Shown: positions 1 to 64,000 of the stretch, one piece after another
How the letters are laid out: each line of letters opens with the position of its first letter
How positions within the stretch are numbered: the stretch's first letter is position 1
Source of the DNA: Chytriomyces cf. hyalinus JEL632
Taxonomy: Eukaryota; Chytridiomycota; Chytridiomycetes; Chytridiales; Chytriomycetaceae
Length of the DNA stretch: 64,000 nucleotides
Assembly (NCBI GenBank): GCA_025435555.1
Contig: JAIWWG010000044.1
Span: 214,935-278,934, forward strand
Reading direction: 5' to 3'
Notes under the pieces: generated by a model
Database searches by the model: none
What the model was told of the DNA's origin: nothing
What the model saw: only the letters and a program-made list of their open reading frames with translations
Position numbers and translations under genes: made by a program

Positions 1-74
1 CATTTTTGAGACTGTCAAAATGAGTACAACAACTGTACGCAAGGGCCTGTGCGTTGGTCTTGCAGCGGCTGTCT

Positions 75-190
75 AAAACTGGGTCAAGTTCAACAACATA
101 TCAAAACTGTCTCCCACAGGGACTGAACCTGCAGCCTCCTGCAGGGCAGAAATCGGCCCATACCAGTGCTCTACAACACACATGTTATCT
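75..190 (-). repeat. tRNA-like sequence (possible SINE head)
   Basis: On the minus strand a B-box-like motif, GGTTCAGTCCC (119-129), lies downstream of a D-arm-like GTTGTAGAGCACTGG (163-177). That is the order and spacing of the internal RNA polymerase III promoter of a tRNA. The anticodon arm does not fold into a clean 5 bp stem with a 7 nt loop, so it is unlikely to be a working tRNA. A tRNA-derived SINE or a decayed tRNA fits better. A second, different tRNA-like sequence is at 38.04 kb. Confidence 0.3.
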
Positions 191-2490
191 ACGGACATTT
201 ACCAATATATATATCGCTGAGGACAGCAGAGGTTCAGATTTATTGATACTTTAAGATACACTCTTTGAAACATATGTTCCCAAACATTCATTGTTCAAAA
301 TGAAGATCTCCCTTCATCCAGGAGATCTATCAACTTATATACATATGTATAAGGATTACCCTTTGCGTCCAGTCGCGGGACCAGTCAGATCCCCGAGGTC
401 CGTTCCACGACACCGACGTCAAAACCTCAGATCGCTGCCGACCAACGTTCAGTTTGATGCGACTGCGGCGAGTTGAGTTCAGTCCTCGAGGGGGGTCTGC
501 ATGTGTGGGAAAAGACATGGGGGAGAACTAAGACAATGGAGCAATGGAAAGAAGGTTATTCGTACCATGCAGGGGGCTGACGGGAGCTCATGCGGCTGAT
601 CCAGTGAATGGAGCGCCAACAACCAACACACTGAATGAGTCCGTGCTGAAGTACACCTTGGAGAGAGAGAGTTGAGGAGTCCCACTGGTGGCCAAACCAG
701 GGTCTCACACTCAGCTCGTCGCCCCTAATTGCACTTCATCACTGCAACATCAAGCAGTGTGCACAGCTGTTGGACACTCATGCCTTTACCCCAAGTGGGT
801 GTGATCTATCAACAGAACCATTGATCAGATGAATACACTAGAGCATGGAGAGGGGGATTGATGCGGCTTACCTTTTGGGGATGGCGCATGCGTCAGCAGC
901 TGGGCAGCTGTTGTGGGAGATCTCGGCCTTGTTGTCAATTTCAGGGACTTTGAAAAAGAGCAAAATTTTTGCCATCAGACCATATACAACACATTGGCAT
1001 ACAGCCGGTTGGGATGATCTCAATGTGGCTCAGGGAATCCCAAGCTTTCGCCGCGTTTATTTAATAAATTCGCTTTATTTCAGAAGGTGCGTCGCACCAA
1101 ACAAAAATGAAAGGGATCGACCAGTCGATGTGGCGAACGCATCGGATCGATGGTTTCGAATGATGGGGGGGGGGTATAAACTTCGCTCTTGCGGGGTTTG
1201 GGTACAGGCGCGTGCTCACACGAGCGTTCGAAAGTGCGAGTGTCCTGTTGCGTTGAATAAAGAACTGGGGTGAGTTGGTTGTAAGACAACACTCACCTGT
1301 CCGTGGAGTTCGATCCCTCATCGCGATCGCGCGTGTATCGGCGGCTCGCTTTGCGGTGCCTCGCATTGCCTGCGTGCTGTTGTCATTTTGCATTCCAAAT
1401 CAAATTTAAATTTAATAGAAGCAAACAGGCGCACTCACCTGAGGTGCAGGCAGCTGATGCTCTCTCTGATCTGATCGATCGTGGAGCCGGCAGGCTTGTC
1501 GCTGTTGGTGTAACTGCGGCGGCCGACTGGGCGGATGTATTCATCACTTTAAATTTTATCTTTTACAATAAAGTAAATATTGGCAACCGACGCGGCGGAG
1601 AACAACGTAGAAGGCGCGATAATTAATTTGAATAAATTCAAAATAGCTCCATCCGCTGCAGAAATAAAACGGGAAGGATCTTCTAATTTCCTCTGATTTA
1701 TTAACGGATTTATTCAGCGAATAAACTTAATTCTTCTCCGATCACGGTCGAAAATTAGGAGAAGGATCGCGATTCTAATTCGAATGCTCTGGAATATTTT
1801 GGGCATTTTGCCATAATTTTTTCCGGTGCAGCGTTGGGATGAATCGTTGATGTCAAAAACTTCGACAAGACATCTCCTCAAGAAATATCCAAAAATTCAG
1901 CATAAATTCACTGAATAATCTATAGTCTCGAGACTTCATTATTATTATTTTATGATGGTCAATTTGTCAATCGGGAAGAAGTTCGCCCATGTTGAATCTT
2001 CACCGACAGCAAATTTTGCAACCGATAGACAGATATTTCCATAAATTGAAATCATTGGTGTGGAATACACAATCCAATTGAGTGGCGGCACAATGGCGGC
2101 AGGAGCGGTGAAAACCAGTCAAGAGCGACAAAAGTCGGTCGATGAAATAAAATCAAATAAAATCCAAGAAAATCCATGGAGTTTCGATTTCGTGTTTCGA
2201 TGGCATGACAGTACAGTATGACTGAGATTTTTAAGGTTGGGCCCCCAGCGCACCGCGCCTGTCAGGAATCCGTCTTCGAGCCTAGCGCTTAGATTCGAAG
2301 GGAGTCTGGTTTGGACGGGAGAAACGTCTGAGCACTCAGGGTGGTCCAAGGTCCCTGAGGAACATCTGAGGAATGGGTGGTATTCGTCGGGGAGATTGAG
2401 TCAAAGAGATGGTTGTCTATGATTTTGACAAAACGAACAGAACAAACAACAGGTGAATCAAACAACGTGAATAAAAGCCATCACTCGCCA
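191..2490. other. no convincing gene
   Basis: All open frames here are short, start at non-ATG codons or are low complexity, and none shows a recognisable domain. The 1.6-2.1 kb part is AT-rich with many stops in every frame. It could be the 3' side of the decayed unit at 2.5 kb or simply intergenic DNA. Confidence 0.5.
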
Positions 2491-2778
2491 CTATGATTTT
2501 ACGACAATGCGCTCTATGCTTTGTCGTGCACCGCCTTTCGAGAACTGGTCAATTCCCAGCACAGCGCGGTTTGGTTGAATACTGTCTTCCGTTGCCTCGA
2601 CGATTGACCGTGGACTCCCAATGGCTTCGCATTGTAGGATATCAACTATAGCACCTCGTGTCTTCAACTCGGGCATGACTGTGAATCGGTTTCCCCCAAT
2701 AGTCAGTACTATTCTTCCTGGTACCGTTCCACCGATAAGTATTCGTCCGCTAATAGCGTCATAGTACCCTTGTCCTGC
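2491..2778 (-). CDS. candidate terminal exon of an unrecognised gene
   Basis: A 96-codon open frame ends with TAG at 2491. Its upstream edge is a good splice acceptor (TGTAGCAG before 2778). The predicted 95 residues have alternating hydrophobic/Gly segments (GRILIGGTVPGR, IVLTIGGN), which suggests a small beta-rich domain. I do not recognise the family. No clear preceding exon was identified. It may be a decayed remnant. Confidence 0.3.
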   Translation of the reverse strand, partial: AGQGYYDAISGRILIGGTVPGRIVLTIGGNRFTVMPELKTRGAIVDILQCEAIGSPRSIVEATEDSIQPNRAVLGIDQFSKGGARQSIERIVVKS

Positions 2779-3286
2779 CTGCTACACCACAGGGGACGTA
2801 AATGGGATAGCTTCTGTTCATGACAAACAGGAAAAGCAGCACAACACCTCCAAGATCTCTATACCGCGAATAAAGAACTCACATGACCTCCAGTGGTGAC
2901 AAATGGCCTCCCACCTTTGGATGCTGACAATTAACGCCGCCCCTCACGCCAAGGGGAATTGTTCAGGACGCTTTCATGTGTGACTGTGAAGCCCGTGAAG
3001 TGGCACCCCGCCTACCCCCGAGACTACGACGCGCTTGCTTCCTCCCCGAGGAGCGCATCGCAGATTTGTACTTCGACAGGATCCGATTTGTGTCGTGTCC
3101 AGTTCAGAGCCACCCTCCCTAGACAGTTGAATTCAGCGTACTTCTAAGTTTATTGGATTGTCACCTGGCGATCTCTTGCCAGCAAAAGAAAATAACAACG
3201 TCCAATAAAGAAAACTAAAAAGAAAGAAATAAAACCAACAACCCTGCTCCGACAGATAAATAAACCCTGTGAATAACAGTCGTTAC

Positions 3287-3749
3287 TTCACAGACTGGCT
3301 CATTGTTGTGCAGAAGGGGCGTCCCTTCTTTCTCTCTCTTGAAGTTGATGAACTTGACAATTGTCTCTTTATTGACAGATGGTGGGCGTGCAGGTGGATT
3401 GTCCAATAGCATCAGTTGGCTGTCATGATCTCCCAGCAATGTGCACATATATCGCAGGCCTGTCAATGATGAATGTTGTTCAACACATATAATAAAACAC
3501 AACTATTGAACCCATACCATTGATGTGCTTTGCATACGCAAGAAGAGAATTGTCTTTGAGAGGCTTGCTGCCATGTGCGGGAACAGAGGTTGCACTTTGT
3601 GTCAAGCTGAGCCGTTCAAGTGAAGCCTTGATACCAGCATCCATTGCAGCTTGATATTCCAATTGGATCTTGAACCGCTGATTGACTTTACCACTTTGCA
3701 GAATTCGCGTGGTGCGTTCAGGAACAACCTCTTTGTCTGGTTCAGGCAT
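3287..3749 (-). CDS. 5' part of a repetitive-family protein, truncated
   Basis: Exon 1 starts at ATG 3749 and ends at 3518 at a GTATGG donor. A 58 nt intron ending TTGACAG joins it to exon 2 (3459-3287) in frame across AYAKHING/LRYMCTLLGD. Exon 2 ends at a GTAACG donor, with no credible continuation before 2.8 kb. The sequence around KHINGLRY..LLGD..S.IML..PP recalls N-terminal regions of large multicopy families in chytrid genomes that may be tyrosine-recombinase (Crypton-like) elements; this is my impression, not a verified match. No catalytic region is present, so the unit is truncated. Confidence 0.35.
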
Positions 3750-4221
3750 CAGACGCTGTTTACGGGTGACAGACACTGTTTATTGGTTCACGTCGAAAAA
3801 TTGGGTTCAGGTTGAGCATATTTCGACAATATTTACGGGTTCAGCCCCAGATACATCATTTTATTACAAAAGAGCAAATTAAATTTGTCCAATTCACGCG
3901 TGTTTGAAAATAGGCCAATCAAACACAACACGCTCAATGAACACAACAGCATTAAATCGTTTGGATCCCATGCCTTGACTGTTCCAGCAGCATTGGATGT
4001 TGAAGTTGAAAAGGTGGAAGTTGAAGGGCCAAAACCAGCAGAATAAAATCAATCAATCGATGGGAGCGAAATGCGACCACCCTCATAATTACAGTTTATT
4101 CAGCTTCTTTGGGGTCGTGTATGTCATTGTTTGCAAAAGTGTAGTAGTTTCTATCGCATTCATCAAACAAGGCTGGTGAACGGCGCGGCAAGTTTCTTCC
4201 ATGGCAGCCTGGTGAACGAAC

Positions 4222-6176
4222 TCACGCAGTTAGAGAAGTAAAAAGGAACTGAAATAGGCATTCAGTCACCAGAAATGCAATGTAGTCCTTGAGCATCTGC
4301 AGGAGCCGTGGAAACCCTTGAAAATGAATAGGAAACCTGTGGCAGCAAACTACGCCACAGAGAACAAGACCCGACGGCAATTTAACTGAGGAATACAGCT
4401 TCCATTCCGTGCCTGCAGATGAGAATTTAGCCACGGCAAAGTCAGAAGTCAAATTGTACCTAGGACCGTAATCGAAAACATTTCCACATTGTGGCCTTGC
4501 TCAGTGATGATCGAGTCGATGCAATCTTTTGCTCCTTTCAACGTCTTTAAAATTGCGGACTCCGCCTCCAGTCTGTTGTCGGTTGAATCGCCGGGTTTCC
4601 CCTCGCCCCAACAAAGCGTGACGCCCGTCACACTTTGCCACGATACATCGGACTGGCGCCCCCTCACGTTTGCTCGGTCTTCGGTATTCAGCTTGCGCAA
4701 TTTTGACGGTTTCATTGTTGTTTCCGTGGCCGTTGTTCGAATGCCGTCAGGTTCAATCCAAAAAAGTATGTCCCATATCCTGCGGAAGTATTCCGCCTCG
4801 CTTTCGACTGAGCAGCCTTTTGACCAAAGTTCAAAACTTCATCCGAAACGAAATCCGTCACCAAACAGCAAAAATGATGGATAAGTGACACTCACATCAA
4901 AGCGATTGCTTTCCGCAAGCCTTTGACAATTGGTACTTCGTCCAATTCTTCTCCAGCCCGAAGGACAGGAAGCAACGAAATGGCTTTATATATTTGTTTG
5001 CATCGCAAACCTTGATTCACCATCTATCATAAGCGCGCGTATATTAGATGTGTAATTCATGCGAGATGAGATGAAGTCATACTTTTTCGACAGAGTCAAG
5101 CTCATCTTGGCATTTCGCATAGTCGTCGTTTAAAGTACTCCAACCATTGGCGGTGAAGTATCTTACACTGGATTCAGTATGCTTTGTCAGGGACCAAACA
5201 AAGAGAAACAAACAATAATTGAGAACCTTGACCGCCGCGCTTTCCATATATTTCTTACGTCCGCTTGGTCGACGTCAGAAAACCCAGTCATTGAAAATGG
5301 GTCGTCCACGTTCAGAATCCATGAAAACTCGGCCCTACATTGACAACGGAATTCAACACGCGTTGAAAAATGATGCACAGGTATGGCATACCTTTCTTTA
5401 CCATCTCCATGGTTGTGGCGGCAGATATGTTCGAATACAGCTTCGATGGTTGTTCCTGACTTGAGTGGCATGTCTGCCGACTTAACTCGGCTCCGCAAGA
5501 ACGAGTCAAGGAAATCTAAAGCAGAACACTCAATGACTTCCTTGTTGTGACTGTCAATCAACGATTCAGTGTCTTCGCTTGATTCGCTCGAAGGCGATGA
5601 CACCTGGAACATACATACATTCGCCGATATGAGAAAAATCCGAGTGATTTAGAAATGGACTCACAGGAATGTAATCCATATCTTCTTTGTCACATTCATC
5701 AACATTTTCGATGATTTGCTGTACACTGCCTCGGCGCACAGGCGTGCAGTCTTTTGTAAAACGTGGCGCATGTGGCTTGGAGGAGTTTCCAATCATTGCT
5801 TCATTCGACAAATAGTCAAATGTCATTGTTTGCAACTCGATCACGTTGGATGCAAGCTGCACCGTGTCTGCATTCTTGAGGGTTACATCAAACACCCGTC
5901 TTCGCTTGTCGACCTCATCGTAAAAGCGCGTCCGGCAACTCTGAAGTTGAAATGAGCGTCAGTGAACGACAATGAACGTGAGTTTGCCATACAAACCAAA
6001 TTTTTGCGCGCTACATCCCGCGTTCTTTTGTCGGCACTGGTATTCAATTCAAAGTTCAGCATGCTTTGGTATGCAGCCCAAATGTCATCGTTGGATTTGG
6101 CGTAGAGGCTCAGGCGTCCGTGTTGGTTCTCAAACTCCTGCAGGAAAGCATGCGTGGACAGTTGTTGCCTGGCCAT
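4222..6176 (-). CDS. unknown multi-exon protein with PD-(D/E)XK-like core
   Basis: Coding exons follow one another on the minus strand from ATG 6176. Approximate ends are 6176-6006, 5940-5664, 5612-5392, 5345-5192, 5170-5097, 5017-4896, 4855-4456 and 4449-4222, with typical donors/acceptors between several of them. The C-terminal half has GRQSDVSW, then 13 residues later CWGEGKPG. This is the D...ExK arrangement of restriction-like nuclease folds, followed by a helical segment with KGAKDCIDSI. Proteins of this layout occur in multicopy families of early-diverging fungi. Whether it cleaves DNA is inference only. The last exon may be mis-modelled, because its final 20 residues look like read-through of an intron. 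Exon edges are approximate. Confidence 0.5.
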
Positions 6177-6421
6177 TTTTATTTTTAACACTGCGATGCA
6201 TGTCGTGTATCTCAGTATCAGTCCAGGCGATTCAAGACCAGGGGTTGTATGTCTAATTTGCATTGCTTTGCTTGGACGTCAACAATTTTTTCTGTTATCT
6301 GCCCCGCCCATTGTCTTTTTTTTCAAAACAAATGTCACAAAGATAAGTGCCACCGTCCCCTCCCCTCCCATCACCCTGCAGAAGAGGAAGTGAATTTGGC
6401 GCGTGCTCACATCCTTAGAAT

Positions 6422-6905
6422 GGGGATATGGCTGGTTGCTTTCCGCAATGTTAAGTCCAACTGGTCTGGCTGTGAGGTCTATCGTGATGATAACTGAATC
6501 AGCCCCCTACGCCTTTTCCATCCGACGTTGTTTGATTTTTTGTGGGGATATGGCTGGTTGCTTTCCGTCATGTTAAGTCCAACTGGTCTGGCTGTGAGGT
6601 CTATCGTGATGATAACTGAATCAGCCCCCCACGCCTTTTCCATCCGACGTTGTTTGATTTTTTGTGGGGATATGGCTGGTTGCTTTCCGTCATGTTAAGT
6701 CCAACTGGTCTGGCTGTGAGGTCTATCGTGATGATAACTGAATCAGCCCCCCACGCCTTTTCCATCCGACGTTGTTTGATTTTTTGTGGGGATATGGCTG
6801 GTTGCTTTCCGTCATGTTAAGTCCAACTGGTCTGGCTGTGAGGTCTATCGTGATGATAACTGAATCAGCCCCCCACTCTTTTATGCATCCGACTTTGTTT
6901 TGATG
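6422..6905. repeat. 122 bp tandem repeat, four copies
   Basis: Four head-to-tail units start at 6422, 6544, 6666 and 6788, each with GGGGATATGGCTGGTTGC. The spacing is exactly 122 bp. Units 1-3 are nearly identical (unit 1 has CGCAATG where the others have CGTCATG); the fourth diverges at its 3' end (after about 6875). The period and near identity point to recent unequal exchange. No long open frame crosses the units. Confidence 0.9.
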
Positions 6906-7955
6906 TTTTTATTACCTCTCGCTGTACTAACCAACTTTCTAATTTAGACTCTAAGATGGCTCACGCGCTCAGACTCTGTACCTGGACGAAACTCGGATGG
7001 CAATGCGGCGAAGCGACACTGACTCTTAGGTCAGGTTATTATTTGTTGAGGACCGCACGATATTGACATTCGTCATCCCAACTAAAACCGACCAACCAAC
7101 CACAACCACCAGGCACACCACTCCACGTCCGAAAGAATCACCACCCGCAATCATCTCCCGCAATGGCCCACCTCAACCTCAGGAACCCAGAAAACGCTTT
7201 CATAGTCTGCAGAAAGGTCTCTCACCCGCAGCAGGACCATGTCCAAGTTTATTCATCCGGCCAAATAGCATCCACGCTCGATGTCTTTGCATCCATATTC
7301 CATCGCGGAAATACTGGGACACCTGCATAAACAGAAAAGGCATAAACAATAAAGCCTGGCCCAATACCATATTTATGAATATTATGACCAAGTGCACTCC
7401 AATCAGAAGTGCGATCTATGCTCGTGCGCGTGGCGGTGGTGAAAAATTAGTCCAAAGTTGTTTTTAGTGCCTCTCCCTTTCATTTTGAGTTCATCTTTAT
7501 TTCCTCGTTTGCTGTTCCATTATTTTTGTGTTGAAACTAAATAAATTTTCGGCTTTTCACACCTGGTTTCTTTTCCGAACTCTTCCACTTGAATTCAGGC
7601 AACATGATGCGTTCTCGACGCAGATCTTTTGCAAACGCCCTAATGGTGTAATGGCACGGGAGGCCTTCGGTTTCTTGGTACCACTGGAAAAACCTTTTAT
7701 ACATGTCACAGAGTGGTAAGTTTTTGTTATTGTTTGGTTGTAACTCGTGACTTCAATCCTGCACGTGTTATCGGTTAAAGCCGTTCGTTTTATTGATGGT
7801 AAAGGAGAACTCATACCTGCACGTGTTATCGGTTAAAGCCGTTAACACATGCAGTCCCAAAACTCCACCTTAAATACTCATAGGTATAAATAACAAATAA
7901 ATTCCTGAAACAATCTGAGACAACTACGAAACGACTCGCTGTTGTTTCATGTTGC
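6906..7955. other. no firm gene; homologous block to 47.34 kb
   Basis: No supported gene. Positions about 7630-7686 match 47343-47400 with about four differences over 57 bp, so this is part of a dispersed repeat or of a decayed gene. A 55-codon ATG frame at 7163-7330 is open but resembles nothing I recognise. A 24 bp repeat containing GCACGTGTTATCGGTTAAAG occurs twice (about 7760 and 7818). Confidence 0.4.
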
Positions 7956-8498
7956 CTACAATCTTATCACAGAGCGGTCCACCTGTTTTATAGCGAGTTC
8001 AGTACGCTTTGTCATGTGTTCGATCTGCTTCTGCTTTGTTTTTTCTGATTCGAGAGCCAACGACCCACACCCATTGGAGGAGGAGTTTGTAACGGCCAAC
8101 TCCATAGCCTCTATCAAGTGTTGGATGGTACATTGGTCGGATATCAAAATAGTTTCCGTTGTTTTGCTGCCATTGAGCGGGTGCAGGTGAGTGGTAGCCA
8201 ATTTCGAACTGAAAAATAATCGCTCAGCGTGGATGCCAAAAGGTGTAGGTAAAAAGTTTACGATGCGCAGGTTCGGGTACTCAGGCGCGTGTTCACGAAT
8301 CCGCTGTTTGTAGGGCCTAGATGCAGTGCCAACCTTTGCGAGAGTTTTCCCGTCACGTTTGAAAATGAAAGCGTATAAACCTCCGTGAGCATCATTGTAA
8401 TTTGTGTTTTCGATCACACGATGTATCTCTTCAATTTCGTGACTCCACCCGTGGTTACCTCCAACGTTCCCTTTACGATGATGTTTGAAGTTTTGCAT
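7956..8498 (-). CDS. GIY-YIG superfamily protein, T5orf172-like
   Basis: A 180-residue single-exon protein from ATG 8498. The open frame extends upstream, but the next start codons give unlikely residues. The middle shows the T5orf172/MUG113 version of the GIY-YIG nuclease fold: GGLYAFIF (GIY strand), KVG (YIG strand), SRPYKQRIREH (Arg helix), HAERLFFSSK and TTETILIS with the metal-binding Glu. Related domains occur in phage, NCLDV and fungal proteins, usually as DNA endonucleases or DNA-associated modules. The tail is Lys/Gln rich. Short segments of this locus recur at 47.34-47.44 kb next to virus-like genes, so a viral origin is possible. It looks intact. Confidence 0.65.
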   Translation of the reverse strand: MQNFKHHRKGNVGGNHGWSHEIEEIHRVIENTNYNDAHGGLYAFIFKRDGKTLAKVGTASRPYKQRIREHAPEYPNLRIVNFLPTPFGIHAERLFFSSKLATTHLHPLNGSKTTETILISDQCTIQHLIEAMELAVTNSSSNGCGSLALESEKTKQKQIEHMTKRTELAIKQVDRSVIRL

Positions 8499-9067
8499 GG
8501 ATTCCTTTTTATCAACCAGAGATAAAAAAACAATCTGCCTACTATAAACGCGGGCGAGTACCAAAGGTGATACGAAATGTAGTTTTACTGTCGGACTTGT
8601 CCGACTCATCTATCTCCAACGGTCATCATTTTTTTTTTTGAACACCTTTTTGTTATCGATAAATCTTATTGAAACCGAGTATAAAATTTAAAAAAAAAGA
8701 CATTTCATCCCTGTTTTTACTCATCCCCATCCTCCCCACCCAAGGGAGGGAAGGGAGACAACACCGGAGACCACAAAAGGGGCAGTACAATCGTGCGGCG
8801 GACAATGTACAAACTCTTAAATCGACTGCGGTTCATGAAGGGAGACGAGGAGGCAACAAATCCGGAAAGTATATTCAGGATTGATTATTCATTCTTTTTT
8901 TTTTGCCCCGTAGGACCGAAGTGTAAAATAATGGTCTCCCTTTTCCTCCCCCAATCGAAAATCTGAAAAAAACGGCCTGCCCCAGTCATTTTTTTTAATA
9001 AACTGTCATTTTCTATATTTTGGTAATGTCCCATCTTCTTTCACAACAAAAGGAGTGGGCTTCTTTT
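8499..9067. other. intergenic, homopolymer-rich
   Basis: T-rich and A-rich runs and no credible frame. It separates the 8 kb locus from the dense minus-strand block. Confidence 0.6.
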
Positions 9068-9615
9068 TTAAAACAGCAGCGCCGAGAACGTCACAGCAAC
9101 CGCGAGGATGCCGAACGTGTGCGCAACCTGTCCGGCAGCACTCTTGGAGGTTGTGGCAGCCGTGGTAGAGACAGGGATGCTTGATGCCGATACGGATGGG
9201 ATCACCACCTTTGGGATCGTAGCGTTCGTGTTGATGCCCAGAGCGCGGCATCCATTTGGAACCAAGCCAACCTTGGAACAAAAAAAAATTTTCATAAATC
9301 CGCTTTTTCATGATTGGGTCCAACAAAGGGGGGAACACTCACCAGAGCAACAACAGATCTCAACTCTGTAGCATTACACCCAGCAGTGATGCACGCAGAG
9401 AAAGTGTCAAAGTTGGTTTGCAGATCAGCGCACACTTTGGTGATGGCGTCCAGAGTGATGGGCGTCACCCAGTTGGGCAGCGCATTCAGACATGTCACGC
9501 CGCATGGGCTGACTCCGTTGATGGCAGAGTTGACGAGGGACAGTGTTGAAGTGTCTTGCTGCGCTTGTACTGCTGTAACGGCCAGGCCCAGCGTCAATGC
9601 GAGTTGGGCGTACAT
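9068..9615 (-). CDS. secreted six-Cys CFEM-like protein, GPI-type tail (copy 1)
   Basis: Two exons: 9615-9343 and 9271-9068, with a phase 0 intron (GTGAGT...TTCCAAG), giving 158 residues. Residues 1-18 form a signal peptide (YAQLALTLGLAVTAVQA). The six cysteines run C-x3-C (PCGVTC), C (KVC), C-x4-C (ACITAGC), C (NGC). This is the CFEM layout with the central extra pair missing; the Asp just before the third Cys (LDAITKVC) corresponds to the CFEM acidic position. A Ser/Thr/Ala-rich stalk and a hydrophobic C-terminus (ILAVAVTFSALLF) suggest a GPI anchor. Likely role: a wall or plasma-membrane surface protein. Family members bind haem or act in adhesion; the substrate here is unknown. It is the last of four tandem paralogues. 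Confidence 0.75.
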
Positions 9616-9772
9616 GGATTTGATTGTTTTTTGCTGATGAGTTTAAATAAGGACAAGAATCCAATCTCAATGCATTTGGTTTTATGAACATGGTCAACTA
9701 CAGCGACTTAAATGCACTCTTCAGCCTTCAGCAAGCTCGTACCCAAACGTATTTAGACAGAAATAATGGTCA

Positions 9773-10310
9773 CTATGCAAACAAAAGCGCCGCTGACCCA
9801 AGACCCCACATCACAGCCACTCCAGCAGCACCCGATCCTTTCGTCGGCGCAGAGGCGGCAGCAGCAGCGGCAGTAGTAGCAGCAGCCTTTGCAAGCGGTG
9901 CAATCGTTGCTGTAACCTTGATTCCTAACTGCTGGCATCCAACAGGCACCAGCGCAGCAACCGTGCGTGACGAAGAAATCTCAGCCCCAGTGCATGTCGA
10001 GTCGGTACACGAAACGAATGAGTTGAGGTTTGTCTGGGCGTTGTTGCAGATTCTCGTGATGGCTTCACTGGAACGTGTTTTGTGGATCAGTAAATAACAG
10101 AATGTGCAAAAACAAAGCAAAACATGAAGCTCACAGAGTGACGGGAGACACGTAGCCAGGAAGCTTCGCAATGCAGGTCTGCCCGCACTTTGGCAGGCTG
10201 GAGAGTCCCTGGTTGACAATAGAGAGGGTCTGCTCTTGGGTGACTCCGCTGTTTGCCTGTGCAGCAGCGAGCGATGCAAATGCGGTCAATGGGAGAATAT
10301 ATGCCAGCAT
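9773..10310 (-). CDS. secreted six-Cys CFEM-like protein, GPI-type tail (copy 2)
   Basis: Exon 1 10310-10135 and exon 2 10067-9773, with a phase 2 intron (GTGAGC...TTCCAG) that restores VTLEAITRIC, matching ITLDAITKVC of copy 1. Protein of 156 residues. It has a signal peptide (LAYILPLTAFASLAAA), then KCGQTC, RIC, SCTDSTC and VGC, an Ala/Thr-rich stalk and a hydrophobic tail (GLGSAALLFA) typical of GPI attachment. The intron position differs from copy 1, so the duplicates have gained, lost or shifted introns. The CFEM acidic residue is Glu instead of Asp. Surface location is inferred from the signals. Confidence 0.75.
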
Positions 10311-10431
10311 GGTAGTTTCGTGTTTGTGAATGAGTTGTTTAGGTTTGTTTGACGTGGGAGGCAACACGTTTTTATGCATGGGCCACGCATAATGACAATT
10401 TTGATTTTCATTTGTTTCGAAACCAGAAACA

Positions 10432-10434
10432 CCC

Positions 10435-10465
<31 letters not shown>

Positions 10466-10472
10466 ACACACA
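10432..10472. repeat. C-run plus (CA)n microsatellite
   Basis: About 20 consecutive C followed by about ten CA units, 120 bp upstream of the start of CFEM-like copy 2. It is a simple repeat, and its length is likely variable or subject to assembly error. Confidence 0.95.
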
Positions 10473-10632
10473 AAAGTTGGATTGTACACGATAACCTTAC
10501 GTTCTCAGCACTTAACTTTGACACTACAAAAAATGGATGCGTTCACTGCAGAGTTTGGCAGAAACTCAACTGACACAAGTCAGAACTGAAAGAAAAAAGC
10601 AAAAAACAAAAACAGAAAGGTCCGTGTCCAGC

Positions 10633-11370
10633 TTAAAGCACAAGGAGTGCGACGGCAGACGCAAAGAGTCCAAACACGTTCATCATGGACGCGCTAGAGT
10701 CCTTCTTGGCAGCAGTGGTGGCGGCCTTGGTGGCAGTGCCAGTGGCAGCGGCAGCCTTGGTTCCGTTGGTCTTGACGGCAGCAGAGGCAGTGCCGGTAGC
10801 AGCATTACCGGTAGAACGTGGGGCGCTGGCAGCAGCAGTGCCTTGAGTAGATCCGGCGGCGACACCTTCACAGAGGGGGGCAACTGTCAAGAGCTATTTT
10901 TCCAGGTAAAAAGAGAGACGGCGGAAAAAAATGGCGTGAGTCGGGGGACATGCGCACAAGCAAAGATTGACCAGGCACTTACAACTGCATCGAAGCGGGT
11001 GAGGTCGGGGCCAGTGCAAGCAGAGTCACCACATTGCTTAATGGTGGCTGCATTTGCGCATGCGGCGTCAAGGGTCTGTGCAGCATTCGGAAAGGGTCAG
11101 CAATGGAGAATGAATGCACAACACAAATGATCTAGCGGTACGTACAGGGAATCGCATCACACAGTCCATGGCACATGGGGGAAAGGCCTCCTCGAGAGCT
11201 GAGAAATCAGCACCACTAGCTCCGGCAGCTGGGGCACTGGTGGGGACGGCAGATCTGACAGCAGTGGAGACGGTCTCGTCCATAATCATGGTTTCCATGC
11301 TGGACTCCATTTCGAGGTCCATGATGCTGGTGGCAGTTGGGGCAGCGGCAGAGAGGGAGACGGAGGACAT
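10633..11370 (-). CDS. six-Cys CFEM-like protein, GPI-type tail, no clear signal peptide (copy 3)
   Basis: Three exons close in phase: 11370-11146, 11075-10983 and 10893-10633 (75+31+87 codons including stop, all phase 0). Cysteines: CAMDC, then AAC, QC, SAC and PLC. The spacing between the second and third Cys is shorter than in copies 1 and 2. LDAA keeps the acidic residue. The C-terminus has an Ala/Thr/Lys stalk and a hydrophobic end (FGLFASAVALLVL). The first 60 residues are acidic/Met-rich (DLEMESSMETM), without a hydrophobic core. Either the true start is in an upstream exon or secretion has been lost. It is clearly a paralogue of its neighbours. Confidence 0.65.
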
Positions 11371-11600
11371 TTTTTGATTTTTTTCGGGTTTTCTTTTCTT
11401 TTCGGTTTTGGTGGATATGAACTCGGATGAACCGTGATCACGTGACAATACAATCGTGTTCACCCGATGATGTTTGGGACCGAGGAGAGACCCAGGGTAG
11501 AGCTAAGTTAGTGAACACTAGAGAATAATGCAACAGGATATTCTGTTTATATTATTGCGAATAATGCGATTTACTATTCTTGTTTGCTAAAAGAGACTGC

Positions 11601-12258
11601 TCACAACAACGCAAGCATGGCACAGAATGATGCCAAGAATCCAACAGCAACTGATCCAACTGCCCCACTTGCCTTCTCGCTCACTGATGCCTTAGTTGTT
11701 GCAGTTGTTTTGGCAGCACTGGCAGAAGTCGTCGTCTTGCTTTCAACTGCGCCTACTGTGCTGACTGCCGCAGCAGCAACTTGTGACGTGCTTTCAATGG
11801 CTCTTACAGCAGCAGTCGTAGCAGTTACAGCAGCAACAGAGGGTGCTGCTGAACCTGCGGGACCAGCCACAGCAATTCCAGAACTGCAGAAAGCGCTGAT
11901 TCGGGGTCCCTGAAAAAGACGGTTCGACATTAAGCTTTTGTGACTGGATGGGAAGTGGAACTTACAATTGCTTGGAGTCGGGCAATGTCGGCTGGGGCAG
12001 TGCAGCCTGTTCCTTGGCTGTTGACGCACACGCCAATCTGGGCAAAGTTTGTGCAGATGGAAACGGCATCCTGTATAAAAAGTGATCAGAACGAGGCATG
12101 GTTGTTGGGAGGCAGTTTGAATCAGTGCTCACAGTTGCTTGGCCGATACAGCTGGTGAGACACGGGGGAGCGTTTTCGAGGATGGTTGCAATTGCAGCTG
12201 CAGCTTCAGCTCCGCCTGTGGAGGCAGCAGCAGTGGTGGATGGGGCGGATGGGTCCAT
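11601..12258 (-). CDS. six-Cys CFEM-like protein, GPI-type tail, no clear signal peptide (copy 4)
   Basis: Exons 12258-12133, 12070-11966 and 11909-11601 (42+35+103 codons, phase 0 throughout; donors GTGAGC and GTAAGT, acceptors TACAG and TTCAG). Cysteine pairs CLTSC, then SIC, VC, GC and FC. It has a long Ala/Thr/Ser-rich region and a hydrophobic tail (GFLASFCAMLALL). The N-terminus is Ala-rich (DPSAPSTTAAAST) with no hydrophobic stretch long enough for a signal peptide, as in copy 3. Exon structure matches copy 3 rather than copies 1 and 2, so 3 and 4 form one sub-pair. Confidence 0.65.
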
Positions 12259-12451
12259 TTGGTTTTTTTTTTTTTTTTTTTACTTTTTTCAATCTTCCGG
12301 GCTCCGGCCAAAAAATTTCGTATGCTGTTACATCATTCTTACAAATAAGTGCTGATAAGGAATTGCTCATGGGGCAGCTGGACCCTTCTAACGACGTATT
12401 CCCTGATTCAATGACAGTCTTCATTCACGGACGCAGATAAATCATGCCAAA

Positions 12452-14219
12452 TCAAATCCGTTTGCTCAAACAACCTGCACAGTTTCTCAACACTTCATGC
12501 GCATACAAGTCACACTCTAAACAGTAATGCTCTTTACACGATGAGCATTCGTACCGTCCACTCCCAACTCCTGCATGCCCCATCAAGACCCGTTCTTGAA
12601 CTTTTAGTTGTTGCTGCAAATCCAGATTCGAATTGCTTTTTGCGGCCTTTTCGTCATCGTCGGTTGACTTTGGGAATGGTAACTGACAAGCTCGGCAATG
12701 CGTTGATTTGTAGCTGCATTCATGTGCATGATCGTGAGCATAAACTCAAATGAAAAGGATTGCTGCAATCAATAGTCACCTTGACGCTAGTGCAACCTCC
12801 TTATACGTGGGGACTGGAAACAAATGATGGTACGACCTTGCTAGTAACACACTTGACACTAGAGTCAGCGAGCAGATGGGGCAGTCTGTGGGAAGATCGC
12901 AGACAACGGTTTTGCATTTTGGGCACATGTATCCAGACTGTGTTGGCTTCTTGTGGCTTTTCGAAAGAATAAATATCAAGGAATAAGGCTACTCATGTCA
13001 TAAAATATATCTACATACTTTGCGCATAACGTCGGAAGTTCGAATGTGGAGCTCGACGGGAATCCCATTTCAATAATGGCCAAACTTGAAGATTTATCAG
13101 ATTCAATCGGCGGCGGGGCCACATGTCCTCCCAGAATCTCTTTCAAATGCCCTTCATTCATAACAACGCTGTATATTCCTTTCTCCGCCCATATAGAAGC
13201 CATTTCAATGTAAGTTTGCTGCGATAATTTTTTTCAAGGCGCAAAATCACCTTTCGTTTCTTTGCATACGCGTTTACAGATTTGCATTTCAGCGCTTAAC
13301 CCGATAATGGATACTCGAATATTGTCCGTTTTCAGGGATTCGATGGTATCAAAAATATTTCCGGGATCGCAAGTCATGAGGGCGCTGTATAAAATCAAGA
13401 TTTCGCGAGATCCATGCGACGGAACGTGTCTAAAAATAGGGAGAGTGCGTGAGTTTTTTGATCGAGAAAAGGGACTCTCCTGAAATAATACGAAAAAAAA
13501 AAAAACTGTTGCTCACAATAATGACCGACGCGCAATTTCCAATGCATTCTGAAGAGATGGCTCTCCTCGCGGCTCTCGATTTGAGCGGTTTCGAATGGCT
13601 GAAATGTGATCGGACGAGTTTCCTGCAACATTATCGAACATGAGATCCTTCAAAATCTATAAATAAAAAAAACTGATTTTGCGCACCAGTCATTTCCGTC
13701 AATTTCTCAGCTCCTCCGTCGCGCGTTGCCACAATCCCGATGCTTCCCAACGGATTGACAATCAGAAATTCAGAAACAAATGTTTCCGTGGCCGCCAACA
13801 CGCATTCGAGCCGTGTCGGCGGCAGCCCATCTGCCGGTGCCGCCATTGCTTCGCTCAAATCAATCACAACAAACAAATGCCTGTGTTTTTTTCACTGCAT
13901 CGTCAGCAAAAAAGAATGGTCTCATCGTTCGTGCCTCACCGAATTGTGCCTCTATGAAGCGGAGTCTCACTCGCTTTTGCGGCTGCTGTTCGACGTCGTT
14001 TTAACCGGTCTCGTGCAAGTAAGGCCAGTGTGGATGCGAGCGAGCCGTCATTGTCCTCCTGGCGAATGCGAGAGTGTTCAGCAGGAGATAACTGGGATTG
14101 CTGTGGACGACCCCCACCTCGAGTGCTTCCCAGCTGCGTTTGTACGCGCTCTCCCATTGATATGCATGCGCTGCGGGCACCGCCTTATCGTCGTCCTCAA
14201 GAACATCTCCGCCAGACAT
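12452..14219 (-). CDS. SSL1: TFIIH core subunit p44/Ssl1
   Basis: Eight exons join in phase: 14219-14118, 14058-13940, 13880-13687, 13622-13517, 13429-13251, 13178-13019, 12956-12780, 12713-12452; 432 residues. N-terminus SAYKRSWEALE is the family start motif. A von Willebrand A domain follows (VVIDLSEAM, NPLGSIGIV, IFDTIESLKTDNIRVSIIG). C-terminal zinc regions are CPKCKTVVCDLPTDCPIC and a C4C4-type domain beginning CRACQLPFP and ending CKEHYCLECD...CAGC; all ligand cysteines are present. Ssl1 holds the XPD/Rad3 helicase in TFIIH, acting in transcription initiation and nucleotide excision repair in the nucleus. Only 37 bp separate it from the upstream transcription-factor gene. Confidence 0.95.
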
Positions 14220-14255
14220 TGTTTTTATTTAATTTTTTACAGTCAACTTTGCCTT

Positions 14256-15572
14256 TTATTCCAGCATCACTTGAAGCCATGTAGACTTTAAAGAACACGC
14301 ACTGCTCAACTCTGCACACGCAACTGCCGAATTCGGCAAATGATCCAATCGATCTGAACTCCCCTGACTTACTGATGGACACCAACCATCGCTTCCCGCC
14401 CCACCACTCGCACTACCGCCTCCAATAGAATCAATCCTTGCACGCGTATATACATTGCTATTTGTCATCAAGTTTCGTTCATCCGGGTTTTCCGTGTGTG
14501 TTCCGGGTGTGTGGGTGGTGGTGGCGTCTGGCGCCGATGCAATATACATTGGTTTCTTTTTGGTTGTTTGGACAAGACTGGTTTTGTTGATTGCGCCGAG
14601 ACTTTCTTCCAAGCTTCGTTTTGCTGTCACTGTATATGTGCAGGGAACTTTCCTGGTACTGCAAAGACTGTGTGTGTTTTTTGTTTGTTTTCGTAAGCAA
14701 CTTTTTTTTGAATGAGAGAAGCGCGGGAAAATACAAACCTGCAACGAGGTCTTAATTTATCGCATTTTCTCTTTTGCTGCCTGCATCCTTCGCAGCTTAC
14801 TGGCCTTGTCGAGGGAAGATGGATGGGTGCTTTCGATGTTGACTTCATTGGCGTTTCTTTTGAAGGACCTGAAGAGCCGGATACATCGCTGACTCGCCTC
14901 TGCAGTACGTTGGGGGCAGTTTTCGCAATATGGCCAGCTGGATTTTGCGTATGGATTGGATATGTAGTTGCTTGGCGCTGATGCTGAATGAATGGAAAAC
15001 ACGGGGCTCCATGCTGCGGAAACGGAAGACACGAGAGTTGTGCAGATGCTGGATCTGATACAGTGGTTTGATGGGCGGGCGGCTTCATAAATTGAGGATG
15101 CGTTAAATTGTTTTGAGTGTGGGGATGGGTGTGACCCAAATGATCCGCGGCCGGCGGCACGGCTGACACACCCAGCTCCTCTTCCTCCGGGTGTCCTGTC
15201 GTAGTTGAGGTGGAGTAGACCAGTCGAACCGGTGTGTATACGCACTGTAGGCCTTTTGTGGAGCAGCGCGAGCAAATTGGCCTGGTTCCATCACACTTTT
15301 TGCGGATCTAAACGTCGCTCGTAGGGTAGTTGAGCATGGTCGTAGGAAAACTTGAGGTCAAAATTGCATACCTTTCTACACCGGTCACAAGCAATCGTGC
15401 GGGGCTTTCTACCGGCAGTGGCAGCGGGGGTGTCAGCATGACTGCGGGTCAGTTCGCCGGAAACACGACGCGAAGTGACGCCGCTCTCGGACGGACTGGC
15501 TGTAGGTTGCTTCTGTCTCCAGGGATGGTTCTGAGGTGGCGTTGAGGAGCGGGACTCTCGCCCGACATCCAT
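14256..15572 (-). CDS. transcription factor with two Zn2Cys6 clusters
   Basis: Exons 15572-15372, 15307-14739 and 14667-14256 close in phase, giving 392 residues. Cluster 1 is split by intron 1: CDRCRK / IRKKCDGTRPICSRC...C (C-x2-C-x6-C-x6-C-x2-C-x6-C), residues about 62-88. Cluster 2 spans intron 2: CEGCRQQKRKCDKLRPRC / SLCSTRKVPC, residues about 238-265, also with canonical spacing. The second half of cluster 1 and first half of cluster 2 lie on the same exon, so this is one gene, not two. The linker is Pro/His/Ser rich. No fungal-specific TF (middle homology) domain is seen. Expected nuclear DNA binding; targets unknown. A single Gal4-type cluster is the norm, so the tandem pair is unusual. 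The protein ends in MLE, like the next gene. Confidence 0.85.
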
Positions 15573-16155
15573 GTGCTGCGGTGATTTGCTGAGTGTTTGC
15601 ACACTTTTTTTTTTTTTCTTATGCAAAAATGGATGAGAATTGCCGATTTTTTGTTTTTGAGGGGAACGGCTTGATCAGTCCCCGTTCGCTTGTCCGACAC
15701 TAGGTGCATCCGGGCATGCATGCGGCTGTCCGGACAAGACGGTTGGCGTGCTTGGTGGGTGGCCCGGGCTGGTTGTCCGTCTCCCGGGGTTGCCCGTTCC
15801 GAGTGTCCGCTTGTTCGGTCGTGGCCACGTGACACGGGCACAGATGGACGCTGCTCGGCGACTTTGAACAGGGACAGGATGGCTTGCCAGGACTGAAAGG
15901 TGTTGGGACATAAGGTGATGCCAAGCGATTTCAAGGCAGCTGTTGTGAACTGTTCGTGTTGCAGCAAGAGGGAGATGAACGTGACAAACGATTTTTGTGT
16001 TCGTGTGGCTGTGCAAAACCAGCTTCTTATTCTATTAACAGGGGGTGCTAACGACGCTTAAACGAGGAAAGGGTGCCATAATGCACCAATAATCCAAGGT
16101 ATATCGCACCAATACCCGACAATATTCCATCATTATTACATCATTATTATTCAAC
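15573..16155. other. intergenic between two zinc-cluster genes
   Basis: Open frames here are overlapping Pro/Arg-rich shadows without motifs. The segment should contain the promoter of the 14.3-15.6 kb gene. No TATA element stood out. Confidence 0.5.
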
Positions 16156-17072
16156 TCATTCCAGCATGAACGATACACTCATCTTGCTGGATGTGACGCT
16201 GGCATCAGCGCAATGCGCTTTCTCCACAAGTACAGGTGGTGGTGTAGGGCCAAATGATACGTTTGAATGCGTCTCGCTTCCATTATCCTTCTTTATCTCA
16301 CTCTTCTCCCGCGGCACCTTCTTTGTTGGATAGATGTATTCGCACCGCAGTCCCTTTAGCTTGCAAGAACTGCAGCTCGGTTGCAGCCTATATGAAGAAA
16401 GCCAGGTGGATGTCAGTAAACTGTGGCACTTGATGCTCATCTCAACGACTCACCTGTCGCACTTCTTTTTTTGCTGCCGACAGCAGTCACAGGGCAAGGG
16501 CCGATGGCGGTTCAAATCACGCGCTGGGTTGCCTGGCGGGGTATCTTGATGTGCAGGTTGAGAGGGAGTGTCTTCATGCGCAGCGGGCGGGGTGGCGAGA
16601 CCGAGCGTCGGAATGTTACGCAACAAGGATGAGTCACCACACGATAATTTTTGAGGGTCAGATTCGCCAACTTCGGGTTCTGTCTTTGCGGCTGTGTCGC
16701 CGTTCTTTGGCAGACTCCGGCGAGCGTATGGTTTGCGCGAGGTATCAAAGGCGCACTCGATGCCCAGGTCAATGCAGCGGCTGCATGCTGAGCCAGGTTC
16801 CAGCGAGTCGCATCTGTTCGTTGGGGCGTTTTGTCAGCATCGTCAATTGTGGACGTATCCATCCGAGTTCTCACTTACTTTTTGCGGTAGGTCCTGCATG
16901 CCTCGCACGGAACCTGCCTGCGCCGTTGAGTAGCCGTTGAAGAAGAGGAGGCTGGGTGGTGGTCCCCGTCTGTGCCTGGCACCCTCCGGTCTCGCAGATG
17001 CTGTCTGTGAACCTGTGCGCTACTTGTGCGACTGTGACGCTCATCGGCGGCTTGCATGGGATTATGATTCAT
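16156..17072 (-). CDS. second transcription factor with two Zn2Cys6 clusters
   Basis: Exons 17072-16879, 16813-16454 and 16387-16156 join in phase, giving 261 residues. Cluster 1: CEACRTYRKK / CDSLEPGSACSRCIDLGIEC, with x8 instead of x6 in the middle loop. Cluster 2: CDCCRQQKKKCDR / LQPSCSSCKLKGLRC, canonical. Each cluster is split by an intron. The middle exon carries the second part of cluster 1 and the first part of cluster 2, as in the neighbouring gene, and both proteins end in MLE; they are tandem paralogues. The linker is Pro/Thr rich and the protein is very short for this class, with no activation or regulatory domain recognised. ATG 17072 was chosen as the first in-frame ATG that avoids an odd Cys/His-rich extension. 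Confidence 0.82.
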
Positions 17073-17672
17073 TTGTGCCGAATGATTATTCAACAAGGTC
17101 GAATTCGGCAGTGCGTGTTTGTGGGCCTTGAAAATTCGGAAAAATCTGAAAAATTGGGCGGGCAACTTCGGGAATTGCGCTAAAGGCTCCTTTTTGGAAT
17201 TTTCCCTTTTTGCCTTGATTTGATTGGCCGAGAGCGCAGTCGCCGCTGCTGGGGAACAATGGTGCATCTGTCGCCGCTCATGGCAGCAGCGCCGGTACGC
17301 TGACACCGCTGTCTGGGCAGAATATGTGACTGGGCACCAACAACTCATTCCGCACAAACCGAAACTTTCCAAAATAATTTTTAGGGTTTCTAAAAATGAT
17401 CACTCATCATCATCTCTGGCTTACAAATGTTCTGTTTCGTGCTGGGAAACGTGTCCAATTGCCCGACGAGTTTCGTTCGAGAGAGGAGAGAACAGTTGGA
17501 GGCCAAACCTCGTTTTTATTCGATTGAGGACGGCAGGAAACAGATGCGCATTTTAAGTAAAAGCATTAGGGGCCAACTAAAGCAGGCGTTTGCACGTAGA
17601 GAGTGTAAAGAGAGAGAGTGTAACGAGAGTAGGGAGTATAGAGAAGAGAGTGTAAAAAGGAAGAGCTGCTCT
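17073..17672. other. intergenic
   Basis: No supported gene. A purine-rich run (GAGAGAG/GTAGAGAG, about 17590-17665) lies directly downstream of the next gene's stop. The segment should hold the promoter of the 16.2-17.1 kb gene. Confidence 0.5.
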
Positions 17673-18485
17673 TCAGTCCACAAGGAAATCGATACGCATG
17701 GCCGCCGCCGCCCGAGCCGCTGCCTCATCGGATGCTCGTCGCCGCCGCAGGTTCTCGCTCGCTTCCAAACTGGCCATAACTTTCTCCTGGTTTTCCACGT
17801 GTGCTGGCATATACTTGCACTCAAGGCCCTTCCTCTCACACGACAAACACGACGGCTTTGTTTGGTCGCATTTCTGCTTGCAAGCCCGACACGCTGTGCA
17901 CGGAAGAGGTCGCCTGCTCGAATATTTACGAGTGAGCCGGAGCGGCCTGCTGCTGACTGACGATCCTGCGAGTTTCGCCGCTTGTGCTTTGAGGAGTTTT
18001 GATATTGATTCCGAATCACGGCTGTCAACGTTAGTCACACCTGCTGCTGCTGCGGTCGGCGCTGCTGCCACGCTTCTATCTGCAGACACATCCGAAGAAG
18101 GCGGGCTCGGGGGACTGTGTTGTTGCACCAAGTCTGGAAGTTCCGCCAGATGCTGACTCATCACGTCTACATTCGTACGCCCGATTTCGCCGCCGTCAAG
18201 CATACCACTGTCTAGCCCGGCAACAGAGAGGAGATAGAGTAAGCTTGACGCTGCTGACGGCGTTGTATCTGAAGCGAGGTCCATGCTAGCAAAGTTTTCC
18301 CGTGTGGCCGAGACATTCCCCGAGTCAAAGTGCGAGCCCGCTGAAGGAGACAACTCGCTGCCGGAGTGCAGGCTGCTTGTAGTAACAGAGATGGCTGAAG
18401 TGATGGGACTTGTTTGGTAGGCTGGCTGCTCGCGAAGGCAGATGATTGCGGCTGCCACGTCAACTTCGGTGAATGTTGAAGACAT
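17673..18485 (-). CDS. Zn2Cys6 transcription factor, single cluster, intronless
   Basis: One open frame of 270 residues from ATG 18485. A single canonical cluster lies near the C-terminus (about 196-222): CTACRACKQKCDQTKPSCLSCERKGLEC, preceded by a basic patch RKYSSRRPLP. The N-terminus has EVDVAAAIICLREQP, which resembles EIDAASAILALRSEP at the start of the 18.6-20.1 kb gene; the two are paralogues. The region between is Ser/Pro rich and likely disordered. Position of the cluster at the C-terminal side is atypical, since most fungal members carry it near the N-terminus. A helical, Ala/Arg-rich tail follows. Confidence 0.85.
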   Translation of the reverse strand: MSSTFTEVDVAAAIICLREQPAYQTSPITSAISVTTSSLHSGSELSPSAGSHFDSGNVSATRENFASMDLASDTTPSAASSLLYLLSVAGLDSGMLDGGEIGRTNVDVMSQHLAELPDLVQQHSPPSPPSSDVSADRSVAAAPTAAAAGVTNVDSRDSESISKLLKAQAAKLAGSSVSSRPLRLTRKYSSRRPLPCTACRACKQKCDQTKPSCLSCERKGLECKYMPAHVENQEKVMASLEASENLRRRRASDEAAARAAAAMRIDFLVD

Positions 18486-18607
18486 TTTTTAGTGTGCCGA
18501 TCTGAAATGATTTCAAAGCCTTATATCCTCATACTCCAAACGTCAAATAAATACCCTGGTTTTTATTATTATTTTACGCCCGATCTTGTGCTCGTTCCGC
18601 TTTTTCC

Positions 18608-20107
18608 TTATTTGGTACACATGAGTGCTGCTACCTCTGAGGCAGTAGCGACACAGTTGCTTCTTCGTTTGCCAAGCACATCCTCGGCCCGGATCCCAGC
18701 ACTGCCCAACCGATTCTCAAGCGCGAGACGAGCGCGCCATTTTGTCTGCGCCGCTTTTAAAGGTGGAAGAGTGTAGCGGCACTTTAATCCGCGAACACTG
18801 CACGATTTGCACATTGGCCGAGTTCTTACCAAGACACATTTGAAAAAGAACAATTTGCTTCGATTAGGAATAACACCCACCAACAACAACTTCAAAAAAC
18901 GAGAGAGACACCTCACCTGTCACATTTCTTTTTCTGACGACGACACACGTCACATGGAATAGGCCGCGTCGTCAGCTTGGCAATCTCAGACTGGTATGTC
19001 GTCACCAAACTCGACAACGAAGGCTCCTCAGCTGAAGAATCATGCTCTGTCGGCTCCTCTTTACACTCTTCGATTCCATCCGAAGAGTGCACGTTTGAGT
19101 CAGAGCTTACAGGTGAAATTTTCGGAACTTGGTGAGAACGATGGTTGCTACGCGAGTATGGCAGTGCTGGAAGATGAGAAGTGCGCGAGTCCAGAACAGC
19201 AGGAGACGGGGGGTAAAATGGATAACTTGCAGGGTAAGTATGAGGGTGGTATTGGTATCCAGGATACGGTGCATAATGCGCTTGATGCATATAGTGCTGC
19301 TGGTGAGGTTGTGGCAGACTTGAGGTGTAAGGAGCGTAAGGCGGATAATAATGACTTTGGCCGTAGTAGAAATACGGATATCCGGGCGAGTAATAATGAT
19401 CAGCGGCATAACATGCGCCTTGAGGGAGAGATGACCGTGATGATGTTGGCGCTTTTGTTTGTGTGGGGGGTCCATGCGCCAGGTGGACGACATGAGGTGG
19501 TGGTTCGGGGGTTTGCTGTGTAAACAAAACAACACCCGAACACTTTGACACAATTGTCGGGTTCTGGTCTCTCCCTCCATCGAGAGGGACTGCTTGTGAA
19601 GACTGTGGGACAAGACTCGCTGCGTGGCAGTGAATGTCTGGTTGACGGTGTTTAGGTTGTAGGGTTACGGATGGCTTCGTGTTACGCTGACCAGCAGCCG
19701 CAAAGATGGCTTCTGCGCTCGAGTTTGGCAGCTGGGTATCGTGTTTCAGCAAAGCAGCGGGCGGTTCATCTGGTTCGGGGCGCAGGAGACGGTATACTCT
19801 ATAATATGGCGAAGTTACTAAGCGTTAGTAAGCGATCGAGAGCGACAAACATGGTTGTCAGCGAGTGCCGCTATTCATCATCAATAGACACCTCGTGACA
19901 CACGGCGACAACCGGGCTTGAAGAAGTGAACAGAAAAACAGATACTTGCCTCTGGCTGAAGTGGGAATCTGCGGCGACATGGACTGAGCTGGCACCAGGC
20001 ACGCTCTCGGCAGGCGGCTGGCTTTGACTGACATCCCGAGCGTGCAGAGATGGCTCCGAGCGTAGAGCGAGTATCGCTGAGGCGGCATCAATCTCCTTTG
20101 CCGACAT
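18608..20107 (-). CDS. Zn2Cys6 transcription factor with C-terminal cluster and a GC-AG intron
   Basis: Exons 20107-19950, 19798-18917 and 18824-18608 give 418 residues in phase. Intron 1 uses AG/GCAAGT as donor and has a perfect TACTAAC branch site before the TATAG acceptor; the GT alternative four bases downstream breaks the frame. N-terminal motif EIDAASAILALRSEP is shared with the neighbouring factor. The centre is rich in Tyr/Pro/His (about 180-260, YYYPPYAPYT-like), probably a low-complexity activation or condensate-forming region. The cluster, near residue 335, reads CDVCRRQKKKCDR / TRPMCKSCSVRGLKC and is split by intron 2 at the same place as cluster 2 of the 16.2 kb gene. Confidence 0.85.
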
Positions 20108-20484
20108 GTGTGTTTGTTATTTTGGGGGATTGGGACGTAAGTTGGGACCGGGGGTCTCTGCTTTTAACTATTTGCAATTTTTTTCTGCCACAACTATATT
20201 CGCCAAACGGCGCTTCTTCGCCGCCTTTCAACGAACACAGCACCTGCCCCGCTCTTTGTTTGGATCGGTTACGTGCGCGTATGGGTCTGCGAAGTCTGGT
20301 TGCGAAGTCGCCATTGTTCGCATCGATCTGTAAAGTGAAAGCATCGGGAAACCGTCGTTACACAAATTTTTCATTACTAAAGCACTTTTTCTGCTCAGCT
20401 CTGCTCAGCAGTTTACTTTGGACTGGTTTATGGGTAACAGTGCCTTCTTCGTGTTGCATCAGCTAATCGAGAGGAATTCGGGAT

Positions 20485-23400
20485 TCAAAATTCAGGTAAT
20501 TGTCGGGGTCCTCCCTTTTTTTGCATCTCCCGCGTCTCGCCCTTCACTCTTGCCAGTTCCTCTTCGTACAGTCGAGCTGTGACAGGTGTCATGGACATGA
20601 AGTAGCTTTCGTTTGTACCACCTCGAGGACCTTGACTGCGTTGGCTTGTGTTTGAAATACTGCGTCCCTCATGGGATGATCGCGCCGGTTGAAGGCTCGG
20701 TCTCGCAGATGCTGAAATGTGTTTACCAGTGTTTCCGGACGCTGGAACTTGGGGAAGGGTGCGTTGTTGCCTCCTTGCCCTTGAATTCTCCTTTAGAACT
20801 GAAAGAGGCTGTTGCTCCTGCGTATTCCTCACGCCCGAGCCACTGGTTCCTTCGATACTTTGAAAGCTTTGCGAACTGGCTCCTTGGAACGATTGATCCA
20901 CCAATTCCCGCCTCTCTTCCTTGTGCATGGGACGAGCCACATTATTCCTGGGAGTTGAAACATCTTGCTGTGACAGCAATCTGTCATCAAGGTCCCAATT
21001 ACGTTTGCGTGGCTCGTCTGGCTGCATAATCAAAAAGGATGTGTCAAAATCGACGGAGACTGCATCGATCCCAGAAATCTCATCCAAAATGCCATTGTCC
21101 AACTCGGTTCGCCGCTTGGTTCCAATGGCCGATGATTCCAGACCATTTTTCATGTCGCCGGTGGACTCGTTTTTGAAAAAGCCAGAGAAACTTCCTTGCG
21201 AAAGCTCAAAGAAATTGGCTGCTTTTTGTAAAGTGCGACCCAGCGAAACGTCAGACTCAGATCGATGCCCAACATGGGAAGAAACTTGATTTGCGTCATA
21301 AAACTTGCCGGCGGATGCTTTGGCAGCGACTCCGATTTTTGTTGATTCATGGGCTGCATCCGAAGACACCCGTTCAGACATGACATGATGACTGGACCCC
21401 TCTTGCCTGGCGGATATTGATGGTATAAACAAGTTCTGAAATTCAGAACTAGTCCTCCTCCCCGGCTCGGAAGTCAAGGCAGTTTTCTCCAACACACTGC
21501 GGTTTGAACTTTTTTGCTGCATCCGGATCGAAACCTCATTCAGCAAACGCTCAGGATCCAGAATATTGAATTCATCGTATTCGACTCGCTCATACGCCAC
21601 ATTTTTCTCAGCGGAATTGGATGCAAAGAACGATGAGTCTTGAATCGAAGTGGATGCACCGCCATTCCTGGCAACAGAGCCAACGCCCGAAGTCCGCATC
21701 TCACTCTTACTGAGAACAGGTCTTTTTGAAGTTTTGGGCGTCGAGCCTTCAGACTCCCTGCGAGACACATGAGCCGTTCCCAAATGCTCAGCCTTGCCAG
21801 ATGAAACCGTTTTGGGACTCCAACCGAAAAAGTTCTGAAACGATTGAGATACAGCGCCATCGTCAAGCTCCTCCAGTTCAGTTGGAGGCGGTATTGCCGC
21901 ATGGGCAGCTGAAACTACCGGTTTTTCGAATTGTGATGCTGGCGCCAATCCTTGATGATCCATGCGAGTTACTTCCGAATGATACTTTCTTGTTGGGGTC
22001 CTGTCAGTTATGTCATCCTCATCTATTTTTTGCAAGTTGGACTGCGCTGAAGCGGCTGGGTATTCTAAATAATTCATGGACCGTTGGGAGGATGCAATGA
22101 TGAAAGGGTCCGCCTCAACCACGGGAGAAATTGCCTCGTCGCATACTCGTGAAGCGTCAGTATTGGATCGAGATGGAACTGCATGTGAAGGATTAAATGT
22201 GGACGGAGCGTGGATCGACAAGTTGGCATTGGAAGGGAGATACAGCGATTGCTGGTACGCCTGTTGCTGTTGGGTATATTGCTGCTGGTGAGTGAGGGCA
22301 TCGTACGTATGAGCTCCGTCGTAGTAGGAAGGATAGAGTTGCGTTGGTGCTTGAGAAAATGCATCTTGAAAAGGAGCAGCCATGGATCGCATGCCAGATT
22401 GTTGTCCGAAGTAATACGCAAGATATTCATCGGATTGAAGGAGCTGATTCTCGGATGAAATTTCCATTTCTGAAGTCTCAGAGTCGCGCAGAGACTGTTT
22501 CGTGTGCCCCAGTTTCTGAGGGGAATCGTGGCCAACTCTGGATGCACTGGAGCGCGCAAGTGATGACTCCCCACGAGCTGACTTAAACGGTCCTGTTGAT
22601 GAGCTCGATTCGTCAGCAATGTTGCTTTTTCTACTGGACGGCCGCAAGGCAGACTTGAAGGCTCGATTCGACACCATTTCTCTGTCCAGCATTTTTGTGA
22701 TTTCGGCTACATTATCCGCAGCTTGGCGTGGCATGGCAACTGAAGTCATGGACACGTCATGATCCATTCCTCCGCTTGAGTCCGCGCTGGCAAGTGCACG
22801 CCAATCATCCCACCTAATGTTTTGGCATGAATTTCAGAGACTTCCTAAACAAGAGAGAACAAAACTCACGTTCGCGTAACGACAGCGCCAGTTTCATATC
22901 TTCCATGTCGGCTCGAATGGTCTTTTGCGCCACCCGCCTCTCCTGCAACCTGCCTTGTGGCGCCCCATGAAAAGTCATCAAAATGCCAAAACGCGTACAG
23001 AGGCAGAATAAAGTTCCAAACTGGCAATGCAGCCAAATAAACAAACATCCATCCTACATACTCCCATTCATACGTTGTTATGAGAATGAAGAATGCAGGA
23101 CAAAAGAGTGTTGCCAACAGCTGGTAGAGCGGAAGAGTGGGGCCAACAACGAAAGCAGCGATAAGCAAAACAAACATCAATGAAACGGCAATAGGAAGGA
23201 CAACTGTTCCTATGAGCTCAAGCTGGTATAAAAGTTCGTCAGTAACAGCAGGGCAACAGCGGAAGTCCTTGAAGGCTTACCAATATCACGAACTTCATGG
23301 ATAAACAGAAGACGCCGCAGAGGTTATTCACCATCAACAACTCCAACAAATTATGAATTGTGCTGTTGATCCACCTTCTTCGCTGACTCAACAGCACCTC

Positions 23401-26200
23401 GAATTTATCAGGAACTGTTGTTTCGCACTGCGCTTGCGGCACAAAGATCATCCGGCGTTTGGGACATCGAGAAAGCATGAGCGTTGTCAGGTATCGATCT
23501 TCTCCGAGTAGTAGAAGATTTTTCTTGTGAAGCGTGTCCACAATATACTCTTTATAGTAAGACATGATTTCCGGGTGAATCAGCAAGGGCACCATTTCGC
23601 GAGCTTCTTCCGGCGACGGTTTGTCTCGACCAGTTCTCAGTTTGTCGCCCTTGATACGGTACATTGAAAAGCAACCTGCAGTGTGTATGTCTCAGCGACG
23701 TGACAAATAAATTGCTGATCTCGTTTACCTGGAAGACAAGTCACCCCACCAAACACGCTTTCGAATGCTTTCCCCAAATGATGCGAAATATAATACTCAA
23801 AAACTTGAATCTGGGTGACCCAAGAATCTTTCTTGTTTTCTATCCGCGTCTCTCCACAGAGTCCCATGATCTTGGAGTCATTCTTCATGGCTTGCACCAT
23901 AAAATAGAGGGATAGCTCGTCAACGGCGGTATCTGCGTCCACCATCAGTACGAGAGAATATTCACTTGGGCTGACGTCCCCGTTGATGGATTGAATCTTT
24001 GTAGCCAAGTCAAAATCAAGCGGTGTCATTCGACCGTCATTGAAGTTGACGCTTGAAAGGAAATTCATCAAAATCATTTGAGAGTCGCGCTTTCCTCTGT
24101 TTCCCGAGCGTCCGCGGTTTGTGTTCTCTTCGTCCAGGGATCCACATTTTATAACAGCAACCATGGGAACTTTACCCCCCGCACTGTGATCGTAGTAGCC
24201 ATGGTGCTGGGCAGCAAAATAACATCAGTCAAAAAAGCGCAATCACAGCTACGCTGTTGATTTAATTAAGCAGTTACCACAGTAGCCATATTATGCTGCC
24301 GCTCTCCATCCGCGATTGCTAGATAACTCTGTCGAGACGGCGTTCCACCGTCCTGACCATTTGAATCCTTGCTAATGAGAGAAATGACTGCTTCGGGAGT
24401 GCTTTGAGGGCAATCGCTGCCAGTCACAAGGCCATCACAAACAATAAACAGTAGTTTTCGCATATCCGGATAATCAGTTCGCGCCAACGAATCCACAGTC
24501 TTTTGAATACTTTCGATCGTTTCTGAGTAACACGTGACCAAGATGATAACGAATGGGTCCGACTTCAGTGGAGCATTCCGCCGAGAAGACGTGAGAAGAG
24601 TCATGTTTAAATTGGCTTCAAATGTCGTCTGAGATATATTCGGGTTCGCCACGGAGGAGGAAAGAACTTTCGGCTTTCGATGTCGACGTTTCCGATACGG
24701 AAGATGCAACTCTTGATTGTCTTTATCAAAGACAATGTGGCCGGCCAGGCACCAGTAAAAAATAAATGCCATTACGAACCGAGTCACCAACAGCAATACG
24801 ATGATGACGAGGATGGCGCCTTGAATGAATTGCGTCGCGCTGCACCCAACACTCGCTCGATCGACGTAGCCAACGATATAACGCTGAGCCAGGCAATTTC
24901 CAATAGATAGAGTTTCATACGAAGCTATTTAAGTACAAGAGCTAAGTCTCAAGTATTGAAAAAAGGATTTCTCATCTCACCTGCCAGTGCACGCGTGACA
25001 TCCAGTCCCACATTGTTCCCAATAATTTGCGTCACTCCAGGATTCGCACCAAACAGCTGCCCTGACTGCGGTGTCGTCAGGTAGGAAGTCATGTTCAAGA
25101 CAGCGCCTTTGAAAACCACAAGAGTGTGCGGAGCGATATTGTTCAGATTCACATCACTCCACGAGAAGTATGCTCGTCCTTTTGGAGTGAGCTGATCAAT
25201 AATAGCCGGGTCCAGGCAAACTGCAGGTGAAAGGCTGCCACCACCAAACCGCGCTCGCACAGCACACGATTGAGGCGCGCCACCAAATGACGAACAAGCA
25301 GTGGTAAGGAATAGTGGAGTCAAATCAGCGCTCATGAAATCTGATGTAAGAACCAGGTTTGATGTTTTCGAAAGCAATTGCGCCGTTTGGTTGAAGTCAT
25401 AAACATGTCCAAAAATAAACACTGCTGAATGATAGGCCAAATCTCGATGATTTTCCTGGTTTAAAACTGCGTTCGAGACAAGACTTGCGATGGAAGGACA
25501 AAACGCGAATTGAAGTCCGACAGTCAAAAACGCGACTATCGTCATCATCACGCCGATAATTATGCAGGAAGCCAGCTGGATATCGAGAGTCAGTTTCGAG
25601 AGAGAGGAAAGACAGAGCATGGCTTGTTGTATTCACCTTCTCGCGCCATGCTTGAATCTGTCCACTTGAATGCTTTGGATACCACTTGATGATGATTGCA
25701 TCCCAGCAGCAGCATGTGAGCACCTTCGTGATCCAGACCCACCAATCGTATTGTACAACTTCGTCTTCTTTTGGTTGTGGATTGTCCCTGCCAGATGCTG
25801 TTGACTCTTCCCTCCCCCCTCTGGCATTACTGCTATTCGTATCAACAGCATTGACATCTTCAGCTGGTTCCGTGTTAAAGATACCCTTCAGTGCTGGTCT
25901 TTCTCTCCGCCGAGCACCCATCGTGAATGCATCGGTATGGTCGTTTCTCTTGAGGGAATGTCGCACGCTATGGCTCGCGGCACGTTCCTGCAGATACGAA
26001 TAAAGATAATAGGACAGTTTAAATAGGTGGAGTAACAAATGATGTTCACATGAGCTTACCTGGACCATCCTCCGCCGCGTGCCCGTTGTGGTTGGGACCC
26101 CTAGCATCCGCATGCTCATGACCGAGTACCGTCCTGTCCCTCCGCGGACTCTGTTTGCGTGTGCTGTACCTGTCCTGCTCATGTGGTTCTGCTCCGCCAT
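20485..26200 (-). CDS. class IV-type chitin synthase with very long C-terminal extension
   Basis: Eight exons join in phase: 26200-26060, 25987-25637, 25575-24981, 24924-24278, 24206-23729, 23675-23281, 23222-22870, 22813-20485; 1762 residues. Order: basic disordered N-terminus, [13 protein letters not shown] and IQAWREK before a membrane segment ([13 protein letters not shown]), a luminal/cyt-b5-like region, a membrane segment ([13 protein letters not shown]), then the GT2 catalytic domain with DADTAVD, GEDRYLT (near 795) and QRRRW (near 835), several C-terminal membrane helices and [15 protein letters not shown], the division II (Chs3-like) signature. It polymerises UDP-GlcNAc into chitin at the plasma membrane. 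The last exon adds about 776 Ser/Gln/Asp-rich, apparently disordered residues. Class IV enzymes usually stop shortly after the FSWG region. Confidence 0.93.
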
Positions 26201-26413
26201 CTTTTGGTTTCTTTTGTGTCGAGTGCTTAGCAATTTTTGGGAGTCTTTGACACCAGCCGTTAAATTTGTGAACATCCTCAGCCAACAGCAGCAGATGTTC
26301 CCATATAGGCAGGAGACGTGCGACGCAAAAGGGTGGTTATATTGCCTCTTAAATGTAAGGTAAAATAAATAATTCAAAGGTAAAATCAACAACGAACGCG
26401 TCCGATTAACCCT

Positions 26414-27888
26414 CTAGACGACAACAAACCCATCCATATCAACCATGTCAACTTGATCGTTACTACCCCCTTCCTCCGTTAGCTCAAACGTATCGCGAAT
26501 GACCTCCTCTTCTGCAAGTCTGTCAAGATCAAATCCAATAAGGCTTTCCTCAGAGGCTTCCTGGTACCCAACACTGGGCGAATTTGTTGAGGCCAATTCG
26601 ACAGAGTCCATGTCAAGCAGCCTCCCATCTTTATCGCAGTGAATCTCAACTAACCCACTTAACGATCGAGCAAAGCTCCCCCTTCGCTTGAACGATGGGA
26701 ACAGCTGATCAATCGCGCATGGATCCACATCAGCACCACGGCTCGATAAATCTTGCAGCACTATCGACGCAACCATATCGTCTGTATACGATGGAATCAT
26801 TGCTTTCGAAAGAACTGCTTTGGAAACTGGCGAAGGAGCGCGCGCATTTACGCAGGCAGACTTTCGACGTCCACTGGTGAATATAAACTGCGCTGCCGTG
26901 TATGTTGGTGTGGTGGGTGACTGTGGTATTGGCCGCCGTGACCCCGGCTGCCTTCGTTTAGGTGACGCAAATCTGGAGGAGAAATCCTCATGCATTGCAG
27001 ACGAGTAGTGATGGTCCACCGCAGCTGGTAGGAACAAGCTTTCTCCGGTGCCTGCGTGGCAACAATTTTTTTTTAGCTCACGGTTTCGCGGAACTCAAAT
27101 AATCTCATCGCATATACAAATGGAATTATCAGAGACAACAGGTCATGGGGCGTGCTGAGACTCACCGTCCAGCTCGTTCAAGAAGGGATTGTCGCCTCTG
27201 CAATCTTTTGAATAATCTGACAATAACCCCGCCAAGGAAGCGCGAACCAGAGCGTCCCCAATGCCCCCAAGAACATTAGAAAAGAGCCATGCAGCTTTCT
27301 CAATCACATCCGTCACAGGAATCTGAAATAGATACGAGGTTACGGCGGCACTCGAAAACGTAGGATCATGATTCAGCGGGTATTCAAACTCGGATGACGA
27401 GTCGTAATGGTCCAAGTCCTCCACATACGTTTCTGAAACATTTGCTGGAGATAGTAGTCGAACATGCTCGGTTTCGAAAGAGATGGTTTCAGGCGCTGTG
27501 ATGGAAGGGAGATAAGAGCCTGACACGGTAATTGGCTGGACAGGTTTCTCGGTAAACCACAGCGCTGCAAGAGGAAACGGGATAAATCTCAGCAGTGTCT
27601 GAGCCACAAAAGCCTCAAACAGGAACCGATCTATCGTTCAGAAAGAAGAGTTTTTGCGCATGAGAAACGGAAATCAGATAAGACTCAGGGGCTCTTACCA
27701 CAATCGATATCAGCGGCATCGAGGGCGGAATCGTTGCTGTTGCGTACTGGAGAACTCAGGACCAACTGCATCTGAGGCTGCGTTGGTTGGTGTGTTTCAT
27801 CTTGGGTGGCACAGTTATCTGTGTCTTTGTCTTGTTCGTAACTTGCTGGAGCGATTGGCACCGTTGCGTCGCAGTATTGTGTGGCCAT
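26414..27888 (-). CDS. hypothetical protein, Ser/Asp-rich, three exons
   Basis: Exons 27888-27699, 27630-27166 and 27051-26414 close in phase, giving 430 residues. I do not recognise it. Visible: an N-terminal Gln/Asp-rich part, a hydrophobic segment (RFIPFPLAALWF) near residue 75 that may be one membrane helix, an amphipathic region (VIEKAAWLFSNVLGGIGDALV), a basic Pro/Arg stretch (SPKRRQPGSRRPIPQSP) and an acidic C-terminus (DQVDMVDMDGFVVV). It sits 214 bp downstream in reverse order from the chitin synthase start. The composition suggests a regulatory or membrane-associated protein; no function is assigned. Confidence 0.7.
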
Positions 27889-28017
27889 TCTTCGCAGGTC
27901 TAGCGTGGTTGTGAGTTCTGCAATTCTGTTCGTTTGGAGACGGGCAATGAAGCTGTCAGAATTTGACGTTCAAAAGATTTTTTTTTCTTGATGCGACCGA
28001 GTGTGCACCAACTAATA

Positions 28018-28050
28018 TTGTGCGTTTAATGAAAAACTGGAATTTTGCGG
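28018..28050 (+). repeat. left terminal inverted repeat
   Basis: It starts TTGTGCG after TA and contains AAAACTGGAATTTTG. It pairs with the right end at 30422-30454; the 8-10 bases following TTGTGCG differ between ends. The termini are imperfect inverted repeats of roughly 33 bp, with a further shared ATCCGCGC inside. Confidence 0.75.
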
Positions 28051-28127
28051 GTACAGAAAAAGGGATTTCTATATCCGCGCACGCATAATAAACAGCAAAA
28101 GTGCAGTGGGAAGACAGAATCGAAAGC

Positions 28128-29186
28128 ATGGATATCCTCCAGACCGTTAAAGGTCAGCATGCGACTGAAGAGGTCCGCTTTCACTGCCTCTACATGTACT
28201 ACTACCAGAACGTCTCGAAAGTGAAACTGTCGGTCCTCTTTGGAAAGGCGCCCTCCACAATCTCTGATTGGATACTGCAATATGAAGAAGGCAGAGGAGC
28301 TGTACGGAAAGCAAGGGTAACGGCATACGTGCGTCATGGACCAGAGCGCCGTGCCTGGGTTGTGGGCCAATTTCAGAAAAGGCCAGTTATGCACCTCTCC
28401 GAAGTGAAATCGAAATATGCACTGCGCTATCCAGGCAGCACAATCAGTGCTGCATCTATAAGCATTATCCTTAAAGAGGCTGGACTATCCTGGAAAGTGC
28501 TTGAACGGCGGGCAATACAAATCTGCAATGCTGACGTCATTCGCTTCAGCACTGAACTCATGTCATTCCCCTGGCTTCTCCAGTCTCTTCTCTTCTTGGA
28601 CGAAGTTTCATTTGATAATCGGGATATGCTCGCTTCAAAAGGATGGGGGAAAAGGGGCAAATCTCTTGTCTACGTTGGGGAATTTGTTCGAAAACCCCGT
28701 GTGTCTCTCCTGTGCTTCATTGGACTTCAAGGCATTGTTGAAGTTTGCAGCACAGAAGGAACTTTCGATCGTACTAAGTTTGTTAACGCATGTCGGACAT
28801 GTGCTTTGAATGGTGCAGTCAAATGCTTTCCTGGACCACATTCACTTTGGATCATGGACGGTGCGAAAATTCACACAGACAAAAACATTGTTTACTACCT
28901 CTGTTCCTTGGGTGTCAAGGTCATCTTCCTCCCTGCTTATTGCCCGTTCTTCAATCCAATTGAACTTTTGTTCGGAATGGTCAAGCGGCAAATGGAAAAA
29001 AGTTGTGATGCGAATAAGCACAAGGATATTCTCTTTATTGTATCGACAGTGTTGGAGAAATTCCGTGATTATTCCTTAAAACATTTATTTTCAAAGTGTG
29101 GGTACTCAGAGAGGGGATTTAACGCAGCAACTGGTTTCAATGTTCCACTATCTTCTTTTAATGGATTTGAAGACAATCAAGAGTAA
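28128..29186 (+). CDS. DD34E transposase (DDE superfamily, Tc1-like)
   Basis: 352 residues from ATG 28128. N-terminal helix-turn-helix (about residues 30-55, VLFGKAPSTISDWIL) for binding the element ends. The catalytic RNase H-like domain has D158 (LLFLDEVSFD), D244 (LWIMDGAKIHTD) and E279 in PAYCPFFNPIE, equivalent to the Tc1 PYSPDLNPIE motif; D244 and E279 are separated by 34 residues. Length is normal for the family and the frame is intact, so it may be active. It would excise and reinsert the element at TA dinucleotides. The stop is within about 30 bp of the convergent second gene's end. Confidence 0.88.
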   Translation: MDILQTVKGQHATEEVRFHCLYMYYYQNVSKVKLSVLFGKAPSTISDWILQYEEGRGAVRKARVTAYVRHGPERRAWVVGQFQKRPVMHLSEVKSKYALRYPGSTISAASISIILKEAGLSWKVLERRAIQICNADVIRFSTELMSFPWLLQSLLFLDEVSFDNRDMLASKGWGKRGKSLVYVGEFVRKPRVSLLCFIGLQGIVEVCSTEGTFDRTKFVNACRTCALNGAVKCFPGPHSLWIMDGAKIHTDKNIVYYLCSLGVKVIFLPAYCPFFNPIELLFGMVKRQMEKSCDANKHKDILFIVSTVLEKFRDYSLKHLFSKCGYSERGFNAATGFNVPLSSFNGFEDNQE

Positions 29187-29216
29187 AGCTTCATTATCTC
29201 AGCATGTTCTTGAAAT

Positions 29217-30301
29217 TTACTCAGCATGGTCAACATCATCTCTGTTTCCAATGCGTGATCGGATTCTTCGAGATCCTTCATTTTCTTGAGGGTCCAAAGA
29301 CAAACTGAAGTCCTCCAGAATGGCACTGCGTACTTTGTTGTTCGCAATTGAATATTTCGTGCAAGTAATTGAATCTTCAAGTGCACATTTTGTTGAAAGT
29401 TGACTTTCAAGAATTTCTTCCAGCTCTGCAAGGATATGGGCATTCTCATTTATAGCAACAAGATTTGCTTGTCTGCTCATCTGAATGTGAATTGCTGGTT
29501 CCGTTAATGCAGATCGAAAGAACTGCATCAGGTGCATCGGAGGAGGGTTATTGACAGCACAATCAATAAGATGCGCATCTCCCGCTACAATTTCGTTTGC
29601 CCACATACCCCAATGGACATCTGCAGCAACATATCAGGTTCCATGGATCTCCTTGAGTGTGGTCACTGTGTCACTAAAAGCGCTTTCACTTGCTGCTTGC
29701 GCTCGATCAACGTCCAGAGGCTTCAGCAGCTTTTTATGCGCCTTTTTAAATGTCGCGCTGTTGATCATTGAGTACTTCTGGACAAACACTGTGATAGATT
29801 TTGGTGACTTCCAAGCAACCAGCAGTGGAACTGTTAAATCAGCCAAAGGGATGGGTTTCCATTTACTTGAAGATTCGCTGACAAGGACAAACGTATCCAT
29901 GGTATCAATCGAAAGGTGGCCAATTGAATCCGAAGCCCATGCTGGTTCTCCATTTGCTTGCATCAGAATTTCTCGAAACATGAATGGATGAACAACGTCA
30001 TAGAGTTTGGTTCGAAATTCGTCCATTGAGTGGGATTCGATAGCTATAGCTGCTTGCGGTGGGATTTGCTGTCCAATAAACTCGCGGGGACAGAGGCAGA
30101 CAGCATTTTGGTAAAGTCCAATTTGGGCAGGCAAATCCGGCAGCCTGTTTTCATCCTGCTCTTCAGCAATGCGCTCATTGGTGTCCTGTGAAGGTGTTGG
30201 CATGCCTTGGGGCCAGAATGATTATTAACAGAATTACTTGAACGTTCAGTTGACTCGATCTCACCCAAATTGAGCGTTCTTTGGCTCTGAGGTGTTGCCA
30301 T
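29217..30301 (-). CDS. accessory protein of the DD34E element, unknown function
   Basis: Start ATG 30301 with a 37 nt first exon to 30265; intron GTGAGA...CCCAAG; exon 2 from 30205. The frame meets TGA at 29634-29636 and then continues open, in the same frame, to 29217. A candidate 69 nt intron (29689-29621, GTGAAA to CTGCAG, with CTGAT as branch site) would remove the stop without changing phase, giving about 315 residues; without it the protein is about 202. No domain is recognised. Visible are an aromatic/hydrophobic core (HPFMFREIL, VPLLVAWKSPKSITVF) and a helical, possibly coiled C-terminal part (AHILAELEEILESQL). It lies wholly inside the inverted repeats, so it belongs to the transposon. 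Confidence 0.55.
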
Positions 30302-30421
30302 TAGCATTTCGAGTCGAATGCCTATTTTTTCGGATTTTTTGGGGGGTGGGATGGTGCTGGGTCTGTGTTTGCGCGTACAGTTTGGTGGTGTGCAGAAATA
30401 AGTTTTGCGCGGATCGAATAT

Positions 30422-30454
30422 CGACAAAATTCCAGTTTTGTGTTGCGCGCACAA
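30422..30454 (-). repeat. right terminal inverted repeat
   Basis: Reading the minus strand it begins TTGTGCG and contains AAAACTGGAATTTTG, as does the left end. It is followed on the plus strand by TA (30455-30456). Confidence 0.75.
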
Positions 30455-30511
30455 TAAATAAATTCTTCTTGATTTATTTATTGAAATAAAAATAAAAGAC
30501 AGGACACGCGT

Positions 30512-31213
30512 TCACCAATCCCCCATCATGCACCCATCCTGCTGCCCCGAAATAGCATAAACTAGGACCCTTCCTACTTTCTGCTCAATTTCAACCTCTT
30601 TTCCATTAACATCATCCACGCTAATTAAGCGGTAGACAAATCGAGACTTGACAGGGTTGTAGTCAACAGCATCTGGTAAGTTGATCAGATATCGAAATTG
30701 CTCTGCCCCAGTGTCAGTGTGGAAGTAGTTGACAAAGGCAGCAGTTGGCTGGTAAGTGATCTCTGGGTGCTCAGGATCTACATAAGCACCAGCATCGACA
30801 TACTTGGGCCTGATCATGTACAGGAGCTGGCAACCATCTGAAATGATCTTGCAAGAGCAATTCATGTCGGTAAATAACCTGATGTAGACTTGAATATAGT
30901 GCTGGCCAGACTGTCGATCTTCAAACCTCATGATCTCGTGTAACTGAAGGTTTGAATCGACCTGGGAAGCACGCACGCCATCCTTGGTGTAGTTACTGGC
31001 AGGTGAAAGTGATGACTCAGATGGGCTCACTAGCTTGGCACGTTTGGCAGCACTGTGAGGTTGGCTTGTGCTGGGTTTGAAGGGCTTTGGAGTGATTCTG
31101 GGACCAGATGGGTGCACTGAACCTATTGGAGGGTAGTCAGGACCAGACAGAGCATTCTCTCTTTCTTCCTCTGCATTCAGTTTCTGCACTGTTGCCCCCA
31201 ATCCCAAGCGCAT
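30512..31213 (-). CDS. hypothetical protein next to the transposon
   Basis: A 233-residue open frame from ATG 31213. I do not recognise it. The first 90 residues are Pro/Ser rich and basic (PKPFKPSTSQPHSAAKRAK). The rest is a compact, beta-rich-looking domain with QHYIQVYIRLFTD, CQLLYMIRPKY and SRFVYRLISVDD, and two close Cys residues (NCSCKI). It ends 58 bp outside the right inverted repeat, so it is not part of the DD34E element as defined. It could be a host gene or part of another, unseen element. Confidence 0.55.
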   Translation of the reverse strand: MRLGLGATVQKLNAEEERENALSGPDYPPIGSVHPSGPRITPKPFKPSTSQPHSAAKRAKLVSPSESSLSPASNYTKDGVRASQVDSNLQLHEIMRFEDRQSGQHYIQVYIRLFTDMNCSCKIISDGCQLLYMIRPKYVDAGAYVDPEHPEITYQPTAAFVNYFHTDTGAEQFRYLINLPDAVDYNPVKSRFVYRLISVDDVNGKEVEIEQKVGRVLVYAISGQQDGCMMGDW

Positions 31214-31848
31214 TGGTGTTGTAAGAAGTGTGAATCGAGGTGTCGAGCAGATGCTGGCGAGACTGAGGTGCTGGCGGACTACTGTTCACAAGGCAAGGGT
31301 TTGGGAGAAATTGTTGTCTTTATTCCTGAAACGGAAACAGGTTGAAAGGTGCCAACGAGGCGTTCCAACACTTCCCCTCAACCTACTGATGAGAGGGAAT
31401 GAAGAGAACAAAACAAAAAGAATGTGAACAGTGTCAAAATGACTAGCTAGCGAACAGAGATCATGAAAGAAGTGAAGAGGTGGGTCCACCAATAGCGGTC
31501 TTCCCCTTGATCGTGTGAGTGATCAAATACTAGAGACAAGAAAGTATAGAAGAAAGATGTAACTTGGTGGGTACCACATCATGTAAAAACCCAGTGGGAG
31601 AAAAATCAGTGGCATGCACTCCTGGCTCAAAGAGTATAAGTAAGAGTGATGATGATAAAATAAGATGTAAGTGAAGAAAAGTAGAATGGATGTTGTAAAA
31701 GTCCTTGCCCACCTAGACCAGGGGTGCTCAACTCTCAGAGGGGAACCCTTTGGGGGCTTGTCCGAATGCGAGTTGGCAGTTAAGTTGTGAGCGTGTTCCT
31801 GGCATCGGTTTGTATAGGAGCTTTGCAGGGGTGAAATCCTGACATCCC
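31214..31848. other. intergenic, no feature found
   Basis: Only short shadow frames. It ends at the left LTR of the copia-A element. Confidence 0.5.
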
Positions 31849-32306
31849 TGTTGAATTCAGTCGTAGGACGCGTAATTCTTTATTTACACATTGCCAATCT
31901 TAATTATTTCTTTACAATCACTCATCTTTCTTCTGGATGTTTTTCAGTCTCTGTCTTTTCATCCAATCATTTTATTCGATAGTTGTTTTACAAGCTACCT
32001 CTTTGTTCTGTTTTTTTTGATTCACACAATGGGTCACTTGACCATTGTTCTTAGTGTTTCATATTTGACATCTGCTTCTCCCTTGAGAACAGATCTTTAT
32101 CTTCTACTATTTGCTCTCTGTTGCAGTATTGTTCTTATCGACTGCGTATATCCTTAGGTTAGCCAGTTATGATACTTCTTCTTTCTTACGCTAATAGTTG
32201 TATGATTCCTTAGTTGATATATTAAAGAGTAGTAACTATCGATACAAGCTTTAAGAACTTCACGAAGATCGCTATATAGTCGTGTTCCAGCGCCTATATT
32301 TCTACA
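31849..32306 (+). repeat. left LTR of copia-A
   Basis: 458 bp, TG...CA ends, matching 36368-36825 except for isolated substitutions (for example TTTACAATC versus TTTACGATC, and CATATTTG versus CGTATTTG). Further copies are at 57096-57555 and 61732-62189, both in reverse orientation. Confidence 0.95.
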
Positions 32307-32320
32307 CGTTATCAGCACCA
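32307..32320 (+). other. putative primer-binding site of copia-A
   Basis: CGTTATCAGCACCA lies directly after the LTR. The same 14-mer precedes the gag start of copia-B at 58672. Its complement, TGGTGCTGATAACG, fits the anticodon stem and loop of an Ile-type tRNA (loop CUGAUAA). This would mean priming by a tRNA fragment, as in Drosophila copia, but with another tRNA. The site identity is inference. Confidence 0.45.
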
Positions 32321-32367
32321 TTCTACTTGGACGATCCAGTTTCATCAGAATATTTCAAGTTACAACA

Positions 32368-35300
32368 ATGTCAGACGATTCATACAAAGGACTTCCTGTC
32401 TTTGATGCAACGACTGAAAACTGGCCACTATTTTATCTGAAAGTTCGTCTCTACTTGGAGTCGAAGGATCTTCTATATATTATCACTCGTGACCGAGACG
32501 ATCTACCTGTTGCTGGGGAATCAGCTGATCAGAAATCTCAACGTGTCAAGGAGGCCAGCACAAGAGCTAAAGACGATGTTAAAGTCAGAAGTCTCTTAGT
32601 CAACAAATTCTCGTCTGAGGCAGCCAATATGGTTGGCCGTGAGCCTTCAGCATTTTTAATGGTAAAAATTCTGGGTGAAAATTTTCAAAGTCAGTCAGCG
32701 AACTCAGTTCTAATTCGGCTGGACAAATTATTTGAGATCAAGTATGACTCTTCCAAGTCTATGTCGTCTCATATTTCAACCATCAACGCGTCAATTCAAT
32801 CTTTGAAGGAATCTGGCGAACTTGATTGGGATAAACTACATCAAGTAGTTCTGTTACGGTCGATCCCTCGTACTACTGAGTGGAATCCGATTACCAGTTC
32901 TCTCAAAACTATGGAGAGTGGTTTAACCAAGGAGAAAATTATTCGAACGTTGCTTGAAGCGGAAATTGATTCGAAATCCCAAGGAATGGGTTCGCGGGAA
33001 AAATCTCAGAAAAGTTCTACAGCTTTCAATGCTGGTAGTAACAAATCCAATACTAATTCGGGTAATGGTAACGGTTCGGTCATCAAATGCCACCGTTGTG
33101 GTAAAAATGGTCACATGCAGAAGGACTGTCATGTGAATCCCAAGAATTTTGGCAAGTCGGTCTCGTCTAATAATTCAAGTACCACTGGTAATGCTAATAA
33201 TGCATCCAAGAAGTCTGGTAAAAGTCAGGAAGGTGACAAAGTCAGGTTCTCTTTCTGTGCCGCCAGCAAGAAACAACATCAATCCTCAGAGACGATCAAA
33301 AAGTCAGACTGGATTAAGGACAGTGGCGCATCAGACATTTATTGTAATGATCGTCATGCCTTCAAAAACTTTGTTGAAAAGCAATCACAAGTTGAAATTG
33401 CTAATGGAAAATTGGACACCACACTCGGTTATGGTTCAATTGAAGTCGAAGCTATTCTATCTAACGGTACAAGTCACCGAATCGAATTTAATGATGTAGT
33501 CTACGCACCCAACTTCAAATTCAATTTATTGTCTACGATCTCGTTGGACAAACATGGTTTGAAGGAAGTCACAGAAAATGGGACCAGCATTTTTTATAAG
33601 GATACCACGGAGGTAATGACTGCAACCAAAGTTGACAATTGGTGGATTATGAATTTTAAGGTCATAATCAATGGTACAGCTCTTTCGGCTACTCAAAATG
33701 ACTATGAAATTTTACATCGGCGTATGTGCCACATCAGCCACGCGAATATTCTCAAATTGTCAAAGATGGTCGAAGATTTTAAAGTGCCGCCATTACCACC
33801 TAATTTTCAATGTGACGCCTGTGTCGAAAACAAAATGACGAGGCGCCCATTCAAGAGTTCTTCAAATCCACGGTGTAAATATCCACTCGAGTTGGTTCAC
33901 ATGGATTTTGCAATTATCAACACACCCGGTCGAAATGGGGAAACGGTAATATTGGTTTTAACAGACGATGCCACACTGTGTCGGTTCACGTTTCCGATGA
34001 AAGGGCGTTCTGGCGACGAAATTGTCGAAAATTTTAAACCATGGCTTACCTGGGCAGAACGAATGTCCGGTAAAAAATTGAAAGTTATTCGGTCCGACAA
34101 TGCCAAGGAATTTATCCACGGCACGTTCAAAAACTTTATTGTCGAACTCGGTATTGAGCAGCAAGTCTCGGTACCCTATGAGCATGAGCAAAATGGGATG
34201 GCAGAGGTCTCTAATCGGATTATTCTTGATCGAGCCAGGACTATTCTCAATGACTCTCCATTGGCTAAAAATTTCTGGCCATATGCTATTCTAAATGCGA
34301 CGTACATATCTAATCGATCACCTGTCGTCCATAATGATTCTATGACTCCGATTGAGATGTTTACTGGTATCAAGCCAAATCTCGGTAATCTGGTAGTATT
34401 TGGTTCAAAAGGTTTTTCACGTCTACCTGCTGAACATCTTAAGGGTCGTAACAAATTGGATGTACGTACTGTTGCCTGCTATTTTTTGGGCTACACTAGT
34501 CACATCAACACCTATAACGTGGTTGCCACCAATTGGTCTGAAATTTTTACGACAACCAACGTCAAATTTGTGGAAATCAACATCACTGATCCTATAAGTG
34601 ATCAGGTCGCACCTCAAAATGTCGAATTTTATGACGACGATATTGAGGATTCTCATGATCAGGAGGAGGTTGTTGATCAGGATGATGTCGAAAGTGTTGA
34701 ATCTGAATTCAGTGAACTGGAGGAAGTAGCACCGCCTCGTCGATCATCACGTATTCCTGTACCACGTCAAATTTGGGCTTCATCAAGAAACTCAGTTCAT
34801 TATGCTTTTCTATCCAACGGTATCAATGACAAGGATCCACGCATTGTGGAAGCTCGTACTGTTGAAATTAACCAACTCAAGAATTTTGGAGTTTGGGAAC
34901 ATGTACCGAAATCTAAAGATATGCACGTCATTGGGTGTAGGTTTGTTGATGTACAGAAAAAGGATTCTCAAGGTAATCCTGGTAAATTCAAGTCTCGATT
35001 GGTAGCTCAAGGTTTTACAATGATCGAGGGTGTCGAGTACTTTGACACGTTTGCACCGGTAGCCAGGCCGTATTCAATCAGGATGTTTATGATCATGTGC
35101 TGTGATCACGATCTGGAGATGTATCAAGCTGACGTACGTAATGCTTTCGTTCAAGCCAAGCTGGATGACGAAGTGTACATGAGGCAACCTCCTGGATTTG
35201 AAGAGTACCCTTTTGGTAAAGGTGTACCAACCGTTCTAAAGCTTCTACGGGCATTGTACGGTACAAAGCAAGCTGCTAGAGCGTGGAACAAGACGTTTAG

Positions 35301-36348
35301 CAGTTCATTGAAAGATCTCGGTTTCAAGCCAAGTGTCTTCGACCCATGTATTTTCACACGTGGGAAACTCACGGACAAGGATTTCATCATGTTAATCTTA
35401 ATCGTGGACGATTTTCTGTGTGGTATTGCCAGGAGCAACAAGTCTCTCTGGGCCAAGTTCGTTAAGGAGTTATCTGCCAAATTTGAAATCAAGGATTTAG
35501 GTGTAGTGGAACGTTTCGTTGGTATGCAAGTCATGAGGGACGAGTCTCGGATCTATCTATCACAGAAGCCATCTCTGGGTGAGATGCTAACTCATTTTGG
35601 TATGACGGAAGCTACTACAAGGGAAACGCCAATGGTAGGCACTCCAGTAGCACCTTCAGATGACAACGACACCACAACACAACCTTACAGGAGTCTCATT
35701 GGATGTCTCTTGTACCCTACTCAATGGACAAGACCAGACCTAGCCTTTGCTGTTGGTAGTCTTAGTAGATTCAATAATAAGCCAAGTGATGTTCACTGGA
35801 AGCACGCTACCGATGTTTTACGGTACGTTAAACAATCACTGGACCTCTGTCTAGTGTTCACACGGTGCAAGGAGTTCCACCATGTCGGCTACGCGGATGC
35901 TGAATGGTTAACAGACACGATTGACTGTCGTTTCACATACGGCTACATCACGTTCTTGGACTCAAACATTATGCACTGGAAAAGTAAACGATCTGGAGGA
36001 GTTGTAGGTTCAACAACAGCTGCCGAATTGGAGAGCGTCTATATGTGCCTCACTCATATGATCTGGGAACGCGATTTACTCAAGTCTCTGGGAATTGTAA
36101 CCAAGAGGATGAAGATTTTCAATGACAATATGGCCTTGATCAAGATTCTGAACAGCGAAAGGATGCTGGACAGGACTAAGCACATGGCGGTGAAAATTGA
36201 GTTTATTCGTGAGTACATCAACAAGCAAGAGCTCAACGTGGAACACATCAGCACTACTGAAATGAAGGCTGACATGTTCACAAAGAGTCTTGGCAAGATT
36301 TTGTTCAAGAAGGGAGTGGATGGAATTGGTTTGGTAAGCCATACATGA
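32368..36348 (+). CDS. copia-A gag-pol polyprotein
   Basis: 1326 residues in one frame from ATG 32368. Domains in order: gag (1-230), CCHC zinc knuckle CHRCGKNGHMQKDC (about 240), aspartic protease DSGAS (about 318), integrase zinc site H..H...CDAC (about 450-490) and catalytic D (HMDFA, about 511), D (RSDNAKEF, about 575) and E (EQNGMAE), reverse transcriptase with DVRNAFVQA and LIVDDF (about 1012; the copia YVDD has Ile at the first position), and RNase H with GYADAEW (about 1174) and TTAAELE. All catalytic residues are present, so the element may be autonomous. Gag and Pol are not separated by a frameshift. Confidence 0.95.
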   Translation: MSDDSYKGLPVFDATTENWPLFYLKVRLYLESKDLLYIITRDRDDLPVAGESADQKSQRVKEASTRAKDDVKVRSLLVNKFSSEAANMVGREPSAFLMVKILGENFQSQSANSVLIRLDKLFEIKYDSSKSMSSHISTINASIQSLKESGELDWDKLHQVVLLRSIPRTTEWNPITSSLKTMESGLTKEKIIRTLLEAEIDSKSQGMGSREKSQKSSTAFNAGSNKSNTNSGNGNGSVIKCHRCGKNGHMQKDCHVNPKNFGKSVSSNNSSTTGNANNASKKSGKSQEGDKVRFSFCAASKKQHQSSETIKKSDWIKDSGASDIYCNDRHAFKNFVEKQSQVEIANGKLDTTLGYGSIEVEAILSNGTSHRIEFNDVVYAPNFKFNLLSTISLDKHGLKEVTENGTSIFYKDTTEVMTATKVDNWWIMNFKVIINGTALSATQNDYEILHRRMCHISHANILKLSKMVEDFKVPPLPPNFQCDACVENKMTRRPFKSSSNPRCKYPLELVHMDFAIINTPGRNGETVILVLTDDATLCRFTFPMKGRSGDEIVENFKPWLTWAERMSGKKLKVIRSDNAKEFIHGTFKNFIVELGIEQQVSVPYEHEQNGMAEVSNRIILDRARTILNDSPLAKNFWPYAILNATYISNRSPVVHNDSMTPIEMFTGIKPNLGNLVVFGSKGFSRLPAEHLKGRNKLDVRTVACYFLGYTSHINTYNVVATNWSEIFTTTNVKFVEINITDPISDQVAPQNVEFYDDDIEDSHDQEEVVDQDDVESVESEFSELEEVAPPRRSSRIPVPRQIWASSRNSVHYAFLSNGINDKDPRIVEARTVEINQLKNFGVWEHVPKSKDMHVIGCRFVDVQKKDSQGNPGKFKSRLVAQGFTMIEGVEYFDTFAPVARPYSIRMFMIMCCDHDLEMYQADVRNAFVQAKLDDEVYMRQPPGFEEYPFGKGVPTVLKLLRALYGTKQAARAWNKTFSSSLKDLGFKPSVFDPCIFTRGKLTDKDFIMLILIVDDFLCGIARSNKSLWAKFVKELSAKFEIKDLGVVERFVGMQVMRDESRIYLSQKPSLGEMLTHFGMTEATTRETPMVGTPVAPSDDNDTTTQPYRSLIGCLLYPTQWTRPDLAFAVGSLSRFNNKPSDVHWKHATDVLRYVKQSLDLCLVFTRCKEFHHVGYADAEWLTDTIDCRFTYGYITFLDSNIMHWKSKRSGGVVGSTTAAELESVYMCLTHMIWERDLLKSLGIVTKRMKIFNDNMALIKILNSERMLDRTKHMAVKIEFIREYINKQELNVEHISTTEMKADMFTKSLGKILFKKGVDGIGLVSHT

Positions 36349-36367
36349 TTGTACATGTGTGGAGGAG

Positions 36368-36825
36368 TGTTGAATTCAGTCGTAGGACGCGTAATTCTTT
36401 ATTTACACATTGCCAATCTTAATTATTTCTTTACGATCACTCATCTTTCTTCTGGATGTTTTTCAGTCTCTGTCTTTTCATCCAATCATTTTATTCGATA
36501 GTTGTTTTACAAGCTACCTCTTTGTTCTGTTTTTTTTGATTCACACAATGGGTCACTTGACCATTGTTCTTAGTGTTTCGTATTTGACATCTGCTTCTCC
36601 CTTGAGAACAGATCTTTATCTTCTACTATTTGCTCTCTGTTGCAGTATTGTTCTTATCGACTGCGTATATCCTTAGGTTAGCCAGTTATGATACTTCTTC
36701 TTTCTTACGCTAATAGTTGTATGATTCCTTAGTTGATATATTAAAGAGTAGTAACTATCGATACAAGCTTTAAGAACTTCACGAAGATCGCTATATAGTC
36801 GTGTTCCAGCGCCTATATTTCTACA
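36368..36825 (+). repeat. right LTR of copia-A
   Basis: 458 bp, near-identical partner of 31849-32306, preceded by the purine tract GTGGAGGAG. Confidence 0.95.
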
Positions 36826-38043
36826 GGTTCATTGCTAGTTTATGACTGGTTGATTACTGTTTGGTAGCTGAAATATCGCTAGTTTGATACTATTTTGTTG
36901 CTGGTTCATCCAACATACCACTGCAAAACCATGTCAACCTGCTCTTTTGATTGGGTGGATTTAAATTTGAGTCTTTGATATATTTTAGTTTTGGTGTTTT
37001 GCTTGCCCATGTGTTTAAAAAAAAGCAAAAAATGAGCAATGCTCCATCCCCCCCAACACTTGGGCAGGCCACCAGTGCGATGCAAAGGCTCACATCTTGA
37101 TACAAGTTGGGAAGTTACTGGGTTTAGCGCCCCCGGTTGACGACTTGACTTCCTATCAAGGAGCATCTTTACATCACACCTGTGTGTTGTCTGTGCCGGG
37201 TCATTGTAGAGTCACTCAGACACTCCAATGACCCAAGGAAATCCAACCAACCAGCCAATCAACCAACTCCAGCCAGCCAGCCAGGCCATTACTTGTGGTA
37301 TTTTTCTGTATTTTTTTTTTATTTTTGGATTCTGCTGTCGGCTGCTCTGGATACTCATACTTCCCTTTTTCTTTCCTTCCCACAGACTGGTATAGACACT
37401 TTGTCTCATACTGCAAGTATCCAATACCACAACCTGCTCCATTGTCCCCATCACACCATCAGCCAGCAACCCACCATCCAAACACACATGGCCACGACCA
37501 ACATTTGCTGCAAACATTCACCACACAATCAGCCGCCAGTGCCTCTATGCTTGTTTGCTGCTGTTCAATCCACATCAGTCATTGAGCTGTTGGTTTTTGT
37601 TTCCTTCTTCTTCATAGTGAGTTAAACTAAAATCAACACCAACTCCCCCTCCCTCTCCCAAACAAACAAACAAACAAAAAAAAAAAAAAAAAAGCAGATA
37701 CTCTTTGATAGCTCAACCAGTTCATGACCTTGTTTCCAGTTCAGTTAAGAAACTGAAGAATGTGTATCAATGCCTTGCCTGATCTGGTTAAGTTAAAGTT
37801 GGTTTGCTATTTTTGGCGCTCACGAGTGATTGGGTTATAACTACTTTATTTAAGACAGGTGTACCCGAGTCCTTGAATTCCTCTGTTTTTAAAAGATTGA
37901 TGGCTGGATTTTTTGGATTTTTAAACCATAACATAATAGAAGATAGAAACCATTTAAAAGAATAGAGAAAGTGAATATAAAAATATATGGCAATTTGTGA
38001 TCTCAAATATCACTATTAGATAATTTTACATTATGTGTATATA
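36826..38043. other. low-complexity intergenic DNA with poly(A)
   Basis: No gene is supported. It contains CCAACCAACCAGCC-like repeats (about 37240-37290) and a CAAACAAACAAA run passing into about 19 A (37661-37693), which could be the 3' tail of an old non-LTR or SINE copy. The frames that cross it are low-complexity shadows. Confidence 0.5.
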
Positions 38044-38127
38044 GCAGCAGATAGGATAGTGGTCTGTATGCTGGACAGAGTGTCACAAATCCTGCAAGGG
38101 TCCCTGGTTCAATTCCATGTTGGAGCA
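38044..38127 (+). repeat. tRNA-like sequence (possible SINE or decayed tRNA)
   Basis: TAGGATAGTGG resembles an A box and GGTTCAATTCC (about 38108) a B box with one mismatch, with spacing close to that of a tRNA gene. The T arm pairs with one mismatch, but acceptor pairing is poor. It lies 480 bp upstream of the LINE ORF1, so it may be a SINE or internal promoter sequence rather than a tRNA. Confidence 0.3.
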
Positions 38128-38610
38128 ATTTTTGTTGACCAGATTCAACTCACCAGATTTATCTCATATATTTACTTTAATTATTTGCCATTGATAGGTT
38201 CTCATCATTGCAAAGTATGGCACTTCTTGGTCTGAAGTCAAGTTGCTTAAAGCCGATCAAGTTATGTTGCTTGCTCAGCATATGCTGACGATGTCATGTT
38301 GCAATTTTTTCATAGAGCAAAAAGCAATAGATATTTGAATCTGGTCAGGGTTTCTATCTGCAGATGAGGTGACCAGTTAATCTGCGTAATCACAGTCCAT
38401 GTGTATGGAGGGGTGACAAGAAGTTTAACATGCAACGCAGAGGAAGAAGCCAAAATAATGGATTCAGATACAATCAATTCAGAGACAATGAATTTAGAGA
38501 CAATGAATACTGAAACAATGCTGGGACAATTGATACAAAAAGCAATAGAAAGGAGAACAGGATTTTGAGTCACTCTTGTCCCAGTTTGATAACTTTGTTC
38601 AACTCTTCGA

Positions 38611-39675
38611 ATGTCATCTAACAACAAAGGAAAACAAAAGGCCAGTCCGCAACCTGAGGACTATACAACAATGAGCAGTCTTCGGTTGCTTTTGAAACAA
38701 CACGAGGACACTGTCCAGGGTTTCCTCTCAGCATTCAGGGATAGCCAGCCCATTCTGCAGCAGATGACAGATAAAATCAGTCAGCAAACAAAAGACATTG
38801 ACAGGCTGAAGGAAAAAAATTTGAAGCTGCAACAAACCCTGAACAACATGACCATTGGTGCAACATCTGTGTGTGCCAAGTCTACAGGCTCGGTAATATC
38901 AGGCACGTCTACAAAGAAAACTTGGGCAGAGGTTTGTAGACAAGCTCCACCATCACCAACAACACTGCCAGATGCAACTATTGCAATCATTGATTCCATT
39001 CTTGACCGATCCATGATTCAAACTGGCCAACCTCCCAGACCCCAGGCACAACCGGCTGAGCAAGTTGAATTCTACCGCAACCTCAGCCAGATAGAAATTG
39101 AACACCACATTGCACTACTCTACATTGTGGGTGTCAAAGACAATACTAAGTACTCTCACCTCAAGCAACAACTCACTGGTCTTGGATTCCCAATGACAGA
39201 AATTTTCAACGTTAGCAAAATCTCCAAGGCTGCCACTGAATTCATAGTCAATGCAACATTTGCTGGATTCATGGCCAAGAAGTTCAGAGATATTGGATTC
39301 AAAGTGCTAGAATCATTCAAAATGAATAAACCTGGTTCAACACTCAACCAGCTCAGATGGAATGCTTGTCGCCTCAACACCATGCAAGAGAAGTTGCCAC
39401 GCCAGCAAGTCAAGAAATATGCAAAGAGCGCCCTTACAGCCATGCTCAATTAGCACCCACACATTATCCTCACTGATCCCAAGGATACCAATGCTGAGAA
39501 TAGCATCCAAGCAGACTCTGAAACGCAGGTTGAGAATGCTGCCCATACAGAACCTGTACTAGTCAAAGTCCCAGCTCTACCAAAAAAGTCCAACTTGAAG
39601 CGGCCAGCATCGACAGAGTTAGTTGTGGAGTCTTCATCCCCAATGTCAGAATTCTACGCAGATGATGGGCAGTGA
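38611..39675 (+). pseudogene. LINE ORF1-like gene with an in-frame stop
   Basis: Frame open from ATG 38611 to TAG at 39451-39453 (280 residues), then continuing in the same frame for another 73 codons to TGA 39673. The protein has a coiled-coil-like helix (DKISQQTKDIDRLKEKNLKL, about 50-70) and a downstream RRM-like alpha/beta part (IALLYIVGVKDN, EFIVNATFAGFMAKKFRDIG). This layout is that of the RNA-binding ORF1p of non-LTR retrotransposons. The stop is most simply a mutation, since the downstream part keeps a coding character. ORF2 follows at about 40.1 kb. Confidence 0.65.
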
Positions 39676-40099
39676 TTGATTGCTGGTGCATTTGTGAATT
39701 CTGATTCTTCACCATGTTCTGTTTAGTCTGGAAGAATACAAATAAATTCATTTGCTTGTTCCAATCCTACTTGTTCTTCTCAAAGAATGATTTGTTCTTT
39801 TATTGGAATTTTAAGAATAGGATTTGTTGTTCTGGAAGGTTTAGATGACTTGATTTGATACTTAAAGAAGGGAAAGACTGAGTTGCTTGAAAGGCCTCCT
39901 ACAAAAGAAATCCAAGTCTGACCAACGTCCGACAACCAAAGAAATCCATAGCGTACCCAAGATTACGACAATGACAACAATACATGCTACTCACAATGTA
40001 GCCTACCATCAGAATTCCACCAGTTCTGCCTTTAGTTCTCAGTTTTCTTCAGTCTCACCAACTTCTTCAGTAGTCTCAATTTTACCTTCAACCGTGCCG

Positions 40100-42365
40100 C
40101 CATCCAAGTTTCAGCCTTTCGATAGAACCCACATTCAGTCCTTCAACTATTACGTGCAACCCAAGGATCTTCCGGTCCTTCAGAATTACAGTCCAATTTT
40201 CAGCCAACTCCAAGTCCTCCCAGCCCAGCATTCCCGTCAAGAAATCCTTGATGACATGTATTCTCAGCTTGTTTTCAAACTCCGTGACCTTGCTCTCGCA
40301 ATGTACAAAGTCAAGTCTGCCACCTCCGTCAGCCATCCAATCCGACCACCCAGCTTCACAACATGTCAGAACTCACCTCAGTCAGCCGCCGCATCCCTGC
40401 GACAAGCCAAATTTGCCTCAGCCAACCCAGCCAAGAACCTACCATTTCAGCCCCTGCCCGTTCACCATTCAGAAATCTTTACCCATCAGCCGACCCTCAG
40501 TATACGCCTCCAGCCCACCCATTCAGCTCAGCTTTGCCTCCAGTATTTCCAGCCGACTTTGATTTCGCACCCGAGTCCACCATCCAAGACATCATTTCGG
40601 CGTCGCCGCTTCACAAGTCCCCCGGACCTGACGGCATCTCCATCAACTTGCTCAAACAACTTGCCATGACCACCGACCTCCTTCCAGCTCTCAGTTACCT
40701 CTTCAACCACTGCTACTTCTACGGCATTGTGCCAACTCAGTTTCTCGCATTTACTACAGTGCTCATTCCCAAGACATCCACCCCAAGAAAACCAACCGTG
40801 CTTGACTTTAGACCAATTGGGCTCTCCAATTGTCTGCGTCTCATTTACGAAAAGCTACTCCGCCTCCAGTTTGTCCAGTTCATGTTACTCTCTGATTCCC
40901 AGCAAGGCTTCAGAAAGCATCACTCAACGATTGCAAATTTGGCTTGGGCCATCAACACCAGCTCGCCCCAGACAAGAACTCTCTTGATTGACTTTTTCAA
41001 GGCTTTCGATAGCGTCGACATTCCAACAGTACTTGCCAAAATCAGAATTCAGCTCCTGCCATTCCTCAGCAATTGTGCACCAGTCCAACTTGCAACTCTC
41101 GGTGCCTTGCATGCCTTGTTTTGCACCACATTTACCAAGATCAGAATCAACCAAGTCCACTCAAGAATCATCAAGCGTGAACGTGGAATTCCTCAAGGTT
41201 CCTGCCTTTCGGGTGACCTATGGAACGTCCATGTCAATGACCTCCTTGTCCAGCTTTGCCATCAGCTCCCACACTCACTTGGTACTACTCCAGCAAGTGC
41301 CTTTGCCGACGACATTGCCATCAGATCCACCTCCATGACGACATTTTCAAGCTTTCCAACTCATCGCCAACTGGGCGACAGTCAACCGAATCCAACTTTC
41401 AGCCAAGAAATCAGCGACAGTCAACTTATCATGGTCCCCCACTTGTGTTTGAGTGTGAGCAAGTTCCTGAGCTCCCTTCTGCCAAGTACCTGGGTATCAG
41501 AATTTCTGCCGACTGGTCCACAATTCAGTGCCTACTACTCCTCCAAGATTGCCATTGCCAAGACAACTTTTACCAGAATTACAAGTTCACCAGATGCACC
41601 CAATTGGTCCCTCCAGCACAGGACGCAACATTTACTTTTCACTAGTCCGCCCACTTCATGAATACGCATTGCCTCTTTTGCCCGCTACACTCAGTCCACA
41701 ACAACGCAAAGACCTCGGCCGCATGGGTACTGCCTTTGTAAATCAAGTTTGCCAGTGGATTCTCAAGCCACTTCAGTTCAACCCACCGTTGGAACCTGAC
41801 CTCGCACGCCACGTTCTCAATATCCCAACTTTCCTCGATCGGTGCCGACTTCCTGCTCGCCAAGATGACCATCAAACCACCAAGACTCATTCCAGCCAAC
41901 CAATGCATCCTCATGCAAACTTTAGCGTCCTTGCCAGTTTCACCAGGAATTCCTCCAGTCTCAGTGAAAATCACAAGCTCCGCCACATTGTCCACCAATT
42001 TCTGCAAAAACAGAAAGCCCAAGTCAAGCCCTGCCCAGTCATCATCTTTAATCCAGCTTCCGGCATTGCCAATGTCCTCAAGCACAGTCCCCGGTCTTTC
42101 TGCAGAAGGGACTCGACGTCTCGTCTTGTACCACACTGCACCCATGACCGGCCCCAAAGACCCCACCGTGACCAAGTTCATTGCCAAAGGAGACCTCCTG
42201 GCCGCCCTTGCGCATCTTGAATCACTTGACACACAAGGGTTTACCAAGCACACCTCAGTACACAAGGTCAACCCTGCAAGCCACTTGGCGCACAAGGTGA
42301 ACCACCAAGTCGCCGACATGTTTCAGGGTCAACTTTTAGTCTACCTTCTTCAGATTTCCACTTAG
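40100..42365 (+). pseudogene. LINE ORF2 reverse transcriptase, frameshifted
   Basis: The best frame (40363-41340) shows RT blocks: KSPGPDGISINLLKQ, FRPIGLSNCLRLIYEKLL, LIDFFKAFDSVD, GIPQGSCLSGDLWNVHVNDL and the catalytic FADDIAI. After 41340 the homology moves through two other frames (NRIQLSAKKS, then PSAKYLGIRISADW) and again at about 41530-41865. Upstream the coding signal is in another frame (40090-40400). At least four frameshifts are needed, so it is dead. Sequence up to 42365 is the C-terminal tail. Confidence 0.85.
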
Positions 42366-44149
42366 CATTTTTAGGTTAAAGATTTGGTACTTTAACTTAT
42401 TTGAGTCAAAATTACCAAACACCCTGGGTTACCGGGTGAATAAACCTCCAAAAAAAAAAAAAAAACCTTAGTTCTAGCCCTAATTTAGGGTAATTGAAAA
42501 CAAGGAGTTGTTTCAGTGGGCCCGATCGAAATGCATGGGCGGCTCTGCAGGTGAAGCGAGGCGCTGTTGAAGAAGTGGGCGCAGCTGGAACCGAGTCGGC
42601 TGATAACGGGAGCGGCTGCTGATGGAGCGGGGGAGGCCGATGGAAATGCGGGGGCGGCCGGTGCTGATGAAGCGGCTGCGGATTGAGCATGGAGCCGTCA
42701 GTGCTGCGACGAAGAATATGCAGTTGCCGTTGATAATAATGCACGGCAAAGCGCCAACAATGGTCTGGAGGAAGAGAAGCAAAGGAAGGGTGATTATCAT
42801 CAGGGAGCGGAATCAGATTAAAAGATGCTACCACTGACAAACAGCTGCTGGGACTGAATGGATGAATATCATGTTTGGCGGCTGGCTGAGCCCAACAAAT
42901 AAGGACGCAACAACAGGCACACTGAAGAGCGCGGCAGGGACCATTCAAGGTAGTAAGTCATGAGGTCAAACATGGGAGCAAAACCAGCGACTCTCTTGAC
43001 AAGTATCTCATAATGGGCCAGTTACCGCAACAGCAAACAGTGTGCGCAGATTGTGGGTCTTCATTGGTTTTGCTTATTTCTTTTGCTCACAAATGCGTTC
43101 CACAAGCCCCAACATGCCCTCGTTGGAAATCACCGAGCAGATATTGACCGTGAGAGCAAACTGCTTGCTCACTAAATTGCGCGACGGCCTGAATGCACAG
43201 CATTCCTTCCACAGAGTCTTGCTAAATGGAATGAAAGGAGTGGACTTGGAAGAAGATGACAAGGAAGCACCTTCAAAACCAAATCCAGAAAGAGGAAGAG
43301 AACCAGACAAGACGGCTGCTCTGGGAAAGAGGTATTGGTTGTTTGAATGTTTGGATATATTTCTGGGTGACAATACATATAATTCAAAGGTTGTCCAGTG
43401 GCAGAAGCAGATGCTGAAGAATTGGACGATGCAGAGACAGTCAACACAGATATGAATGACAATAAAGGTGAAACAATGGACCAAGAAATGGTCAAAAAAC
43501 ATGTTGAGAATACAAAAGCAAAAATGGCGGATACCCATTGCGGTATATAGCCAGAAACATGTTTTTTGAAACTCAGCAAGCATGACATTTCTATTCCAGT
43601 TGAGCAGATCGTATTTTATTTTATCGAATGTACAACCTCTAACCTCATTTTGTTGACCACCAGATCTCTGAAGGCTCAATCATCTCCTTTTTTGCCGGCC
43701 GTATTCATCACGAGGTTGATGTGGACCCAGAATTCCTTGAAAGCAAGAACCGGTTTAAAGAGCGGATTGTGGAGGTGTTTGGATCGTATGACAGCATCTA
43801 TAAAAACTTGAAAAAGAAGGACAAAAAGATGAAAGCAGTCTGCAATAATCTTAAGAAGAGGGACATGAAGAAGGCCAGAAAGGGAAACGAAGCAGCCGCA
43901 GTTGGAAAAAAATACAAAGTGATTGTACCTTTGAAGGTTTCAGACCGCTTGCGTAAAGTCAAGGAAGTGTCAGGCAGATCGGTGATGATAGCGTTGTCCA
44001 TATCATAGAGCTGGATTCGGCATTGCGCAGGACTGACCAGACTGAGTTGCTGAAGCTGCTCTTGTACTTGCTGCAGAGGTTCGAACTGCTGCAACCAGCT
44101 CCTCTCTACTTGCTGGCACTTCAGCACCACATTTGCTTGAACCATCTTC

Positions 44150-44290
44150 GTCCAAAGCATCGGAATCCGATCGGTATATGAAACGCGCAACAACGACTAC
44201 ACCATCAAAACTCAAGCACCATTTTAGCGTCGGATTCTCTGCCGGAGTATTGTGCAGATTCCACAACCTCTTCCCTTCAATAGCAGCAGC
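44150..44290 (-). repeat. inverted duplicate A (partner 46620-46730)
   Basis: The minus strand has GAATCCGACGCTAAAA, then AGTTTTGATG, then GATTCCGATGCTTTGGACGA. The plus strand at 46624-46715 has the same series with few changes. A third, weaker copy of the following segment (AGTCCGCC..., TTGATTCATCC...CAAGTTC) is at 45676-45740. Confidence 0.7.
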
Positions 44291-44621
44291 AGCGGCCACA
44301 GAAGAAGCGCCGGCGCAGTCGTTTGAAAAGAAAATCTTGCTGAACAACTGGCTCCACTAATCTTCGAGCTCCAGGTGAACGAAAGGCAGTATTGTGAGGA
44401 ATACACGGCGATTGAAAGCTCGGATTTGAAATGAATCAGCCACTTTTTCTGTGAGGAGGTCTTCGAAATATTCGCGTATTTCAGGTCCAGAAGCGAGGAT
44501 CCAGCGCTGAATGGCGGCGCCGGTGGCAGTTTGGGCACATCAAAATGCCCGGCAAATCTGAATCGAAGCAGCGCAGCTCGCAAAGCTCCATTCCGAAAAA
44601 AGTTGAAGGTTTCTTCCCACA

Positions 44622-44679
44622 TCCATCCATCCATCCATCCATCCATCCATCCATCCATCCATCCATCCATCCATCCATG
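44622..44679. repeat. (CATC)n microsatellite
   Basis: About 14 CATC units. On the other strand it reads as MDGW repeats in three overlapping frames; this is not a gene. Confidence 0.95.
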
Positions 44680-46619
44680 TAAGAACAGTGTAAACTTGCT
44701 TAAAATTCTTTTTGGGGATGTGGAGCTGCGACGGAAACCAAAAGTTGAGAGATGCCATCGTTACTGAAATGTATCGCTCATGCGTGTACCCGGTTGAAAA
44801 TATCGCTAGAATCCTGCTGGGACTCCCCCCGTCAGATATTCCAGGATTTCGATCGCAGCGATGTGATCGCGATGATTCAGAGCCGCATTTGACTGTTGGG
44901 TTTGTTTGATGAGTTATTGGGCAGTGCGCGAGAAAAAAAAAAGCGCGACTGAACTGGATCCTGAATTTCGCTTTTTGTTTGCTGTCATTGGGAAATAAAA
45001 TTGTCGAGCCTTTTTGGCCACAAGGTTACGCTTGAGATCCGATTTAGACGGCTCTCCGATTCATCCGTCTGTAAGGACGGTTTTGGGTTGGAAGAATGGG
45101 CAGTCCATTTACTCAGCTTCTTGGCACTGCAGGTTGGATTATTGGTCGCAGTCATTCAGTTGGGTCCGTGAAGTTTCAGGTCTCCTCGATGTGGCTTCTT
45201 GCTGGTTGGGGTGGGTCTCTCGAAAGTCCTCTAAACGGCTTTTGCTTCGGCGTGACATCGTCTGCTTAGTTTGAATATTTTGCGATGGGGCTGCTGCGCT
45301 TCGGGATTCAGAGGGGCCTGTGCGGTTGCTTCCATAGGTGATTCGGTGGCTGCTGACGGATCTCAATCGTCCGACTCGAGCAGTGATTGAAACCAGTGAT
45401 AGCTTGGATCGTTTGTCCGTAGTGTCTGGTGTGTCGATGAATCAAGTTCCTTCGAAGGAGGTCGAGGCTTCGCTTTCGAAATTGCGCTGGTCTTTTTTGT
45501 TTGTTTTTGCGCCAACAAATTTATTCATCCACGACACACACGCGCAGTTTTGTAAAGAAAAGACCGTGTTGCGTGGCGATGAAAAGAGTTGTCATACTGA
45601 GGTTATTGCAAAACTGCGTGTGTTATGTTCTTGCATTTGTCCGAAAGAAAAATCATTCCAAAAAAAGTCATCCAAGTCCGCCGACAACGACTGACGCTGC
45701 AGCCTCCTTCGAACAAGCTTGATTCATCCACAAGTTCAAAACAAACGATCCAAAGCACCCGAGCCCGTTCGATGACTGTTCAACTCCAACGCTGAAGATC
45801 CGAATCACCCACTGAAGCTCCTCTCGAACTAGCAGTCCAAAGCCCCTCGAATTCCAGCTGCCCATCACAGAATAGATTCAAACCAAGCGGCTGACGGCCC
45901 GCCCAAACAAAACGGCTTGCTGGACTCCCGAAAGGCCAACCCAGCCTGTGGAAAACCGCACACGTGTTGCTGCACCGAAGCACTCGGAAACTCAAGCTGC
46001 GACCGCAATTCCAAGAGCAACGCACTTCTTTAGCTCATGGAATTCGTATCCTGTCTTCGGTGAGAGTGTTTGTATGATATTTAAGGCGGACAGCTAATTA
46101 TTGTTTCCTAGAGGAACTGGCTGCAATTGGTTGCACGCTTCATGTCCTGGCTGCAATTCTTTTCGCCATGTGACTCCCGTGAAATAATGATGTCGGCGGC
46201 CGCAGGTGCCAAACGAATTGGAGCGGATGTTTGTGACGACAAACGAAGAAGCGCGTAAAGGCCAAGGAATTCAGCATCGAAATGAAGATTCAAGAATACA
46301 GCTTTGCTGAAGGAGTCTGGCGATATCGCACGGGCGATCGAGTACAGCAGCGGCGATAAAATCTGTGGGACAAACAACCTATTTCACCGAAAGCCTCGCA
46401 TATCTCCGGAAGACCTCGCTGCAGAAAAAATCGCTGACTTACAAAAATCTCAAGTTCCCAACCGCCTTGTCTTTCTTTGCAGTGTCGCCTCACATTTCTC
46501 CTGAAGTTCGAAGATTAGTGGAGCCCATTATTGAGCAAGACTTGCTTCTCAAAGAACTGGTGCCGCTGCCATTGGAGGGGTTGCAAAAAAGTGTGGAACT
46601 GATCCACCATATGCTTTGA

Positions 46620-46730
46620 AAGAGAATCCGACGCTAAAAGACTGCGCAAGTTTTGATGAGCTTAACGCTGTTTCGTTTTCGAAAATATCCACCCGATTCC
46701 GACGCTTTGGACGAACATGTCCAAGTCCGC
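46620..46730 (+). repeat. inverted duplicate A, second copy
   Basis: Partner of 44150-44290 on the opposite strand, 2.3 kb away. The flanking frames also correspond (KTSLQKKSL here, KTSSQKKW there), so the duplicated unit is several hundred bp long and strongly diverged. Confidence 0.65.
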
Positions 46731-47342
46731 CAACACAATTCCGAACGCAGCGACGCATCCTCTGCCGAAGAACACTTGATTCATCCGCAAGTTCACAAGA
46801 CACCGCAGAGAAACCATCCAGCCACACCGCCCTTACAAACGCCGCCGAATTCCGAAGCTCAACCGCCTCAGACAAACGATTTAAATGAAGCAGATGATGC
46901 GCCTGCTGGGACTACGGAGAGACCAAATGGAACCAGCTAAAACTGCTTTTACTGACCGCAAATTGCTCGTATGTATGACCTTGACCAATGCCGTGCAAAT
47001 TCGAATCCAGCAGTAGTGCCAAAATGCCGACTAAAAGGATTCCCCATTCCGGATCATTGCCTTCTTCGCATAATCATCAATCGCCGTTGCCGTCCACACC
47101 AGATCCCAAGAGCAACTTGCGGCCAAATGTACTCGAAATATAACATCCCAAAATATATATTCCCAAATGCTGCAGCACACGAAAAAGTGGGAAACCTGGG
47201 AAGACGTCATGAAAATTTCACATATAAAAAATGGGGAGATGTTGGGATGCGGTTAAGCAACTTCTCCACAATCTCCAAGAAAGAAGAAAAACCATAGGAA
47301 TATTCCCATTGTGAAATGGACAAGGGCGATCTAACCCAGGAG

Positions 47343-47440
47343 CATGCAAACGCCCGAATGTTGTAATGGCACGGGAGTCCTTCGGTTTCTTGGTACCACT
47401 AACTGCTCAGCGTGGATGCCAACAGGTGTTGGTAAAAGTC
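47343..47440. repeat. two short blocks homologous to the 7.6-8.3 kb GIY-YIG locus
   Basis: 47343-47400 matches 7630-7686, and 47404-47436 matches 8222-8254 (GCTCAGCGTGGATGCCAA then AGGTGT.GGTAAAA). The order is the same, but the 535 bp between the blocks at the 8 kb locus is missing here. It is read as an internally deleted second copy of that locus. Confidence 0.75.
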
Positions 47441-48296
47441 GTTGTTGTTCCCATGCAAGATAAATTTCCCGAAATACGAGCATCGGACTGAAACCATGCT
47501 CCACCGGTCACGGTGAGCGCATTCGAATCAGAGCTGGGTATTGTGAGGCTAGAGCATACACCCGCTCCGTCAACCTTGAGGACATCGTGCACGTACAAGG
47601 ACTTGCCAAAGAACCTCCTCCAGCAATAATTAGGGCACCTGTACCAACTCCGCCGGAGGTGTCGTTGATACCGTCGAGGGTCAATGACTGTGTGCTCGTA
47701 CTATATGTAAATGTTCGATTCGATGTCAACTTGGATTGTCCCGTACGTGGATCTGTGCCTCCAAACAGGACATTTTCGGCCTCAAAGGTAGTTACTCCAG
47801 TACCACCGTATGCACTTGTTATTGGTGTGGCGTTCCAAATGCCGGCCGTGATACAACCCAGCACCGTCACTTGAGGCTGTGAGGGGCTAACACTGTTGAT
47901 GTTTGCTGCAAAGTCACGAGTCGGTCCAGTTCCTGCAACCACACCACCATTATTGGCTGAAAAGAATAACAGGTGGACTGCATCCTGTGGATTTATTGGC
48001 GCCCCAACATTCGAGAGTCGAGAATTCTTCATATCAATACCTCCCTCCGCCGATATGACACCCTCAGACCAGACACCACCAATCACACCAATACCACCAT
48101 CGACCATCAGTGCACCCGTACTACCACTCACTGCCGGTGTCTTATTGGTTAAATGGACGAGAAGCCCGTTGGCAGCAGTCAATACAGGTTCATTATCAAT
48201 AAACACATTTCCAAATTCCTTCACAACGTTTCGAGACTGTGTCATGTTGTTGACAAGGGCCGTAAAAAAATCACAACAGCGACAAAATCTCAACAC
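47407..48296 (-). pseudogene. virus-type repetitive fibre-like protein, frameshifted
   Basis: The minus frame from about 48250 to 47590 encodes Gly/Thr/Ser-rich beta repeats: STGALMVDGGIGVIGG, VGTGALIIAGGGSLA and ITAGIWNATPITSAYGGTG. Such motifs are characteristic of virion fibre/surface proteins of large DNA viruses of the NCLDV group and of phage tail fibres, not of fungal genes. The last repeat units (SNALTVTGGAWFQ) continue in a different frame (47598-47407), so there is a frameshift near 47590. No start codon is evident. It is read as a remnant of endogenised viral DNA. Confidence 0.7.
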
Positions 48297-48625
48297 TTCA
48301 ATTTCACGGCGTTAGAAATAGCATTTCGGACCCCAGCCCAAGCAACCCGACACCTGCAAAACCCTTCGAAATAAAACGCAATTTTGTCATTATTTCCTCT
48401 GCAGACCGAGATAGGACTCGATTCCCCGACTCTGCTTCATTTGATATCAAGTTGCCCAACATGTACCGCGACATGGTCAGCATGGCTTTGTATGGAGGGA
48501 CAATTCCGAATTGAACTCACATTGGAAGTGACGCGTACTTACTGTTGGACATGGGAAGCGATGTAAGTCATCTGCGAAGCTCATCAGGGCACGATTGGTT
48601 CGCCATTCTTGGAATCATGCGACAC

Positions 48626-48841
48626 CCAAATGCCAGTTACCTGAACCTGGACAAGTCCAACGTTGACGATTTGCCTATTCAGTTCCGACCACCACGGGAT
48701 AAATTGGATAAAGTGTCCATTTCGTTGAAACATCCACAGGTGGTTTATTTTGGGTCCGAACCCCCAACTGGACCGGCCAACCCACTCCACCAAGTCACGT
48801 ACATATTTGAAATCAGAACAAGAATCCCACTTCGAAAATAA
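48626..48841 (+). pseudogene. fragment of protein B (virus-associated?), C-terminal part
   Basis: Reads PNASYLNLDKSNVDDLPIQF ... IFEIRTRIPLR and stops at 48841. It is a duplicate of 58289-58530 on the minus strand; that copy has two extra residues (HPDGSQVYFG versus HPQVVYFG). Homology begins abruptly at CCAAATGCCAGTTACC, so this copy lost its 5' part. Beta-rich composition would suit a capsid-type protein, but this is a guess. Confidence 0.5.
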
Positions 48842-48965
48842 ATTAAAAGTCGAGTGCCACTGTGGAATCCGAATTTGGGCGGGACGAAGTCGAACGGTCT
48901 CGCAAGCTTGACTGCATTGCGGACTTTGTCAGCAACGCATGGATGAAGGAGAACTTTTGAGATGA
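48842..48965 (-). pseudogene. C-terminal remnant of protein A
   Basis: The minus frame ends NSDSTVALDF stop, matching the end DSDSTVTLDF of the gene at 57.85-58.29 kb. Upstream residues (KFSFIHALLTKSAM) do not align with that gene. Converges with the protein B fragment, exactly as at 58.29 kb. Confidence 0.45.
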
Positions 48966-49132
48966 AAAAAAAATGAAAGGGATGTGTCCGATTCTTATTC
49001 ACATGTGTCCGATCAAGTAAACATGTACAAGAAAAAAGAGTTGAATCAGAAGGAAAGATGGAAACAAGAAATACAGCCAGCAGAGGAAGGACATAATGAC
49101 TGACGAGTGGGCCCTCAAGTTCGCTCCAACAG

Positions 49133-50545
49133 TCAATGTGGTCGCAAGCGTTCAAAACACAACATGACGTGATAAGGATATACAAAATCTTCAGCAAAAG
49201 TTGGCTTCTTCCCGTAGCATTTGAAATGGCGGTATGGTTTTTCCGCATGGCGCACTGTCTTGATGATTTCATTGTCAATGTGACGCAGCTTATATAGCTT
49301 TGCAGAGTTCTTGAGAACGGTTGGGATATCGTATTGTCCCAGGTAACTTTCGTGTTCCGTAATTCCAACAAAAACATAGGAGCCTTCATGTTGAATTTGA
49401 CCTGCAGACATCAAAAAGTCACAAATAAGCTTTGAAACACCACCGTTTCCTCTCCATGGACAGTTGAAGAGAATATCAGCACGCTTCTCGATGACCCAGT
49501 CCTTTACATAGCCGTAGCAGTGTAATTTTGTTGCATCCACACAGAGGTTCATATACTTTCCAAGCGAAGGACGATAGCCAACATCGACCTTAGGATATAT
49601 AACGTCGGGATGATTCTTTTCAGCCAGATCAGTCAGAAAGACGTCTTTCCACCCCATTAGCCACTTTTCAGCAAGGGCACTTTCGAAAGTCCCATAGCCA
49701 CACCCAACCGACAGAAATGGACCATTTTTGGTAACCAATTTTTCGAACACAAAGTCGGTACACAATTCAGGGCACCAAGCACGCCCATAGTTTTGCTTGT
49801 GAGATGCAGCGAGACACTTGAGAACCTTTGTGCCTGGAACTGTGAATCCCCATTCCATCCAAGACCACCAATTTGGAAAAATAAGCATCTGGTTGTTCAC
49901 GTTGAATCTACGCATCTGGTTCAACAACTGCGTCTGTGCATTGAGGGGACTTGGACACGAATTCAAAACTACGTGATAAATTTCGTCCATAACCTCAAGG
50001 TCCCTTTTCATGGAGGCGCATTGATCTTTGAAGTTACAACAAATTGCCTTCATCAGCTGCAGTGATTCCCATGATGGAGGCGAGTTGAGATGATAACTAA
50101 CTCTGCAGTCATTTTCATTCGGGATCTTGACTTGGCATCTATTTTGCCGAATTTCTTTTTCGAGTAATCCGCGGCCGTCTCGGAACTCAAGTTCCCATCG
50201 TGCGTTCGCCTGGTCGGAGCAGTTTGGGATGCACCCCTTCGTCTTGTCAAGACAAAAACAGCTTTCGTCTTTTGCCCATTTGTACTTCAAGTCCACTACT
50301 TTGAAAAGTAGCTCCCATTGACGGTTCCAAAAATCTGCGCGAGTGGCTTTGAGATTTTGCAGTTGCTGCTCCAAACGTTGGCAATCTGTGTCGACTTTGG
50401 GCTGTGAAGAGATGCTTGCATGGAATTGGCCGTGGTCATCCATCACTTTCATTTTGCTATCTGGAACGCATACAAGATCATCTCGGAGTGGCTGGTTGTG
50501 GGGCAGGGTGGCAGGCAAGGGTTTGATTGGCACAGTCACGAACAT
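49133..50545 (-). CDS. Rossmann-fold SAM-dependent methyltransferase-like protein
   Basis: Single open frame from ATG 50545 (470 residues; a second ATG 31 codons in, MKVMDD, is an alternative start). The N-terminal half is Cys/Lys-rich and helical. The C-terminal half has a class I methyltransferase core: GPFLSVGCGYGTFESALA (motif I), DVFLTDLA (acidic loop) and ADILFNCPWRG at the motif IV position, recalling the (D/N)PP(Y/W) of amino-methyltransferases. Substrate unknown. It is the only long undamaged frame among the virus-like genes, which may mean recent acquisition or selection. No introns are needed, unlike the host genes. Confidence 0.6.
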   Translation of the reverse strand: MFVTVPIKPLPATLPHNQPLRDDLVCVPDSKMKVMDDHGQFHASISSQPKVDTDCQRLEQQLQNLKATRADFWNRQWELLFKVVDLKYKWAKDESCFCLDKTKGCIPNCSDQANARWELEFRDGRGLLEKEIRQNRCQVKIPNENDCRVSYHLNSPPSWESLQLMKAICCNFKDQCASMKRDLEVMDEIYHVVLNSCPSPLNAQTQLLNQMRRFNVNNQMLIFPNWWSWMEWGFTVPGTKVLKCLAASHKQNYGRAWCPELCTDFVFEKLVTKNGPFLSVGCGYGTFESALAEKWLMGWKDVFLTDLAEKNHPDVIYPKVDVGYRPSLGKYMNLCVDATKLHCYGYVKDWVIEKRADILFNCPWRGNGGVSKLICDFLMSAGQIQHEGSYVFVGITEHESYLGQYDIPTVLKNSAKLYKLRHIDNEIIKTVRHAEKPYRHFKCYGKKPTFAEDFVYPYHVMLCFERLRPH

Positions 50546-50624
50546 CCAGGGTCTCGAAACTAAGAGCAAGATCCATCACAGGATCGGTGGGCACTGTCGA
50601 TAAAGATGACTCGTTCGTCAGTGG

Positions 50625-50672
50625 TGGTGTTTGTGTGTGCGTGTGTGTGTGTGCGCGCATGCGTATGTATGT
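50625..50672. repeat. (GT)n-rich microsatellite
   Basis: GTGTTTGTGTGTGCGTGTGTGTGTGTGCGCGC, a simple repeat just upstream of the methyltransferase-like gene. Confidence 0.9.
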
Positions 50673-51446
50673 TTCACAAACCGGAATGCGCCGATGTCAT
50701 GATCTGCTGTTGCTCCCTTCTCGGACCGATCCAACTGGAACAATGCTTTTCGGGTGGCATGCACTGGATGGATGCACAGACTCAGTTGAATAAACTTTTC
50801 CAATTGACAAATGCTTTCACAATTTGATACCACACCCACCGCAAATAAAATGGTCCACTAATAAAATGAGTTCAGGATTGATTCAGTCCGTTCTTTTCGG
50901 GAATAAATACCCCCAATTGGTTTTTGTATATTTGGCAAATTTCAAGGCTGTGAATGTGTGCTGACATTTGACCAATCGCATAATCTCTGAGGCATGTTGG
51001 CACATCTGTTTCGTCATCGTGTTCATTGCCAGACATGAATGGGTACCACAATTTATCTGTTGCTGATTGAAAGGAACTGCATTTATAGGGTTCGAAATCC
51101 TTAGTACAATCGTTTTCTTGACTTTCTTGACTTTCTTGACTTTCTTGAGTTGCGTGTGAACTTGGTTAACCGTTTCTGTTGGGTGGACAAAGCAGAAACC
51201 AGGCCAGCAAGAATAAACGGGTCGAGATGTGATTGCTGTTTTCTTTGACACTCCTCAAGCTTGCGATGCAAATTTGAAGTTTCACGTGAGTCGCAAACTC
51301 GGAGCAAACCTGGTGGTGTGTAACATTGGTCGTGGCTGTTTTGGAGAAGTCTGTGGCGAGGCCACGTTTATCGCATAAGACCTTTGTATCGGGGACTGTT
51401 TGTATTCAGTCTGTGTCGAAGCCGCGTTAGTAGCATAAAACCTGTG

Positions 51447-51735
51447 TTACTGGGGCTGCTTAACATTTACCTGCTGCTTGGGCTGCTGGTGCTGCGTGGA
51501 CTCCTTCAAAACAGTGATTTGACGCTTCAAGCTTTCGATTTCAGATTGCAATACTCTATTTCCGGCGACAACTTCTCCTCCGGATGGAGTGCTTGTGGTC
51601 GATATTCTGTTGAAGCAGAAGATTTTTTGTTCGCAATTTGAAAGCAGTTCGCAATAAAAGGTCCGGCCACAACAGCACGGAAAGAGTCGGCTGCATACCT
51701 CAACCTGATGACAAGTCAAACACACGTACCTTTGT
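51447..51735 (-). pseudogene. RING-like zinc-finger fragment with coiled coil
   Basis: The minus frame shows CVCLTCHQVEVCSRLFPCCC, then C-x-x-LL-x-x-C and KIFCFNR. It looks like a Cys-rich RING-type fold, followed by a helix with heptads (LQSEIESLKRQITVLKE). No ATG opens this frame; in-frame stops lie upstream. RING proteins of this size are common in large DNA viruses and also in fungi. Direct 10 bp repeats (TTGACTTTCT) lie at about 51118-51150, downstream. Confidence 0.35.
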
Positions 51736-52358
51736 CCATGTACGCACTGTTTGCGCTTTCGAATGCCTTATGTTTCATGGTTCTTTCTCTCATTGCTGCT
51801 GCACCCATTGATCGCAGTGGATACAGCTTGAATCAGCGTGTCAGTTTCTGGAGGATGGCTGGATACGTGTTCATGAAAATTGATATATTTTAAAGCCAAC
51901 TCGATTTTGGGAACGCGGTGGACGTATCGATTGGGAGTTGGTGTGATGCTTCCTGCTGTGTTGTTGATTCCAGCGAGATTTGGTCTTGATTGGAAGGAGT
52001 ATGCGCAGAGTTTGATCGGCGACGGTTCGCCCAATAATTCAACAACTGTGGCTGAAACGGCTGCTCTCATTCTCTCTGGTTCAAACACAACCGAAGCTAC
52101 ACAAACCACAAGAGATCTCATCACAGTACTTTTTCGGCGCTCTTTATCGGCAATATCTTCGAAAAATGCAGTTCATCGCAGTTCATCGCGGATACTCTGC
52201 GCCAATCACCGCCCTCGTATTTTGCACAACTGTGATGGGTTTCGGGGACTCGTGGACTTTATCAGATTCGGGACATTCTGCTGTCGCTGTGGATGTCCTT
52301 GTTCAGTTTGATACTGTTGAAGAACATGCAACACAAGAAATGCGCCATCGACACACAC

Positions 52359-52740
52359 TTAGGTGGCTTCCTGGAAGCAAACAACTCGTTGCCCCACGTT
52401 TTTCTTGTTGCCAGTAAGTTCCACCTCCATTTCGTATGAAGTGGATGGTCTGGTGTTTCCAAAGGGTGGCGACCGTAAAATCAAAGCGAACGTGTGTTCC
52501 AACAAAGGAGAATCGGTCTTTGTGACGGATGTATTCTGTTTTCATCCCTAGTTTCGTAACTCCGTCCAGATGTGTTTCTCGGTTCAAGGCAGCGCGACAT
52601 CCGAATTCCCAAAAGTCAAACGTTTTCAGTTTGCGCTGAATCATCACGCTGCCTCCTCCAGTGTGAGCGTCTAGGAGAATTTCTGTCTTGTGAACTCCAT
52701 TACCGTCATGATATTTTGTTGCCAGAAGCCCCTGTTCCTT
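52359..52740 (-). pseudogene. Cet1/tunnel-type mRNA 5'-triphosphatase fragment, frameshifted
   Basis: The minus frame from 52740 includes GVHKTEILLDAHTG, MKTEYIRHKDRFSF and VRFDFTVATLW. The family motif EVEL appears as YEMEVELTGN in another frame about 30 bp later, so there is a frameshift near 52455. These motifs define metal-dependent RNA triphosphatases (first step of mRNA capping) of fungi and NCLDV. The fragment lacks the N-terminal ELE strand and the C-terminus. It could be a viral capping-enzyme remnant or a damaged copy of the host gene. Confidence 0.5.
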
Positions 52741-52806
52741 TTTTTAGTTTTTTTTTGACGTTTTTCCGGTGAAAAACTTGTGTTGCCGAAAGGAAAAAAA
52801 AATCAA

Positions 52807-53283
52807 ATGAAACCAACAGCCTGCGTTCGGACCTGGTCCTTCGTACTAGACCCTGACATTCCATCAGACTACGAGACAACGCGAGATTTTATTGAACGTG
52901 TTCTCTTGGACAAGCAAAGAGGATGGGGTCGACTGGGAACGCTTCAGTTTGAGTATCATCCACAGTATCGATCGACAGACATTCTCATTCGCATGTCGCG
53001 GAACAAAACCATACGCGAAGAATGCAAGTTTTCAGGACTTTCGTGTGCTAAACTGGGAGAAGGTATCATGCTGCTCAATTTCGAGAACTGGACCGAATGT
53101 CCTTCGTAGTGGAAAGACCTCAACACGTACATAGCTTACATGGTGAATCATGAAGTTGGACATCTACTTGGCCACCATTCTCACCTCAAGCTTGGCCATT
53201 CCGACTCGCTGTATCCCGTCATGTTTGCTCAAACCAAACCAGTCGATCAGCCAAAGTTATTTAATGCATTCCCATCATATTGA
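52807..53283 (+). pseudogene. HExxH zinc metallopeptidase (DUF3152-like) with in-frame stop
   Basis: From ATG 52807 the frame reads RTWSFVLDPDIPSDYETTRD and RGWGRLG, which resembles the DUF3152 family of predicted peptidases. It meets TAG at 53107-53109 and then continues in frame with VNHEVGHLLGHHSH (HExxHxxGH zinc site) and YPVMFAQTK, a Met-turn-like segment, to TGA 53281. The zinc site therefore lies after the stop and would not be made without read-through. DUF3152 is mostly bacterial, so presence here suggests transfer, perhaps by a virus. Confidence 0.6.
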
Positions 53284-53730
53284 GTTGGTAGGAAAGAGTA
53301 GCTTTATTTCGTCCGAATATCCTCCAATAAATACCCGTCTCGCTCTCGCTTACTCCGATGAATCTTAATTATCAATTCGCTTAGTCCGAAAAATAAAAAT
53401 AGATTTCTTCCTCAAAACCACCCATGCGCCTCCTTACTAAACGGTGCCACTCGATCGGGTAATCCAACACATCAGACCGGGAGATTTGGACGGTATCAAG
53501 TCCAATGACAAAGATGTCTGGCGGGAGTCGCTCAGAAATGGAACGGCTCTATGTACCCGAAAGCTCATGCTCAACTATACGTGGAGATAGTGAAGGTGGT
53601 TGCCTGTACAAAAATCAGCTACGCAATTCGGTGGAAGCCCATCATAATCTGCAGATGATTCAATTCCATTGAGCTCATTCGAAACGGCGGGATCAATGCG
53701 TAAAAAGATGCATGAGATGTACAAACATAG
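53284..53730. other. no supported gene
   Basis: Short frames only. The 53575-53837 minus frame overlaps the protease remnant and is a shadow. Confidence 0.4.
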
Positions 53731-54222
53731 TTGCCCGGATCCTGTTGGATAGACAAACATCCGTCCTTGCAGGAAAACCTAAGGCGCGTCAATCCAAAAG
53801 TGCACAAGAGTGTTACTAAAGAGGCTTTCAAGCCCAAAGGTACCCAGGGGCAGTACGAGTCGCTGTCTACCGATCATATTGATAACGTCTTGTCTCAGTA
53901 TGAAGCGGCCCATCCTGCTACGTTCTCATACATTGGATGCTTTCCATCAGATCACCATCATTTGCATCCTGACGCGTTACCAACAGATCTTCCCACTCGT
54001 TATCAAGGGATCGTCTTCAATCTAGATGAAAGTCATGTCATTGGGCTTGTTGAACATCCCAAGTCTGATCATGTGACCATTCAATATTTCGATTCAACAG
54101 GACGTGGTCCCAACGCCAATATCCGCGACGTCATTGCCGCGCTCACCAAAATGCATCGTTCCTCAGGCAAAAAGGTGAAAATCGAAATTAGCGAACAGAA
54201 TCATCGAAAGGGTGACACGGAG
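53731..54222 (+). pseudogene. adenain/Ulp1-type viral maturation protease, ends at catalytic Cys
   Basis: A plus-strand frame (no ATG at its 5' end) encodes LSTDHIDNVLSQYEAAHP, then GIVFNLDESHVIGLVEH (catalytic His in the SHW-type motif, with Trp replaced by Val), then IQYFDSTGRGP (catalytic Asp), then NHRKGDTE followed by TGA (54223). In adenovirus, virophage, polinton and NCLDV proteases this last region reads HQ..(S/T)ECG, with the oxyanion Gln and nucleophile Cys. Here Gln is Arg and the Cys codon position is the stop. The family matures capsid proteins. This copy cannot be active. Confidence 0.65.
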
Positions 54223-54480
54223 TGAGCAACGTGAAAGAAATAAACAAGTCGAAAATAAAAGACAAGTTCATGAACGAGTACAGAAAAAGTCTCTTCCGAA
54301 GCCACTGAAGCCACTAGATCTTTGACACGACAAACTCCCCACTGTACAAGCTGGGATGCACCTTTTGCATGAAGGCATGTGGCCGAACTGAATTCGTGTC
54401 TGAATTGAAGTCGGTTTCGGATTCCTCGCGTATCAAAATCACCGTATGACTTCTATGCCAATGCGCGACATACAATCACG

Positions 54481-55005
54481 GTGGATTGGGCATTTCACGG
54501 ATTGGTTATGACCGCATGTGTATGTGTACACGAGGATATACTTCAGTTTTTCCTGCGTCAGTATCGGCACGTCTTCAATGATGTCGTTGTTGAGGACATC
54601 TATAGACTTCAAGACGCTGTTTCATGTGACGCACTGTTTGCCGCCGGGTTTCCTCCTTCCGACTCAAGCCTCATTCAACTGGTTCATTCGAATACGGCGA
54701 TATGGAACCGATACATCAATCCGGATCGGTTGATCAAAAACATAGCTCTCGTTACCATCCATGATAACTACGTCAATAAGGTACATGACTGTACGACCTG
54801 GACACAATCTTCATGGACTGTCTGTGCGAGTCGCGTCTTGCGGGGATAGAGTTCTTCATCATCCATCTGGACTACGAGCTGCCACCCTTCCACCTCATCG
54901 AAGACATCCTTCGATTGTGTACGCAGGATGTGCTGGACTTTCTGGTGTTGCATGTGCCGTCATCCGAGCTGATTGACTTGGTTCATCTGTTGGACTTTCT
55001 CTGAC
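54481..55005 (+). pseudogene. unrecognised protein, probably frameshifted
   Basis: The frame 54481-54849 (DILQFFLRQYRHVFNDVVVE, SNTAIWNRYINPDRL, LVTIHDNYVNK) loses coding character near 54790. A second frame at 54813-55005 continues similarly (ESRLAGIEFFIIHLDYELPP, DVLDFLVLHVPSSELID). Together they suggest one helical protein of about 170 residues with a frameshift, or an unmodelled intron. No family is recognised. Confidence 0.35.
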
Positions 55006-55140
55006 TTTTTTATTTGTTAAATAAATATATAGTTTTTATTTTCATCCACACAAGGGTGAGCACTCGGTGAAAAAAGAAGCAAGCAAAAATGAAATCAGGA
55101 AGTTGTGAGCTGGATAAACATGAACTTGTTTTAGTCGCAA

Positions 55141-56008
55141 TCAGTAGCTGTTCCAGTATGGCATATCAAATGCCTTGCGCGCCAGCGTGGTCTGACCACC
55201 GAAATTCTCGAAGGTGAGGCTGTCACTGGTGTACATGTCCCTGATGCCTGCAACGTCATCTGGTGACAGCACCGTCATCAATGCGTCATCCTCTAACTGC
55301 CCTGCCAGCTGGGAGTTCATAATCGAGTGCGTGCAGTATCTATAACTGTAATTGCGCCAGTAGGTGCTGTCTCTGTTTGCGTCACAGTGCCACAAACCAA
55401 GCACATGCCCCAGCTCGTGAAGCAGAATAGTGGATGCTTTTCCACGTCCCAACCGTTGGAAACGGTCCATGGAAATGGTTATTGTGTTCTTGTATGAATT
55501 ATCCCCTGGCATGAAAGCACTCGCAAATGCATCTGGAACGGAAGGCTGGTGTGACCCGAGACAGTTCAAAACAAAGTGGTGATCGCCTCCGGTTGCCCTC
55601 ATGAAGTTCACACCAGTTGCTGCAGTCCAAAGCCTCGTTGCATCGTACATTGCGGCAGCAAGCAGTACAGGTACGCGGCTTGGGGGCTCACCGCAGCCCA
55701 TGAGGTCCCACGCCCACACGCAATTGTTGGTCCACGTGTAACATTCACTTGGACCGCGACCAGGTACAACTGTTTCCCCTCGTCGTGTCAGACTCTTCGC
55801 TGGCCATCCTTTCGCTGTAACTGCATTCATACTCTGTAGTGCCATCGAAGGGACCGGTATACTCTTCGGAGCCACCAGGGCCATACACGGCGTCGGCGGC
55901 AGCGTCCAACTTGGCCTTATACGCAAGGTATTCTTCCTTTGAAACGAATTCGGGAAGTTGGGCCATAACGAGCGAAAACAGATGTAGGAAAATCCAGAAC
56001 TTGAGCAT
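55141..56008 (-). CDS. secreted metzincin-type zinc metalloprotease
   Basis: ATG 56008 begins a clear signal peptide (LKFWIFLHLFSLVMAQ) and a short propeptide-like region. The catalytic part has LLAAAMYDATRLWTAATGVNF, then HELGHVLGLWHCD (HExxHxxGLxH/D zinc site) and SIMNSQLAG (Met-turn), like matrixin/astacin-type enzymes. It should act outside the cell on protein substrates. The coding frame changes near 55820 between the signal-peptide part and the catalytic part. Either a short intron that I could not place in phase, or a frameshift, lies there. Everything else looks functional. Confidence 0.65.
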
Positions 56009-56779
56009 GGGGGCGACTCGTATCGGAGGGCGGCGGCAGTTTTGCGATGATTTTAGATACTGGTGGCTGTTGACTGTTGAGTGGGAAATGATTTGAGTGA
56101 TCAAATTGTCCTCGGAGTACAGGATTGATTAAATTGCCAAGAACTCGAGCGATAATTGTTGAAACACCAGAATGGTGTTGACAAGCAAGATCGATCCTTT
56201 TTCGGGAATAGAAGACAACAACAACTGCATCTCTAAAAAACCTACCCGTGCCACAGTCCATAGCACCACCACGACCAGGCAACGTAGTGTGCTTCTGCAT
56301 TCTTCAACAGATTAAGACTGAAAACAAGGGTTAATAGGAAAAACAAGGGTTAGTAAAAGTCTGTTGTTGTGATTGATTGATACAGCAGTGGCGGCGAAAC
56401 GCACATGTGCTGATGTTGGGAACGGGCGTAGATGCAGTGCCGGTGACAGGGCAAGTGACCGTGCGAACGGACGGAGAACGCTCATTTTTAGATTTGCGCT
56501 GCTTTTTGACTCACACGTCGATGCGAAAAGGGTCACTAACGAACACTCTCTCAAGACGCTCCCTCTCTCGACACTCCATCAGAAAGCATTAATGCACAAC
56601 TCACGTAATAACAAAAGTCTGCAACTTTATCACAACGGACACAGGAAATAAAAGAACTGCCTCTTCAGCAACAATCTTTGTCACCAACGGTAAAAAGGAA
56701 AACAAAACAAGAAAAACACACCAGAAGTTCAAGAAAATAATATTAATAGGAATTTCAAAAATGTAAAAAAAAGACCCCT
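56009..56779. other. intergenic, no gene seen
   Basis: Short frames without motifs. A/T-rich toward 56.7 kb, next to the 3' end of the glycine dehydrogenase pseudogene. Confidence 0.5.
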
Positions 56780-57094
56780 TCATTCTTCATAGTCTTCAAT
56801 AGGTGGGCAACTGCAAATCAGATTTCGGTCTCCGTACGTGTCATCCACACGTGACACTGTTGGCCAGAACTTTCTCTTTCGCAGAACGGCCATGGGGTAC
56901 GCAGCTTCTTGACGGGTGTACGGTCATTCCCAAGTGTCCTGAGTCAGCACATCGATTGGGTGTGGTGCGCGTTTCAGAACGTTGCCTTCTTTGGGCTGCT
57001 TGCCTTCCTCAATGGCTCGGATTTCGGCGCGGATTTTAAGCATGGCATCGCAGAAACGGTCAAGCTCGGCTTTTCTTTCGGATTCGGTGGGTTC
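56780..57094 (-). pseudogene. glycine dehydrogenase (P-protein) C-terminal fragment
   Basis: The minus strand reads [36 protein letters not shown], then TGA (56924-56926), then [37 protein letters not shown] and a stop at 56780. This is the very conserved C-terminus of the mitochondrial glycine cleavage P-protein. The TGA sits where family members have Arg or a similar residue (W-D/E-R-P-Y), a simple CGA to TGA change. The upstream side is cut at 57095 by a solo LTR; about 80-90 codons that should precede EPTESE are missing. Confidence 0.88.
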
Positions 57095-57095
57095 T

Positions 57096-57555
57096 TGTAG
57101 AAATATAGACGCTGGTACACGACTATATAGCGATCGTCTTAGAAGTTCTTAAAGCTCGTATCGATAGTAACTACTCTTTTAATAGATCAACTAAAGACTC
57201 CACTATTAGCACAATAAACTAAGAAAGAATGTCATAGCATGCAAACCTAAAGATATACGCAGTCGGTAAGAACAATACTGCAACAGAGCACAAAATAGTA
57301 GACGATAAGATTCTGCTCTCAAGGGAGAGACAGATATAAGTAAGAAACACTAAGAACAATGGTCAAACGACCCATTGTGTGAATCAAAAAAAACAGAACA
57401 AAGAGGTAGCTTGTAAAACAACTATCGAATAAAATGATTGGATGAAAAGACAGAGACTGAAAAACATCCAGAAGAAAGATGAGTGATCGTAAAGAAATAA
57501 TTAAGATTGGCAATGTGTAAATAAAGAATTACGCGTCCTACGACTGAATTCAACA
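57096..57555 (-). repeat. solo LTR of copia-A inside the glycine dehydrogenase pseudogene
   Basis: 460 bp, reverse orientation, 5' boundary TGTAGAAATATAG and 3' boundary GAATTCAACA. It is more diverged from the 31.8/36.4 kb LTRs than those are from each other (substitutions plus small indels), so it is older. No target-site duplication is visible (GTTCT versus CACCT), and host coding sequence is lost at the insertion point. Confidence 0.9.
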
Positions 57556-57718
57556 CACCTTTCTCAAGCCGTCGTCTCCCATCATCTTGAGGTATGCCCA
57601 GGAAATGGGCAAAATGCTGGCAGATCCCCATGGAGCAGCGGAAACGGGTCCAATGCCGTCAGGTCCGCTTGTTGGGACAACAGGATGGTTTGGCAGGAAC
57701 TTGGCAAGGTGCGTTTTA
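57556..57718 (-). pseudogene. glycine dehydrogenase (P-protein) internal fragment
   Basis: After a TTTTTTTCAG splice acceptor the minus strand reads [14 protein letters not shown], then [20 protein letters not shown] and [10 protein letters not shown], the pyridoxal-phosphate domain segment of the P-protein. It is immediately followed by the solo LTR. The preserved acceptor shows that this was an intron-containing genomic gene, not a retrocopy. Nothing further upstream remains. Confidence 0.85.
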
Positions 57719-57852
57719 CTGAAAAAAACTGGAACTTCTTGTTCTTCCTTTTTTTTGAATTTTTTTTTTTGGCAAAATTCAAAGCGTATAAAGCCAGCGT
57801 GTGTTCGCGTCCGTCGTCCACAGACACAAGAACCAATAATCAACACACAACC

Positions 57853-58285
57853 ATGGAATCAGTCAGTGCTGCCGTCGCCAAACGTGCCCCAAAATCACCG
57901 CCGCGTCTATTTCACCGATGTCGGTGGAGGTCTCTTTCTGAACATGTCATGGTGGAAACACGTCGGCTTCATTCAGGCGGTGATCGGAAAAAGTGGCAGT
58001 GTCAAAATATCATTGGGGTTCACGCACACGACCCACGTTGTCCATTTCAAAGTGGACAGCGCTGCCGTTGCCACAAGGCTGGTGGCTCGTATCAAGAAGC
58101 TACACAAGAAGCACCTTGATACGGACTTAATTCCAATCCAGACCTCTGAAAAAGTTCCCAGTGTCCCTGGGATTCCAGCCTTCACAGGAGCTGGTCTTAA
58201 GGACTTTGTGAGCGAACCGCAACAACAAGCTCAAGAATCTGATTCAGACAGCGACTCGGATTCCACTGTGACGCTCGACTTTTAG
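57853..58285 (+). pseudogene. protein A, unknown, probably frameshifted
   Basis: ATG 57853 opens [13 protein letters not shown] in one frame. A neighbouring frame then carries VYFTDVGGGLFLNMSWWKHV, VKISLGFTHTTHVVHFKV, ARIKKLHKKHLD and an acidic tail (SDSDSDSDSTVTLDF) to the stop at 58285. A one-base shift near 57895 is needed. TATAAA lies about 65 bp upstream of the ATG. I do not recognise the family. It converges with protein B (4 bp between stops), and the same convergent end pair occurs at 48.84 kb, which ties both to one duplicated unit. Confidence 0.45.
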
Positions 58286-58288
58286 TTT

Positions 58289-58574
58289 TTACATTCGAAG
58301 CGGAATTCTTGTTCTTATTTCAAAAATGTACATGACTTGTTGGAGTGGGTTGACAGGTCCAGTTGGGGGTTTGGACCCAAAATAAACCTGTGATCCATCT
58401 GGATGTTTTAATGAAATGGAGACTCTATCCAGTTTATCGCGTGGCAGTCGGAATTGAATGGGCAAATCGTCAATGTTGGACTTGTCCAGGTTCAGGTAAC
58501 TGGCATTTGGTGTTGGAATCCCCGGCTGTGCTACTGTGGCAGATTTCTTTAGACGTTTCTGGAACAAGTCATTG
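58289..58574 (-). pseudogene. protein B, C-terminal part, cut by copia-B
   Basis: The minus frame FQKRLKKSATVAQPGIP, then PNASYLNLDKSNIDDLP and IFEIRTRIPLRM, ends at 58289. It is a duplicate of 48626-48841. The frame is open up to about 58574, where LTR-like sequence of copia-B seems to begin. Family unknown; short beta strands and the C-terminal position of hydrophobic strands could suit a virion protein. Confidence 0.45.
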
Positions 58575-61500
58575 TTTTACCTTTTTGCTGTGCCACAATG
58601 ATTTCACTTCTACGCGTATAAAAGGAGGCGTTTATTCGATAATAAAAACGACTCTTTCCACACAGATCTCAATACGTTATCAGCACCATTGCTATAATTA
58701 AAAAACCGACATCTTACCATGAGCAAACATGAGACTCTACTCTACAACGGTGAAAACTATCAGGAATGGGAATTTGCCATGCGCCACCATCTTAACGCCA
58801 AGAAACTTGGAAGCACGCTAAAGACGGCCAAACCAGAAGAGTCCAAAGCTAAAAGAATGGTTAGCTATGGACGAGCAAGCCATGGGCAAGATAGTGGAGA
58901 GAGTCCTACCTAAGTTCTATGAGCACCTTAGGGAAGCCACTACTGCAAAAGAAATGATGGCTGCGGTCAAGAATATCACAGCATCAGATGAAACGAACCT
59001 GCTATTCCGAACCCAGACAATGTTCAGAGGTCTAAAAATGAAAGAAGGTGGTGATGTAATCAACCACTTAGCAAAGTTGGAAGAGTACCAACGAGTACTT
59101 GGAACACAACTTGTCAGTGACCCAGACATGATCAACCAGGTCATGAGGAGCTTACCTAAGTCATGGGAGAATGTCCTCCCAGCAATCAGAGCACAGACTA
59201 GCCTGATGACTAGTTACAAGGATTTTAAAGGAAAAATTGTCTCAGAGTACGAGTACATGCGAGCCGAAAGCAAGGAAATTGGATCCAGCAGAGGCATAGC
59301 CATGCAGGCAAAACAGAGCAACACGAAATTTAAAGGTGAATGCAACAATTGCGGCAAGCCAGGGCACAAGAAAGCACAGTGTTGGGCCAAGGGCGGCGAC
59401 AAAGAAGGTCAAGGACCAAGACAGATCAAAAGCAAAGATGATGAGAAGAAAGCTCATCAAGCAAATCAATCAAGAAACTTCGTGCTTACCGCAACAAAGA
59501 TAAAGTCAGGAGATGGTGACTGGATTCTGGACTCCGGAGCCAGTAACCACATGACAGGTGACAAAGAAATTATCAAGGACTTGACAAGCCAGGACAACCT
59601 TGGCAAAGTAACGGCAGCAAGTGGTGACCAGTTCCAGATCAAGGGGATTGGATCGGTTAAATTGAAGGGTGAGAACGGCACAGTGACAATAACCGGAGTT
59701 CTTTACGTACCAGGTTTCTCTGTGAACCTCCTGTCAATCTCAGCACTAAGTATGAAAGGCGCAACTATAAATTTCGACGAAATGGGTGCATCAGTTTCGA
59801 TAAACAACATGATCATCCTACGTGCCAATGATATTCGCGAAGGACTGTACACACTGCCAGAAAACAAAGTTGGATTAACAACAAAGATCATGAGAGAAAC
59901 TACCATGAGGGAAGCTCACCGATTTATGGGGCACTTGAACGCGAGGGACCTAAAGAAACTGCCAGATCAGGTCGACGGCATTATCATCAAGGACGAGGAC
60001 CTCGGAGACTGCAGCGTGTGCATGGAAACAAAAGCTACAAGAAGTGTTGGAAAAGAGAAATCAGCACGAGTGGAAACACCAGGCGAAGAGCTAAATCTGG
60101 ATCTCACCTTTATAAATGGCACACTGGTGCTAATGATTTCAGACACTGGAAGTGGATGCACATTCGCGAAAATATTGAGCAGGAAGAGCGACGCATTTCA
60201 AGGAATTCTCGACATCATCAAGTCAATCGAAACCCAATACAATCATAAAGTGAAAGTGATCGTTTCTGACGGGGGAGGCGAGTTTGTAAACAGTAAATTC
60301 TCGAGATGGTGTGAATCAAATGGCATCAGGCACCACGTCTCCACGCCATACACACCAGAGCAGAACGGAATTGCTGAAAGGAAGAATCGTACTGTAGTAG
60401 AAATGTGCAGAGCATTGTTAGCAGACGCAAAAATGGACAAGGAGAAGTACTGGATATACGCACTGGAGATGGCAGTCTACATCAGGAACCGATGTCCCAC
60501 GAGAGCAACTACCAAAAACAAAACACCGTACGAAGTATTAACGGGAAAAAGACCGAACTTGAAGTACATGCGTCGATTTGGTGAACTATGTGTAGCATAC
60601 ATCGACAGACACAAGCGTGGAAAGCTGGACAACAAGGGTATTCAATGTAGAATTCTGGGAATCAAAGAAAAGGGATACTCACTGTTGGAAGTCGACAGCG
60701 GAAGGATCTTCGAATCAGTTCACGTTAAATTTCCCACGCAGGCGACAGTGGAAGACATTGGAGCGTCAGAAGAGGAACCACCTGAATTACTGTCAGACTC
60801 AGAGGATGAAACAGAAGAACCAAGTAGACCCAGTCCACCCAGAACCGCAGCAACCACAGAGCCAACACGCGAAAGACGGGAAGAATTTCTAACACCAGAA
60901 CCAGAAGAACAAGACCCAGAGGAGGAGGCTGAGACACGAAGCCCATCACCAATCTGTATCTTACAACAATTGTCCCAGACACAATCACAGCCAAGAATGG
61001 CAGTGTCAGAACGAACGATACGAGTGCTAGAACCAAGAAACAAGATTGCTGCAAAAGATATCAATTCATCAGTTGATCAATCAAACATCATTGAAGGAAA
61101 ACTATGATGAAACATTTGCGCCAGTTGTTCGATCTACGACAATCAAAGTGTTGATAAGCGTTTCGTTAGCAAAGAAGTACCGAATCACTCAAATGGACGT
61201 CGTAACAGCTTACCTTAATTCAAAAATGGATTACAACGTGGTGATTCGAATCCCAGATGGTTACGAGCTTTTAGACCCCCAGATCGACCGAAAACGACAC
61301 GCATTAAGACTTTTGAAGGGGTTGTATGGAACCAAACAAGGCGGCTACCTGTGGAACGAGGAATTTAAAGGAACATTAGTTAGTATTGGATTCAAGCAAG
61401 CAGTATCCGACCCTGGACTATTCAGGATCCAACGTAACGGGAGTGAATTGCTAATCACCTTGTATGTGGATGACATCTTGATCGCGACGGACAATGAAGA

Positions 61501-61731
61501 CCTGCGAAAGTGGGTAGAGAACCAGTTAGTGAAGAAATACAAAGTCAAGATGATGGGGGAGATACATACGTTACTCGGATCAGTCATCAAATACGACTTG
61601 AAAGGCGGACGAGCGAGCTTCCAGCAGTCAAATTACTTGGAATCGATTGGACAGCGGTACCAACTGGAACACACGAAGTACACGACACCGTTGGAGGCTG
61701 GAATCAAATTGCCAGATGAAGAAGCAGAATC
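58575..61731 (+). mobile_element. decayed Ty1/copia element (copia-B), truncated by copia-A
   Basis: A presumptive 5' LTR remnant (about 58575-58671; TATAAAAGG at 58617) is followed by the CGTTATCAGCACCA site and gag-pol. Its 3' part, including RNase H and the right LTR, is absent because copia-A starts at 61732. Pol is related to copia-A in order of domains but is a distinct family. Confidence 0.8.
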
Positions 61732-61743
61732 TGTAGAAATATA
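58719..61743 (+). pseudogene. copia-B gag-pol, frameshifted and internally deleted
   Basis: ATG 58719 opens gag; one extra A near 58855 shifts the frame to the main open frame (to 61107). Visible: zinc knuckle CNNCGKPGHKKAQC (about 59340), protease DSGAS (59530), integrase HHCC (H..H, CSVC) and D,D,E residues (LDLTFING, VSDGGGEF, EQNGIAERKNR). Between 61080 and 61100 the first part of RT is deleted, and the frame changes to KENYDETFAPVVRS with YVDDILIA (about 61465). The end at 61731-61743 is in copia-A sequence. At least two lesions and a truncation make it inactive. Confidence 0.9.
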
Positions 61744-62189
61744 GGCACTGGAACACGACTATATAGCGATCTTCGTGAAGTTCTTAAAGCTTGTATCGAT
61801 AGTTACTACTCTTTAATATATCAACTAAGGAATCATACAACTATTAGCGTAAGAAAGAAGAAGTATCATAACTGGCTAACCTAAGGATATACGCAGTCGA
61901 TAAGAACAATACTGCAACAGAGAGCAAATAGTAGAAGATAAAGATCTGTTCTCAAGGGAGAAGCAGATGTCAAATACGAAACACTAAGAACAATGGTCAA
62001 GTGACCCATTGTGTGAATCAAAAAAAACAGAACAAAGAGGTAGCTTGTAAAACAACTATCGAATAAAATGATTGGATGAAAAGACAGAGACTGAAAAACA
62101 TCCAGAAGAAAGATGAGTGATTGTAAAGATATAATTAAGATTGGCAATGTGTAAATAAAGAATTACGCGTCCTATGACTGAATTCAACA
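61732..62189 (-). repeat. LTR of copia-A copy 2 (3' LTR of the antisense element)
   Basis: 458 bp, reverse complement of the 31.8 kb LTR with few differences. It directly follows the broken copia-B coding sequence. Confidence 0.95.
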
Positions 62190-62208
62190 CTCCTCCACAC
62201 ATGTACAA

Positions 62209-64000
62209 TCATGTATGGCTTACCAAACCAATTCCATCCACTCCCTTCTTGAACAAAATCTTGCCAAGACTCTTTGTGAACATGTCAGCCTTCATTTCAG
62301 TAGTGCTGATGTGTTCCACGTTGAGCTCTTGCTTGTTGATGTACTCACGAATAAACTCAATTTTCACCGCCATGTGCTTAGTCCTGTCCAGCATCCTTTC
62401 GCTGTTCAGAATCTTGATCAAGGCCATATTGTCATTGAAAATCTTCATCCTCTTGGTTACAATTCCCAGAGACTTGAGTAAATCGCGTTCCCAGATCATA
62501 TGAGTGAGGCACATATAGACGCTCTCCAATTCGGCAGCCGTCGTTGAACCTACAACTCCTCCAGATCGTTTACTTTTCCAGTGCATAATGTTTGAGTCCA
62601 AGAACGTGATGTAGCCGTATGTGAAACGACAGTCAATCGTGTCTGTTAACCATTCAGCATCCGCGTAGCCGACATGGTGGAACTCCTTGCACCGTGTGAA
62701 CACTAGACAGAGGTCCAGTGATTGTTTAACGTACCGTAAAACATCGGTAGCATGCTTCCAGTGAACATCACTTGGCTTATTATTGAATCTACTCAGACTA
62801 CCAACAGCAAAGGCTAGGTCTGGTCTTGTCCATTGAGTAGGGTACAAAAGACATCCAATGAGACTCCTGTAAGGTTGTGTTGTGGTGTTGTCGTCATCTG
62901 AGGGTGCTACTGGACTTCCTACCATTGGAGTTTCCCTTATTGTAGCTTCTGTCATGCCAAAGTGAGTTAACATCTCCCTGAGAGATGGCTTCTGTGATAG
63001 ATAGATACGAGACTTGTCCCTCATGACTTGCATACCGACAAAACGTTCCACTACACCTAAATCCTTGATTTCGAACTTGGCAGATAACTCCTTAACGAAC
63101 TTGGCCCAGAGAGACTTGTTGCTCCTGGCAATACCACACAGAAAATCGTCCACGATTAAGATTAACATGATGAAATCCTTGTCCGTGAGTTTCCCACGTG
63201 TGAAAATACATGGGTCGAAGACACTTGGCTTGAAACCGAGATCTTTCAATGAACTGCTAAACGTCTTGTTCCACGCTCTAGCAGCTTGCTTTGTACCGTA
63301 CAATGCCCGTAGAAGCTTTAGAACGGTTGGTACATCTTTACCAAAAGGGTACTCTTCAAATCCAGGAGGTTGCCTCATGTACACTTCGTCATCCAGCTTG
63401 GCTTGAACGAAAGCATTACGTACGTCAGCTTGATACATCTCCAGATCGTGATCACAGCACATGATCATAAACATCCTGATTGAATACGGCCTGGCTACCG
63501 GTGCAAACGTGTCAAAGTACTCGACACCCTCGATCATTGTAAAACCTTGAGCTACCAATCGAGACTTGAATTTACCAGGATTACCTTGAGAATCCTTTTT
63601 CTGTACATCAACAAACCTACACCCAATGACGTGCATATCTTTAGATTTCGGTACATGTTCCCAAACTCCAAAATTCTTGAGTTGGTTAATTTCAACAGTA
63701 CGAGCTTCCACAATGCGTGGATCCTTGTCATTGATACCGTTGGATAGAAAAGCATAATGAACTGAGTTTCTTGATGAAGCCCAAATTTGACGTGGTACAG
63801 GAATACGTGATGATCGACGAGGCGGTGCTACTTCCTCCAGTTCACTGAATTCAGATTCAACACTTTCGACATCATCCTGATCAACAACCTCCTCCTGATC
63901 ATGAGAATCCTCAATATCGTCGTCATAAAATTCGACATTTTGAGGTGCGACCTGATCACTTATAGGATCAGTGATGTTGATTTCCACAAATTGACGTGGT
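62209..64000 (-). CDS. copia-A copy 2 gag-pol, partial (RT-RNase H)
   Basis: 592 codons in frame from 63987 to the stop at 62209, with LIVDDF, GYADAEW and TTAAELE intact and few substitutions against copy 1 (for example MVGSP for MVGTP). At the window edge (63985-64000) two single-base deletions relative to copy 1 (CCAACG to CCACG, CAAATTT to CAATTT) would shift the frame. If real, this copy is defective. Confidence 0.85.
   Translation of the reverse strand, partial: PRQFVEINITDPISDQVAPQNVEFYDDDIEDSHDQEEVVDQDDVESVESEFSELEEVAPPRRSSRIPVPRQIWASSRNSVHYAFLSNGINDKDPRIVEARTVEINQLKNFGVWEHVPKSKDMHVIGCRFVDVQKKDSQGNPGKFKSRLVAQGFTMIEGVEYFDTFAPVARPYSIRMFMIMCCDHDLEMYQADVRNAFVQAKLDDEVYMRQPPGFEEYPFGKDVPTVLKLLRALYGTKQAARAWNKTFSSSLKDLGFKPSVFDPCIFTRGKLTDKDFIMLILIVDDFLCGIARSNKSLWAKFVKELSAKFEIKDLGVVERFVGMQVMRDKSRIYLSQKPSLREMLTHFGMTEATIRETPMVGSPVAPSDDDNTTTQPYRSLIGCLLYPTQWTRPDLAFAVGSLSRFNNKPSDVHWKHATDVLRYVKQSLDLCLVFTRCKEFHHVGYADAEWLTDTIDCRFTYGYITFLDSNIMHWKSKRSGGVVGSTTAAELESVYMCLTHMIWERDLLKSLGIVTKRMKIFNDNMALIKILNSERMLDRTKHMAVKIEFIREYINKQELNVEHISTTEMKADMFTKSLGKILFKKGVDGIGLVSHT

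Follow-up and report, generated by a model that had tools for sequence, protein, structure and literature searches.

We identified about 16 kb of a chytrid genome, the DNA of Chytriomyces cf. hyalinus JEL632 at about 42.49-58.51 kb of the window, as very probably a decayed insert of DNA from nucleocytoplasmic large DNA viruses (NCLDVs). The window is the whole stretch of 64,000 nucleotides that was analysed (C182:214935-278934, where C numbers denote contigs), from a draft genome of 37.8 Mb in 242 contigs. We favour this reading because a fibre gene and a P1 capsid gene in the block are 95-97% identical in DNA to other contigs of this genome, and those contigs bear giant-virus genes. The original prediction of endogenised large-DNA-virus remains is therefore upheld: fibre and P1 are found near-identical on a contig with RPB1 and D5, and a viral PolB and a major capsid protein (MCP) are present in the genome. 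The features of the block and its neighbours, by position in the window, are as follows.

39887-42465, plus strand: LINE-type retrotransposon with reverse transcriptase (RVT_1, E 8.5e-15)
42490-47440, no strand: putative virus-linked block of gene pieces without assigned family, with copies elsewhere in the genome
47440-48291 (frame 47508-48296), minus strand: truncated tail-fibre-like gene (DNA identity to C51; phrog_30390)
48285-48291, no strand: deletion junction between fibre and P1, where a gene of about 1.03 kb of C51, C189 and C53 is missing
48285-48874, plus strand: copy 1 of a putative gene for minor capsid protein P1, lacking its start (95% identical to C51:43729-44324)
49136-50575, minus strand: BMT5-like methyltransferase frame, open (PF10354; relatives in Chytriomyces hyalinus and Obelidium)
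52303-52740, minus strand: broken frame, possibly a fragment of a capping triphosphatase (PF02940 at E 0.2, below cut-off)
52807-53280, plus strand: DUF3152 (metzincin-like) peptidase gene, interrupted by TAG (Pfam match)
53731-54225, plus strand: candidate Ulp1/S273R-like cysteine protease remnant (fold search of a low-confidence model)
54443-55031, plus strand: gene without assigned family, also present on C122 and C102 and, in two copies, on C53
55141-55998 (matrixin at 55141-55926), minus strand: matrixin-type metallopeptidase (PF00413, E 3.2e-6, over cut-off)
57096-57560, no strand: solitary LTR of copia type within the viral block (identity to LTRs elsewhere)
57775-58510, minus strand: putative P1 gene, copy 2 (gene end), with adjoining viral DNA (95% identical to C84:4643-5391)
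58822-61744, plus strand: copia retrotransposon adjoining the block on the right (copia gag, and Pol domains including the integrase core)

Fibre and P1 genes

Fibre and P1 are the clearest viral genes in the window. Copies elsewhere in the assembly, to which the original prediction had looked, exist for both of them (on C51, C84, C53 and C189), but none of the core NCLDV genes MCP, PolB, D5 and A32 was found within the window itself. The fibre-like protein was correctly recognised: the DNA at 47440-48291 is 97% identical to C51:45356-46208, 96% to C53 and 98% to C189 (226 bp), and the frame, 262 aa long in the window as compared to a 1206-aa open frame on C51, is matched by phrog_30390 in a PHROGs profile scan (E 4.3e-6). 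What had been described as duplicated genes is one gene present twice in opposite orientation, at 48285-48874 and within 57775-58510. Judging from its sequence, this gene is a relative of the minor capsid protein P1, and the protein of C51 matches PDB chain 6ncl_a6 (E 2.2e-4). A search of 5.8 billion proteins yielded 77 candidates, of which two passed E 0.001 as relatives of P1, one of them in Chytriomyces hyalinus; an AlphaFold model of P1 (pLDDT 41.5) gave no useful fold match. By DNA identity the two copies in the window derive from different viral variants, because copy 1 is closest to C51 (95%) and copy 2 to C84 (95%); the region of copy 2 is also 90% identical to C189 and, over part of its length, 82% to C51.

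Between fibre and P1, the contigs C51, C189 and C53 carry about 1.03 kb that the window does not have, which on C51 is another gene. About 1 bp is common to both sides at the join, and a microhomology of 6-7 bp considered for this deletion was therefore dropped. A TFIIB-like identity of the deleted gene, suggested by eye, was likewise set aside, as Pfam and PDB searches gave no match.

Interior genes and extent of the block

To the left of the fibre gene, 42490-47440 has collinear copies, 89-94% identical, on C53, C199, C87 and (shorter) C197, among the matches listed. Each of these copies of 42.4-47.44 kb has a D5, fibre or P1 match at a distance of 0.5-3.3 kb, again among the matches listed. 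The search with this left part gave 68 rows, of which we dropped three self matches, 21 rows of the LINE tail (the first ~84 bases of the query) and one 56-bp row (C2); the best 40 of 47 candidates were scored, so that the list is a lower bound. Adjacent rows on a contig were merged by hand, here and for the interior, into 17 left and 16 interior clusters. A D5 match lies no more than 10 kb away for two of the 17 left clusters and further off for the other 15, among the matches listed (crude binomial 0.014, on the assumption of an even spread over the genome), and the clusters on C53 and C197 are near fibre or P1, beyond the D5 count.

The genes between the two P1 copies differ in how well they can be assigned. 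The methyltransferase-like protein of the original prediction stands as an open frame, whose relative in Chytriomyces hyalinus matches PF10354 over the cut-off (1.4e-8), but the frame in the window remains under it (0.023). Elsewhere in the genome, BMT5-like loci occur on C48, C197, C183 and weakly on C223, and the C197 locus has a fibre fragment about 0.5 kb away. The assignment of the matrixin at 55141-55998 is real, as far as its Pfam match goes; on present evidence, neither the methyltransferase nor the matrixin can be called viral. The capping triphosphatase is weaker than had been stated: PF02940 is the best family for 52303-52740, but its score is under the cut-off and a PDB search with the fragment gave no match. 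An E-x-E-type motif, which we take to be a mark of capping triphosphatases, follows the fragment in another frame, and we regard this identity as suggestive only. The DUF3152-like peptidase is secured by the piece downstream of the interrupting TAG (53107-53109), which alone passes the Pfam cut-off (1.1e-10); the upstream piece, at 0.12, does not. The protease remnant at 53731-54225 had been called a capsid protease. Pfam and PDB sequence searches gave no convincing match for it and no second copy was found in the genome, but a model from the single sequence (pLDDT 47) has giant-virus proteases first in fold searches, namely the moumouvirus Ulp1 protease in BFVD (E 7.5e-5) and ASFV pS273R in the PDB (E 0.015), which suggests a resemblance to giant-virus Ulp1/S273R proteases. 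Lastly, the gene without assigned family at 54443-55031 is 81% identical to its copy on C122, 80% to that on C102, and 94% and 90% to the two on C53.

These interior genes bear on a narrower reading, in which the viral part is 42.5-48.9 and 57.8-58.5 kb only and host or mobile DNA has come between them at 48.9-57.1 kb. The relatives of the methyltransferase are from chytrid genomes, the matrixin may be an enzyme that the host secretes, and an interior repeat of about 190 bp (about 53278-53470) recurs on C45, C199 and C111, all of which would fit such an intrusion. Nonetheless, we consider it unlikely. The interior search (23 rows, self match dropped) put a D5 match at 10 kb or less from four of the 16 clusters, the other 12 being further away (crude binomial 2e-5, on the same assumption), and the C53 cluster lies beside fibre and P1; the cluster on C199 near D5 is weaker evidence, because the repeat is also on C45 and C111. 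Additionally, a whole-genome search for DUF3152 gave one match only, that in the window (8.2e-15 with one TAG), and the protease model is similar to proteases of giant viruses. The insert of NCLDV DNA therefore likely extends over about 42.49-58.51 kb, with most of this stretch viral, because copies of its parts lie near D5, fibre or P1 matches, by their distances as well as by the cluster counts. Its left end thus lies earlier than the 47343 given originally.

Elsewhere, the window has host-type genes: four chitin-synthase frames (23.2-25.6 kb) and one frame with a Zn2Cys6 domain (14.6-15.3 kb). No Pfam family was found in three long frames supposed to be of the host (18916-19824, 20488-22833 and 25400-26413). 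The claim that composition sets the block apart from the host part could not be sustained, as the GC3 ranges of window frames (0.43-0.57), viral frames (0.46-0.60) and host frames (0.47-0.57) overlap.

Giant-virus genes elsewhere in the genome

Two contigs, C51 and C42, carry giant-virus hallmark genes. C51 carries RPB1, for which eukaryotic Pol II is the most similar among PDB chains, a GlcNAc transferase, further fibre-type frames and a D5-type primase-helicase (C51:32740-35895; AEP_C962R 1e-17, D5_N 4.7e-11). C42 carries PolB, MCP and a P11 relative. The MCP is of the NCLDV double jelly-roll type (C42:51175-52461, 429 aa; PF16903 2.5e-24, PF04451 1.3e-18), has one match in the genome, and finds 8h2i MCPv1 (E 1.3e-33) and 1m4x 'PBCV-1 virus capsid' as best PDB chains; 8h2i, and 6ncl of the P1 match, are PBCV-1 particles. 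The PolB is a viral family B polymerase in two overlapping frames (C42:36487-40106; PF00136 4.1e-86), and a PolB fragment is found on C84, the contig closest to P1 copy 2 of the window. In a Pfam scan of 33 further frames of C42 and C51, the families listed (25 of 64) were WD40-type, which has no bearing on A32. The genome search for an A32-type packaging ATPase (PF04665, E 0.1; 3 candidates scored) found none (4 of 14 controls gave a match), and a fragmentary fossil can lack this gene; VLTF3 gave no match in the genome, but the control genomes likewise had none. In IMG/VR, scans gave no confirmed relative of P1, MCP, matrixin or protease, and the alignment with PolB gave two loci.

The two contigs are dense in coding and have long open frames, as would be expected if they came from a free virus that was co-sequenced with the culture, only fragments like those in the window being integrated; moreover, draft assemblies are able to join unrelated pieces. 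We hold this to be improbable. Both contigs have host-type genes towards one end (a GPCR, an N-acetyltransferase and a fasciclin on C51; AFG1-type and cNMP-binding genes on C42), and therefore combine viral with host-type genes. In addition, the copia element on C42 is 98% identical to those in the window, and RPB1 on C51 is in two pieces with one TAG between them.

Integrated NCLDV DNA, our preferred reading, also appears to be widespread in this genome. With the primase-helicase of C51 as query, 41 D5 matches were obtained on 17 of the 242 contigs; apart from C51 itself, their identities range from 30 to 98% and several have stops. Viral DNA has probably entered the genome repeatedly, because relatives of D5 with such different identities are found on so many contigs, and this suggests several related viruses as its source. 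In a quick maximum-likelihood tree (71 of the best 120 rows, those shorter than 680 aa dropped and named NCLDV references not among them), the PolBs of JEL632 and of other chytrid genomes fall in a clade of 27 rows (SH-aLRT 100), apart from Pol delta. This clade consists of five chytrid-genome rows and 22 further rows; the PolBs grouping with JEL632 are those of Blyttiomyces, Rhizophlyctis, Quaeritorhiza and Polychytrium, of which Rhizophlyctis and Polychytrium are long branches.

Relatives and history of the insert

The closest parallels for the capsid are the chloroviruses (PBCV-1, Phycodnaviridae), with which the JEL632 lineage shares relatives of MCP, the minor capsid protein P1 and P11. 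It differs in having a Pol II-like RPB1, a primase domain of C962R type and fibre clusters, and in that its remains are integrated in a fungus; we know of no Pol II-like RPB1 in chloroviruses. Polinton-like viruses are similar insofar as they, too, leave integrated DNA-virus remains with a cysteine-protease remnant, but here the linked hallmark genes are those of NCLDVs. The polinton-like alternative raised originally is rejected as very improbable. For such a virus, or for a virophage, the terminal inverted repeats would be the arms at 48.6-48.8 and 58.3-58.5 kb. These arms are about 90% complementary, about 9.5 kb apart and have a protease remnant between them, but they are the capsid gene P1 in two viral variants closest to different contigs, related P1 copies elsewhere adjoin NCLDV genes, and the fibre gene lies outside the arms. 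Pfam and PHROGs profiles, the only ones used on this point, found no PLV-type major or minor capsid protein or ATPase in 10 frames of the window.

NCLDV inserts in early fungi are already known, and JEL632 is a rich further case. Fossils of dsDNA viruses in fungi were reportedly described by Gong et al. in 2020. In 2017, NCLDV genes were reported in Gonapodya, Allomyces and Rhizophagus, where, as in JEL632, viral core genes lie amid host genes of early fungi (PMC5294986). Compared to those islands, the JEL632 genome holds capsid, PolB, RPB1 and primase genes together, with D5 relatives on 17 contigs. Of two later papers, one proposes that two giant viruses found in crustal fluids have fungal hosts (2023; PMC9894930), and the other states that experiments have not verified fungi as NCLDV hosts (2024; PMC11265010). 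Literature searches, which covered neither non-PMC preprints nor most subscription journals, listed no paper whose title or start of abstract describes giant-virus inserts in Chytriomyces, and none of relevance on Mycodnoviridae, JEL632, or Chytriomyces with a giant virus.

What makes this genome interesting is that it contains both hallmark genes of a giant-virus lineage linked to chytrids and many D5 relatives of that lineage. Whether fungi are hosts of giant viruses is now a testable question, with an indication of the fungi and the genes that a screen should use, because one chytrid genome holds capsid genes, PolB, RPB1 and D5 on 17 contigs, and a PolB clade with four other chytrid genomes. 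The many copies, which differ in their stage of decay, could also serve to study how giant-virus DNA enters fungal chromosomes and is eroded there. It is possible, at slightly less than an even chance in our estimate, that chytrids host a giant-virus family of their own that has not been isolated. Its members would have a capsid of chlorovirus type, an RNA polymerase like Pol II and a PolB clade of their own, and would insert repeatedly into chytrid chromosomes; in the JEL632 genome, many infections by related viruses would then be recorded layer upon layer.

As for the history of the block, the chytrid would have been infected by viruses whose capsid was of chlorovirus type, and parts of the viral genomes were probably captured when breaks in host DNA were repaired. 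The sequence itself shows the stop in DUF3152, the shortened fibre, the deletion that joins P1 to it, a second piece with P1 that stems from a different viral variant, and insertions of LINE and copia/LTR elements beside and within the block. The D5 relatives suggest that capture was repeated, from several related viruses. We predict that the block is inert DNA rather than a working element.

The mobile elements give some indication of order. The poly-A end of the LINE (42450-42465) adjoins the left end of the block, and the last ~84 bases of this element recur at no fewer than 21 places. The viral DNA is probably older than the LTR at 57096-57560, because this single LTR sits inside the block. 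We considered whether this LTR and the one at 61732-62194 could be the ends of one copia element and rejected it: the two are 89% alike, whereas the one at 57096-57560 matches LTRs on C210, C204, C176 and C46 at 99% identity, among the matches listed (best 39 of 98 candidates scored, and thus a lower bound).

Repeats and inverted pieces

Within the left viral block (window 42490-47440) lies a pair of related gene pieces in opposite orientation, at 44186-44379 and 46496-46675, the arms of which are 75-81% complementary. A repeat of about 190 bp occupies window 53278-53470 and has copies of about 90% identity on two other contigs of the same draft genome, C45 (n = 2) and C199 (n = 2), as well as a partial copy on C111. 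Only 3 bp separate the start of one of the C199 copies from a match to the D5 primase-helicase of contig C51.

A DDE_3 transposase element

The host part of the window and C42, a contig carrying PolB and major capsid protein genes, both contain a two-gene DDE_3 transposase element, with protein identities of 58% and 31% between the two locations:
window 28092-30221, two-gene DDE_3 element
C42:15646-17842, two-gene DDE_3 element

Other domain-bearing frames

C42 also encodes a Fic/DOC-domain protein (C42:10946-11818, L043 946-1818; E 2.9e-13). NACHT/WD40 (NLR-like) gene frames occur among or close to viral genes on C51 and on C84, which holds a PolB fragment:
L040 1-1080 and 2619-3458 (C51:27-30.5 kb), NACHT/WD40 frames
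L052 3-2963 (C84:10-13 kb), NACHT/WD40 frame

By eye, the frame at window 7959-8609 appears GIY-YIG/T5orf172-like; a Pfam scan of it returned no match. In Pfam, C51:1-987 comes near MUG113, scoring slightly below the family cut-off.
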